Origin: Diphasiastrum complanatum
Taxonomy: Eukaryota; Streptophyta; Lycopodiopsida; Lycopodiales; Lycopodiaceae
Direction of reading: 5' to 3'
DNA: 64,000 bases
NCBI GenBank assembly: GCA_029204225.1
Contig: CM055111.1
Span: 42,844,815 to 42,908,814 of the forward strand
Shown in pieces: positions 1 to 64,000 of this stretch (positions are counted from its first letter, which is position 1; each line of letters starts with the position of its first letter). The notes under the pieces are model-generated. The model saw only the letters and a program-made list of their open reading frames with translations, made no database searches and was not told where the DNA came from. A program made the position numbers and the translations under genes.

Positions 1-1250
1 TAGAGCTTGTATGCCTTATGATTTTGGGAATAGCCAATGAAAATCATTTTCTTGCTCTTGTCATCTAACTTTCTTCTTAGATCCTCAGGGATCTGAGCGA
101 AAGCGATGCATCGAAACACTCGAATATGTTTGAGTGATGGTTTTGATCATGTCCACACCTCATAAGGTGTCTTGCCATTCAGGGCTTTGGTGATGGATCG
201 ATTCTGTAAGTAGGCAGCTGTAGTAACAGCTTCTGTCCAGAACTTCTTTGGAAGAGAGTCATTGGCCATCATGCTCTTGGCACTTTCGATGAGTGTCCGG
301 TTCTTCCACTTAGCTACACCATTGGAATGAGGTGAGTAGCTGGTTGTGTATTGTTGAAGTATCTCGTTGGGCTTGCAGAACTCCTTGAATTCTGTGGAGA
401 TGTACTCTCCCCCTCCATCTGTGCATAGAGCCTTGATCTTCCTCTGGGCCTGGTTTTTACAGACGCCTTGAACTACTTGAAGAACTTGAATGCTTCAGAT
501 TTGTTCTTCATATAGAAGGTTGCAGTCCTTCGAGAGAAGTCATCGATGAAGGTTAGAAAATAAAGAGCTCCCCTTGTGAAAGCAATCTGTATCGGGCCAC
601 AAATGTCATTGTGTACAAGGTCAAGCAAGCTCTTGGATGTATGAACTGAGTCTGAATTGAAAGGACTTCTAGCATGCTTGCTGATAATACAACTTTCGCA
701 TGGAGAAGTTGGCTTGCTGACTGAAGGCAGGTCTTGTACTAGATTCTGAGTTGACATTTGCTGAATATTGTTGTAGTTAAGATGGCCAAGTCTGAAATGC
801 CACAACGTATCAGTTGATTTAGAAGTGGCTGTGTGAAGAGCTTGACCGTTAGAAGAATAGCAATGGTTGAGTTTGTAAAGATAGCCACTTCTTCTTCCAT
901 AGGCTAGAACCTTCCGGGATTTGTCAAGGATTATGCAGTCTTCTGTATCGAATTCGACCCTCCAACAAGAAGCAGTGATTTTGCTAATTGAGGGCAGATT
1001 CTTGGTCAGATTTGGGACATGGAGAACGTTGGACAGCAACTTGACTTCACCTCTTTTGAATTCAACCTGACCATTCCTTCACCTTTGATTGAATGCGATG
1101 AGTTGTCTCCAAGTTGCACAACTTGAGAGTGGGTGAACGACTTGTAGTCTTTGAACCAGTCGCGATGGTGAGTCATGTGTTGAGTTGCTCTGGAGTCTAG
1201 ATACCAGGAATTGATATCATGTTGTTCTCGGAAATTTGGTCATGAAAGCT
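1..1250 (-). mobile_element. Ty1/copia retrotransposon fossil, cut by window edge
   Basis: Minus-strand translation gives, in gene order, a protease-like stretch (about 1240-1080), a GAG-pre-integrase zinc region with the H-x-R-L-G-H motif (about 850-640) and integrase core (about 640-1). The integrase includes the copia hallmark reading like NGVAKWKNRTLIESAKSMM near 330-240. The order protease, integrase and then (outside the window) reverse transcriptase is that of Ty1/copia. The copy is broken and probably old. No LTR is visible here; the 3' half lies beyond base 1. Confidence 0.85.
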
Positions 1251-3434
1251 ACTTCATCTTCTTGACATCAAATCTATTGACATCAAACGCTACATTTCTA
1301 TCTCTATCAATTGTACAATCTTCTGTCTATTTTTGAAATTGATCATATACATAATGATAAAAAAATAAGCTCATACCACTAACCAACAATAGTTACTTTA
1401 GCGACTGTCTTCAAAACAACCTTTACACTTTGTTGTGTAATGTGTGCAAATGTCATCCTCTTTACCTTGTTTTTTTTTTCTTGAAAGCATTTCCATTATT
1501 ATTCAAAGACAATGATAGGATGCATTGATGTCCTATTAACCACACAATCATCACAAATGCTAGTAAGATAAATACAAAAACATCTCTTCATATCAAATCT
1601 AGCTCCCACTACCACGTCAGAAACTCTTCTACCTTTACTTTCTTTTCCTCTTGCACTATATTCCAATCAAAGTCTTTGGTCCTCTTAATGTAATTGCAAC
1701 ACTTTTCTCTCTCTTGTTGTCCAACTCTCCTCACACCATGTGCATTCATGCAAATCTTGTAGCGAGTATATCAACTATTATAGAACTAGATGATCAACCA
1801 AAGATGGCAGACAATCTTAACAATCCAAACCTCCTTCATATTCACCATGTCCTTGAATAACCAATATGTTGAAACATTAACAATATAATGTTTAAACTAG
1901 AAAATGAAATGCTAGAAAATTAGCACCAAAATTTTATCAATGCTTCTTACAACAGAAAGAAAAGTCTATCAAGTATTGATGGAATCGAACACTTCAAAAA
2001 AAATAAAAACCAAAATGAAAATGAGTGACCAACTCACTCAAACATCCAAGGAAGGAAGCATTCAAAGCAAAAGTAGGAATATCTAGTATGACAATGGCCA
2101 TAAATGTGGCAACAATGGCAAAAAGGTCAAGGAAGGGATTACATCGAAGGAATTAGTGTTTTAAGGGGTGGATTAAAGGCTATAAGATAAAATGAGTTTT
2201 TTTTAACTTGAGAAGTTTTGTCAAACGAGTGTAAGTTGAAGAATGTTTGGAATGTTGAAAAATGAAAAAACAACGGTTGCAATTGGGAAAGAGCAATTAA
2301 TTTCATGCTCAAACTCACTTGGTAAAGACATTTTAACTTTTAGTAAATCACAATAGCTTATCGTAAATCATCACAATAGCTTACCGTATATCATCACAAT
2401 AGCTAACCACTATCGTGTCAAAGCTAAAACTATTATTTCAAAAGCAAAAGATTGATAAATCACTATACGTTATTCTTGTTTTTTTTTATGGCTCTAAATT
2501 TTTTGATTTTTTATAAGGCATCATATCCTCATCCAACCTTCCATATCCTTTCATTCTAGCCATTATTTGATCTTTGACAATTTGCTTAGGCCAAGCAGTA
2601 AAGAGTAGATAGTGGAGATCTGGACAAAATAACATGTCTCTCATTCAACTTATTTTAGCTGTCGTTTATTGATTTACTCAAACCTTAGCTGTTGTTTTTT
2701 TCATGTTCAAGAGTGTGCTCTTAACGGAGTAACAAACATCGCTGACCTAATGCGCTAGGACAGATGGTACCAGTTGCGATCAGTGTGGATTCCCTCGATC
2801 TATTGGTGGGGACACATTCTTGCTATAGGGAGCAGATACTACTAGTCGCAGTTTTTCCTGTGGAGATCCTAAAGCCGCTAGCTGGAGTTATCTTTGCTAT
2901 CATATAACGTATCTTATAGTTTATTCGACATCATTCCAGCTACGCTTAGCCCACCATTCAATGATCCCAAGAATCTGCCTACTCAATGGTGACAACTTGA
3001 AGCTTTGCAGATCTTCAAGCAGCCAAATGCCATTATTGATAATGAAAGCAGAATCCGCTTCGATCATACTGCTGGTGGCAAAACGTAACGCCTCCTTTCA
3101 TTGGCTTATTGCCACATAAACATGTTCTTAATTTCACTCTTTTTCGTACTTAGCGTTCTCCTGATCGTTGTTGTTGTTTCAGTCTAGAATATCTTATCTT
3201 CTTAGCAGTCAACGTCTTTGGTTCTTAATGTTTAATCTTTCCTGTATTCTTGTCGCTTTTGGATCTGATCTTATGCACGAGATGGAATAAATCCGATCAC
3301 TCTCAAACCAGCACGACTGTTTATGAAAGAGATGCATCAAATCCGATCTCTCTCCAACAAGCAACCAGCCACATTCACATCTACTGAGATTGTAAATAGA
3401 TCCTAATCCTTTTCAACTGCCTTTCAAATACATT
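1251..3434. other. Stretch without a recognisable gene
   Basis: AT-rich sequence with only short open frames, the longest being 69 codons at 1651-1860 with no recognised motif. A short triple of near-identical units (about 20 bases, reading like CACAATAGCTTACC) lies at 2346-2410. I see no exon, RNA gene or transposon end that I can support. Confidence 0.5.
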
Positions 3435-5870
3435 TTAGGGCAACGTGCCCTTCAAATACATTTTAGGGCAAACGTAGACCAATAAAAAGCTTCCAAACTC
3501 TTTTTTTAAAAACATTTTCCAAAAAAAAGCAAGTCGATCCAATATACTTTCAATAAAAGCTAACGAAAAGTTATCCTTCCTTGTGACTGCATTCAAGGCT
3601 TTCAAGTTAACACAAATTTGCATCTCATCATTCTTCTTTGGTACGATGAAAATTGGTGATACCCATTCAGTATGCTCAACTTCATAAATGAAATCAACAT
3701 CCAATAAGCATTGCAACTCCTCCTTTATTAGTTCTATGTAATTTGGATTGCACTAAATAAAATCTACTCACTTTTGAAAAGGATCAGGTACAATGGAATT
3801 GTATGCTGGACAACAAAGTAGGACTACCCTTCAAATCTTTGTAGGACTAACAATTTTCTCAATGCCGAAAATTGGGTGAACGAAAATTGTGCTCCAACTT
3901 GAACTATTTTTTCATCTTTACTTGGTTCAGCTAGATTCATTAGTTGAGTGCGAGCTGGTCCATCATAAACTTTCTACGTCTCTGGGACTTATTCCTCCAG
4001 TGCACGATGAGCTTTTGGCAACATAATGACCACATCATCCAAAGTGTAACTTTTGAAATGTCTTGGCATATCATTAAGGCCCTTTTGGACCCTTTCAAAA
4101 AGGGCCTCCAAAAGTGAGCCAAGTCTACTTAATCCATTTTGATTAGTCTCACTAATCTCGCCTACTTGGCACTTAACCCTTGGATTTAATAGGGGTTAAA
4201 GGCTATTTCATATAGGTTTTATGGCTAATAAACATAGGGTAAATAGGGGTATAATCATAGGTCATAGGTGAAGGACATAAATTAAGGCACATTTCAAATT
4301 CTGTTGTCCAATTTGCCCTCCAATCGCATGTCACAATTTTTTAAATGAAGTCTGAAGTTTACACTACAACCATACTACCTTTCAAACATACATGTTTTTA
4401 ATAAGCGCACATTTTTCAAACTTCACATAATGTGCAAACTTCAAAAATAACATTGAAAGTTGCATGTCAAAAAAAATTCAATAAACGATCTTCTACTACA
4501 CTTGATTGATCTGCCAACTTGATTGCAAAACTTGCAAATTTCAGCTTCGTAAGTCCTCATTTTTTACACAACTTGGAAGAAACAAGATTGACTCTAGAAC
4601 CACCATCAATTATTGTTGTCTCTCGATCTAAATATTTATGTTGAATTGGTAGAGTGATATTTTGTTGCTCACTTTCCTATGATGCCCTTATATTGAATAC
4701 CCAAGTAGCAGCAATGGCAAAAGGGATGCCGCACTCATAAAAGAACTGGCCAACTAGTCGAGTGCACCGGGCATGCTGCTCTCTCTGCCACTCACATCGA
4801 TCAAGAGTCTGATGTTTGGGCCTAACCCCTCTCTGTTGTACATAGGGCGCTCGTGGTCTATCACACCCTTGGGATGTGGTGGATGGGTGAGTTGTGGGTG
4901 TGTATGATCGTGCAGCATTAGTTGCTAGAGTTGTGTCATTCTCTTTGGTAGGATCTATTGAACCATGTGGTGCATCTGCTGCTGATGACAATGAGGGACA
5001 AGAAGGATCCACTGCCACTGATCCAACGTGCTCGGGTAATACTCACGGACCTAAACTAGGCCATGTTGCTGCGGATGAAACTGGAGTGGCCTCTCTAGTT
5101 CAATCATCTTGAAGGGATCTTCTTGTTGATGTATTTACATTAGTTCTATGATGTGATTTCTGCAACAAATCAGGTAGATTCATTGAAACAACTGGTATAG
5201 GTGAATTCATAGCAGAAGCTCATGCAGTCTCCAATGCTTCTTTTCTTGAAGATATTTAATCCAATGCCTCATATTATGATATTTCTTCTTTTTCGATTGC
5301 AGATTTGGATAGACTCCGGATGTGGAAGACTGATCATTTACCGATACAAATTCTGTAGTGTTGTATCACTCTGTCGGTTACCTTGCTAACCTTAGCATGA
5401 AGATATTTTAATGCTTTCAGTTTAGCATCGAACTGAGCTTGCATTTTCTCCATTTGCGTCTGTTATTTTTTGCCAAGCTTCTCAAACTCATGCATCAGCA
5501 TTTTTGCAGTTGCATTGATATTGGTAGAAGCAATAGTTGTAGAAGTTGTGGTAGTCTACCGTGATGTATAAGGCAACATTACAATATGTGGTTCATCGTC
5601 AAACTCCTCACCTTCTTCTCATACTACATCATCCATTGCTTGATGCAATGTCATATACTATTCCCTTCATTTGAGCTCATGCCTGATTTTTTTTTTAAAT
5701 CCTGCCAAAAACCACATGGTCATGGCCTCATCAGTAATTAGATTTGGATCACATTTTGAAATATTTAATACATTCGATATAATCTCGAATCATCTCCTTT
5801 TTTTCTATTTTAATCTTACGAGAACGAATCTTCAAGTAACTTTCCTGGCTTGGAACACATGACTACGACT
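3435..5870 (-). mobile_element. Ty3/gypsy retrotransposon fossil (gag to RT)
   Basis: On the minus strand the parts lie in family order: gag-like sequence (about 5870-5020), a Cys/His-containing stretch and a protease-like region with a D-G-G-S core (about 5020-4560), a pre-RT linker (about 4150-3940) and the start of reverse transcriptase (3716-3435, E-W-V-S-P followed by a V-P-K-K-N motif). The RT start is very close to the better preserved gypsy copy at 53186-55934, so the two belong to related families. The copy is heavily broken (many breaks) and old. No LTR is recognisable. Confidence 0.8.
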
Positions 5871-6689
5871 TTGCAATATCAATAAGTGATTTATCTTATT
5901 TGCAAAAGTCCAAATAGTCTATTTGCGTCGAGCTATCTATAAGTAGATCTATGTTAGATTCAAGTCCAATAGGCCAGACGAGGGTTAATATTTTGGTTTT
6001 TTCTTGGATGTTTTTCTCAATTTTTTAAAAAATGGCTGGGAACTAACCTTTGCACTTCAAATAGAAGGTTCACTGCATCAGGCCAGTCCTGTTTGGAAGT
6101 CGGTGAAGGCTGGTGGCAAGGGACAGAAAGTTATTAGAATAATGATCTGCACCCTGTCTTCTTGACCCATTCTTCATCCTCCATGTGTCCCACACATAGC
6201 TCGTCCAATGTGACCATTTTGCCCCTTTTTGTCTCCAACAAGCAGAAACAAATTTTCCCACTTAGAATTTAAAACATATTATAAGACTTTTTAAAGTTTA
6301 AATCATAAATTGGAGGGAAATTAACTTTTCCTCTCCCACTCATACCTTCCAGGAAACCACTCAGCTTGACAATATAAGAACATATAATTTCGAGGCTTTT
6401 TCTTTACAACATTGTGAAGAGTTATTTTCTCTCTTACATGTTGAAAGTCCGCCCTACCAGTTCACGGATCAACAAAATATTATCTTACGATAAGCATCTT
6501 TCTCTCTTTTGCATTGCTTTCTCAACGCTCTACTCTCACAATGATATTTCTTTGATAGCCTTTAGCTATTGATTATGCTTGCTCATCACACAGAAATATG
6601 AATGAGTTTTTTTTTTTGTGACTGTGTTGGCATTCACATTAGATTAAATCTGATACGAAAAATTGAAATTAAGTATCATATCAGAGAGG
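5871..6689. other. Stretch without a recognisable gene
   Basis: AT-rich. It lies between the gag end of the gypsy fossil and the first exon-like frame of the plus-strand gene. No promoter, repeat or RNA gene can be supported. Confidence 0.45.
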
Positions 6690-8020
6690 TTTTTGGTGCC
6701 CAAGCTTTGAAAATAGCAATGGCAAGGAGACCCAGATCTACAATCAAGTCTATGATTCTCTACAATGAGAAAGATGAAGCTGATAACTGGAAGCCAACAA
6801 AATATACGAAGAACTCATGGGTATTGCTGCATCCATCATCAAAGGGCAATTTTCGACAAAAGAAAAGAGCAAAAATGACTTACAAATCTTATTAAAAAGC
6901 AAAAAATTTGGAGTTTAAGACTATCCCGGGAGGTCAATCTATATCAGAAGTCTTAGTACAACATGTATCAAAACATATGCACTCTACAACAATCTTAGGT
7001 GATTTTCTTTATTGATGCTCTTCAGATTATGATTTCAATACTTCAACATTGTTTTTTTCTTTCAGATTTATATCCATCATGCATAAGTGAATGGGAGCCC
7101 TTACAATCACTTGCAGGAATATTAGATGTGATTCACTCTGATGTTGAAAAGCTGCAATATAGAGGAAGAAGTCCAAAGGAACTTGCAGATTGTGGTACCT
7201 ATTATTATGAATCTTTATATACGCCACAAACAGATGGAGGTTTTGGCAAGCTCGAAGCAATTCCATTGCCTAGTTTTCAAAGTGATGAGTGGCTACTCCT
7301 GACAGCATTGTTTCTGAATCCTTGAGATGCAAGCTACTCATTGATATTAGAAATGCTAAGAAGATAAGCACAGGCTCAAAAATTGTTCACCTAAGTTGGT
7401 TTATCTCATTACATATATTTGTTGATTTTTTCTCGAGTGCTAGTGTTCGTAGGACACCAACTTTATTTGTTTGCAAGGATTTATCAGATGAGACTTTGTC
7501 AGATCTCATGGATCAAGGCTGGGATAGTAAAAAAAATAATGACATAGAATGCAGGATTAAAAAGTCCTCAATAATCATTTGTTATCATATCGAAAAGCAA
7601 ATGCTTAGTCTCACATTTAGCTACCAGAGATACAAGAAAATTGAAGGTACATGGCTACCACTGGATCAAGACTTTGAACTAAATGGTCACACAAACCGAA
7701 TGGAGATAAACATTATCTACAATGAGGAATATTTGACTATGGTTGAGGTGGAAAAGCATTGGAAGCTTGATTTTATCATAACAGACCTCATGCTATTACA
7801 AACCAATCTACCAACATATTTCAAATTTATCATCAATGGAAGACTCGTAAGTACTTTATGTTTATGGCCATTTCAAAATAGAACAAAATAATAGAAAATG
7901 TCATCATTTACAATTGCACATTCACTAATATTTGTCATGTCACAGATGCGAAAAAGACAGGAGCTGATAATGTGCTGCAAAGATCTACCTACAACAATCA
8001 CCATTGTGGGAGAACAATAG
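6690..8020 (+). CDS. Unrecognised spliced gene or gene remnant, convergent with the H3-protease gene
   Basis: Several exon-like open frames follow one another on the plus strand: 6690-6893, 7067-7323 (after a TTTCAG acceptor), about 7425-7849 and 7946-8020. The last junction is clear: the frame ends ...G-R-L at a GTAAGT donor (7850), resumes after a CACAG acceptor at 7946 and closes with TAG at 8018-8020. The protein is neutral to basic. It contains Q-Y-R-G-R-S-P-K-E-L-A-D-C-G and G-W-D-S-K-K-N-N-D-I-E-C, which I cannot place in a family. One frame change between 7323 and 7425 may be an unrecognised intron or damage. Only about 195 bases separate its stop from the stop of the opposite gene. 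The two may belong to one two-gene element, but that is inference. Confidence 0.4.
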
Positions 8021-8215
8021 TTTCAAATAAACTTTAGTAGAAATCTGTGTATACACTCTTTCATTCAATAAATGAAAGCCCAAGTTGGACATCAGTACAT
8101 GTATTTTGTGCTTCCATATTCATAAAATGGAGTAGCATTTGATATATAAATGTATATTTTTCTATGAATTCTATATATGTATTTTTTTTCTATGCTATCT
8201 ATATTTGTTCTGATC

Positions 8216-9970
8216 TTAATTTAGTATAATTACATCATCCTTTGCACCATCATCAATAACGGGAGGCTGAAGCCTTGCCCTAGCCAGTATCCTCAAGATG
8301 ATTTCTTGTCTAAATCTGTACACCTGGCTTGATGTGTACTCAGGAAGTGTAAACTGCAAAATAGAACATTCATGTATTAGTAATGGCTAAAAACATCAAC
8401 AAAATAGAAAACTAATCATGATTCCAAAATAAGAATAAACAGAATTTATTACCTTAGAAATATCAACATCTTGCTGAAGGTTGAACCACTCAAAAAATAG
8501 CTTTGCATATAATGTGTTCCAACCACAGCTGAATGAATCATTTTGCTGGGGTGACTGCAAAATAATTTAGCACACAAGAAATCAATTATCAAACAGAATG
8601 AATTAGAATGAAACAATTACATTAGAATACTGATTTCAAAATGCTATTAAGAAAGACAGAGTTTACTTCCAAACTGACGATCTGCCAATCCACGGAATGG
8701 GGAACATCTGTAGGAATATATTTACTTAGATATGGAAGATATATATCTACATCCTTATGCGTATTTCTCGCCGAATTCATCTTGACACAAAAATCTTTAA
8801 TACGATTATTTACAGATCTCTTAACAGAGATCAGATTTAAACTCCAGTGGTCACTGCAAAATAAAATTGAAAGTTCTTTAGCGGCAATTCTGAGAACTAT
8901 TTAAATTGATGATGCCAATGTTAATGCATAAAACAACAAGAAGCATTTAATATATCTTACTTGGTATGATAAGGGATGAGCAGATACTTTGTTGCTGGTG
9001 TGAATCCACTTGTCAGACACTATGACAATGTGTCATTATTCTCCTTGAAGGCCTGAAGCAGAAAGCTACTCAGCACCAGCAACTCATTGGATGAATCTCT
9101 TGAAATGTCATATTGCAAGAGTGTCAGCCCGGACTCTATCATAGGATCACTGATAGAAGTCCGTCTGTCTTTGAGATCCAAGCAATCTAGAGCTCTAAAA
9201 TTAATACTAAAATCAAGTTCATCTAGTCTAAAACAAAAAGGAGTACCAATTGTATCTATAGCATCAGATATGTCTTTCTCAAATTTAAGATAATCATCCG
9301 AATCTATATATGTATAAAAATTTGGAGGAAAGGGAGGAGGTGGATGTGTAGTATCTACAATAATTAAAGGGGTATCCAAAACAAATGTAGCTATATTTAC
9401 AACATTATCAACAACAACATTATCTACAATTGATTCCGGGTCAGGTTTCACAGAATCTGTGGTGTCTACCCTCTTTACTTTCTTTGGAGCTCTCTTGGGG
9501 GCTGTCTGCTTCCTAGGACGCTTCGTAGGAAGATCAATCCTATCTAGAGGAGTTGGTCTGGGAGCAGCAGGCTGAGATACGTGTAACCTGCAAAACCTAT
9601 CCCTCATTCTCATCAGGACCTGAAAATCCTTGGGCATTATGGTGACTCTCTTGGAATGGATGGCAAGCAAAAATGAATCTTCAAAAAAAAGACTAAGGTA
9701 ATCTTCAGCAGCCTCCTGAAGGCACTTAAGAGCACTGGGTGTAAATTTGACCAGCTGTCCGAGATCATTTCTTGTTATGTTTCGGACAGCACGGTAGAAT
9801 GGAGCTCTTGGGATCAACAGTGTAGTTGATCTCTAATACTTGCGTATCTCAGAGAGCCACCTGCTGCGGTTGTGCGTTCTAGGTCTGGCAGGATGTGAAA
9901 TGGCAATTGCAGGGGCTGAGGATGAGCTAGGAGAGAAGAAGTCCCTCCTTGTCTGCTTTCTTCTATCCAT
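8216..9970 (-). pseudogene. Histone H3 (CENH3-like) fused to Ulp1/C48-type cysteine protease, four exons
   Basis: Exons: 9970-8961, 8853-8631, 8554-8453, 8353-8216. All introns (107, 76 and 99 bases) are GT-AG and all phases agree. From the ATG at 9970 the protein starts M-D-R-R-K-Q-T-R-R, parallel to the H3 tail. An E-I-R-K-Y helix follows at residues 41-45, then L-L-I-P-R-A-P-F, L-Q-E-A-A-E-D-Y-L and K-R-V-T-I-M-P-K-D, which is H3 through about residue 126. The L-L-I-P and E-A-A-E-D features resemble centromeric H3 more than canonical H3. A linker with a Lys/Arg-rich block (about 148-168) leads to a C48 protease: Y-L-L-I-P before D-H-W-S-L, an Asp 18 residues after the His, then S-P-Q-Q-N-D-S-F-S-C-G-W, giving the H-D-Q-C set. 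Expected length is about 490 residues. In-frame stops in exon 1 suggest this copy is dead. Such proteases cleave SUMO-like tails in host cells and also ride on plant transposons. I know of no H3-C48 fusion. Confidence 0.78.
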
Positions 9971-10059
9971 GGACGTGTACTATGCAATAGCGGACTTGTG
10001 CGTGACGGCGAGGATGAGCAGGGAAGGATGATAAAGATCTCACAGAGGACCGATATGTA

Positions 10060-10240
10060 CGGACAGAATGTACGGGACCTGTGCGAGTTGAATATAAGAG
10101 AGAGAGATTAGTTTTGAAGAAAGGCGCACAAGTGCAATACGGGGGGGGACACGTAGGCAGATGTATCGGACCTGTGCGCATGGAATGCGGTAGGTGGAAT
10201 TTCGATTGTGAAGGACGCGCACAAGTGCGATCTGCGGAGC
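10060..10240. repeat. Two diverged ~90-bp units with GGACCTGTGCG and CGCACAAGTGCG motifs
   Basis: The block around 10071-10137 (GGGACCTGTGCG ... GGCGCACAAGTGC) recurs at about 10159-10222 (CGGACCTGTGCG ... CGCGCACAAGTGCG). CGCACAAGTGCG is nearly self-complementary. On the minus strand the units lie in the presumed 5' leader of the H3-protease gene. Confidence 0.5.
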
Positions 10241-10278
10241 GAAAAAAGAAATTGAAAAAAATTCATCAAAGTTTGTGA

Positions 10279-10305
10279 TTTTATATCGTGGTTCGCACGT
10301 GCGAA
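10279..10305 (-). promoter_or_regulatory. TATA box with adjacent 14-bp palindrome, candidate promoter of the H3-protease gene
   Basis: Read on the minus strand, TATAAAA (10285-10279) follows a perfect palindrome TTCGCACGTGCGAA (10305-10292) that contains a CACGTG core. The TATA box lies about 310 bases upstream of the ATG at 9970. The spacing fits a plant promoter with a G-box-like element. This is sequence resemblance only. Confidence 0.4.
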
Positions 10306-10439
10306 AGAACATTGTCACACATGTGGGAAAACAATCAAAATACCACCAAAAACACTACAAAAACATAAAAAGAACCTTCGTCTGATTTGCTGCACATAGG
10401 TATGATTCAAATCTATGTACTGTGAGGTCAGAGAAGATT

Positions 10440-12030
10440 AATACCAAAAATAGAAGGCCAAAGTGACTATTCATCCAATTGCTGGTAGCCTTTTATAAAA
10501 AAAATCAAGATATATTGTGATTGGGTGCCACGTGCTGCTGGACTAATAGGTACAACAAAATCCATATCCCATTTGTGAAATGTTCTGCTTTCAAGTATTG
10601 AGTAAGGAGATTCTGGTCGGCTTTCTTAATTTTCTTTGCGCGTTGGCAAACGTCACAAACTTTTATATAAGCGTAAGTGTCTTTGAAAAGGGTTGGCCAC
10701 CAAAATCCAGCCAGAAGAATTACCCTAGCAGTAGCATCGGAGGAGAAATGTCCACCTCCAATACCCTCATGTGTCAAGGCAATAATCTGTCGGACTTCAG
10801 ACTCATGTGCACAATGTCATGTAATACCATCAACACCTAACTTATATAATTGTCTTGCAATAAGATGATATGGTAAAGATTTCATAATAAGCTTGATTTT
10901 TTGTGGTCTCGTCTACTGGACTGGACTCATATAATGGGGGTTATATGGTGCTTGTGGTTGTCCTCATGGTGCATATGGCTGTGGGCGAGAGTATCGCATG
11001 TTGCGTGGGTTGTACCTAGAGCTTGAGGTGGTGTGAGTGGTCATATCACAGAGTATACAATGCTGCATTTCGTAAAGACGGTGTGATGGGCACTCATTAC
11101 CTGTATGTGGTCCACGACATTGTGGGCACCAGGTATCTTCTCGCCTATGAATAGCGTTACCGGATGGCAATTGCCCTGGCAACTGACTCTGAATAGATTT
11201 TAAGGCTTATTGGAAATCTTTATTGATTTTCTCCATCTGTTGTTGATGTTGTTGATTCATCAACTCGAACTGAGACTTCCAGACTTGGTCTGAATCTCGG
11301 GGCTCACTTGGACGATTTCAAGGTAAACACGGTGAGCTTTCTCTCTTTCTGGTCATCATCACCAGACCCTTTATCTTCTTCACAAATGGCATCGGACATA
11401 GCAGATTTAAGAGTAAAATACTTTTCGCTAGGTTTAAGCTCTTTTCAGATGCGTCTGGGAAGACCAACTATAAACCATATGATTAACATTTTGTCAGTTG
11501 GCTATTCCTGGACTTGACTTCTGAAATGCTTGAAGCGCTCGATGTAGTCACGTACGCGTTCATATTTTTTTATTTTTATATTACTAGGGCTTTCTGTGAG
11601 TCTAAAAGGTTGGAAGCATTTAATGAAAGACTCTTTTGGTTGTGACCAATCTCATCAATCATCACGATCGAGGTTAAAAAACCACTCAAGTGCTTTATCT
11701 ACCATGGTCATTGAGAAAAGTTGGACTTTTGCATTATTAGTATATTCTCCATACACTTTGCATGCATTCTCAAAGACTTGTAGAAATATATGAGGGTCCA
11801 CATTACCATCGAACTTTGGTAATTCCAGTTGGGGTGTTCGTTTATGAGATCTTGCGGCATGGTGAGGATGGTGAATAGTGTGATCATCAGGATTAGGTGT
11901 CCATCTGAATGGTCCAAGATCTTGGTTTACCTCAGATCTAAAACGATAGGGCTTGTTCTCATCATTTGGATGATTAGTCGGTGTAAACTCATCCATAACT
12001 CCTTCTGGTAAATTAGCCATGAGAATGATT
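10440..12030 (-). mobile_element. Ty3/gypsy retrotransposon fossil (gag and integrase parts)
   Basis: The gag domain is at 12020-11655, beginning M-A-N-L-P-E-G-V and containing L-P-K-F-D-G and A-L-E-W-F motifs. A zinc knuckle lies at about 11140-11090 (W-C-P-Q-C-x4-H-x4-C). The integrase H2C2 zinc domain with the W-W-P-T and C-D-V-C-Q-R-A-K motifs is at 10777-10640, followed by the start of the core. The parts are in family order, but the protease-RT block is not recognisable. The copy is broken and old. It runs up to the motif-rich leader at 12160-12450. Confidence 0.82.
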
Positions 12031-12159
12031 CGACTCTTTTTTGTTTTTTTATTTGTTAGATTATTTTTGCTATTTTTTTTTTAAAATATGTGAAGGAAAA
12101 TACCTTAAAAAAAAATTTATAAGAATTCTGTGAAAAGGTCTGTCAGCTCAAAGAAGAGC

Positions 12160-12450
12160 TCGTCGGATGCAAAACTAGTGGCAATGTCAGATAGAAAACT
12201 GTAAGGACAGTGTCGGATGCAATTGTGTCGGATGGACTTTGTATGAAATGGTCGTCAAGATAGAATGTCGTCGGATGCAATCATCGGGCGGAATATGTGG
12301 GATGGTAATTAGTGCAAAAACACTATCGGATGCAAATTGGTGGATGCAAACTGGTGGATGCAAACTGTACTAACAAGTTGTTGGATGCACTTCGGACGAA
12401 AATGTTTTTGAAGCGTCGGACACAAAGTCGTTGGACACAATTTTTTTGCT
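12160..12450 (-). repeat. Leader-like cluster of GTCGGATGCAA motifs
   Basis: About nine exact or near copies of GTCGGATGCAA (12163, 12211, 12227, 12270, 12324 and others; later copies degrade to TTGGATGCA and GTCGGACACAA) are spaced irregularly at about 15-50 bases. The cluster lies just upstream of the gag start of the minus-strand gypsy fossil, where the untranslated leader should be. Confidence 0.6.
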
Positions 12451-12729
12451 TACTCCAAATGTAATTTCTTTAAAGTTTTAAAAGTGGCGGGTGCAAGTGG
12501 GGGTTCAACCAACAGGTCTCCCTCCCCTGAAAAGAATGAAAGATAGGTGGAGAGTGGTGGGGCGGTGGGTTGCTATAACCATGTGTGATCAAATGATGCT
12601 TTCAGAGGCAATGCATGCTGGTAGAAAATCAGTGAATGCAAAAACACATGTAGGGAAACAAAAGCTGCTAGAATTGAAAGATAAACTAGGTAAAACAAAA
12701 TCTAAATCAAGATGGAAGAAGATTATCAA
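12451..12729. other. Short stretch between gypsy leader and inverted-repeat unit
   Basis: Contains a 101-codon open frame (12491-12796) with no recognised motif that runs into the inverted repeat. Nothing else is supported. Confidence 0.35.
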
Positions 12730-13260
12730 GAGCATTGGTTCCAATGTTTGCTATTGTTTCTCTATCTTTCTACTACTACTAGCGCTTATTCTTTGATTGA
12801 CAGATTTCAGCCAGCTATCAACCGACAAGGTCTACCTACTTCTAACTTCTATGATTTGCAGTATAGTGGTAATGCAATTGTGATGTATTCGCCTGTCAAT
12901 TAGTACATCTACGAACTGATCTCAATCCTAGTGATAATGGATGCTCAACTTCAATCTGGATCTATGAGAATTCGAATACCTATGTTCTACAGTCTGTTTT
13001 AAATGTTTCTTAATGCATGAAGATGGAGCGTAGATGGAAATGCAAATAGGAGGATCTTCAATTAACAATGCAACAACATTTTAGTACAGTATCTAGTGCT
13101 CAGAAACTCGTGGGAGAGGCCTCTATCTATACCCACGAGCTGGTGAATCCAATTTCATTATATTTGAAACTCGTAGGAGAGGCCTCTATCTATATCCACG
13201 AGCTGGTGAATCCAATTTCATCATATTTTGGATTCCACCTCTTACAACTGAGTGACATTA
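12730..13260 (+). repeat. Left inverted-repeat arm, with internal 63-bp tandem duplication
   Basis: Matches the reverse complement of 18708-19463. A 63-bp unit (13103-13165, repeated at 13166-13228) starts GAAACTCGTGGGAGAGG; the right arm has this unit once. Each unit contains complementary arms CTCGTGGG and CCCACGAG around AGAGGCCTCTATCTATA, so it could fold into a hairpin with a TATA-like loop. Confidence 0.7.
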
Positions 13261-13949
13261 GAGGAGTTCTCAATATTAAAAAGACCTTTTAAGGAATGCC
13301 ATGTAGGATATAGAAAAATATCAAAATAAAAAAAAAACAATATTGTTTATTTGCTTGCCCCCACCACTCCCGAGGCCTCCCCAACTCCCAATGATCTAAC
13401 CATAGTGTCTATAGTCACAGTTAAGAACTGTTAACAGCTCGCAGTATAACTTGACTAAATTCAAAAATATTCTCTCCATTGGTTACAAAAAGGGCAATAT
13501 TTTCACTAGATCTAGAATATGACCGCCATCTCCAAATTCGAATCAGGAAAAATTGCAAAATGTTTACATATGCATTCCTTCCACGAGAATGGAAATATGG
13601 GTGCCATCTCCAATTATGAATGCCATCATCACTTTGGAATGGAAATATGAGCGCCAACTACCTATTGGAATGAAAAAATGAGTGGCATTTCCAAATTTGA
13701 ATCAAGCATACAAGCATGGAGATTGGATTGATCGTACATAGTATATAATATAATCAAAGATGAGTACTTTGCTTTGCTTCATAAAATCTGGTCGTAGTAC
13801 ATTGATGCAACTGATTACTCTATTATTTTTTTGATGATGACATTGTATCATCTACATGTGGATATCCCTATTGATTGGCACCTTTGCAGAGAAGAGGAGG
13901 CAAACGAATTCAAATATCTGTTGAGAATCGTTCTCGCTATAGGGCAGAA
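13261..13949. other. Spacer between inverted-repeat arm and transposase
   Basis: AT-rich. Holds three diverged ~50-base units reading like GAATGGAAATATGRGCGCCA (13540-13700). No gene is recognised. Confidence 0.4.
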
Positions 13950-16060
13950 TGAAAGAAAAACTTGGATTTGTGGATAGATGGAACATTATATCCACAAGAT
14001 CCAAGCACTTTGACACATCCCACATTCTCTTCAATAACTCATTTAGTTACATGGATATGCAGTGGGCATAGTGAATTACTTGGATATTGTGAAAGATTGC
14101 AGAACCATGGAAAACAACTTTATATGAATAAAGTTCACTTTTTAGAAGGTGAGTTAATTCGGATATCCTCTTATTGTCAAAATAGAGATTGTCATCTCCA
14201 AAAGACGTTAGAAGAAAATGAACAACTTAAAAAAATAATGAATTATTACAGAAGATAACAATCAATATCAAATCAGAACTAGAGCAAATGCAACCAGTGT
14301 TACAGTCTATTCGTATTAAAAACTTACAATTATTGAAGGATGTGGATTTGGCAAAGAAGAAGGCTGAAAGTAAGAAGCGAAAGCGACAAAGTTGCAAGGA
14401 TATTCAAACGCTTTCAAAAGGAGGTTATGGAAATAGAAGGATCCGTGCATTCAAATAAGCATATTCTGATTTTTGTAAGTTTTTCAATGACATTTGGATT
14501 TAATTTCAGCTATGGTGATATTCTGTTAACTATCTGTTTATTTTGCAGATCTGCATTAGTAGGTCCTCGAAATAGTAAAGACAATGCTTCACTAGGAATG
14601 TCATTGGACACAATATTGACTTACAAATCCACTGAGCATATCATGATGAACAACAGGATTCCAAATGTAAAGTGTAAAATAGCAGAGTCTTTGATGGTGG
14701 ACATTCAAAAAAAATTTAGATAACACTATAGTTCAGGGTGCTTGTGATTTTGCAGGTATTAGTAGAGAAGCATATGCAACAATATTTAAACTAATTAGAG
14801 AAGCTTTTAAGCAAGTTCAAATTAGAAAAGTCCCAATCCCTAGGACATATCACTTGAAGAAAGAGAGGGATACAATAAACATAGGTATGCATAAGATCAC
14901 TGGAACTCCATTTCATATTGAGGAGGTGTATGAAACTGATGGAAGATTGATATTCTATAATGCATCAAACAGTTTATTTGTTGATCTAAATTACTTGCTA
15001 AGATACATCGTCACATTCTATGATATAACCTATGAAAAGGTGAATGGCAAAATAATCATAGTACTTAAGTTAGATGAGTCAAAAATTGTGAAAGGGCAGA
15101 AGATGGAGAGGGTTAGTATAACTCTCATGAATGGTGCTCTATCACAAACAGAGAACCAAGAAGATTTCAGATTTAGTGTCCAGTCAGAAAATGATATATG
15201 GTGGTTGGCAGCGTTTCAGGTAACTAGCCTCATTATTACATTACATTCATTGAATAGTATTAATACATTGTAAACTAAGTCTGATTAATTCTTTGGAAAG
15301 TGCTAAAAGAGGATCATGATATATTATCATGGATATTCTCAAGGACATCTTATCCTAGGATCATCAAGGACCATATGGATGGAGGACTTCTCAATGTTCT
15401 AGGAGTTGGAGACTTCAATGTTGAATGGCACTTAGCAGGTGATTTGAAAACATTGAAATGTATGTATAATGTCTCTCACGGTGCTACATCAAAACACCCT
15501 TGTTTGTACTGCATGAAAATGGCAAAAGATGTAACTAGGAGTACATGAATTACTAGAGAATATACAGATCCAAACTGGAAGCCTGTGCTGCCTATCCCCT
15601 TAAAAAATGTGCATGTTTGCACTCTTCATGCAGAAGTTAGGTTAATAGAAAAGATCATTTATCTTCATATAGTTTTTGCTTGGAATACTAAGCCAGCATC
15701 ATTAGCAAAAAAACCTATCTCTCGATTAGAAGATGTTTTATCAAAAGCAGGACTCCATAAAGGACATGTCGAAATTCAAAAAGATGAAAAACTTTCAGGA
15801 AAGAATGGGAACATGCCAACTAAGCCAAGCATAGGAGGAGCAAAAGCACGTCGTTTCCTATCAAATCATACTGGTAAGGCTTCTAATATTCAACACTCAG
15901 TCTAGACAGATATTATTGCTGCCACTCAGGACTTCAAGAAAGATGGCAAAACTAGAGTACTAAAAGTTGATGTATGGAAAAAGCTTGATGGTAGGATTGC
16001 TATTTTAAGAAAAGAAAAACTCTCTGATATTGATAAGAAAGCTGTCCAAAGGACTTGTGT
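13950..16060 (+). pseudogene. RAG1/Transib-like DDE transposase, copy A (lacks C-terminal part)
   Basis: Spliced gene. An N-terminal part reads D-L-W-x-D-G-T-L-Y-P and W-I-C-S-G-H-S-E-L-L-G-Y-C (13962-14258), then a coiled, basic stretch (14270-14450). The core follows: first Asp in V-L-K-L-D-E-S (15073), then V-S-I-T-L-M-N, an intron at 15219-15300, E-D-H-D-I-L after the intron, second Asp in A-G-D-L-K-T-L (15441) and a C-x2-C (15501-15512). The order S-I-T-L-M, E-x-D-H, G-D-x-K, C-x2-C parallels RAG1 around D600, D708 and C727/C730. Homology with the copy at 33380-35830 ends at Q-R-T-C near 16055. The His cluster and catalytic Glu are therefore missing, and a different frame follows. Several stops are present. 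The DDE assignment is fairly sure; the superfamily is not. Confidence 0.6.
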
Positions 16061-18640
16061 CGATGTAGACGCACTTGAATACTTCGATGAAGGCGATCTT
16101 GTAGAAGAGGAGGTGGAGATCGTTCCAGAGGCTGCTGCACTAGTCTCACCACTAACCACCACCACCGTCATTGTTGATACCGCCTCCATCATTCTTTCTC
16201 TTACCACTACCACCTCCGTTGCTATTGATGTAAAGACACAACTAACTACTCCACTTCCAACTCATTCCATGACCTCTCAGTTTTCTTTTCCTACCTACCA
16301 TCGTCTTCCTTCCGAATTCCCAACTCTTTCAACCTATGACAGTTTGTCTGAGAAAGCCAGGGAAACCTTGAAGTGGCATACCGAGACCTCATACCATCTA
16401 CATTGGTTGGTGCACTAGCTTGCACAGCAGACAGAGGATGGCAAGGCAGGATCTGCAGCTGAAAGATGTGAAGTTGCTGACAACTTTGGAAGAATTACAA
16501 AGTGAAAGGGCCAAGAGACTGGAGCAAAATCAATTCTTGAATCAGCTCCAGTCCCTTCAAGAGGTGCAAGACCAGTTTGAGCACCGGTTAGATCTCCTGA
16601 GTCAAGAAAATAAGAGACTAATTGATGCGATGATGATGGTCAAGCAACCAATAAGGCTAGAGCTTATCAACGTACCAATTCCATCTTCAGGAGCAGCAGT
16701 AAAAATGGAGAAGCATGTCTCCTTGATTCAAAAGCACGAAGCCCTGAAGAGGAACAAGCAGATCTCAGAAGAAGAGAAGAATAAGAAGCTATCAACACTC
16801 TAGGAAAGCGTCAATAAAGTCCAAGAGGAACTTCTCCTGTCAAAGCAACAAATGGATCTCATATGGGATACATCATGTAAACTCGATGTAGGCATATTAG
16901 TGCAAAAAAAAGATGACCATAACGATGATGTCGAAGCACCTGATAAAAGCCGATCCATCACCAACAAGGTGTTGGTCTTGGCATGCTGTATCAGCGATCC
17001 ACTGCTGGCCCTCTCCACAAACCCGTCATAGATTTCTCTACTTACACTCAGTTGCCTCACTCATCTTTTTATTTTTCCAATCCATTTTTATCTTACCAAC
17101 CATCACTTTTTTCATTTACTCATTCGACTGCCTCCGCATTCACTTCCGATACCATACCCACCACATCTTCTCTAAAATCCAAATTTTCTAAAATAATTTA
17201 TTTCGCCAACAGCTCAGTATAAACTCATAACTATCCCACCACCCTCTTCTCATAAACCATTCTCACCTCCTTCACCACTTGACTTCAATTCTTTGCATCA
17301 CGATCCACTTGATGAGACGATGCAGCCTTCTGTGGGACTATCTCCATCTCCTCCGAAGAGTAAGAGTGAAACCTTTGCTGGATCAAAGTCCGAGGGTTAT
17401 ACTTCAAAAGTTTCGGATACCAAGAGTGCCACTGCACTGGATGACTATCTTGCAAGACCCTTAGGGAAGCTGCCTGAGAAATCTATAGAAAAGATCAAAA
17501 GATGCTATGATGATCGCAATGAGTCTAATGAGTTTCAGAAGACCTACAAGAAGGGAGAATGAGTGGTGGCAAAGAAAATAACGGTTGAAGAGTATCCAAA
17601 GCTCAGTAACCTTGTGAACGCCCTATGACCACAACCCTCTTGGAGGATTGTAATGCTGCTGAACAACGATGAGCAGCTACAAGAATACCTAAGAGTACCG
17701 AGCTGGAAAAGGACGATCCCTACTATGTGTCGATCAAGAGAAGAGATCCTTGGGAGAAAATGAAGCCAGTCGAGCGACAAGTCAATTGGCTTATCATTAT
17801 AGGGATTGACCCAAGATCAACCTTTGTAAAGCATCAAGACGCGCTCCTAAATTTTGGGTATACCTATAGGGGAAGTGTAGATATTGTAGTCCAAGAAAAC
17901 GCTAACTATTGTTTATCTATAGCCTTTCTTGCGACATTAGAATGCTACTGGGATAAAGGTCTACCATCCATCAGGTTGGACGTCAACCAGCCTTTAGAAA
18001 TGGAAGATGCACATCTAATGATGGCGAGACTTTATTTCCGAGCCGCCTTTACTTCCAACCAGTACGTGTAGATGATCGAGAAGTGGTATGGAAAGAAGTT
18101 CATACCCGGAATGAAGCCGTACCTGGGACCTATTGAGTTGGGTGCAAAGACGAGGTTCATTACATTTGAATCCATCAGAAGGAAGGTCGGCTACAAAAAA
18201 TCTCTTGATAAAAGAAAACCTGACAAGGAAAAGCAAGAGACTCTCAGCTATTCAAGGTTGTCCTAAAAAAAGCTATTGAAGCTTGAAGATTTGCCGAGAC
18301 ACACAATAACGAAGCCAATAAGTCCTTGGTGTTATGTAGGCAAGCACAAATCCATGCCTTTCCAATAACCATACATCAAAGCTCTTCGAAGCAATGCAAT
18401 GGGACCTGCAACACTATAGGGGAGGATAATGTTAGCTGATGCCATGCCCCAAGGTGTCGATGCAGAACCTCTCCACTCAAAAGGGCTTCCAGTAGAGATG
18501 AAGTTGAGAGCCGAGTCTGAGAGCACGAGAAATATTAGTGCTAGGCTAAATGTACAGTTTGTGAGCCTCACGGTAATTCTCGAAAGATGGATAGCCATGT
18601 GGGAGCTAGCAATTTAGACTATCTCAACTTAAGTTATGTT
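16060..18640 (+). pseudogene. Unrecognised interrupted frames: Thr/Ser/Pro-rich, coiled coil, globular end
   Basis: A nearly continuous set of plus-strand frames starts directly after the transposase fragment. In order: an acidic then Thr-rich stretch (16060-16400), a Gln/Glu/Leu-rich coiled coil (16420-16870), a Ser/Pro-rich stretch (17030-17420), L-D-D-Y-L-A-R-P-L-G (17437-17466), a basic helix-rich part (17470-17800), then a globular-looking part with N-F-G-Y-T-Y-R-G-S-V-D-I-V-V (about 17850) and W-Y-G-K-K-F-I-P-G-M (about 18090). The frames end near 18640, just inside the right inverted repeat. I do not recognise the family. It may be the accessory protein of the inverted-repeat unit or an old viral-type polyprotein. 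It is not intact. Confidence 0.4.
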
Positions 18641-18707
18641 TTTTAATAAAGAGGCTTCCTATTATCAAGTAAGAGGTGGATCTCAAATCTTTATAGATTG
18701 GGGTTCG

Positions 18708-19463
18708 CTCAGTTGTAAGAGGTGGAATCCAAAATATGATGAAATTGGATTCACCAGCTCGTGGGTATAGATAGAGGCCTCTCCCACGAGTTTTCGAGCA
18801 CTAGATACCGTACTGAAATGTTGTTGCATTGTTAAATAAAGATCCTCCTATTTGCATTTCCATCTATGCTCCATTTTCATGCATTAAGTTCGAGTGCTAA
18901 TGTATGAATGTGTTTTGTTGTTGATTCTTCCCCTTTAAAGTTTGCATTTGTGATTAAGATCAGGTAGATGTGCAAGGCCTTGTGGTAGATCAATACCATT
19001 CTGATCTGATGCTTCCTTATGCTTGACTCCCTAAGGAGTTCTTGTTACAATTGTTGAGTGATAATTGTAGTAAGCACTTTGTAGGATTGCAGATCTTAGT
19101 TATTTCAGTTTTGTTGATTCTGGTGATTTCAATAGGAGTAATTCCAATTTCATTCCATGTTCTTACTTAGATTAGTGTAGCAATAATCTGCAATCTGTAA
19201 GAACTCAAGAAACATTTAAAACAGATTGTAGAACGTAGGTATCCGAATTCTAATAGATTCCGATCGAAGTTGAGCATCCGTTATCAGTAGGATCGAGATC
19301 AGGTCGTAGATGTACTAATTGACAGACGGGTACATCACCATTGCATTATCACTATACTACAAGTCATAGAAGCTAGTTGGCTAATAGCTGGCTGAAATCT
19401 GCCAATCAGAGAATAAGCGCTAGCAATAGTAGAAAGATAGATAAACAATAGCAAACAATGCTC
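18708..19463 (-). repeat. Right inverted-repeat arm
   Basis: Reverse complement of the left arm. It carries about 300 bases (roughly 18895-19200) that the left arm lacks. They sit between the segment matching 12740-13010 and that matching 13013-13260. Confidence 0.7.
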
Positions 19464-19489
19464 CAACAGAGCTCACTCCAAGGTACCTA

Positions 19490-21504
19490 CTAACAGATCG
19501 AACAACTGAATTGCGTTCCACCAAATTTCTCTCCCATGATGTGTATATGTCTTATAGGATAAAAAATGCTCATTGGTATCCAAATTCTAAATAGGAAATC
19601 AAATGTATGAAATAGAATAAATTACCAATACTTTTTCTCTCCCTATTCACAAAAATAAGATCCAAAATGCACTTTCCCCAACAAGATTATCACATCAAAA
19701 TAGAGATTTAACACATGGCAAAAAGGCACAATTCTCTATGTAAAGATGATCATAGAATTGATCTAAAAAGCCAACTCTATAAAAGAGAAAACAGATTCCA
19801 ACGTGATGAATTCTCAAAAATATAACTTGAAAATGGTAGGAAACGTCTCATTCTTCAAGAAAATGAATTCCCCACATTATTCTAAGGTGTAGATAGCCAT
19901 TATTCATGCTATAAACACAAATTTCAGATCTGTCCCTCTTTTGGAAATCACCCAAAAAGCTACACAAGATCCAATAGGAATCCAATTCATCACTTAAATT
20001 TGCACCCATTAATGTTTGCATTTGCAAATAAGTATGGACAACAGACACACATGAATCAATCATAAATGACTTATGAAGGAAGAATAATTGGAAAGAGCAG
20101 ATTATTAAGTATGCTAAAGATTCACAATGCACCCTATTCACTCAAAGAAGTTTGTAGAAGAGAATAGTATCAAGCTTTTGAAGACAATCCTACACTCCAA
20201 TAATTTCCAACACTGAAAAAAAAAAAAAAAAACTGCTCACTGACGCAGCTAAATACACCTATTGTGGCACAAATGTTCTCTACTGGCTGGCTGGAAAATG
20301 AATCACAGATCTAAGAAAAACAGTGATAAAAAAAGTTTGAAAAATAGTGATCTGCCAGCAGAAAACTAGCGACTAACATGGTCAGAAAAATGTCCAAAAT
20401 AGGTGAAAAATGTGCCTATAATGAAGTAGATGTGCGCCCGATCTGCCTAGAAATATGCGCCTTCTTGATGCTTGGAGCGACTAACACTGTCAAAAAAACG
20501 TCCAAAATAGGTGAAAATGCGCCTATAGTGAAGGAGATTTGCGTGTAATCTGCCTAGAGATATGTGCATTCTTGTTGCTCGGAAAATGTGCCAATAAATC
20601 TGCATCAAATATGCTCACAAAGACTGGTAAAGTGGGCCGAATTTGCTTTAAAATGCACCCTTCAAAGACTCCATTGGCTGGAACAAAATCACTCATTTGC
20701 CTACCTTACAATATGCATAATAATCTCTAGGATGTAGAGGCAATGAATGTTAATCATGCAACCTATGAACCTACTCTAATACCATGTCGGGATTCAATGT
20801 GAACTAGAAGCGGAAACATTAACAATGAATAAAGTGATTAATGTTCTATGAACAATCACAAATTATGCATACAACTGGAAGCAAAGTAGGATACCAATGG
20901 AGACAAATCTCTATACAAAGAATGTATGTACATAAGCATTGTCACTCTCTCTAGTCTCTCCAGCCTCTTCAGACTCTTCCTCCCTCTTCAGCAGAAAGAG
21001 AGCACCTATTTATACTAGTAAAGATAGAGAAATCCAAAGGCCAATGGTTCCCAATGTGGAACATCCAAAAGCCAACAGCCAACAGCCATGTGTTACATAG
21101 GAGTTACAAAAGCAAATGAAAAGCCTTGGCATTGGACAGCCAAGTGCTAATTGGAGAAGAAGGTCACTTGTCCCATGGACCCCCCATTATGAGTTCGGCC
21201 CCTCCAAACTTGAGTACATGACCAAAAGTTGAAAAATGCTCCTTGGGTCATCAAAACCATATACATTATTCCAACTTCATTAAATATGGCATTAACCCCA
21301 TGAAGTCACGCCATCCAAGCCTGGAGAAAGCTCTGTACTCGCCATACTGTCTCTGGAGAAGATTCCACCAAGGGAGAAAATAAACTCTGATGACCACTGA
21401 CAACCGTCCAGGGTGTACCTTCTAGTACCTAGACTTTGCAATGAGAATCAAGAGTAGTCAAAAAAGGTAATACAAAGATCTCAGGCAAGCAACTTTGTCA
21501 TACA
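19490..21504 (-). mobile_element. LTR and leader of a minus-strand LTR retroelement
   Basis: Read on the minus strand, TGGTATTAGAG at 20784-20774 is one base off the plant initiator-Met tRNA primer-binding site and directly follows an LTR end (plus strand TGTCGG at 20785). The LTR would run from 20785 to about 21504 (TG...CA, boundary tentative) and carries TATAAATAG on the minus strand near 21010. Below 20774 lies a leader-like region with tandem units and no coding sequence. This is a fossil or fragment; no gag or pol is found next to it. Confidence 0.5.
20368..20600 (-). repeat. Tandem ~108-bp units in the leader
   Basis: The unit starting CGACTAACATGGTCAG at about 20370 recurs at about 20479 (CGACTAACACTGTCAA). 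Both contain GTCCAAAATAGGTGAAAA, GCGCC/GCGTG-like and ATCTGCCTAGA motifs. A partial third unit follows. Confidence 0.6.
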
Positions 21505-23060
21505 TGTTGAAATCTTTGTTTTTTTAAATTGCAATTTCAAAGGATAAAAAATGTACTTAATTCAACTCAAACGCATCTAGAAAAGAAACGTCATCGTTGA
21601 GAAAAGCATGATGAGAGCTTGTGTCAAAGAATAACTATTTTTTATTAAATCACACCTTGTTAAAACTTATATATTGTGTGCTCGAGGACACGCTTTCGGA
21701 AAGGGGTGGAGCTTTACTGTTCATAAGACTTTGTCTCGATTTTTTTTTGGGACGTGTCAATCATCCCAAATATCTTATGGGAGTGAATATGAGAGCAATT
21801 CCGGCTATAAAACTTTGCCCTAAGACATTCCCCATAAAGGGTAATGAAATTATGTCATATAAAGCACTCCAAAAATAAACTAAACAAAATCAGGGCAAGT
21901 CTTTACATTAGTTAGAGATTTTGCCCAAAAAACTTGAGTGAAAACTAACAAATTTATCCAGTAGGACAGGAAGGTTTCTCTTGCAAGGCATTCATGTAAA
22001 CCCTCTCATCCTGGGCAACATCTATGAAAAGTCATATCTTTGACTTGTGTTGATTCTTAATTTCTTTCCCATGTAGAAGAACAGGTTTCGGACAAGCACA
22101 CTCATAGAGTGCACGGGACAAAAGATATTATATCATATTTGACCCAGAGCTGAACTTGACTACTACAATCTACATACATGATTGAAATTTGATACATGGA
22201 GACTTGATAGGTCAAAGCCATAGATAGATCTATGTATATGAATTAGGTTCTGGTACTTTCTTCAGCTCACGTGGCAATGGACATTAAAAAAGGGTTATGT
22301 ACTGTCTTGATAATTGTTGTATATGAGCTTGGAACATTTGTGTTCTTCCCAAGGCAACCTTCTCAGCACCTTCCTACTGAACTTCTGGAGGGATTGCCTT
22401 TTGCCTTTACAGAAAGGCCAGGAATAAGATGTTTCTCAGTCCTTCCACCATTCATTCAGCAATACTCATTGGTCCTTCAGGTATCTTAATTTTTGTTGTT
22501 GATATTAATTTGCTTGGTGCCAGGTGGGCTGGAGTAAAATTAGCATCTTGACTCTTGATCTTCGGACCGGAACAAAGCAAAGGTAAACCGGTGTTGCTAG
22601 AAGATGATGAATGATGATGTAAGATGGCTGACTGCTGCAGAGAAAGGAACAAAAGGGTCTAGAGAGGAGGGGTGGAAGGATTCAGGATGCTTCTGGGTGG
22701 GAGGCATGTTGGTTGACTGGTTCTGCCACAAAGAAGTTAGGAGGATACTTAATCAGTCATAGCTTATAAAGCAAGAAAGCAGAGATTACAACATCATTCA
22801 GTTTTTGACTGGAATTGAAATTTGAGAATATATCTTATTGCAAGGTAAGCAGGCATGATACATAGTGAGTGAGGGTAGCGGTGAGGTGAACAAGGAAAGG
22901 GTCTGTTTGAGACTTAGACATACTTGTACACTTTATTTCTCACTCCTATCCTTCCATCCATCTTCAGTCTCTTTTCCTCTGTTCTATCCTTTGTACTTCT
23001 GATGATCCTTTCCCTCTGCGATTGAGAAAGCTTCTCATTTCAAAAGCAGGTAAGCAATTG
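21505..23060. other. Upstream region of the ERF gene
   Basis: No recognised gene. Just before the ERF coding sequence, 22920-23040 is pyrimidine-rich (TCTCTTTTCCTC-type), typical of a plant 5' leader. A consensus donor-like GTAAGC occurs at 23050, 19 bases before the start codon. Confidence 0.4.
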
Positions 23061-23068
23061 AAAAATAG

Positions 23069-24844
23069 ATGACGTTTCTGCCGCTCAATTCTTGGAATTC
23101 AGCGATGCAGGAGGCAGCAGTAGACAATGCTCCGCTCTCACCCTCTAGTTCTGAGATGGACTTTGAATCCTTGGTGCAGTCTCCTGGGGCCGTTTCCTCT
23201 TCCTCTTCTCAATCTATCACCTTTCCTTCCTCCTTATTAGACGATGTGGATACTCGTACTAGATCAGACTACCAGAGCTTTGCCAATTTTGATGCATTCA
23301 ATACACAGACTGCTTGCAAGGGTTCACCCAGGAAGGAATCTTCGAGAAAATTCATAAGAATTGCGCAGAAGCTTAAGGATAGTTTAGGCCAGCGGTTTTC
23401 CGAGAGTTTCCGTGAGAAGATGGGCGAAATTGTAAGGCAGGAAGCCGCGGGGGGGAATACTGAGGCTTTGAAGCTGAAGTATCAGCTGCTGGGAGGGCTT
23501 CCCGAAGAGGCCAATCCGTGGGAAGAAGCTAACTATCAGACATGGGGAGGCTTTCTCGGTATAGAAGCAGAAACGGATGACAAATCATCGCCCACATCCA
23601 CTGCAAGCAATGGAAGCAGCAGCAAAAGCAGAAAGAATCATCTGCCTGCTCTGGCTCTTCCTCCGGCAAGCTTCGCTCTTCCAGAGAGCTTCCTCAAGAA
23701 TTCCCCCATCTCTTGGCAGAGATCTCCGCTGCTCAGCCCCTGGGGATCGAAGCGCATCTGCGGAACGCCCCCCGGCCTCAGCCTCAGCCCTCTTCTCCCC
23801 GGCGGCTGGGATGGGCTGCCGCTGAACGAGAATGACTCAGAAGACATGGTAGTGTATAGCGCGTTGAAAGAGGCAGCGAGTAGAGGGTGGGCGCCCTCTC
23901 CTGTAGCGATGGCGAAGCCCGGCAGCGCTCAAGAGGCAGTGAAGCGAGAGCAAGCTAAACAGCCCATGCCCGTGAACACCATAGATCGCGCCTCTGCCCC
24001 AGTTCCAGCGGTGGCTGCAGCTCACGGCAACACAAAAGTAGAGAAGCAGGAAAAGCCTCGGCACTATAGAGGAGTAAGGCAGAGACCTTGGGGGAAATTT
24101 GCAGCTGAAATCCGAGACTCAGCGCGTCAGGGAGCGCGAGTGTGGCTGGGGACGTTCGACACTGCAGAAGAGGCAGCACTGGCCTACGATCAGGCTGCTC
24201 TCAAAATGCGAGGATCGCGAGCTCTTCTCAATTTCCCTCTCAACGTCGTCTCGTCCTCCATGGCTCCTCGCACCTCGTCGAACAAGTCCACCCTCTCTTC
24301 CTTGGCTCCTGCTCCGGCCCACGTCAATATTTCTGCAAGCTCTCTGACTATGGCGGATGCCGTCACATGCCAGCCAAGCGTCACAGATCAGTTACAGCGT
24401 ATAGTTCAGAGATTGACCTCACAAGCTGTCCATATCAATAAAAAGAGCCAGGAGGGATTGATACAGGATGATCAACTCCTTCCAGCCACAGCCTCCTCTG
24501 GCGTGCAATGGAGTAAGAAAAGGCCGGTTGATGGTAGTGCCGTCCTTAACACCAGTGATGTAAGATCCATGGATAAACGTGCGCGACTGATATATAGTGA
24601 GAACAATGCTGCTGCTACTGCTTCAGCTTCTGATCACTCAGAAAAGCAAGAAGACGGAGGCTCCTTCTCCTCTTGCCTTTCCGATCTTGCCACTCAAGCT
24701 CGTGATACCACCAAAGCTGACAGGCCTGTCATTGTTGAGATCCCAGATCTTGGGGAGAAGTATTTGGAAGATCTGCTTTCTAGCAGTGTGGGAAATGAAA
24801 TGGAGTCCTCATCCCCATCTTTCAACCTTTTCCAATTTTTGTAG
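23069..24844 (+). CDS. AP2/ERF transcription factor, ERF subfamily (group IX-like)
   Basis: Single 591-codon exon, intact. One AP2/ERF DNA-binding domain spans residues 333-391: [31 protein letters not shown]. The Ala/Asp pattern assigns it to ERF rather than DREB, so GCC-box binding in the nucleus is expected. An E-D-L-L motif (567-570) within an acidic C terminus is the activation motif of ERF1-type group IX proteins. The 330-residue N-terminal extension is long for this group. It includes an acidic Ser-rich start, a basic helix (about 88-125) and a Ser/Pro-rich middle. GC content is clearly above the flanks, as expected of a conserved gene. A donor-like GTAAGC at 23050 leaves a 5'-UTR intron or an upstream start possible. 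The ATG at 23069 is the first in frame. Confidence 0.93.
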
Positions 24845-27200
24845 CTGGACGATTAGTAAATAGCCAGTGAACTTTCAATATGCTCTTCCAGAAGTGAACT
24901 ATGGAGTCAAGAGAATGTGGCATGCAAACAAAACATGTCTCACTTTAAAATTGAATCTGGAAGAGAAGGTTGGAAAAGCTGCTTTCTTGTCAATACACTT
25001 GATGAAATGAAGCAAAGAGGTGATGATGATGATGATGATGAGTCATGTCCATCATTCTCAAGTCTTCCAAGATTTTGTAGTTGGCCAGATATAGATATAT
25101 GTTTTCTGGAAATTCTCCTTTTCCTGGGGCTGCTTAATCTATTCTAAACCTGAGATAGATTATCAGTTTTACCATTTTCCAGCCTCTGATGATAACCGAG
25201 GACGCTTGTAAATTAGTTTCTGAATTGTAAATTTAAGGCAAACATACTTAGCTTAACGACTTTACCAAGGAAAGATGAAGTGCCAAGATTGTTGATCTAT
25301 CCATATTGCAAGTTCATAATCGGATTTTTATCTGCATAAGTATTCTATCAAGACACGCTTTCACATGAATTTTCATCTATCTCAGTTGTTACTAATATAA
25401 ATGTGCTTTTATGGTTGAATTTCGGAGTTTGGTTCCTTTAGAGATGTGCATAGAGATGGGGTAGACTTGAGACCATGTTTGAAGCTCTCGTTACAAGATT
25501 TGGTTTTTTCACCTCTTTATTTCCTAAGTTTAGTTGAGTGAAAGACGAGATCAAGTTTTATGATAACTTGTTTTGAGGAATTGATTGTATCCCCAAGTGG
25601 TTTGGTTTATGTCCTTCTTTTAAGCATGGAGGCAACATGTTCAAGCCCGCGTGTGTGCATGTAATGCTTGGCCTTGACGCCATGGGCTGTGGTTTTGACA
25701 CACTCTATAGGTTATGTAAGTATTGGACCTGAAGAAAAAACTTGATGCTATGCAATGTTATAGCTTTCAAACTAGAAGGCTTTGATTGATTGGAAGCAAT
25801 TTCAACAACACCTTTTCAAACATTTTTTCTCTATGCTCAAACGGAAGCCACAACTCATAGCATTGCACTTCAAGATTCGGTAGTTGGTCTTATATAAAAC
25901 ATATAGTGACCCTACAAGGGGATCTTGGTCTATCATTTTACACTCCTTTTAGTTTTGAATGTGTTGTGTCCTCTATAACATTTGAGTCCAACAAGTTCTT
26001 TAAACTAAATGTTTCCGATCTCAAAAATAGCTACTACATGCAACACATGGAGTGTATGAAAGAAGGGATTGGCATAAGTGACAAGCTTGAGATGGCAAGC
26101 TTTTCTACGAAGTTTGGACATAAGTTTGTCTCAAAGAAAAACATGGCATCAATTTCAAAAAGTAAACTTTGACTATGCAAAGCTTCATTGGATGTTAAGG
26201 ATGAGAGTAGCATTATGAGAGACATCTTGAAGACACGAGATGAACTTAGGAAGATGCAATTGTACGAAGTGAATGGTTTGTGGAGGAGAAGCATATCATA
26301 TATTGATTGCTCATATATTAGGGGCAGATTTTTGCCCATTTTGAGAGAGTTCTTTGGAAGTTGTTTGTATATTGCCAATAGATTTTGTATGGACTATTGT
26401 AAGGGTTTATTATTTCATTTTTCAAAAATCAGATTTTGAGTTGGAGAGAAGACTGATATCTATTAAATTGCTAATCGAAGAAGCATAAGTTAGCCACAAC
26501 TCTTATAGATGAGCAAAATAAGAGGTTATGTTGACTAGATTATGATGCTAATGAGGCACTTTTTTAGAAAAGTTGTATCATGAAGATGATGCATCGACTT
26601 TAAGTGAAAACATTGGTACTGATGCAATAAAGGTGCTCACTATCAAGGTAGACCTATTAGATGAGGGCAAGAATTGGGACCTATTTGTTATTTGTGCAAC
26701 AAGTTAATGCAATTGGGTGAGAAGAATTTGATTCTATGAGTTTCTTGTTTTAGGAGGATTTTTTAAATGCATCAAGATCTGATCATAACCACTTAGATCT
26801 GAATTAGTATTGTCCCTGTTTGTACAGTAGTAGTACAATACATTACTTCACAAGTGTGAAAGCTAGATCAACAAGAAAATCAACATTCTACACATAGAAT
26901 TTCAAGATGTCATGAGAAATTCACAAGAGATGGGCATAAAATCAACAAAGATGAACTCTCCACATATAATGAGAGAAACTTAGATAGTTATCCACGCAGG
27001 TACAACTATTTATAGCAGCCACAATGTCATTTGGCCACTTTTCCTAAGTGTGCCTTTAAATGGCAACTTCTAGGTACTTAACCAAAAACCTAGAAATTCT
27101 AGTCTAGATGCAATGTACCAAAATTAGCCAATTAGAATGGGTCCAAACTCGACCTCATCCACTTATCTACTTGACAAAATTAGTACAAACACTATTTAGG
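24845..27200. other. ERF 3' region and unassigned sequence
   Basis: 24845 to about 25250 is probably 3' UTR of the ERF gene and holds a (GAT)7 run at 25020-25041. Plus-strand frames at 25906-26172 and 26188-26439 look like pieces of one old coding region, but I do not recognise it. From 26750 to 27200 an LTR-like stretch has TATAAATAG on the minus strand near 27010, next to the copia fossil. Confidence 0.4.
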
Positions 27201-27214
27201 CCTTTATTGACAAA

Positions 27215-28940
27215 CAACTTTATTGTGTACTCCCTCTTGATCCCATGCTCATCACCTTGAACTTGGTAGAAATATACTCACCACCATTGTCACTCCTCAA
27301 GCACTTGATCTTTGTAGAAAATTGGGCCTCCCTTGCAATCTTGAGCTTGACAAAGACATCAAACACCTCATCTTTGCTCTTTATAGATAAACCCAACACA
27401 ATCTACTAAAATCATCAATGAAAGTCACATACATCTTAGCACCTCCATTGCTAATTGTAGTAACACCATGAATATCCGAATGCATAAGTTGGAAAGTCTT
27501 ACTTGATCTCGATGTAGACCTATTGTAAGGTTACCTATGTGACTTTGATAAAGCACATTGCTCACAAACATGATTCAAGCTTGTTAGAGAGACCAAACAC
27601 AACTTGCCTCTTTGCCATCACCTCCAATGACTTGTAGTTGAGATGCCCCAATCTCTTGTGTCACACCTCTTGCATTGAAATTTTCTCTTTTGCCATACAT
27701 CCAACTTGGTTAGCAACAACACAAGCATCAAGTTTGAACAATTTACCTTGCCTTTTCCCTTTTGCAATCAATTTATCTTCTTTCTTGATCAAACGAGCAT
27801 CACCAACAAAATCCACCTTGAATCACTTATCAAGTAATTGACTCACACTAAGAAGCTTCTCAGTAATGGAAGGAATGAACAAAACATCTCTCAAATTCAT
27901 ACTCCTATTAGTAGAGAGGGAAATAGGAATTGTGCCAATCCCTTTGATTGCACACTCAATATCATTGGCCGTGTAGATCACCTTCTTGTCACCTTCAAAT
28001 GCCATCAAAGATGAGTAATATTCCTCGTAATATGTCATATGTGATGCAGCTCCACTATCAATCCACCAAGGATCAATATCTCCATGATTAGCCAACAAAC
28101 AAGATGACATAACAAAAGCATCATTTGAGAGTTGTTCATCAACACCATCTTCATCAATAGTTAGGTTGGTTTGCTTCTCACCTTGATCTCTTCTTCTTGA
28201 AGCAATCATTAGCAAAATGCCCTTTGACTCCACAATAGAAGCATTTTAACTTTGACCTATCTTTCTTCTTACCAACAAAAGTAGAAGGCTCACCTTGATC
28301 TTGACCCTTTGACCACTTGCCTTGCCTTTGCCTTTGCCCTTGAATTTGCCTTTGATGAACATGGCCTCTTCTCCTTCTTGAGATGTTGTTGTAGAACCAC
28401 CTCTTGCTTGAAGCCTAAACTCCTCATTCACCAAAATCTCTTGCAAATCCACCATAATTGGCAAAGTCTTTTGAATAGAAAAACTTTGAACAAGATTAGC
28501 ATGATCATCCAACAAGCCATTAAGTACAACTTGAACAAGTTCTATCTCCTTAATGCTTTCATCCTTCTTTTGCATACTTAAGAAGATTTGTCTTCTTAGG
28601 GTTAGAACCCTAGTTGCAGACTTGGACTCATAAAGCTTCTTCAAAGTCTCCCAAGGCTCACTTGATGAAGTACACTTACCAACTTCCTTGAGAAGTTCAT
28701 TAGTCACATTCATCTTGATAATGTGTAGAGCTTTCTTATCTCTATTGTCATACCTCAATTGATCTTGAGGTGCCAAAGGTATTTCCTCCACACCTGCAAC
28801 AATATCCATCAACTCATTGATCTCCAATAAGGACTCCATCCTCACCTTCCAAGTAGCATAGTTGATTGAGATAAGCCTATCATTGCCTTCCAACATTAAG
28901 CCACTTGAGGCTGCCATGTTGCAATGATTTGATCTTCTCT
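27215..28940 (-). mobile_element. Ty1/copia retrotransposon fossil (gag, protease, integrase)
   Basis: Minus strand, in order: gag from 28917 (M-A-A-S-S-G with the W-K-V-R-M-E and W-E-T-L-K-K-L-Y motifs), CCHC zinc knuckle near 28245-28200 (C-x2-C-x4-H-x4-C), protease with W-W-I-D-S-G-A-A-S-H-M (about 28060-28020), GAG-pre-integrase (about 27660-27560) and integrase ending in S-D-N-G-G-E-Y (about 27280). RT and RNase H are not seen. An LTR-like stretch lies just beyond at 26750-27200 and a motif-rich leader at 29300-29650. The copy is broken but gag is readable over long stretches, suggesting moderate age. Confidence 0.88.
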
Positions 28941-29299
28941 TTAAACCTGTTACAATGCACTTAAAACTCTCTTGAAAATCAACAAATGAAACTCAAGAAG
29001 AAAACACAAAGATTTGGAAACGCTCTAGCCTCTCCTTTTCTCTCTCTAGCAAATAGCACATAGAATGTAGAGTTTTTGATCACTATAGATCAAACCTCAA
29101 TATAGTGAACTTTTGCTAACATCTAAGATTGAAATACACTCTTGAAAAATTCCAGAAACTTAAAATCAAGAGATCCTATCAATTTTAGGGTTTTTTTCAA
29201 ATGCAAAATATTGAATCAAGCAAAATCTATATGAAGAAAGTAAGAGTTTCTATCTTTCAAAGCCTTAGCATTTTTCTTAGTTTTTTTCTTTGCTGTTTT

Positions 29300-29650
29300 T
29301 TTTTTTCCTGACTGTTGCATTTTTAACTATGTTTCGCACAATTCGCAATTCTTTTTTTGGTCATGAGGGAAATACAGTACTAAGTCAAAAACACTTAGAA
29401 AATGATTTTGGCCAACCCTCACGACACTGTCGCATTTTTCGCATCTCAGAAAAAATATGACTGTGTCTCGTGAATGCCTTAGAGATGTTTTTTAGGCCTA
29501 CCTTCGGGTTTGTCGCACTTTTTGCCCTTTTGAAAAACACAACACTATCTCCAAATGCCTTCCGGATAAATGCGAAGGTGCCTTGAAAAAGCGAAGGTGT
29601 CTCTTTCTAAAATGCAAAGGTTTGCAGCGGGAAGGCACTGTGTAACGAGC
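29300..29650 (-). repeat. Leader-like cluster of TCGCA / GCGAAGGTG motifs
   Basis: Recurrent TCGCA-TTTTTCGCA, GTCGCATTTTTCGCA and GTCGCACTTTTTGCC, then GCGAAGGTG and AATGCGAAGG, interspersed with CCTTC-rich units. It lies upstream of the gag start of the minus-strand copia fossil. Confidence 0.5.
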
Positions 29651-30231
29651 AGAAAGAGGCTAATGCACGGAGGACAGTGACAGAAAACTAGAATCAGTTT
29701 TGATTAAGCCTAATGCATTTTTTTTCATTAGAGCCTTTAACCTAATCAATTCCCTGGATTGATCACATAAAAGGATCAACGAAGGATACAGTAAGAGAGA
29801 GAGAAATCACATATACAAACTGATACTGTCACACATACAGAACTGTAAAAGTTTGAGATACTCAAGAATGAGTTTACAGACCAGTCATATTATTCATGAG
29901 AGAGAACATCTCTCTTGTGCCAACGCGCTGATTTGGAAAACAGACAGCGATCAAGGAAAATATTGTAAACTCAATTCTGACAATAGAAGCAATTTTCCAA
30001 TGCTCTGTTCTGTAATGTGTATGATCTGCAATATTGGAATGCATGCTAGTAGTAGATAACTTTCTGTTGTTGCCTTACTCAACATTGTCTGTTGTTTACA
30101 AGTTTAACGGATCGTCAGAGACGATCTGGGACTTGGAAGAGAATTAGACCGTTTTCAATACTAGTAGCTACTCCTGCCAAGTCAGCTCTATCTGGCCTTC
30201 ATCTCCCAGGAACATCACAGATTCCCATCAG

Positions 30232-30900
30232 TGGTATCAGAGCCACGTCTGATTCCTTCAAGCTATGGCATCCATTAGCAGCATTCAATCAAAGATATGC
30301 ATGATCCTTGACTCCTCAGGATCAAACTCCCTATCATGGAAGGTGAAGACTTCTCTCATACTGAAAGGAGAAGGTCTATGGCCCTGGGTTGATGGCACAG
30401 AAGAGATGCCAACAACCACTGGCAAAGAGCTGCGAGAATGGAGAGAAAGAAACGACAAGGCAATAGTCGTCCTATCTTTCTCCATCGAAGACAGCTTAAC
30501 GCTTGATCTAGCCACACCCTCCAATGCGAGAGAAATGTGGGATACTTTGCTGACCAGATTTCAAATGAAGTCACGAAGCCAAATTATGCTTCTTGAAGAT
30601 CAACTGACCAATCTGAGATGGGATGGTAAAGACCTCATCTCCTTCATCAGAAGGATGAAGGACATGCTCCTTTCACTACACAACTCCAGAATAGAGAATG
30701 TGGTCTCAGTAGAAAAGCAGCTCACATACTTGTTGTGAGCTCTACCAAGATCATTTCAGACGACCCGAACATTGCTTGCTAAAGATCCACAGATGACTCT
30801 TGAGAAGGTTGTAATCGAGATCAGAGAAGAGGTGAAAGCCCGTGAACACCTTGATGACAAGGATAGCTCTGATCAAGCAGCAACAATGAAAATACATTAG
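30232..30900 (+). mobile_element. Ty1/copia fragment: primer-binding site and gag
   Basis: TGGTATCAGAGC at 30232-30243 is the plant initiator-Met tRNA primer-binding site; an LTR end (...CATCA) lies directly before it. Gag follows from 30265 (M-A-S-I-S-S-I; W-K-V-K-T-S-L; A-R-E-M-W-D-T-L) and continues at lower quality to about 30890. It is on the plus strand, opposite to the copia fossil at 27215-28940, so it is a separate insertion. Confidence 0.8.
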
Positions 30901-31110
30901 ATCAAATATGATTCTTAACACCAAGCATGTGGTGCTTGTTTCAGACCATGCGATGCTTTATTTAGTTTGAAAACCGTTTCTTCATTGCCTTGTATCATGA
31001 AGCCACTTGAAGCTCTAGCAGATTCTACCACCATGCGATTCTTTCTTTTCGCTATGCCATTTTGCTGAGGCATCTTGATCTACATGAATTGTTGCTTGAT
31101 TTTCTACTCT
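30900..31110 (-). mobile_element. Ty1/copia integrase and RT scraps
   Basis: Minus-strand reading gives an integrase piece (M-P-Q-Q-N-G-I-A-K-R-K-N-R-M) near 31075-31030 and an RT piece (V-F-K-L-N-K-A-S-H-G-L-K-Q-A-P) near 30980-30930. It lies back to back with the plus-strand gag fragment. Broken remnant. Confidence 0.65.
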
Positions 31111-31370
31111 CAGAGTTGAAGGGTTCACCCATTCCATACCATCCCAAACTTCCAAAACACATTTTGGGGTTACTTAGATATATGTATGTATGTATGTGCA
31201 CACACACACACACACACATTAAAGATATTTTAGAGAGAGCATAAGGGTCATAATAGTTAACCCACCCTACTCTCCCTATGTCATGATTAGACCTTATGTC
31301 TTTGGCTCCAACATTCATTGGAACAAATTTAAGATACAATGTATCTATATCTCTCTCTTTCTCTAAGCTT

Positions 31371-31385
31371 CCCCCCCCCCCCCCC

Positions 31386-31431
<46 letters not shown>
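31371..31431. repeat. Poly-C followed by (CT)n
   Basis: Sixteen C residues (31371-31386) followed by about 21 CT units. A short (TATG)n(CA)n tract lies nearby at 31180-31220. Confidence 0.95.
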
Positions 31432-31433
<2 letters not shown>

Positions 31434-32762
31434 GGGTAGTATCTAATCCTATAGCACTCCCTCTTGCTTTAATTTGGCTAAGTTAGTGGCATACCTCTAA
31501 ATAGTGTGAACTATTTAGGGGGAGTTTTTTTTTTTGTTTTTGTTTTTTAAAACCTCTTAAATGAAGAGTCTTTTCCATGAAGCTCCAGATGGGTGCACTA
31601 CTTCTGCTATAAATAAAAATGTTTTGTTCAGAGGCTTTCTACCTCTTCACCTTTTCCTTCTCTTCATTTCTTCTCCTTCAAAGAGGATTGACGCACCCAT
31701 CCACAATGCGCACTGTCGCTTCATCAAGAAGCCATTGCAGGTATGCACGCTACTCACATACAGCGAACGCTCCTCTTTCTAATACTACTATCTGAAATGC
31801 GCTTCATTTGGGCTTTCTTAGAGAAAGTAATGATGAATCTTGAAAGATTGTTGCTAGCCGCAGTTGATCATTGGTAATGGCTTATATGCTGATAGTATTT
31901 TTCAATGCTTTCTAATTAGCGATGGTCACCAATAATGGCTCATCAGTTGATAGTTTTTTCCACGATTTCTGACCACCAATGGTTGCTAATAAGTAAGCGT
32001 TGTTTGGCTTCAAACTACATGTAAATTTTTATGGTAAAAATGTGCTGACAAATAGCGATGGCATCGCTGAGAATACGCACCACTGATATGATGAGTAATA
32101 GCTGATTACTTCATGAGTAGATTTATTGTGGTAGTGCGTTGGAGAAACATCAATCATCAGAAGTTATCAATAAAGATGTTAGCATAGCTATTTCTTTCTT
32201 AAATGGTTGCTTGATAACTACAACATTGACGCTTTGTGGTCATACTTTCCATTCAATACTATGAAACTTTCTTTGTATAAACAGGATGCCTATTATCACT
32301 CCTACTTTCTGCTCATGTCTAATGATACAATAGCTTACGTAAAACCATACTCTACCCACCCTCTGTTACAGCAACTTAATTGCTGGTTTACGTAATCCTT
32401 TCCTCAATAAGTGGTGGTAACCTTGCTACGATAATTTTTGGACTTTACACTTCCAGAACTTTACTCTCGTCTTTCGATATTATCAAAGCTTATACCAATC
32501 ACAGGTATGACACCGTCAAGCTCCTATAGGACTAGTTTCCTACCATACTATGATTAAGAATACTGGATTTGATTAAAAGCCTCTTGGCATACTTTTTATC
32601 CAAGTAGAATCTGCAAATTGCTCCAATTAGATGGTAACATAAAATCATCGCACTCATTTTGTCTTTTTTCCATCAAAGAGATCTAACGGCTAGCTTTTTT
32701 TTAAAAGACTTTTGCACTCTGATAACCCTAGAAAAGACTTTCGCTCTCTGATAACCCTAGAA

Positions 32763-32819
<57 letters not shown>

Positions 32820-33260
32820 ACTTGGAATCGTGTTCTCCACCTAGATGAGAATACCAAATGATCCACACCAAAAATTCGACGAAAAGCGACACCACTCCAA
32901 GTTCTCAAGATTCTGCTTACAAGACAAAGCACAGGAGAACACACTATGGAGAAACCATCCAACCAAGTAGATGTTGGATTTATTTTTTCTACTCTCCTAA
33001 ATCTCATGTTAATCTAGTTCCATTCATATTGTTGCAGTTTTACACGCATTGTCACACAGTCTGCAGAAATACTCTATTATCGAAGACAACATACAAGAGA
33101 AACATAGAGTTCAGCAAAAGAAGATCGATTGAGCATCTAGATCGATATGAGAGGAGACAATTTCTTCATGACCATGCTGCTCAACTGACCTCTGATACTA
33201 ATGATGAGACGTAATGTTTTAATTGTACAAGATTTTTTTTTCTATAAAGATGACGAAGTT
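31432..33260. other. Stretch without a recognisable gene, with (CT)25 at 32766-32815
   Basis: AT-rich. A (CT)n tract of 50 bases lies at 32766-32815. Near-identical 30-base units reading CTCTGATAACCCTAGAAAAG occur at 32715 and 32746. The open frame 32858-33214 has no recognised motif and lies next to the 3' end of transposase copy B. Confidence 0.4.
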
Positions 33261-33379
33261 TAACTATTTCTCCTCAGATGTTGAAATGCCTTTTTGAATG
33301 AAATGAGATTTGTTGAATATCTGATTTGATATCTAAGTTGTGCTCTTCTGTAGAACCATTGAAATAATTGATATAGATA

Positions 33380-35830
33380 GCATCTCTTTGAATTATATCC
33401 TCCATGGTTGGTTGCTCGATGAAAAGCTCCTCTTGCTTGCCAATGCGATTTCTCCATACCTTGAGAAGACCATACGCTCATACTTCTGTATTCTTTTGCA
33501 AAAAATGTGGTGTGATGCAATAGAATATGCTGCAACCAGTAAAATACATATATCAGAAATCAAATATATGATGTTTTGATGTTGTATGATTTTTTTCACA
33601 AAAACAAATATTGAATTACCATTTAGTGGGTAACATGATCCTTTCTGCAACATTATGCTACCGATTTGACAAACATCTCGCAATCTTTCTGCAAATTTGC
33701 AATGTCATTTTCAGATAACTTTTTTTTTTTGCAATATGCCAATCAGATTGTCGAGATTTTGCCATACTGCAACTTTTTGTAATCTTGTGTTGCCCCTATC
33801 TTCAAAGTCATTTGATGCTGCAACAATGTCTTTCCAAACATTGTATGTCACGGTAGAAGACTTTCCAGTGTGATTGGATAGAAACCTTCTAGCTTTTGCA
33901 CCTCCAACAAATGGCTTATTTGGAACGTTCCCTGATTTACCTGATAGTTTTTTCACTTTTTTTCTATTTTTACATTCTCCTTGTGCAAACCTGCTTTTGA
34001 AAGTACTTGCTCTAATCTCTCAATTCCAATTTAGAGGCCGATTCAGGTTTGGTATTCCAGACATACAAAATATGATTGTAAATCAACTTTTCAATAATTC
34101 GTACCTCAACATGCAATGTGCATATGTGAACATTGATCAATGGAATTGCCAACACAGGTCTAAAGTTTGGATCCTCTCGATCTCTTGTTGGACCAACTCT
34201 TGATCTTGTCAAATTCAAGTCTTTACAATTCTTCATACAATACAAACAAGGATGTTCAGTATTTGCCCCATGTGAAACATTATACATACATTTCAGTGTC
34301 TTTAAATCACCTGCAAGATGCCATAAAATTTGAAACGTGCCATAGTTTGGCACATGTATTTTGTTTCCACCCATGTGCTCTTCAATAATCTTCGCATAAT
34401 TTGATGCCGAAACGACAAGATAGCATGGTCTTCTTTTAAAACCTGAAAAGTAACAAACATATACAAAGTTACGAACATTGACATTAGCAAACTTAGGTGA
34501 TAAAATACAATAATAAGTAAAATTGAAATATACCTGAAATGTTGTTAAGCATCATATTTCATTCTCTGATTGAACACTAAATGATGAATCTTCTTCAACT
34601 TGTTCAGTATCGTTCAATGCTCTGTTCATAAAGGTGATACTTACATGTTCCAATTTTTGTCAACAATTTCATACTCATCAAGTTTAATAACCAATATCAA
34701 TTTTTCATGGACTTCTCTTTCAAATATTTTGTAATATTTAATCATGTGGCACTTTGTTGATATCCAAAAATAAATTGTTGGACTCATTGTATTCCGATGT
34801 TCCACTCTCACATGTATACAATTTATTGATATGAAATGGTTCACCTACAAGCATAGTCATACTCTCATTAAGACAATATCTTGTTTTTTTTACTCTAAAT
34901 GGACGAGGAAGAGCTAGCTTTCGAATTTTCACATGTGCAAAGGCCTCCTGTAAAATTTTAAACAATAGAGTATATGCTTTATGACTAATTCCTGAATCAT
35001 CACATGCTCCCTGGATAACTCTTGCATCCAAGACATCTTGAATGCTTTTTATAATCACTGCAACAATATCATTCTTAATCCTGTCATAACGAGAATTTTT
35101 CAACAATTCTTTTGTAGATTTTGATGACAATATGGAACCCAAAGATTTTCCAATACTCATAGAATCTTTAAAATGTTCTCTCACCACCAAAGATGATCTA
35201 CAAGACATAATAATAAACTTGATCTTAAAAAGAATAGCAAGCATTAGAAAAACAAGCACATAAAAAATAAGCAAGCGTGTCATTGCTCTTTTCATTAATA
35301 CTTACTTGAATGCTTGAATCCTTTTCTTCTTGTTTCCACTTCTTGATGACAGACCATCTATGTCTTTTTTTGGAAGTCGTTTGCGTTTTCTTATATTCAA
35401 TTTTCTCCTGAGAACTTCGACTTCAGCAATAGCACTCAAGCTTGCCCTTTTAAAATTCTCTAACATCTCTGAAGTTCGGTAACAATAGTTTGCAATTCTG
35501 ATATATTGGAGCTCAATGTCATATTTTCGCATATTTGTTTTTGCAAATTTTCTTGAAGTATTGCCTTTTCATTATTTGTTTGAATCAACAAATACTCCAA
35601 AAACTTTGTTCGCTTCATTGCTTCGTATATCCCGTATTGACTCAACTTTTGGCAGTATCCCAACAATCCACTATGTCCATTACACACAAAACTCAATAAT
35701 TGGCCAGTAGTTTGAAAGTCTAGAAAACATCATGTACTTGGATATTTTGGATAAATTGATCCAACTGTCCACAAATCAATATTTCTACAATTATTTTCTC
35801 TAAGTTCTTTCTTACAGGTCTCATTAATCT
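33380..35830 (-). pseudogene. RAG1/Transib-like DDE transposase, copy B (with C-terminal His cluster and Glu)
   Basis: Minus-strand homologue of the gene at 13950-16060. N-terminal part: D-L-W-x-V-G-S-I-Y-P near 35770, and C-N-G-H-S-G-L-L-G-Y-C near 35680. The middle is 35295-34840. An intron sits at the same place as in copy A (about 34530-34447, after F-Q and before V-L-K-E-D-H). Then A-G-D-L-K-T-L with the second Asp (34308-34306) and H-P-C-L-Y-C. A last intron ends near 33530, before H-I-L-L-H-H and S-x-V-W-S-S-Q-G-M-E-K-S-H-W (Glu at 33454-33452). This matches RAG1's H-x4-H zinc site followed by W-A-S-E-G-N-E with E962. The region around the first Asp is poorly preserved and there are several breaks. 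No terminal repeats were found. Confidence 0.6.
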
Positions 35831-38089
35831 AACCAGCTTTGGTGTTTTTCTTATAAATTGGAGCACAATCGAAGGGGAGCACAATATGAAGATCAAACTT
35901 TTCCATTATTTTAAAATCAAACAAAGTAAATCACGTGATGAGAAAAATGATTCACACGAAACCAAAACAAGCATGTAAATCATTAAACAATAGCAGTGGA
36001 TGTTATATAATCTACCTTTCAAATGTTTTCATAGATTTTTGGAGGGAACACCATGCTTAACCAAAAATTATCCTCTCCTCCTCCCACTAGTGATATGGTG
36101 CAACCAAACTCCTTCATAAATGCGTGAATGAAAGCTTCTTGGTAGCGTGGACAGTCGACTGTGTGCTTAGTCGGCGTGTTTACTTCGTTTGAGTTAAAAA
36201 TCAGTTAACCACACTAGTTAGACGCACCAGAAACTAGAAAAATGGCAACAAATCTTGTCGTTTATACTTTCTCTCTTTTATCATTCTCTCACTAAATTCG
36301 GGTTTGTTATAGGGCCCTTTTTGAGTTGAGGTTTCTCCTAATGGATCCTAAAGTTTACTTCCACTCTACTGACCTAATTGACTTATGAATGCTAACCTAG
36401 AAGTCTAACTGACAACCTAATTTATGCTATCATCTAATGCTAATTGGCTAATCAATACCGGTAATCTTATGATTCTATAAATTGACTCCTATGTAATTAA
36501 ACATAAAGGATCCTAATTTGGCTAAACTGACTGGTCTAGCTAATTGTGACTAATTGGTATATACTAGGCAACAAAGCTAGACTAATTCTATCTCCTAATC
36601 TATCTGATTTTAAGGCAAGTTTAATCTATGTAAACTATGCCTACCGAATTCTACTCTTAACTACCCATCTTGATTATCCTAAGGTTGTGATGTCTAATTA
36701 ACCATCCTACCTAATCTATCCTAAGAACTTTCCTAAAGTGGAGACTAAGGACTACACAGGAGCACCTATTCGTTCATCCAAACAAAAAAGATATTTCTAG
36801 GTCTTTGAGGGAGAAGAATTATGTTCCCTCAATACTGTTAGGGCACTGCACATCATTAGTAATCATACCCTTTAGGTTGGTTTTACGACCTGAATAATCT
36901 GTGCAATTACAATGTTATGTCACCCTGAGAATTTGGCCTTCGAATGCCTACTGCTCCAAGTGCATTAGAAAATATAGCAGAAGAAGATCTTTGATTTAAG
37001 CATTGTCTGAAAATGTAGATTCTATTTTGTTTATTGCAAAGCAACCAACAATTGCTCCTAGTCCTTCCAAAATGCATAATATGTGTACAAGAACCAGCTA
37101 TTTCCATACTCAATGTCACCTTTAAATGGCAATAGTTTTTGTTTGTGATGAACAGACACAGTAAATGCCCAATTCTGCAAATACTAAAGTTGCATCGATC
37201 ACCAACTTTGAAAAAGATGGTGCGTTACACACATAGAAGATCGTATTTAAACAAAGTCTTGTTGTCATTCCCAGTTTTCTTGAAACAAGTAATGATAGCA
37301 TTTGTTGTTATTTTGAAGTATTTCAAAGCATGCTCTAGGATTAGAGATCAAAATAAAGTACAATAGTTATGTTCGCCGAATATGTAGAGCCTCGAGGGTT
37401 CCAGTCATTTATTTATTTTGTTTGAAATCTACTATTCTATATCATGAGCTACGTACGAGCAGACGTAGGAGGTCATGTGAATCATGTCCACAATCTACAA
37501 TCATGGCCATGACCAGATTTATTTTTTAACCCAACATAAAATGGATGCGGTTTTGATTCGATACATTTTCCTTGGGTCGAAAGTCTCATCTTACTTATTT
37601 ACAAGTCAAGTATTTGTCTTTTATTTCTCCACTCTTGAAGCTTTCTATGTGTTGTTTCCCTCGCCTAAGATCTTGGTTTTATATTCCTCAATTGAGCATC
37701 TTCAAGAGCAAACTTTCAAGGCGTGTGCATAGTAGGACGCCAGTCGTCGTGCAAGTGTGCAATGTCGTGGTTCTATAATTTGCAATTTCGTGTACAAATC
37801 TCAATTCGATATCACGTTCTTGTCATGATTATTATTGTTGTCGAAAATATCTTTACATAAATAAATGAGCCCGACAAAAATATAAAAAAAATAGTCGTAG
37901 AGAAATCAAAATATGTGCGAGGGTCGTGGCATCCTGCATGTTTAAGCCCATAACCCAATGAGCGCATTTGTGAAGTGTAGAATATTGTATCATGGATTAA
38001 AATAGACTTGGGCCATGTAAATAAAATAATATAAAAAGTCAAAAGTCTAAGTAAGAAAGTTTAAGTTTGTAGTCAAAGTCAAAATGGTA
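35831..38089. other. Stretch without a recognisable gene; CTAA-rich tract 36330-36740
   Basis: From about 36330 to 36740 the plus strand is strongly C/T/A-biased, with repeated CTAAT, CTAAC and CCTAAT words and few Gs. It may be a retroelement leader or a decayed tandem array. The rest is AT-rich with short frames only. Confidence 0.4.
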
Positions 38090-38620
38090 GTAGGTGAGAT
38101 GTGCTGATTTGTGCACCTTAGGAGCAAGTGTGTTTTCTATGAAGGGCTTGGACTTCAATCCTTGCCCAAATGAAGTAGCCATTAGAAGCAAAGGAGCAAG
38201 GGCTTTTCCAAGAATAAAAAGGCATCCTTTGTACTCATTTTTCATGTTTAATAGAGAGGAGGAGACTCTATCATTTTGCTCACTCAAGCATCCTCGTGTG
38301 CTTGTGTCTATGGTTGAATGCTATCACTTTCTTGGCATTGTTAATGTGTATGTTTTTAATGCTTTTCCATTAGCTTAATTACTAAGCACATGAGCTAACC
38401 TCCCTCACTTCTATTCCTTTTTTTTGTTCTCTCTTCCTCTACTTTTGATGGAATTATTGTGTGGTTAGTGTTAGGTGGTCGGGGTTAAAGCAGTGGTTAG
38501 TTAGGAAGCAACTAAGTAGACAACTAAATCTAAGTTAGAGCTCTATCTTGTGTTCATTACCCTTTTTGGAGAAGCGGAGGGCTACCCATCCCCACTATTT
38601 CTACACCCCACAATGTAGCT
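38090..38620 (+). mobile_element. LTR-like repeat related to the one at 52540-53180
   Basis: The segments AATAAAAAGGCATCCTTTGTAC, TTAATAGAGAGGAGGAGACT, CACTCAAGCATCCT, ACATGAGCTAACCTCC and GAAGCGGAGGGCTAC all recur in order, inverted, at 52980-52520 beside the gypsy fossil. That neighbour reads as a gypsy 3' LTR, so this is probably a diverged solo LTR of the same family. Confidence 0.5.
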
Positions 38621-39153
<533 letters not shown>

Positions 39154-39779
39154 TTTTTAGATGTAAACCCGACTACCCTTTGGTCAAGTAGTAGCAAACT
39201 TTTACCTTTACTTGGATTTGATGGCTAACTTAGGTCTATTTTTGTCTTAGTCCTCATGATGGTTTCTTGACGTGGTCAACCTTGGTTGTGGTAATCCCCT
39301 TTTCCTCCTATCTCTTTTATTCAAACCATCATTTGTTGTATGAAGAAAGCTATTGAAGTTCATACCTTATTGTTTCTACTGATAAAACTACATGTGATGT
39401 TGCTGGTCCTAAAGATAGAATTTTTTGCCTTGTGGATTTTATGACTACCATAGATTGAAATAAATTTACATGGATTAATGTTATGAAAATATCTCTCTTA
39501 ACGGCTCAGACGACTTAAAGGCTGTAATACATAAACATTGATTTATTTGTTCAAATACCATAAGAACAAAAACTTGCATATAAATGAAAACCTAAGTCAA
39601 GTGAATTTAAATGGAAACGGAAAAGCAAATCTACAGAGAAATAAACATGCATTGATAAGGTGCAACTTTGCCAATTGAATGATGCGCTAATTGATAACTG
39701 CATAGTTAGACTGAGAAATAAGACTTGGAGGTAGGTTTGTGGGATACCCATGGGTTTTTCCTATTCTCCCACGTGGTGT

Positions 39780-40390
39780 AACTGGTATTTGTCGTATTAT
39801 GAATTGCAATTTATGAAGAGACTTTTCAAACTTGGTAAGATGGATTATTTACGATCTTTCAAGAACACATTTTGATATATAGAAGATAAATGTTTTGTTA
39901 ATAATCCGGATACCCTATTGTTTCTAGACAAGGAACAAACATGTACTATTGATAATGCTATCTGGATTTATCTGCTAGAATACTTAACTATCAAGAATAA
40001 AGGTACCAAGGACAATACTGTGAATTTTTTAAACATTACTACTATCTTTAATCCTATTACTGGGATCTTCCACATGAAAAAGTTTGACAAGAGAAAGGAG
40101 CTTCGCTTTTCCTACTTCCAAGTTATACATCTTTCATCCAATAGACCAATTTTCAACTCATACAAAGTGATAATCTCACAGGTTATCGCTGTTATATGTT
40201 GTTGTAGCGACCGGGATACCTTCATTACAGAGGTACACGACATCAGCACGGCTTTTCAAAGGAATGGCTTTATGAAAGGAAAATTATGTGAGATTACTAA
40301 TAATATCCTCGTACACAATGTGTTTCCTAGCCTGATGTTTAATTTACTGGACAATGTTGATTTTCTCTTGGCTTGGGTTGGGTGCTAACT
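39780..40390 (+). mobile_element. Penelope-like reverse transcriptase fragment
   Basis: The frame from about 39850 to 40380 reads Y-I-E-D-K (a Y-x-D-D box variant) followed by F-V-N-N-P. Farther on come N-F-L-N-I, F-H-M-K-K-F-D-K-R, S-N-R-P-I-F-N-S-Y-K-V, I-S-Q-V-I, C-S-D-R-D-T-F and F-Q-R-N-G-F. The order F-L-D-x-x-I, D-K-R, S-N-x-P, V-x-x-S-Q-x-I, C-S, F, N/R-G-Y is that of Penelope-like RTs after the catalytic box. The open frame is 156 codons (39918-40388); the N-terminal RT and any GIY-YIG nuclease are not seen. The D-to-E change in the catalytic box and the missing ends mark it as a dead fragment. It is bracketed by two giant CT tracts. Confidence 0.6.
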
Positions 40391-40429
40391 GCCCCCCTGA
40401 CACACCTTGCTAACTACGGGACGGTTGGT

Positions 40430-40619
<190 letters not shown>

Positions 40620-40811
40620 GGACTCTACTTTATGCATATTTAGGTTGGTTTGTGCTTCACATAATCGTAAGTAAGAGCCTCCTTTGTAACTAAATTGGTT
40701 TTTGTATTTTATTTAAAACCTTCCCTTGCTTCATAAAGTGAGAGGGGCCTTTTAAAAAATCGTGATGACTTGCTAGCCAAGTTTCTTTTGTACGATCAAG
40801 ATGGATACACT

Positions 40812-42000
40812 TGTTAGGGTTTTGATCCAACAGTGTGCATTATGGATGGCTTAATACTCGGAGAAGTTTTGTGAAGATTCGATAAAATCTAGCTTGGTTA
40901 TTTTGCAATTTCATGTACATAGTGTAATCTCACATGTGTTGAGCATGTTCGCACGTGTGGGAAGTAGTCATAGTCACTTTAGTTCATTTATGATAAGTTT
41001 GATTAGTCAACAGGCCTTAATCTTGAGGTTTGGGGGTCCTCTATAAAAACCACTCCTTGTACACTTATAATTAAGTGATTAGACCAAATTTAGACTTGGA
41101 TTAGATCATGATAGTGTAGGTTGCTTAAACTTGGCTTGATTCTAGAGGATTAGTGACATAGCACCTCTTGATCTCATTTGCTAATATGGAGCAATCATGA
41201 AGTGAGGTGCACGAAAATTGTCCAATTATAGTAAGAGGTGGCATATAGGTGGTCCAATCATAGTAAGAGGTGATGTCTTAGAGGTCCAATCATGCTTCAC
41301 CATTGTCTAGTCTCTTGGATCTCAAGCTACTATGAGAGAGTCATACAGAGCTCATTCTACATTGAGTTTTTTGAAGAGATCTTGATTCCATACATAGAAT
41401 TTTTTATACACACTCTCTCTACCCAAAAGCTACATCATGTATTCTCTCTCTACCCGAGAGCAAGCCACTTTTGTACTTAGTTTATTTTCATCACAAGTTG
41501 CCCCTCAATGTGTTTGATGAATGGTGAATGCATGTTTAAGTGCTCTTGCCTTAGATTTTTCAAGCTAGTATGCTTGTATCTTGTTGTTAATAGATCTATG
41601 TGCAATCACACACACCTTAGGAGATCATTCACATTGTTTGAGTTGTCCCCACATGTGTGAAAAGTACACATGGTATCAGAGCCTACCTAAGGTTTGTTCC
41701 TTGTGGTGGAGAGGAGAGTGCCCTCTTTTCAAAGGACAAGCCAAGAGGAAGGGGCAAAGAGCAACATCAACATTTCAAGAAGGAAAAATCCGAGGAGGAG
41801 ACCGATGAGGATTCATCACAATCATCAACAAGTTGCAAATCCAACAAGAAGTGTTTTTTTTTGTGGTAAGAAGGGGCATTTTGCTTCTAATTGTTTCAAG
41901 AAGAAAAAGTTCTACAAGCAAGCTAATATGCATATATGGCTTCATTTGATTACCTTACATGGCATATTTTTTGGAGGACAATGAAATGCAGAAGGATCTT
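40812..42000 (+). mobile_element. LTR, primer-binding site and gag zinc knuckle of a copia-type element
   Basis: Candidate LTR 40812-41670 starts TGTTAGGG, ends ACACA and contains CTATAAAAACC (about 41040). It is followed at once by the primer-binding site TGGTATCAGAGC (41671-41682). Downstream, 41840-41925 encodes a CCHC knuckle (C-x2-C-K-K-G-H-F-x3-C) followed by a Lys-rich tail, as in copia gag. No other internal parts and no second LTR were found. Fossil fragment. Confidence 0.7.
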
Positions 42001-43355
42001 TGAGCTACTTCCTTCTGAGCTCAAAAAATTCATTAACAAGTTTTTAAAATGAACTTCCCCATAAAAAGTCTCATCATTTCATTCACAAAAAGTGAGTCTT
42101 TGAGAAAATTCAGTCACTATTATGCAATCATTTGGAATGCTAATTTTTCTGGTGTGATGTGCAACTTTGACACAAATCAAAGCTACAAGAGCTACATTTT
42201 CAACATTATGGACTCATGACAAGGCCTAACTGTGGTACCTTATCTCACTAGTTGTAACAAACAAACAAATAAGAAAAGCAACGTACTTTCAAATTAGTAT
42301 TCTTTTTAGCATCTCTCAAACTGAAAAACAAACATCTCAAGTTGGCACACATTTTTTAGGATCTTCAAGCTAGACATAGCTTGATCTTTACATTTTTTTC
42401 AAATAAATCAATTTCAAAATTTAAAATTCTAGTAATTAAAATTACTCTTAAACAAGTCAAATATGTGTATTTCAAAAAAAAACTAATAAATCTGAAAATT
42501 GATTTGTTGAATTGTGAGTGTGATTCTTCATTTAGTACTACTACGCTTTTGCCTAATGAATTATAGTGATTGTGTATGCAACAAATGATGGTGAACTATT
42601 GAGAAAGTGGGTAGTGTATTCCTACTCATAGACGGTGGCAAAAGGTCAAGATTGAGTATTGTCGAATGCTCCTCAATGAGCAAACAAATTCATCGATAAT
42701 AAAAGAGTTTGCATACAAAAAGAAGACAATGTATGTTATTTCATCAATGAGAAACTAGAGGAACAACTATGTTATCACAAAATGAATATACTTACGCATT
42801 CTTGAGGATGTGCCTCAACAAGCTCTACATGATCTATATTGTGATCCGTAGTTAAGGAAACATCATATAAGAAAGTCATGACAGATAAAGCAAGATAACC
42901 CAATTGAGATTGGAATGCAATAAACTCCTCTTCAGAGGGTACACTACTTCCATACTCACGTATATTTGCTTAAGGCATTTCGCAGACAAGCCTCGTTGCT
43001 AAAGAAACCTTGATCTCCCTTGTCATATATGCTAGGCAACAAGTCATCATTTTCAAAATCTATAATATATGAGAATTTTGAAGTGGTACTTGAAAAAAAA
43101 TATAGAATTTCATCTTCACAATAATATGAAAAATCACATAGCAATGTAGTATTATATTCATCATCATTGATATAGTACTTCTAGATATAAAAAGGCCTTG
43201 GAATAAATATCGCTTGAGTCTTCTTCTAAAAAAGAAAGTATGTCAAAAAAAGCTCTACATTATTAAAATCATTATCCTCAAAAAGTGTGTTCATAAAAAA
43301 GTGACTAATATTTGTCTTAACAAAATTGACAACTTAAGGTGGAGACTTCATCTTG
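42001..43355. other. Stretch without a recognisable gene
   Basis: AT-rich with short frames only. The minus-strand frame 43144-42956 is acidic and aromatic-rich but unrecognised. Confidence 0.4.
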
Positions 43356-43363
43356 TTTAGAGC

Positions 43364-44056
43364 CATAGATGCCTAGCGTTTCTGAAACGCATTTCAGAAT
43401 CGCGTTCAGAAACGCAGTTCAGAAACGTGTTTCTGAAATTTTAAAAAAAAATCCAAAAACGTTTTTTTTTTTTTTGTTTTTTTAGAGCAATATGGGTATC
43501 AAATGAAAGCTCTAATTAAGAGCATAATTACTGTGTAATTTGTCGACTGTTTCGGGTGCAGAATGGTCCAATTCAAATGCATTAATCCATGTTGGGTTCT
43601 GTCAAGGATAAAAATTCAAAACTAACCTCTAGCATGTTCGTTACGATCACAGATGGTCCCAGTAAGTGTGTTTTCACTCAGGGAGTTGGAAGGCCAAATC
43701 ATGAAAAGGCCTTACCGTCGGGGCCGGGGTCTATCGACAGCCCTCGGACCCTGCCGTTGGGGGGCATTGCCCCCCAAACCCCCCACCAAGGGGCTACCGC
43801 CCCCCGAAACCCCTGAGCATTCATTGAAAACCAGATATAACAACCAAATAGCTATTGAATATAAGATCTGTTTGTGCCCCAACTACTACACTTCTGAGAG
43901 GCAAAACGTTGGTTTGATCATTGATCCCCTAAAGAAATTTCAGCCATAAGCTATTTTTCCAAAAATAAAAAATAAAAAATAAAATTTGTGATTCTAGGTT
44001 TAGAAACGCGGTTTTAGAAACGCATCCTCCCATAAACGCGTTTCTGGGCATCTATG
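43364..44056. mobile_element. Non-autonomous hAT-like element with 8-bp target duplication
   Basis: The left end CATAGATGCC (43364) and right end GGGCATCTATG (to 44056) are inverted repeats. Both are flanked by the same eight bases TTTAGAGC (43356-43363 and 44057-44064). Eight-base duplications and short TIRs indicate hAT. Subterminal GAAACGC/GCGTTTC words cluster at both ends (43380-43440, 44000-44045), as transposase-binding repeats do in hATs. The centre has a G/C block (43720-43815) with runs of C and G. No transposase is encoded. A truncated relative lies at 60830-61020. Confidence 0.85.
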
Positions 44057-44064
44057 TTTAGAGC

Positions 44065-45820
44065 TAGAAGTGTCAATCTCTTCTGGAATTTGAAAGATTA
44101 AAAACAACACAAAAATTATTTGATATTCAAGATATCTACATATTTTTCTACAAATTACAAGAAATAAAGTTTTTGGATTGATCAGAATGCTTAGTATACA
44201 TCTTTTCTGAGTTTTGTTTGTGGTGTTGATCAAAATAAAGATGATCAATCAAATGTATAAATAAAAGTCGACCAAATGATATAATTGTTATTTCATGATA
44301 TCTCCAAGTTTGATATAGTGTTCATGGAAAACCTTGGCATCCTCCTGAGTTGTTCGGAGATTACAAAACTACATAAATAGTCATGTTGCTTTTGTGCACC
44401 AAAGACGGTTTGAGGCAGTGTTGGGCGGTTCTCAAATATTTATAATAACGATTGGTTTAGGGTATTGCCCCTTTTTTTTAAACCAAGAACCATTGGTTCG
44501 ATTTTTCAGCAAATACCAAACATACGCAGATTGAAACATCTCTCAGTAAATACGTGTTCAGTATATATGAAATCTATCAAGTAAGAAAGACAGGAATTCT
44601 TCATAACTTTTGCTCATGTACAAGAACAAATTCATTATGAACTCACTTCAAAAACTGGGTATACAATATAAGCACATAACATTACCATCTAGATCCTTAC
44701 TAGCTTGATAAAAACAAGACAATATATTTTTCATAAAAAGCTTATACTTGGGCTCCTTGTAACTGGTAGCAGCATATTTTTTATCCAGATCTGCTAACCT
44801 CCGCACTACTGCCTAGCGGAAACACATCTTGCAGAAATGCTAGTCTGCATGACCCATCAATGTGCTCAGGCAAAACTTTTAAAGCATGTGTTGCATGGTT
44901 TCTATGTTAAAACTTTTGGGCTTTGAGATGCGGATGGTGCAAATGCTGATATGAGAAGTTAACTTCCTGATAGCTAATGTGATGGAACCTTGTGAAAGAG
45001 TCAACCTCTTATATACTGTAAACCAGATCAATGTGCATAAAGGTGAATGCCAACACTAATGAATTTGTGCTTCCTGCATGAGAGACAGTTCTTAATCTGT
45101 CATTATTCAACTGTGTAAATACTATGGTATCTTGTTCCTCATTCCAGCTCATAGTTTGATGCAAAGGCTCATGACAATTTTTTTGTATTATAAACACTGA
45201 AGTGGTGCCAAAGTTGTGATCAACTGCTAGTATACTGCCAAACAAACACCCTGAATGAAGATGTTCGCCATTTGTTCAAGGATCATTGAGTTCAGTTACA
45301 TTAGTGAGGTTCTAGAAGCCTTTCAGCTTGTTGAACAGCACCAATCTTTACAGAAATGGGCAATAAGAAGTACACCTGATATGAAAAATGACTCACTTCG
45401 TATTACCTCGGAAGAAGCAAACACAATTATGAAAAAGCGCAAGTCCAGGAACACCTTCCACACCTTTTGGGCTTTCTTTCCAGGTGCAGCAACAAGTAGA
45501 GCATATATTTTGAGGTATAGGTGCTGGTGGTTGACCCATTCCCTTCCGTAATGTCCAGTTTATGCAATGGAAGCACCTTGGAAAAGGTATTGATAGCAAG
45601 CAGAATAAATCCTTCATCATTGCTCCTATTGCCTTGAGATCCCCATATGGAAGGTTCTTCACTTAAACATTCCACAGATACGCATCCACTTATATCTGTG
45701 ATGTGCTATTCACAATATAAACCACCATGAGAGCTGAAATCTGACTAAGCTTGGGCTGCAAGTTGCAATTTCAGAAAGACATCCACCAAAAAAGTAGCAG
45801 GAGCCTCATAGAACATGAAA
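44065..45820. other. Region downstream of the TOM1-like gene
   Basis: AT-rich, with short frames only. The end next to 45824 should hold the 3' UTR of the minus-strand gene. I could not fix a polyadenylation site. Confidence 0.4.
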
Positions 45821-45823
45821 GAA

Positions 45824-48571
45824 TTAGAAGAAGGAACCTCGATCTGGATCAAATTTGGCAGCTGCACTGCATGAGCTGATACTGAGCAAGGCGGCCAAAT
45901 TTGAAGAAATCTCAGGTACAAATCTCAAGTTGAGCTACTTGCCTGCATTCATCAGGCAATAACTTAATTATATCAACGTATCACAGAAAATTTGCATCAT
46001 TCTCTGATATTCAGACTTGAAATGTAGCTCAATTCATCATCTGATGTCCCGTACATACCTCTGACGCAACAGGTGGTGAATGCTTTTTTCCAGTGACAAT
46101 GGCATAAGACTCAGAATTGATTGGTATGATCCAGTGATTCATTAAAGCCGCATCAGCAACTATTGTCTGTTTAAAGCCATTCCTAGAGTTTGGCATGCTT
46201 GAATGCTCTATGTTATCCTTGGGAGGTGGCAACTCTCCCATGACCCAGAGCACGACAACTGATGGTATTGTCTCACCTGTGAATCCCGCCAAATACATGT
46301 CTCAAGATGCAGTACTTATTTATCTGAATAGTATATTTTGCTTATGTCATGGTAAGGGTACACAGAGGGAGGCTTCCAAAAATTCAGACAGCCAAGTAGC
46401 AATATCAGATACATCTCGATGAGCAAGCAACTACACAGGGTAGGAATGAAAATACATCATCAATTGTGAGGATGAACATTCTTTTGACTTTGGGTGATCC
46501 TATTCTACAACAACCTGCACTGATCAGCAAATTTTTTATGGGTTTAACTTGAACTTTATGTGCTAGTCATAGACACGATAATGGAGGCCAAATTCCTGTC
46601 TGTCTTTGGTCTACACACTTTGCAGCAAGTAGGCAGGCAATAGGGGTTCATTCTAGCCTTTGTCGGCTATACAGAACATCTTTATCCAAAACTGAACATA
46701 TTTTTTGAATACAGGTGTTAGTAACAGATGTACCTGAGAGCTAAGGGGAGGGAATGAAAATCTCACCAATGAAATTGTACAAAAACGAGACAACTGCAAC
46801 AGATACACAGCCATGGTTCCAGGCACACCATGTCTTAAACACCTACATAAGAATATTAAGAAGTTTAACACTGCATGTTACATGCAAAGTGATCCCCCGT
46901 AACTGCATTTGATTAAAAGCAATGTAAAATTCCTGGACTAATACATAAAGTCAAAACTGATAGAAGATATTGTTTGAAATAGCAAAAACCATCCTTTTAA
47001 AGCTCAAGCTGATGATAAGAGCTTTACAACTTACATGCACCTCAGTCAAGAGCACCAACAAACCACGCAATGAAAAGCACAGCACTGATGCAACCGCCAA
47101 GCCGGCTACCTGTGAGAAAACAACAATACCTCAAAAACCGATGCAAAGATTAAGGAACATAGAACTAAGATATGAAACTTGAAGATTGCTGTTTATGATG
47201 GTAAGCACGTTCATAATGGCAGGATCCTTACTTTCTTAATATCAGTTGAAGACTTTTTTGTCCTGCTCCTTACCCTGCTCATTTTTGTGTACAACAAAAG
47301 CCCTGTGTACAGCACCAACCACAATTGTTGCTTAAATTTATAATGAAACAACAAACTTCTCAAAAACTCAAACCTTAAAAGTTTCAAACTCGTCTACGAG
47401 AATGCTTGCTACATCACATGTTTATCAAAAGCTTGAGACATGCACATGCAAGGTCTTGAATGAGTGGAAGAAAGATCTTTGCGCACTGTTAAAAAGCAAT
47501 TCTTATTTATAAAGCTACTGAAAAAAAAAACTAGTCTCTAGTTGCCTCGATCAGCTCAATCAAGCTTTGATCCCCTGAACCCTTTTTGCCATTTACAAGT
47601 TGAGGGTTCGGGGGGGAAATGAGAATGTTTAAGGAGCCACTAAAGAGCATTCTTGACAGAGGCCTTCCCACATCCATCAGCCCCACAAGGCTGTAACTAT
47701 CATAAAGCTTCCTTTACAATGCATTGCAACTACAATCAAAATCAAGAACTCAAGTGACAAGATATTTAGTTTGGCTCTAGACCACCTTTCTACACGCCCA
47801 CAGTAATTCTTACAGCGTCAGTTTCAGCCGTTACAGCGAGTCTAGCAAGATTTGAACGCCACACTCCAAATGCATGTGTATTTTTGCCATTTTCACAAAA
47901 TGACTTGTAGGCATCCAATTGAGGTGATGTCTGAGCCTACAATGCATTTCCACATGCCTGTAGAGACTCCTATGACCTCCGTTTCGCCCGTCTTCGTCCG
48001 TATCACAACTTTCAATTTCCTTGCCCTAATTCCATGTGTTTTAGGGTTTGGGGTTTGCGGTCGTGTAAGCATTTGCCTGGGGCGTGGTTCTGGCCCACAC
48101 TGCATTTACACAGTTGAGCATCAGTGAGTAAATATCCCGTCGGAGACAGAGATCCGAGGTATCCATAAGCTATGATTCAGATGGAGAGGCCGAGATATCA
48201 GATTCCTTCATACATCGGCAGCAGAGACAATGTCGACGGCAAGAGAGACGGCAAGCTATTAGCCCACAGCCTAGAGCACCATGGTAGCAGAGACGACACC
48301 GACAGCCTATTCGGCAGCAGAGGCCCATGGCACATCTAGTGACACCTTCACAGCATACCATCCATTTCTTCCATGCTGATGGGCATCATGATATACTATT
48401 CCAGGCTGTTGGACCCTAACTGGGCCAACCATATTTATGCATTGCATTTGTAGTTATCGTGTTTTATAGATGATTGAGCTTTAAGCTCCTCTGTGCACAC
48501 TTGACATGTACCTTTTCTTAGTCCTATGTACCTTAGGGTATTCAAGAACATTAATAAAATATTTCTTTCTT

Positions 48572-48646
<75 letters not shown>

Positions 48647-49772
48647 TTTTCTTCTGCTCCACGCGCTGCTGCCTATGCATCTGCTGAGCAGCATTTCTCA
48701 TCACATTTCTGTGCGCTTGATCCAGTGCACCCTGCTCAGTGGAAGTCCAGCGGACTCATTCATGGCCAAGAAAGGCAACAAAGCTACTACTACTGCTACT
48801 CTCCTGCCCTTGTTTATCCATTTCGATTAGTTCCAATCTGTCTGCCGCTACTCTCGGCCTGCTCCTGTGTTCCTGGCTTACTCCAGCCATGGATAGGGAA
48901 TGGTACACCGCCCGTCGAAAAGGCAACAAACATTCATACGTAATATGCAGGCGGATTTGCTTGCACTCAAGGAACAGGTAAATCTGCTTGAAACGGAAAA
49001 TACCACCCTCAAGATGCAAATGGCAGCCTTAAGCACTACTCCGCAGGTGAACCCTCATCAAGTCAAAACACTGGAGGAGAAAATTCAGACCTCGACAAAA
49101 AGTTGGGCCGACATGCTCAAAAATACCGAACCAAAAAGCAATAAGATGGTTTCACAGGCGATGGAAACACGTCCGTGTCAGAGATCTTTCCGAAACCGAC
49201 CCCCTGCTTGCAGCCAAAGAACTTTTGGCCTCAATTTCTTAGGAGGAAGAGGAAGGTATCGTGGAAGCAGCTTGGCACAGTAAGTTCGACTCTTCGGTTG
49301 TCTTCATCCGTTTCAAATACACTGATTATCATAATGAAGTTCTTAAGCGCCGTGGACGGCTTAAAGGCAATAACGTTTTCGTTTATGAGGATCTAATTGC
49401 CTTACAGTGGAAGGAACGGAAGCAGCTCATTGAGGAAGCAAATGCGATAGGGTTATTTTCTGGGATGGTCGACATTTTCTAGTCACACCATCCGGAACTT
49501 ATCACTCAGTGACGCCTCCTATGTGAGAGCCTTTAAGTCAAGAGAGAAATTTCGCCTTTCATTCACGCTTGTTAGAGATTGTTCAAAGTTAGGTTGAGAG
49601 TTAGAGCACTTAAGAGATATTTTTCTCTTCTTAGTTAGTTTGGTTTTAGTTATGTTGTTTAGACGGCATTGCTCCGTCTTCTTGCCATCCATTTTGATGT
49701 ACTTGTTCGTCTTATATGCCTTTTGGCATGGAAAAGACGTTAATAAAGCTCCTCCTCCTCCTCCTCCTCCTC

Positions 49773-49812
<40 letters not shown>

Positions 49813-51192
49813 CTAGCATTCCAGAGTCAGAGACTAGCATCTCTCGTTTACAGATCAGTAAGCTTGCACATATGATCCGGGCCAAACCATCTATTCCTCA
49901 CCAAGTTATACTTGCTGAGTTTGTCGTCATTCCACTACGAGTTGAGGCAATTTTCAGGTTGATCACATACATCCAGAGAGCGATGAGTCTTCCGGTTTCA
50001 CGTTATCCACGCATAGCTTGTCTCTCTTCCGGGCCAAACCATTTGTTCCTCACCAGGTTATACTTGCTGAGTTTGTCGTCATTCCACTACGAGTTGAGGC
50101 TATTTTTAGGTTGATCACATACATCCAGAGAGTGATGAGTCTTCCGGTTTCACGCGCATAGCTTTCTCTCTTCTCAGCAGCTTCATTTTCAGGGTCATCA
50201 ACTATCATGGTACTCCCAGGCTTCTCGTCTTCTACGCACATACGACATACCTCTATGCCTCTCTAATGAACCTTAGAAGAGTGCTTGTATCCTCTGATTG
50301 GATGCATATTGGGCTGGAGATGGTTTTTGGTTGATACCACCTAGAGAAAGTGCGCCCTCCTACCTGACTTTCTATCATTTACAGCTCGCACGTGTGAAGC
50401 CTAGGTGGCAAAGTGATGTGGCAAGTGTCTTGTAGACCCACTCTCCCTCCGTACTATGCTTTACAACGACCGGGAAAGTTATGGCTGTCGAAAGTTTGGC
50501 AATTTTTGAACTAAAATTTGCAAATTTTCCGTAATGTTCTGATGCATGCATGCATGTAACTCAGTGTAGTGCTTTTCTGTTGATGAAAACGTATGGATAG
50601 ACCTATATGCATATTTGGATGCATGGTCCATGGTGTTCAGTAGATTGATCAAAGAAAATTTCATGCATGAACTATTTTTGGCAATTCTAGTTCAAAAAGC
50701 TGATTTCCCAGTTTCTAGGCAATTTACGTAAAAAAAATTTTTTTTTTTAGAAATCACTGCATGTCATGTCGGATGCATGCTGGATGTTTCGGAATCCTTT
50801 CGGAATGTGATGGTAGCTGTGAAACTGCAAAGTCGATGCTTTATGATCTTACTGAATTGAAATCAATCAGTTTTTAAGATCACAGTTCCTTTCACTTTTG
50901 ATTAAAGATTTTTGGGAAGGAATCTGTCAATTAATAAGGAGCATTTCTTGTTTTGTGGGATCAATAAACACCAAAATAATGTAAATCTTAATTGGAATAG
51001 TTTTTATGCTGATCCATAAGGGGATTTGCCAGTAATTAAGTGCGGGCACTTAACGATTGAACAGTCAAAAAGGTAGATCTAGCCACAAAGAAAGCTAGAA
51101 AGAAGTGAGAGTTGCATGGAGATCGAAGCAGTGAGGAGATGATGGTTGCGTGGAGATGGAAGCGTGGAGGTGGATAGGGAGATGGAGGTGGA

Positions 51193-51251
<59 letters not shown>

Positions 51252-54200
51252 TAAGCTTGATCAAGGAGATTAGGGTTAATGGATGTTCCTCTTCATATAT
51301 TGATTGCTTTGCATGTGCTTAGAATTAGGGTTGAAGGTGGACAAGGAATCTCCCTACACAAAGTCATAAACATACCTCCACATTAACTTTCACACATCCA
51401 TACAAAGACCAACATGTTACATTTCTATCACTTCTACATAGGTAAGGGCAGACTCGGCTAGGATGAAGGCTAGCATTGATGAGTAAATTCAACTAGTTGA
51501 AGTCCCTATTTCCTCATCAAATATAACAAGGCGGTGTATATCATCATTTCATCCTACTTGAAGCTAAATTACACCTAAAAAATAGCCAGAGGACAAATTG
51601 CACCACAAAACATAGAAAAAAATAGTGCAAGCCAGTTAAATTAACTGCCTAATATGATAGCCTTTTATTATTTTTTCCGAAAAAGCAGGAAGCAAATCAA
51701 ATCTCGGTGTGTAGCACAAAAGAGAGACTATATTTAGGAAGCTCACCGTAAGCTGCAAGGCCACCCCCAGACAATAACATCACAATTGCAAAAAGGTCTG
51801 AATAAATCTGCAAACATAGAATACAAACCCAGCGAAACTCTGTTACTTTGTTATATCCATACAATCTAGTTTTAAGAAAATCCTAAGGGTTATAACTTGA
51901 AAGAGTGCAAAGTTGAAAAATGTTAAAACAATATATCACAGTTATCGCAAACTCAAGCAATGTGAGCTTGACGAATAGAATCATAGATGACCAAATTGAA
52001 GTTCTTGAGTAGACTACACGTTCCACCTGCTAAAATGTTTTAGGATAGATACCTGAACCACAGTGGCTGAGTCGATTGTGTTTTTTCCTTTTCCAATCCA
52101 AATTAGCAAGGCAAATCCACCGGTTAATACAAATATTGATATGACCACCTGATCACACAATCATTTTTTTTCAAAGGACTTCCATTAGCTTTACTGAAAA
52201 TCCAAATCGTCATGCAACACAACTGGAGGATGCCCTTGCAAAAGCACGTGTTTCCCCAAGAGGGCCTTAGAAAATATTGCTAACTTAAACTAACAAGTGT
52301 TGCTTAGGGCCTGTTATCCAATCAGTATGTCTTCTCCTACTCCATCATTACACTCAAATAACCAAAGCAGCAAGAAAATCCTTTGAAGGCAAAATTTCTA
52401 CTATCAGAAAGGGAAATATCCTGGGATAAGGAAGTTCAGTTCCTTAAGTTGAGGCATTACAATTGAGAATATGGAACTAAGAATCAAGATTGGCATTCTG
52501 TAGGGTCGAAGATCTCGCGTAGTATAGCCCTCCCGCCTGTCAACAAGGGTTAGATCACTGGATAGGTACGTAACTATGCATAGATGCTAAATTTAGTTAG
52601 TTTCCTACTTCCTCCCTAACTCTATTCACCACTAACACTACTCTCCCTTAACTCTACTCCTCTACACTAACATTCATCATATTTTGGGTGAAGGAAAGGG
52701 ATAGAAAAGGAGAGGAAGAGAGAAGAGAAGAGAGAGAGAGAGAGAGATGAGATGGAGGTTAGCTCAAATGCTCAATGTCATTGCTTATGGAAAAACCTTA
52801 ACTAGCATAACCAAAAAGCATGGGAAATGAAATTAACAAGCAATCACAATAATAGCATAAGCAAGATTGATTAGCAAATCAGGATGCTTGAGCTCTCAAA
52901 ATGGTAGAGTCTTCTCCTCTCTATTAAGCATGAAAATAGTGTACAAATGGTGCCTTTTTATAAAACGGGGAAGGCCCTTGCCCCCCAATCCTATTGGCTA
53001 ATATTCACATTGATCCTATCCATTCATCTTGGACCCAACTTGATCCTAGGGTCCACAAAAAGTACATTGGAAATCACAAGGTTCATGTGAGTCCAAAATT
53101 GGACCCAACTCAACTCTAAGTTTAGAATTGACTTTGGGCCTCAAGTTTTATTTTAATTACAAAGGGCCCAAGTCTATTATTTTATTTACAACTTCACTAT
53201 GATCTGGGTGGCCTCATGAGGAAGAATCCACCGCCGAAGAATTCCGTCTGGTCCTCTTCGGTATAACTGGCCGGCAATCAGCTGATAAGGTCTAGCCTTC
53301 AAGATCAATTTCCGCTGTTCCGCCTTTGGTAGTGATTTGTCTGGTTGGCCCCGCATTAGATATTCAACAATGTCGGCAGCCCATTCTGGTACTGTGTCCA
53401 CGTCAAATAAGGCAGCATCTGCTAGCTCATCGTCGGGTTGGGTTGCAATCTCCCTCCCCTTGATTCGTGATACATGATCTGCCATGTAATGTTGTTTTCC
53501 CTTGCGAACTACTATCCAAAAATCAAATTCCAACAACATAAGTAGCCATCTGGTGATTCTCCCGGTGTTGCAAGTTTTATTAACGAGATAGAGCAAGGGT
53601 TGATGGTCCGTATAAAAAGCAAAATGTGTGGCCATCAGGTAATGTCGAAATTTCTTAACCGCATAAATCATTGCCAGTGCTTCTCGCTCTGTGGTTGAAT
53701 TATTCATTTCGGTATCACTGAGCTGTCGGCTTGCAAATCGGATTGGAAAATCCTTTTTGTGTTCACCTGGCTGGGTTAAGACTGCCCCAACTGCAACTTC
53801 GATGCGTCCGTATGCACGTGAAACTCAATGGACCAATTGGGTGGGTGTAAGATTGGTGCTGAAACCAATGCATCCTTAAGCTTCTGGAAAGCCTTTAGGG
53901 CTTCCTCGTTCCAATGTGGATCCGTTGTGAGTTTGTAAATTGGTCGGGCTAACTCCGCAAAATCAAGAATGAAGATCTTATAATAGTTAGCATGACCCAT
54001 GAAGATATAGACTTCGGGATCGTCCCCGGTGGTGGTAGATCAATAATGATCCTAATCGTTGATAGATCTGTGGCGATCCCGTGTCTTGACACTATATGGC
54101 CGAGAATCAAGCCATGTGTTACCCAGAATTGACATTTTTCTGGATTCAGGGAGATCTGGTAGTCGCGGCATTTTTGTAACACCTTCTCCAAGTTGGATAA

Positions 54201-57200
54201 GTGTTCTGAGTCTGGTCCATGCACGCACAGATCGTCCAAGAAAATTTCCAGAAATTTTTGCAGATAATCTTTGAATGCCGCCTGCATGACTCGCTAGAAG
54301 GTGCTTGGGGCATTGCAAAGTCCGAATGGCATCACTTTATAGGCATAGGTTCCCCATTCCGTGGCAAATGTTGTCTTGTGTTGGTCCTGGGGGGCTATCT
54401 TCACCTGGTTGTAGCCGCTGAAGCCGTCTAGAAAACTGTAGGCCCCGGCGCCGGCTACTCTGTCGAGGACACTTTCCGTAAATGGTAAAGGAAAATGATC
54501 TTTTTTGGTGACTGCATTTAGCGCCTTCACATTCACACAAATCCGCATTTTACCGTTCTTCTTGGGTACTATAACTATCGGTGATACCCATTCCGTGTGC
54601 TTGATTTCATAGATGAAATCTGCATCCATCAGCTTCTGTAACTCCTGCTTGATCAGCTCAGTATAATTCGGGTTGCAGCAGTAATAACGGCTTACCTTGG
54701 GGACTGCTCCGTCCACCAAGGGTATGGTGTGTTGGACTATTGTTGGTGGAATGCCCTTCAGGTCACTATAACTCCAGGCAAAACAGTCTTTAACAACGAT
54801 CGTAGTCTCTTGAACTATGTGGGTGTTAACTGCTCTCCCACATCACTATCTTTTCTTCTTCACCTGGCTCGGCAAGATTCATTGGCTGTGTTCGCGCACG
54901 TCCCTCAAAGACTTGTTCCGCTGGTGCCTGACTTTGATCAGGTTCTCTCTGGGCTTGCGGCATCATGATTACCACGTCGTCCAAGGTGTAATTCTTGAAA
55001 GTCTCAGGCATCTCGTGAACTAGCGCTCGTCGAGATTCCTCTTTCAGCATATTGATCTTAGCCCGATTGGTCATTTTTTTATTTTGTCACTTGTGTAGAA
55101 GATAACGCTGAATCTGAGTCTATCTTGATTGACTTCAAGGAATCCAACACTTTCCTTTTACCCTTTTTTGTCATTTTGGTGGATTCATCCTTGTTGTCTT
55201 TCACCGAGACTGCCGTGACATTCGCCTCATGGTTGCGAATATCAACATCCACTGTAGCTATCGCCTCTTCGGGTAGATCACTCCATCGGATCACCTGGTT
55301 GTAGTGTTGCTTCAACTGATTCTTCTTATTTGCAGGTGCCTTGGGTGGATCGATCCTGAGATTTTCGCCATAGCAGACTTTCGTAGTGGTTGAGCTGGTA
55401 CTTTCTTGGTTCAGTAACGATCTGGGTCCATGTGATGTAGGATCTGTTCATCAGTCAGCTCAATCTCCTTATTATAAGTTAGAGCATGTTGCCAAGGGAC
55501 TAGATCATCGTCCACTGGGTTTCTTGCTCTTTTTCCTCCGCTTGTGCTTTCTGTACCCAGTGTCTTATTTTCTCGTACTGCCTTCTTTCTTCCCTCACAT
55601 TCGGATATGGCGCTGAAATTGAGGGTTGGTCGTCAGTGACCGATGGTGGTGGTGAGGGAGCCACTTCCTTCCTCTTCTGCGCTCGCGTAACAGCTAACAC
55701 AGGATCGTAGATCTGGAGAAATCGGATGGGATCTGATGATCCGTCGTATTTTGGTATTTCCATCTGTGGTGCTCTCCGGGCTGCTTGCAAGGGAGCGACA
55801 GGTAAAGGTTGGCCCATTGGATCCATTGGTGCTGGTTCCGGTTCTGCCTCTTGTTGCACGGCTGCTAATCTGGGAAGGTGTGGTGCTTGATTTGCTACCC
55901 TTCGTGCTATTGATCGTCCCGATCTCAGATTCATCCGATGGTGGGTTCCAAAGTGATTGGATCTTGCTTATACAGTAGGATGCAGTCTGGATCTCAAGGA
56001 TCTGATCGATCTGATCGGCCGGAAATGAATTTAGGCCTTTTACGGTGGTTTTTCCTTGATAACTTTTTACTCCTTGCACTGATTGACCTGAGATTTTGAC
56101 AGTAGCTGGATCTGATCAGATCTTTCCACTGATCTGGTCTACGAGGGTTCTCTTGTGCGAGGGTTGGCTGTGCGAGGGTTCTTTAGCTGTTTTTGCAGAT
56201 AAAAAACCTGATATCTCTCTGATCTTTGGGAAGTAACTCTCGCAAGGCTCACAGTAGCTAGATCTGGGTCAGATCTCACTATAGAATTCTCTGCGAGAGT
56301 TAACTCTTGCAAGAAGTGAAAATTTCACTGTCTGCGAGGGTTCAAAACTACTTTTTTGGCTTGATCTTCAACAAATCTCAAAACTAACTCTCGCAGGCTT
56401 CATCACTGATGTAAATTGACATTCTGAATCGATTGAGAGGGTCAGCGAGAGTTCTTACTGGAAGGATTTGCTGGATCTTCACTTTTTAGTGATTTTTTTG
56501 AACTTAAACCCAATTTTCTGCTCATTGGAATCAAACTAACTCTCGCAAGCTCTTCTGTGTGTTGGGAATACCCCCAACACATTCAGCAAAGAAAACACTA
56601 ATAAAATGGAAGAGCAAGAAGAAGGCAAATTGGTAAAATATCAAGAGGAGTTAAACTCATAGACAAGGTGCATGCTAGAAGATATAATAGTAAAGCAATG
56701 ACATCCCTAAATGTAACTCATGACTGAAGTTGTGATGGAACCGTGAGGGCTAGTATGGAACCTCAATGTTCAAACTTCATGCTCGTGGACTTCCTACAAC
56801 ATCCATACTCCATGAGGAGGCTCATACGTTCCTCAATAGTATGTTGGTACGATGAGAGGCTCACCTGACCACACTGCATCAGACTATTTCTCTTTGAGGT
56901 TTAGGGACAAGGACCTTACATGTTTTCAAGTACTTGAAATTGCTTTTGGGATTCACTACATTTCTTTAAAAACTTCATTTCACATTATGCTAAGGTAGCA
57001 GCACCCTTGAATAACAAAATGAAATCAAATCAGCCCACGATTGAGTGAACAGTAGCAATGATTCATAGATCAAAGTAAAGCGTGTATCAGGTTAGAAGTT
57101 TTTTACAGCTCATATTGCAAGTACATCCAAAAAGTTCTCAGGAGATAATATCATGAACTATACCACAACAAGGAACTTTTGGCGGCCTCGAACTCGCCAA

Positions 57201-58739
57201 CGTCGCCAGCAATGGCATCTACGAGATGTCTTTAGGGTGGGTCTTTTGCCATGCTTGGTGGATGGATCTCCAGGCAACTCCTGGTATTCCACCTGTTCAA
57301 CTTCTTCATCATCCTCCTCTTCATCCTCTTTGTCGGTGTGTTCATGGCAAAGATCAACCCTATAAAATTTTGAAGTGAATGTCAAAATACAAACCATGAT
57401 TACAATATTCTCCTGGAATAAGACCACAAGAAAAGAAGTACAAGATATGTGATTGAAATGACCTAGATGCAGACACATATCCAGTTGGGGATCGGAAAGG
57501 ATAACGATAACTTGGGGACATGTACCACAGTACTAAGAACAGAGCCTCAGTAAGTCAAATGCATAAGAGTTCTATAGCCACTTAGTACAGCTAAGACATG
57601 ATCTTCAAGAGTTGCAAAAAGTTCCATGCACAGAGGAACGCACCAAAAAGATAAGAGAAGCAGAAATGTCGATAGGAAGATTATTTGAGGCAGAGCTGCA
57701 CAGTCATCAAGTTTAAAGTAAGAACTTTCTCAAATTAATATTATGCTTTCCAAACAAAGCTCTGTAACTGGCCCATGCTACTCCAAGTTGCCTACATCCT
57801 TCTCCCTTCAGCTTTTCTGAGATTGTCAAGCACTACAAAACACATAATCACTTCTGTTTTCTAAAACAAAGACACATCTGCAACTGCTGCTTAAACTAAA
57901 ATGACGTACCCATGGCAACAAATCCACAAGCATGTGGCCAGCACTGCCATTGATGTTTAGTCCCGATGAGGTTAAGAATAAAGTATAGGGAATATCCTGT
58001 TCATATGGAAGAAATTCACAGCAATTAGCCACACATCACAATTTAGAAATCAAGTCTTAATAATCAAATTAGACAGCGTTTTAATCACAGGGCACTCAAA
58101 ATGGTATGTTGATACAGTTACTACAGAAAAGTGCATAGCAAAAGATTAAGGTGGGTGTCAGATCAGAATTTCCTTGCAGAACTGTTTCTTATTAAGAAGA
58201 GATCTCTTACAATCTTTAGGGCTTCAATGTGTTCTTCCATTTTCAAAGGGCAACTAAAGATATTCAACTTTGCATCAAAGTTTGAAGACATTATGACCCA
58301 GGATTTGGCTTCAGAAACGTTGAAATGGACTAAGCATGAAGACCTCTTCCATGTGATTAGTAGAGATATGTCAAGAAGTATTTTTTCTCCACAACAGAAA
58401 ACCTCAACACACGAAACGACAAATCTTTCAGAACACCTTAAGTTTTGAGAACAACCTTACAAGTTACAACTATCAAGTACTCAATCCCTCTAGCTGCACA
58501 CAACTCTCTGCAACTGTATCAAGGAATATGTACCACAAAAGCATGAATTTAGAAACTTCATAGCATAGATTTTTTACCAAATTAGACCTGATATCGATAA
58601 TTTGTTATTGCATGCCAGTAGCAAGTGCATTATTAATCTTGTACCGGAGGACTATACATAAAGACAACAAGAAGCTCCCATGTGGACAAGATAAGAAATT
58701 TGGTGGTGTCATTGACTATGGTTAAGAGTATAGACAAAC
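45824..58739 (-). CDS. TOM1/THH1-domain seven-helix membrane protein (GPR137-like), N-terminal exons not found
   Basis: Exons on the minus strand, all GT-AG with agreeing phases: 58739-58645 (tentative), 57996-57910, 57545-57463, 57359-57164, 52148-52053, 51807-51747, 47302-47232, 47109-47035, 46842-46767, 46276-46059, 45934-45824 (TAA). Joined, they give helices and loops matching TOM1/THH1 (PF06454): H-M-L-V-D-L-L-P-W, L-F-L-V-L-W-Y-M, L-L-L-Y-T-K-M followed by a basic loop, C-F-S-L-R-G-L-L-V, Y-N-F-I-G-E, P-S-V-V-V-L-W-V-M and E-L-P-P-P. TOM1 proteins sit in the vacuolar (tonoplast) membrane and support tobamovirus replication complexes. Odd points: exon 57359-57164 adds an acidic run (K-E-D-E-E-E-D-D-E-E) then a basic patch between helices, and the tail after E-L-P-P-P is long. 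No first exon or start codon was found. Introns hold a gypsy fossil and a LINE-derived unit. Confidence 0.75.
47310..48179. other. Intron sequence of the TOM1-like gene
   Basis: Part of the 4.4-kb intron between exons 51807-51747 and 47302-47232. No other feature is recognised. Confidence 0.5.
48180..48640 (+). mobile_element. LINE-like 3' end with pyrimidine tail
   Basis: A GC-richer stretch rich in GGCAGCAGAGAC-type words (48180-48340) is followed by a 3'-UTR-like end. It finishes ACATTAATAAAATA, then (TTTC)n and (CT)n at 48563-48640. The same order (body, TTAATAAA, pyrimidine microsatellite) recurs at 49740. Interpretation as a non-LTR retroposon tail is inference. Confidence 0.4.
48660..49807 (+). 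mobile_element. LINE ORF1-derived unit with (CTC)n(CT)n tail
   Basis: Frame 48900-49283 has a coiled coil (L-L-A-L-K-E-Q-V-N-L-L-E-T-E-N) and a short linker. The next frame, 49261-49482, reads S-S-V-V-F-I-R-F-K-Y, R-R-G-R-L-K-G-N-N-V-F-V-Y-E-D-L and L-Q-W-K-E-R-K-Q-L. Coiled coil then RNA-binding fold is the layout of L1-type ORF1. No endonuclease or RT follows: after the stop at 49480 comes about 260 bases of non-coding sequence ending TTAATAAAG, then (CTC)10 and (CT)16. It looks like a non-autonomous LINE derivative inserted in an intron of the TOM1-like gene. The two frames overlap and may need a frame change. Confidence 0.55.
49879..50175. repeat. Two tandem 152-bp units
   Basis: GGGCCAAACCATCTATTCC at 49879 recurs at 50031 (GGGCCAAACCATTTGTTCC). 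The units are about 95 percent identical through CTTCCGGTTTCACG, so the duplication is recent. Confidence 0.92.
51197..51247. repeat. (GA)25 microsatellite
   Basis: 51 bases of uninterrupted GA, in an intron of the TOM1-like gene; CT on the gene's sense strand. Confidence 0.98.
52540..56580 (-). mobile_element. Ty3/gypsy retrotransposon fossil with 3' LTR, inside a TOM1-like intron
   Basis: Minus strand, in order: motif-rich leader (56580-56090), gag (55934-55500, M-N-L-R-S-G-R-S; P-K-Y-D-G-S-S-D), pre-RT linker (55315-54826), reverse transcriptase (54719-54294 onward, E-W-V-S-P, L-D-G-F-S-G-Y-N-Q, F-G-L-C-N-A-P), RNase H (53707 onward, T-E-R-E-A-L-A, Y-T-D-H-Q-P-L) and the first residues before the integrase zinc domain. 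Directly beyond lies an LTR-like sequence (about 53180-52540) with TATAAAAAGGC on the minus strand near 52960 and a relative at 38090-38620. Coding parts are long and readable, so it is younger than the other gypsy copies, but it is broken. Confidence 0.88.
56090..56580 (-). repeat. Leader cluster of CTCTCGCA / GCGAGGGTT motifs
   Basis: About eleven copies of CTCTCGCA or its complement-like GCGAGGGTT, GCGAGAGTT (56145-56540) are spaced about 20-80 bases apart in the untranslated leader of the gypsy fossil. A hairpin with arms GTGTTGGG and CCCAACAC follows at 56560-56585. Confidence 0.65.
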
Positions 58740-60829
58740 CTGGAAAATAGAAAATAGACGAAAAGGAAGACACTCTAGATTTATTGACATCTTTGAATTA
58801 GATGTAGCATCTGGACTGACAGCATCTTGCAATGAGCTTACATGGGAATTATCACAAAAAAGTTTGGACGCCAATCACTAGAGCCAATAAGAGCAAGTTT
58901 AAGCATCTAAAGCATCTCATAAGCACCATAAATGGGTTTCTCTCTACGCTTGACCTTGGAAAAACTTAGGTATAGTGGAACAAAGTTTCCCAAAAAAAAT
59001 TAGCCCCTTTGCAAAATAAGCAGAGTCTATCATTCTTATCTACAGGTACTTTATACGCTAAACCTTTCATAAACTCTTATTGGCCCTCTGCAACATCAGA
59101 AATGTAGCAAAACAAGAAGTACCATCTGGAAAAACCATAAGTTTGGGTGAAAATGGAGCATAACCAAACTAGATGAAATGGTGATACACCAATGCTGATG
59201 TTGACAGAAGCATTATAACTGTGCCCTGCAAGGCAAAGATTTGAGTCCCGGTCTTCTCCATATAGTGAAAGAAATTGTCACAAACAATCTTTCAAAATGC
59301 ATTTTACAACCGCAGTCAATATGCACACCAACTTTTTTCAATAGCCTGAAGTAACTCAGTATCACTTTTAGTCAAAGTGGACTGTCGAAGCCATGAAATT
59401 GAGAGATCTCAGAAAGAAAAACTTGAGCATTGCTGCAATGGTGCTGTGGAATGCAAGAAAATGTGCTTAGCTAAAAGCTTGTCAAGAATAACCAGGCAGG
59501 TATCATGAGCTCTTCAAGCACACAGCAATTTCGGGAAGTCCAAGGAAAAACTTGTCCATTGGCGACGAGGGATGGGCCAGTGCTCTAAGAGTCCCTGCAT
59601 TTGCTTTTGTGCAAAGCTTGTTTTGGACACAAAACGAACAAGATTGGATATTCAAACAGAGTTACTTCACCAAATACCGTCACAGAGGAGAATTCCAACT
59701 GTGCATTTTTTTTTTTCAAACCAGTGCCCAATTTTGCATGAACAACATGTGCAAAGTCGTTCAATCAGCAAACTCCCTACAAATACCTTGACCACCAATA
59801 TCTTTGTAACTGTTCACTACTTTGAGATGCAAAGATACTATCATTAAGCTCAGGATCTCCTCTTTCCAACGAGCTATGGCTCACTCTGATACAATAAGTA
59901 TTGAGCCCTGCCTTTAGCCTGAACAAGGGTTCACTTCACATTTTACAGCACAGACCCAGACAACAGAAGTGCCAACTATGGTCCTCGACTGTCCCAAACT
60001 CTAAGTACACTTAATCATCAGTGTAATCAATGATACAGTGCCTTGAGAGTGGAAAATTACACTCATCGACCCAAATTAGTACCTTCGACGGATAAAAAAA
60101 ACCCTACCAGGCCTCCAAATATTCACAGCTGCTAGCCTTCATGCTCCCAGCCTTGTTACAAATATCCACAGATTCATACCAGGTAGACAGTACCTTCATC
60201 CACCAATGTTGTCAAAACCTTCGACCTCCTAAAATTCTTACTGAGATGAATAGTACATTCATTTATCCATATAGTCAGTACATTTTGAATAACACTACGT
60301 AATACAATCTGTCCATTAGTTGCATACCTAATAGATGAGTTAGCCAGCTACTAACATGCAAAGTACCTTTTTAATGGCAAATCAATTACAGTTATACCTA
60401 CATCTGATTACGTAGCGAAAATGCTACACAGTTCCTTATTATGAAACATAAACAAAAGCTTTACTGATTGCCGATATTAAAATATAGACGTTAAATAATA
60501 TAAGAATTATTCCAAGGTCTAACAACCTTCCCCCTCAAGTGTCTTTGTCACTATAGACAGGGTAACAGATAAAGACACTCCTCAGCAAAAGTTTTATGAT
60601 GGAGCCATTTTTCCATATTCACAAGTTCAAATTTACTGTCAATAGCATAAGAACTATTTTGAACAAGAACACAGCATTTCCATTACTTTGACGTTAGAAT
60701 GTAGCATGCATCGTAGAGAGAGGAATGATTCTCATGATGAAGTTCAGCTTGTTCATGATAAATGTACGGAACCTTTCTCTCTTGTACCCTAGGAATCTTT
60801 GTAACATACTTGCACTGCATTTCTTGAGA
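58740..60829. other. Upstream region of the TOM1-like gene; no exon identified
   Basis: AT-rich. The missing first exons of the TOM1-like gene could lie here, but no frame could be tied to the family. Plus-strand frames 59552-59847 have no recognised motif. Confidence 0.35.
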
Positions 60830-61019
60830 CACGTTTCTGGATTTTTGGAGCGTTTCTCTGAACAATTTTTTTTTTTTGTGGGTAATATGGGTATCAGATT
60901 AAAGCTCTAATTAAGGGCAGTACATTTATATAGGTTGCCGAATGTTTTGGGTACAGGATGGTCCAGTTCAGGCGCATTAATTCCTACTGGATTTAGGGTT
61001 TAGGATAAAAAATTAGAAT

Positions 61020-61020
<1 letters not shown>
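60830..61020. repeat. Truncated relative of the hAT-like element at 43364-44056
   Basis: AATATGGGTATCAGATTAAAGCTCTAATTAAGGG, then GGATGGTCCAGTTCAGGCGCATTAAT, matches 43490-43625 with about 80 percent identity. Homology starts at CGTTTCT-type words and stops at the CT tract at 61022. Confidence 0.7.

Positions 61021-61021
<1 letters not shown>

Positions 61022-61077
<56 letters not shown>
61022..61077. repeat. (CT)28 microsatellite
   Basis: 56 bases of uninterrupted CT at the junction of two repeats. Confidence 0.98.
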
Positions 61078-61079
<2 letters not shown>

Positions 61080-61520
61080 GCTAGCTATGTTCTTTGCATG
61101 AGGTGGAGTCTGAGGAGCACTTCATCTTCAAATGCCCCATATATTATGAGATCAGAGGGAGATACCACTGCCTATTCCAAGATCGCTCATATCATACGAG
61201 GACCCTCGCTGTGTTGCACTTATGATATGGGAGATGTTCCTGCTACGACATGATATGTTCCAGCCACCCAGCTCTCAGGCTCAGATTACCTCCTCTAGGA
61301 GACGGCAACGCCGTGACACAAAGTCTGATAATGACGACGATGCACCTCCTCACAGACCTCAGAGACAGCGCACCACTCATACTCACGTTGCAGCTTGCAT
61401 CACCCGTCCTATCATGAGGACACACATCTTCCGTCCTCCTAGACGACACCAGCGGCGACCAGTACTATCTCATGTTACAGCTCGTATCACATCCTTTTTC
61501 AGCAGCAACGCAGGATGATA
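61080..61520 (+). mobile_element. LINE C-terminal zinc-knuckle fragment
   Basis: Plus-strand translation reads C-x2-C-H/E-V-E-S-E-E-H-F-I-F-K-C-P followed by Y-Y-E-I-R, the Cys-His cluster that ends LINE reverse-transcriptase proteins. The rest is an Arg/Thr-rich, 3'-UTR-like stretch. No RT core precedes it; it begins directly after the CT tract. Confidence 0.55.
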
Positions 61521-61799
61521 TGCTTTACATTAGCTTTTCCTATGCTCCTACTTATTGACTTCAGTTTGTAGTTTCTAGTTACATTGTTCTTTTGGTTTCG
61601 CCAACAGATCTACAAAGCATACATACACATTGTCTGGTCTCACCTAGATCCATCACGGGTTCTATCGTACTCACTTTCTTCACCTTCACGCTTCAGGGCT
61701 TCCCGTTAGACCGAGTTATCTCTCTCAGGCAGCTGTCGTACTATGTTTTTGAGCATCGGACCTGTAACATGGCACGCGTAAGTCCACTGAATTCAGAAA

Positions 61800-62710
61800 C
61801 TCGGACTAACTACACTACTGCAGTATTATGACTACTATGCAGTTTTTCACATATACCTGGTCCGGGGCATACACGCTCAATGTACTCCACCCATCTCCTG
61901 TGCAGCTCCCGTTCGTCCAAATCCCTAGTAGAGCGCCACAAGAGGTGCAACATGTGGGCTACGGCATGGATGGGTCGATGGAAGTAGTCCCATCTGGCCT
62001 CCTAGATCTACAAGATCTCGTCCCTCTTGCAACAGACACATTACAATCATCAATGCGCTGTAGCATAAAAGAAACGCAACAAACTTGCATGAGAAACAAT
62101 GCTTCATGCACCAGTTCGAATCAGCAATTCGAATCGGCCGATTCGACTGGTTTAAACCGGCCAAGTCAGGTTTAAATCGGCCGATTCGAACAATTTTTCA
62201 TCTCTCGAGCCAATTTGAAACTTTTTTTTACTCGAGAACTGACTCGAACATGTTTCTGATTCAAATCGGCCGATTCGAACCGGACCGATTTGAACCGCGA
62301 TTCCTTGTTCGAATCGCCGATTCATGAAACATTGGTGAGAAATAAAAAACAAGACACTGAAGAGTCATACCTGTCCTCGTCCAAGGCCAACGTCTAAATC
62401 GCCTCGCCGATGCGGTCCATGAACTCATAAATGAGACTCAGAGTGCACCCCTCACGGTCTACTAGGCGCAGCACATAGAAAATGAGTCGAAGGACCCCCA
62501 CAAGCTCCTATGGCCGTGTCCAAAACTCATCTCCAAACACAGTGGCCCGAAAATGTGTCGCATCTGCGCTGATGCCTCTGAAGTCCAAAAAGGCCTCGCT
62601 AGGAACCATCCTCCGCAATGGGTCCCTTATTGCCAGCAGTCGCTCTAAAACCAAGAAGTAGTAGGCAAAGCAGGTGGGTGTTTGCTTCTTCAGGACCCTA
62701 AACCATGAAG
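61800..62710 (-). mobile_element. hAT transposase remnant, split by a MITE and abutting an LTR
   Basis: Minus strand: a segment with S-W-F-R-V-L-K-K and L-E-R-L-L-A-I-R-D-P-L (62710-62600), then F-W-T-R-P, V-L-R-L-V-D-R-E-G-C and I-Y-E-F-M-D-R-I-G-E-A-I (62530-62390). After the nested element comes R-W-D-Y-F-H-R-P-I-H-A-V-A-H (62010-61970) and about 50 more residues. The motifs V-L-R-L-V-D, Y-E-x-M-D-R and R-W-x(5)-P-I-H-A match the hAT transposase body of DUF659-type plant elements. The N-terminal zinc finger and the C-terminal dimerisation region are not seen. Confidence 0.7.
62097..62334. mobile_element. 238-bp hAT-like MITE nested in the hAT remnant
   Basis: The ends CAATGCTTCATG (62097) and CATGAAACATTG (to 62334) are inverted repeats. 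The flanks are ATGAGAAA (62089-62096) and GTGAGAAA (62335-62342), an 8-bp duplication with one mismatch. The interior has three copies of the perfect palindrome AATCGGCCGATT or close forms, alternating with TTCGAA-type words. Confidence 0.82.
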
Positions 62711-62714
62711 GGAG

Positions 62715-64000
62715 TGTTAGAAGTAATAAATGATAATGATAATTTCTCATAGGTTACTTTGACCCAAAAGGTCGAGACTTGTGTAACCATGGGTTTATTA
62801 TTTAGGCCATGTTAAGTCAGTTTTAGTTGAGTTGGACCCAATTTTGGTCCAGTAGTAATTCGTGGGTCCAAGTAAAGTCTAATTATGTTAAGGGACCCTA
62901 TCTTGACTTTTGGGGGTGCCCTATAATTAGTAGTGGGTCTTGGAAGGTTCTAGAACTTAGAGTTTGGAAGAGTCTAGGCCCTTGGAAGGCCTATTTATAT
63001 GTACTCTTTGTTCATTTGTAATTCATTCCCTTTCAAGCATTGCTACTACTTTCTCTCTCCTTGAGGGCGCCTAACCCTCTCCCTCTTCTTCTTCCTCTTT
63101 TTCTTCTTCTTGTATATGGAGATTGAATGTTAGAAGGATCTTGGCACTTTGATTTCCTACATGGTATCAGAGCCATGGATCTTCTATGTTTGATTTAAGG
63201 CGCCCTACCAAAAGAGATCGTCTTCACTTAAGGATCACAAAAATTCAGCACCTTTGCGGATTCTTTGGAGTGAAGATCCGTTTTTTGACTCTTTTCCGTT
63301 TTGCAGGAGGGCGCCACACATCAAAGAAGATAACAGGATTTTGGGCGCCCAAAAATCAGGTTGTTTGCTGATTTTTCAGGTTGCAAGAAGGCGCCATTAA
63401 TTATCTTCTTCGGGGCTTCTTTTAGGTCGCCCACATCCGTGTAGGTTTATCCTACTTCCGTTGGGCCACTGCTGCCCTATTTTTCAGATTTGCTCCTTTG
63501 CAGGAGGGCGCCCATCTACAAGCAATTTCTATTCTTCTGATTTGGCTGAAAAATCAGCACCCTTGCTGATTTTACAAAGTGAAGATCCGCTTCTTTTTGC
63601 TTGTTTCCAGGTGTGGAAGAAGGCGCTAATTTTTTTGTGATGATCCGATCACATTCCGAGGCTGAAAATTGGACAGCATATTACCATTTGTAGGGTGTTG
63701 CAACAGCCCTATCCGTGTGTGTATTGTTCACACTTTTTGGCAAGAAAGAAGGGTTCCAAAAAAAGCTTTGTTGGAGGCTAACCTGATTCTTTGCTTGCTG
63801 GTTTTTGAGTTTGTAATGCAATTTCAGGCTGAAATTTTCAGCACACAAGGCTTGAGGGTGAGCTCCTACATCCATCTAATGTGTGGTTTCAACACATTCC
63901 GGAGTTGATTTGTCAGATTTGATACTTGCTGGTTTTGTGTCTTTTAGGGCACATTTAGGGTTTGAAAAAGTTTATCTTCTTGGCTGGTTCTTATGGCAAG
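62715..64000 (+). mobile_element. LTR retroelement, 5' LTR and leader, continuing beyond the window
   Basis: The LTR 62715-63161 (447 bp) starts TGTTAG and ends CTACA, carries TATTTATATG near 62990, and is followed directly by the primer-binding site TGGTATCAGAGC (63162-63173). The remaining 830 bases are non-coding leader with repeated GGCGCC motifs. Gag should lie beyond 64000. Too little is visible to judge whether it is whole. The LTR begins five bases beyond the last readable hAT codon, so it may have inserted into that element. Confidence 0.8.
63190..63640 (+). repeat. Leader cluster of AGGAGGGCGCC / GAAGGCGCC motifs
   Basis: GGCGCC-type cores at about 63199, 63308, 63343, 63390, 63505 and 63622, most preceded by TTTGCAGGA or TTGCAAGA. 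The block CAGCACCTTTGCGGATT ... GTGAAGATCCG (63249) recurs about 305 bases later (63558), so the leader is built from degenerate tandem units. Confidence 0.6.

Follow-up and report, generated by a model that had tools for sequence, protein, structure and literature searches.

A mobile element of the clubmoss Diphasiastrum complanatum encodes an H3-like histone without lysine 9, joined in some families to a C48-like domain

Why would a histone and a protease-like domain share one gene? The question is raised by a locus in a 64-kb stretch of the Diphasiastrum complanatum genome (C20:42844815–42908814, hereafter the window), for which a preliminary description had proposed a single gene joining an H3-like N terminus to an Ulp1-type cysteine protease. 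When the gene was rebuilt, its coordinates (8216–9970), minus strand, four exons, intron phases and GT–AG borders were all recovered exactly, giving 478 codons, and all intron acceptors read TTTTGCAG. Exon 1 (8961–9970, minus strand like the others) encodes the H3 tip, the histone fold (residues about 21–123), a linker and the start of the C48 domain; exon 2 (8667–8853) the C48 part bearing the His of DHW; exon 3 (8453–8554) the C48 part with the Gln and Cys of QQ......C; and exon 4 (8216–8353) the C-terminal end and a TAA stop. Pfam recognized a Histone domain in residues 21–123 of the window protein (PF00125, E 1.8e-25, exceeding the curated cut-off) and a Peptidase_C48 domain in residues 326–451 (PF02902, E 4.4e-6, 27.1 bits against a cut-off of 20.7). 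The frame is interrupted by two in-frame TAG codons on the minus strand that had been overlooked. One is codon 46 (9833–9835) in the H3 αN helix, where the 18 other copies in a set of 19 have CAG, and one is codon 317 (9020–9022) within the C48 domain, which is CAG in 12 of the 19. Because of these two stops in exon 1, the window copy is dead, a relic.

We searched the genome (1.74 Gb, 5176 contigs) for repeat copies, as the preliminary description had advised, and found that the gene is part of a multi-copy element. A histone profile search, in which 150 of 6325 first-look candidates were scored, gave 153 matches; among those listed, 13 were canonical H3 (about 164 bits) and the rest scored 83–110 bits, many of them in long open frames. 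A DNA search with window positions 6000–10500 gave 77 matching pieces from 36 scored candidates of 7724. Twenty loci, chosen from the histone profile matches for long open frames, were retrieved, and they comprised eight with H3-C48 (family 1), eleven with a second histone gene (family 2) and L028, which carries a third histone type and a degenerate fourth. The window copy, the eight family-1 loci and ten of the 36 scored DNA-search matches made up a set of 19 aligned copies, two of which (L068 and L074) seem to be one copy in duplicate. Canonical splice dinucleotides were present at 104 of 114 positions in this set. The order of the two halves, their frame and their splice sites recurred in the other copies, and the earlier claim that histone and protease belong to one fused gene was borne out. 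An H3 retrocopy lying by chance beside an unrelated protease might have been suspected from the window copy, with its two stops and its setting amid retroelement pieces; the shared architecture of the other copies refutes this reading and leaves it practically no probability. Together with the selection described below, the splice sites also rule out a chance fusion or a lone pseudogene.

A whole-protein search of 5.8 billion proteins, which finds only relatives sharing 5-residue words, so that absence from other plants does not follow, gave 11 proteins, all with a histone domain; none of the 10 that were scanned had a C48 domain. Residues 130–478 searched in the same way, again with shared 5-residue words required, had no match at E up to 10. 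Two ENA-contig proteins, P0008 and P0010, have a long N-terminal part and a C-terminal H3 domain, and only the histone is well seen by Pfam.

The anatomy of the element was read from its more complete copies. Complete copies of family 1 measure about 9.3 kb, have inverted repeats of up to 35 bp that begin CATTAG, and carry, in this order, a putative transposase (gene A), gene B on the opposite strand, H3-C48 (gene C) and gene D on the opposite strand; genes B and D have no assigned function. L026 (9305 bp) has inverted repeats at both ends with mismatches, and L018 (8681 bp, with an internal deletion) has them at both ends, 35 bp and perfect. A common 3′ end was seen in six of the eight family-1 loci, similarity fading earlier in L017 and L024. 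In the window, the H3-C48 gene lies in a truncated family-1 element (6617–10328, minus) that is about 90–92% identical to several elements and has lost both termini; a relic of gene D (7065–7735, plus) is convergent with H3-C48 and is 88–94% identical to gene D of L026 by tblastn. A second, partial element opens with a CATTAG terminal inverted repeat at 13256–13290 (plus). Of 40 listed genome matches to its first 500 bases (13256–13755), 38 start at base 1, a count that includes this second element itself. Part of its putative transposase follows at 13764–16063 (plus), with DNA homology to L018 and L026 and protein homology at 14941–15917. The window gene is almost certainly a member of this repeated H3-C48-carrying element.

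Several other features were noted in the window. A long imperfect inverted repeat (12742–13255 and 18705–19460, arms up to 170 bp, 89–97% complementary) has the second element at the inner end of its left arm, and its right arm runs on without an element. Relics at 33822–34791 and 43028–44359 (both minus) resemble the family-1 putative transposase (45–70%) and gene B (27–57%) and come from another family of this type, and no second histone was found in the 64 kb. A 590-residue open frame at 23069–24838 (plus) has an AP2 domain (E 5.8e-17) and is perhaps a host transcription factor gene, and Copia-type gag (E 1.4e-17) and reverse transcriptase (E 6.3e-8) pieces lie at 28249–28992 and 53952–54293 (both minus).

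Genome-wide, the 30-base repeat end with at most two mismatches had 1017 + 1054 = 2071 matches, which are ends and not complete elements, and the reversed control had none. Ten more 5′ ends, picked from the matches to 13256–13755, were followed to the 1.4-kb stretch in which the far end of a full-length copy is expected; none of the 10 had a 3′ terminus there, so most copies are incomplete. Fixed terminal inverted repeats in many dispersed copies point to a TIR DNA transposon, and the guess that the protein is a selfish one is upheld by its place in a repeated element with such repeats and a putative transposase. Several genes per element would also suit an integrated histone-encoding virus, and some viruses do encode histones; yet two scans of IMG/VR viral contigs found no relative of the histone exon or of the putative transposase, Pfam found no viral protein among the four gene kinds, and the probability of a viral origin is slight. 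Pieces of the putative transposase matched no known transposase domain in Pfam; the putative transposases of two families are 49% identical and share invariant acidic residues and a CxxC. A target-site duplication (3 bp, tca) was seen in one of six complete pairs and none in the other five. The 8-bp duplication that passages of PMC12730594 give for KDZ (Zisupton) transposons was found in none of the six.

The histone is not confined to one family. In family 2 the four gene kinds recur, differently arranged, with 49% identity to family 1 in the putative transposase, 27% in gene B and 34% in gene D, and its repeat likewise begins CATTAG, as seen in four loci. Its histone fold forms the C-terminal end of a Pro-rich protein, and no C48 domain was found in the family-2 loci examined. 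Family 3 has a near-perfect H3 tip, all 134 scored candidates (of 8594) matching over most or all of 293 residues, and C48-like pieces were present in one of the two downstream stretches read (L091, E 5e-10). Family 4 is represented by one degenerate copy with C48 pieces. At least three families of the element encode H3-like histones.

We then asked what the copies record of past function. Only 2 of the 19 family-1 copies have an unbroken spliced frame, and the set contains 51 stops, of which 37 are TAG and six lie in an unrelated 3′ part of L025. Across seven family-1 copies (21 pairs) mean omega was 0.20 for the histone fold, 0.31 for C48 and 0.57 for the linker. Between family-1 subgroups it was 0.13 for the histone (18 pairs) and 0.25 for C48 exons 2–3 (12 pairs); within subgroup A, constraint was weak (histone 0.65, linker 1.35). 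The family-1 histone is under purifying selection between subgroups, and family-2 histones had a pN/pS of 0.43 over 55 pairs. This pattern fits genes that would be selected during element movement and released after insertion. That 17 of 19 copies are dead might instead mean that the element merely captured a host gene of no use to it. Such a passenger is disfavoured by the selection results, with omega well under 1 between subgroups in both histone and C48, as well as by the family-2 constraint and the presence of a histone in at least three families, and we consider it very improbable.

The encoded histone part appears to belong to the H3 family, as it matches the H3 profile and its best PDB sequence matches are H3. 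A weak structure prediction (mean pLDDT 51, pTM 0.28) placed four helices at the H3 positions. Foldseek returned no match at E ≤ 0.001, and its best seven hits were nucleosome chains (1.2e-3 to 6.1e-3). The H3–H3′ contact residues His113, Arg116 and Asp123 are kept. With tail numbering started at the residue that follows Met, K4 is present in 19/19 family-1, 11/11 family-2 and 14/15 family-3 copies (44 of 45 in total), and K9 is present in none of the 45 copies read. Position 9 is Asp in 18 family-1 copies and Gly in one, Asp in nine family-2 copies and Gly in two, and Ala in all 15 of family 3, for which 14 tails were chosen from the 134 matches for lack of stops and include some near-identical pairs. 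No lysine occurs between K4 and the αN helix in eight of nine family-1 copies, L015 having one. In family 2 the first ATG places four residues ahead of the H3 tip. The D. complanatum protein P0059, which we took to be the host CENH3, has K4 and an Ala at position 9 (counted from Met); since it also lacks K9, the loss may have been inherited rather than selected.

The preliminary description had called the histone CENH3-like, and this held only in part. By eye, loop 1 is one residue longer, as in CENH3, in family 1 and in the single family-4 copy, and families 2 and 3 have a loop of the canonical length; family 1 has EAAED, and family 2 has TADAV where CENH3 has TAEAL. In a tree of 62 rows (24 of them unnamed matches drawn at random and five CENH3, one of these entered by hand; P0005, P0038, P0108, P0115 and P0127 dropped out), families 1, 3 and 4 clustered together (99/97). 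The four transposon histone types fell on one side of a weak branch (86/69) where long branches meet, apart from land-plant CENH3. A joint clade with land-plant CENH3 was not rejected, either for all types (AU p 0.54) or for families 1, 3 and 4 alone (0.48). Fold identity to host H3 and to P0059 is 59% and 54% for family 1 and 57% and 60% for family 2. A centromeric-H3 origin is neither shown nor excluded. If the histone were the element's own CENH3, taken from the host centromeric H3, its copies might behave like centromeric chromatin. The longer loop 1, the EAAED and TADAV motifs, K4 without K9 as in P0059 and the unrejected joint clade are all consistent with this. Against it stand the canonical loop in families 2 and 3, a free tree that does not unite element histones with land-plant CENH3, the closer identity of family 1 to host H3 and the dispersal of the copies, and we judge it rather unlikely.

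The C48 part raised a similar question of function. The ordered H, D, Q and C residues reported earlier were found again for His (17 of 19 copies), Gln (18) and Cys (16); the Asp, at codon 357, occurs in only 4, with Gly in nine and Cys in six. In alignments to solved Ulp1-like proteases, the catalytic Asp stands opposite Lys (top two) or Val (third). The His-Asp-Cys triad plus Gln of Ulp1/SENP proteases is therefore incomplete, with no conserved catalytic Asp, and for this reason we name the domain C48-like and not a C48 protease. The domain is under constraint, and SUMO-protease activity is doubtful.

The histone might alternatively serve for targeting: it would guide the C48-like domain, or else the transposition complex, to centromeric, replicating or SUMO-rich chromatin, either to pick insertion sites or to strip SUMO, and the absence of K9 would be incidental. 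The fusion in family 1, the C48 pieces in families 3 and 4 and the constraint on C48 (omega 0.31) speak for such a role. On the other side, family 2 retains a histone although its loci yielded no C48, the catalytic Asp is unconserved, and the 124 listed non-canonical histone matches are scattered over all contigs C1–C23 (small contigs left out), which leaves the earlier suggestion of centromere entry unsupported. Dense clusters of the family-1 repeat end did occur on C1, at 64.97–66.68 Mb and 95.0–99.9 Mb, among its first 100 exact matches. One segmental duplication accounts for three places in the first cluster, and L061 and L063 share 97% identity across 4012 bp, flanking sequence included; centromere targeting based on the 65–66.7 Mb cluster was rejected on this ground. 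We regard the targeting role as unlikely, though somewhat less so than the centromeric one.

The dead copies carry a further signature. In 17 family-1 copies (L017 and L025 left out), the C-to-T rate was 0.114 at CG, 0.108 at CHG and 0.038 at CHH sites, compared with 0.017 for A-to-G/T-to-C, and both window TAG stops fit a change from CAG to TAG. Such an excess would be expected if methylated cytosines at CG and CHG sites had been deaminated. Plants silence transposons through an H3K9me2–CHG methylation loop, and by their substitutions the elements look like past targets of it. CHG methylation is maintained by CMT3, which, according to passages of PMC9256654, is stimulated by H3K9me2 with H3K18. 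We propose that the element would express its own H3, which would pair with host H4 and enter chromatin, most likely the element's own or that of fresh insertions. Having no K9, this H3 could not carry H3K9me2, and the loop that silences transposons would break there, while the C48-like part would have as its local targets silencing proteins that carry SUMO, either binding them or acting on them. The dead copies look silenced, and any protection would therefore be incomplete or past. Taken as a whole, the explanation that the window holds a dead copy of a mobile-element gene whose encoded K9-less H3, with its C48-like part, may counter silencing is the one we favour, by a narrow balance. Countering of silencing by the K9-less histone on its own we put forward more tentatively, as we infer the link from the silencing scars to the K9-less H3. 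It is possible, with similar or slightly greater reserve, that the element represents a new class of eukaryotic DNA transposon, one that would bring its own K9-less H3, and in some families a SUMO-pathway domain, and would swap the nucleosomes on its copies for ones that the H3K9me2–CMT3 loop could neither mark nor read.

If this is true, the contest between transposons and chromatin would extend into the nucleosome itself. The families provide a set of naturally occurring H3 tails maintained in the absence of K9, which makes it directly testable whether swapping H3 alone frees a locus from CHG methylation, and they suggest a route by which H3 variants may be captured, altered and spread. How does the element compare with known systems? 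Its histone shares with plant CENH3 and canonical H3 the histone fold, the H3 tip and the H3–H3′ contact residues, and it differs from host H3 and CENH3 in its 45–60% fold identity and absence of K9; unlike them, it is joined to either a C48-like domain or a Pro-rich insert, and its gene travels in a mobile element. Ulp1-type (C48) domains also occur in plant transposons such as Kaonashi MULEs, which resemble the element in having a C48-like domain in a mobile element; these domains are not known to be fused to a histone. Giant viruses and bracoviruses encode histones, and are likewise selfish elements with core-histone homologues, but they are viruses and not a plant DNA transposon. A search of the literature by title or abstract start, covering few subscription papers, returned no transposon-encoded histone and no H3-C48 fusion, and passages of PMC12730594 and the two histone passages of PMC12062965 name no transposon-borne histone. 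Transposons carrying enzymes or regulators that undo silencing are known, whereas one encoding a core histone was absent from the literature searched. The closest relatives in kind are DNA transposons with genes that counter epigenetic silencing. The passages of PMC12730594 describe fungal DNA transposons with TET/JBP dioxygenases, including Zisupton, Kyakuja, Dileera and Plavaka, which, like the clubmoss element, carry an accessory chromatin gene thought to aid escape from silencing. Their gene encodes a methylcytosine-removing enzyme and that of the clubmoss element a core histone, and the two also differ in host, in gene set and, to the extent tested, in transposase. The same passages name VANDAL (MuDR) anti-silencing proteins and SET-carrying Harbinger/MuDR elements as transposon-borne counters to epigenetic silencing; these elements carry regulators or histone-modifying enzymes, whereas the clubmoss element carries the histone.
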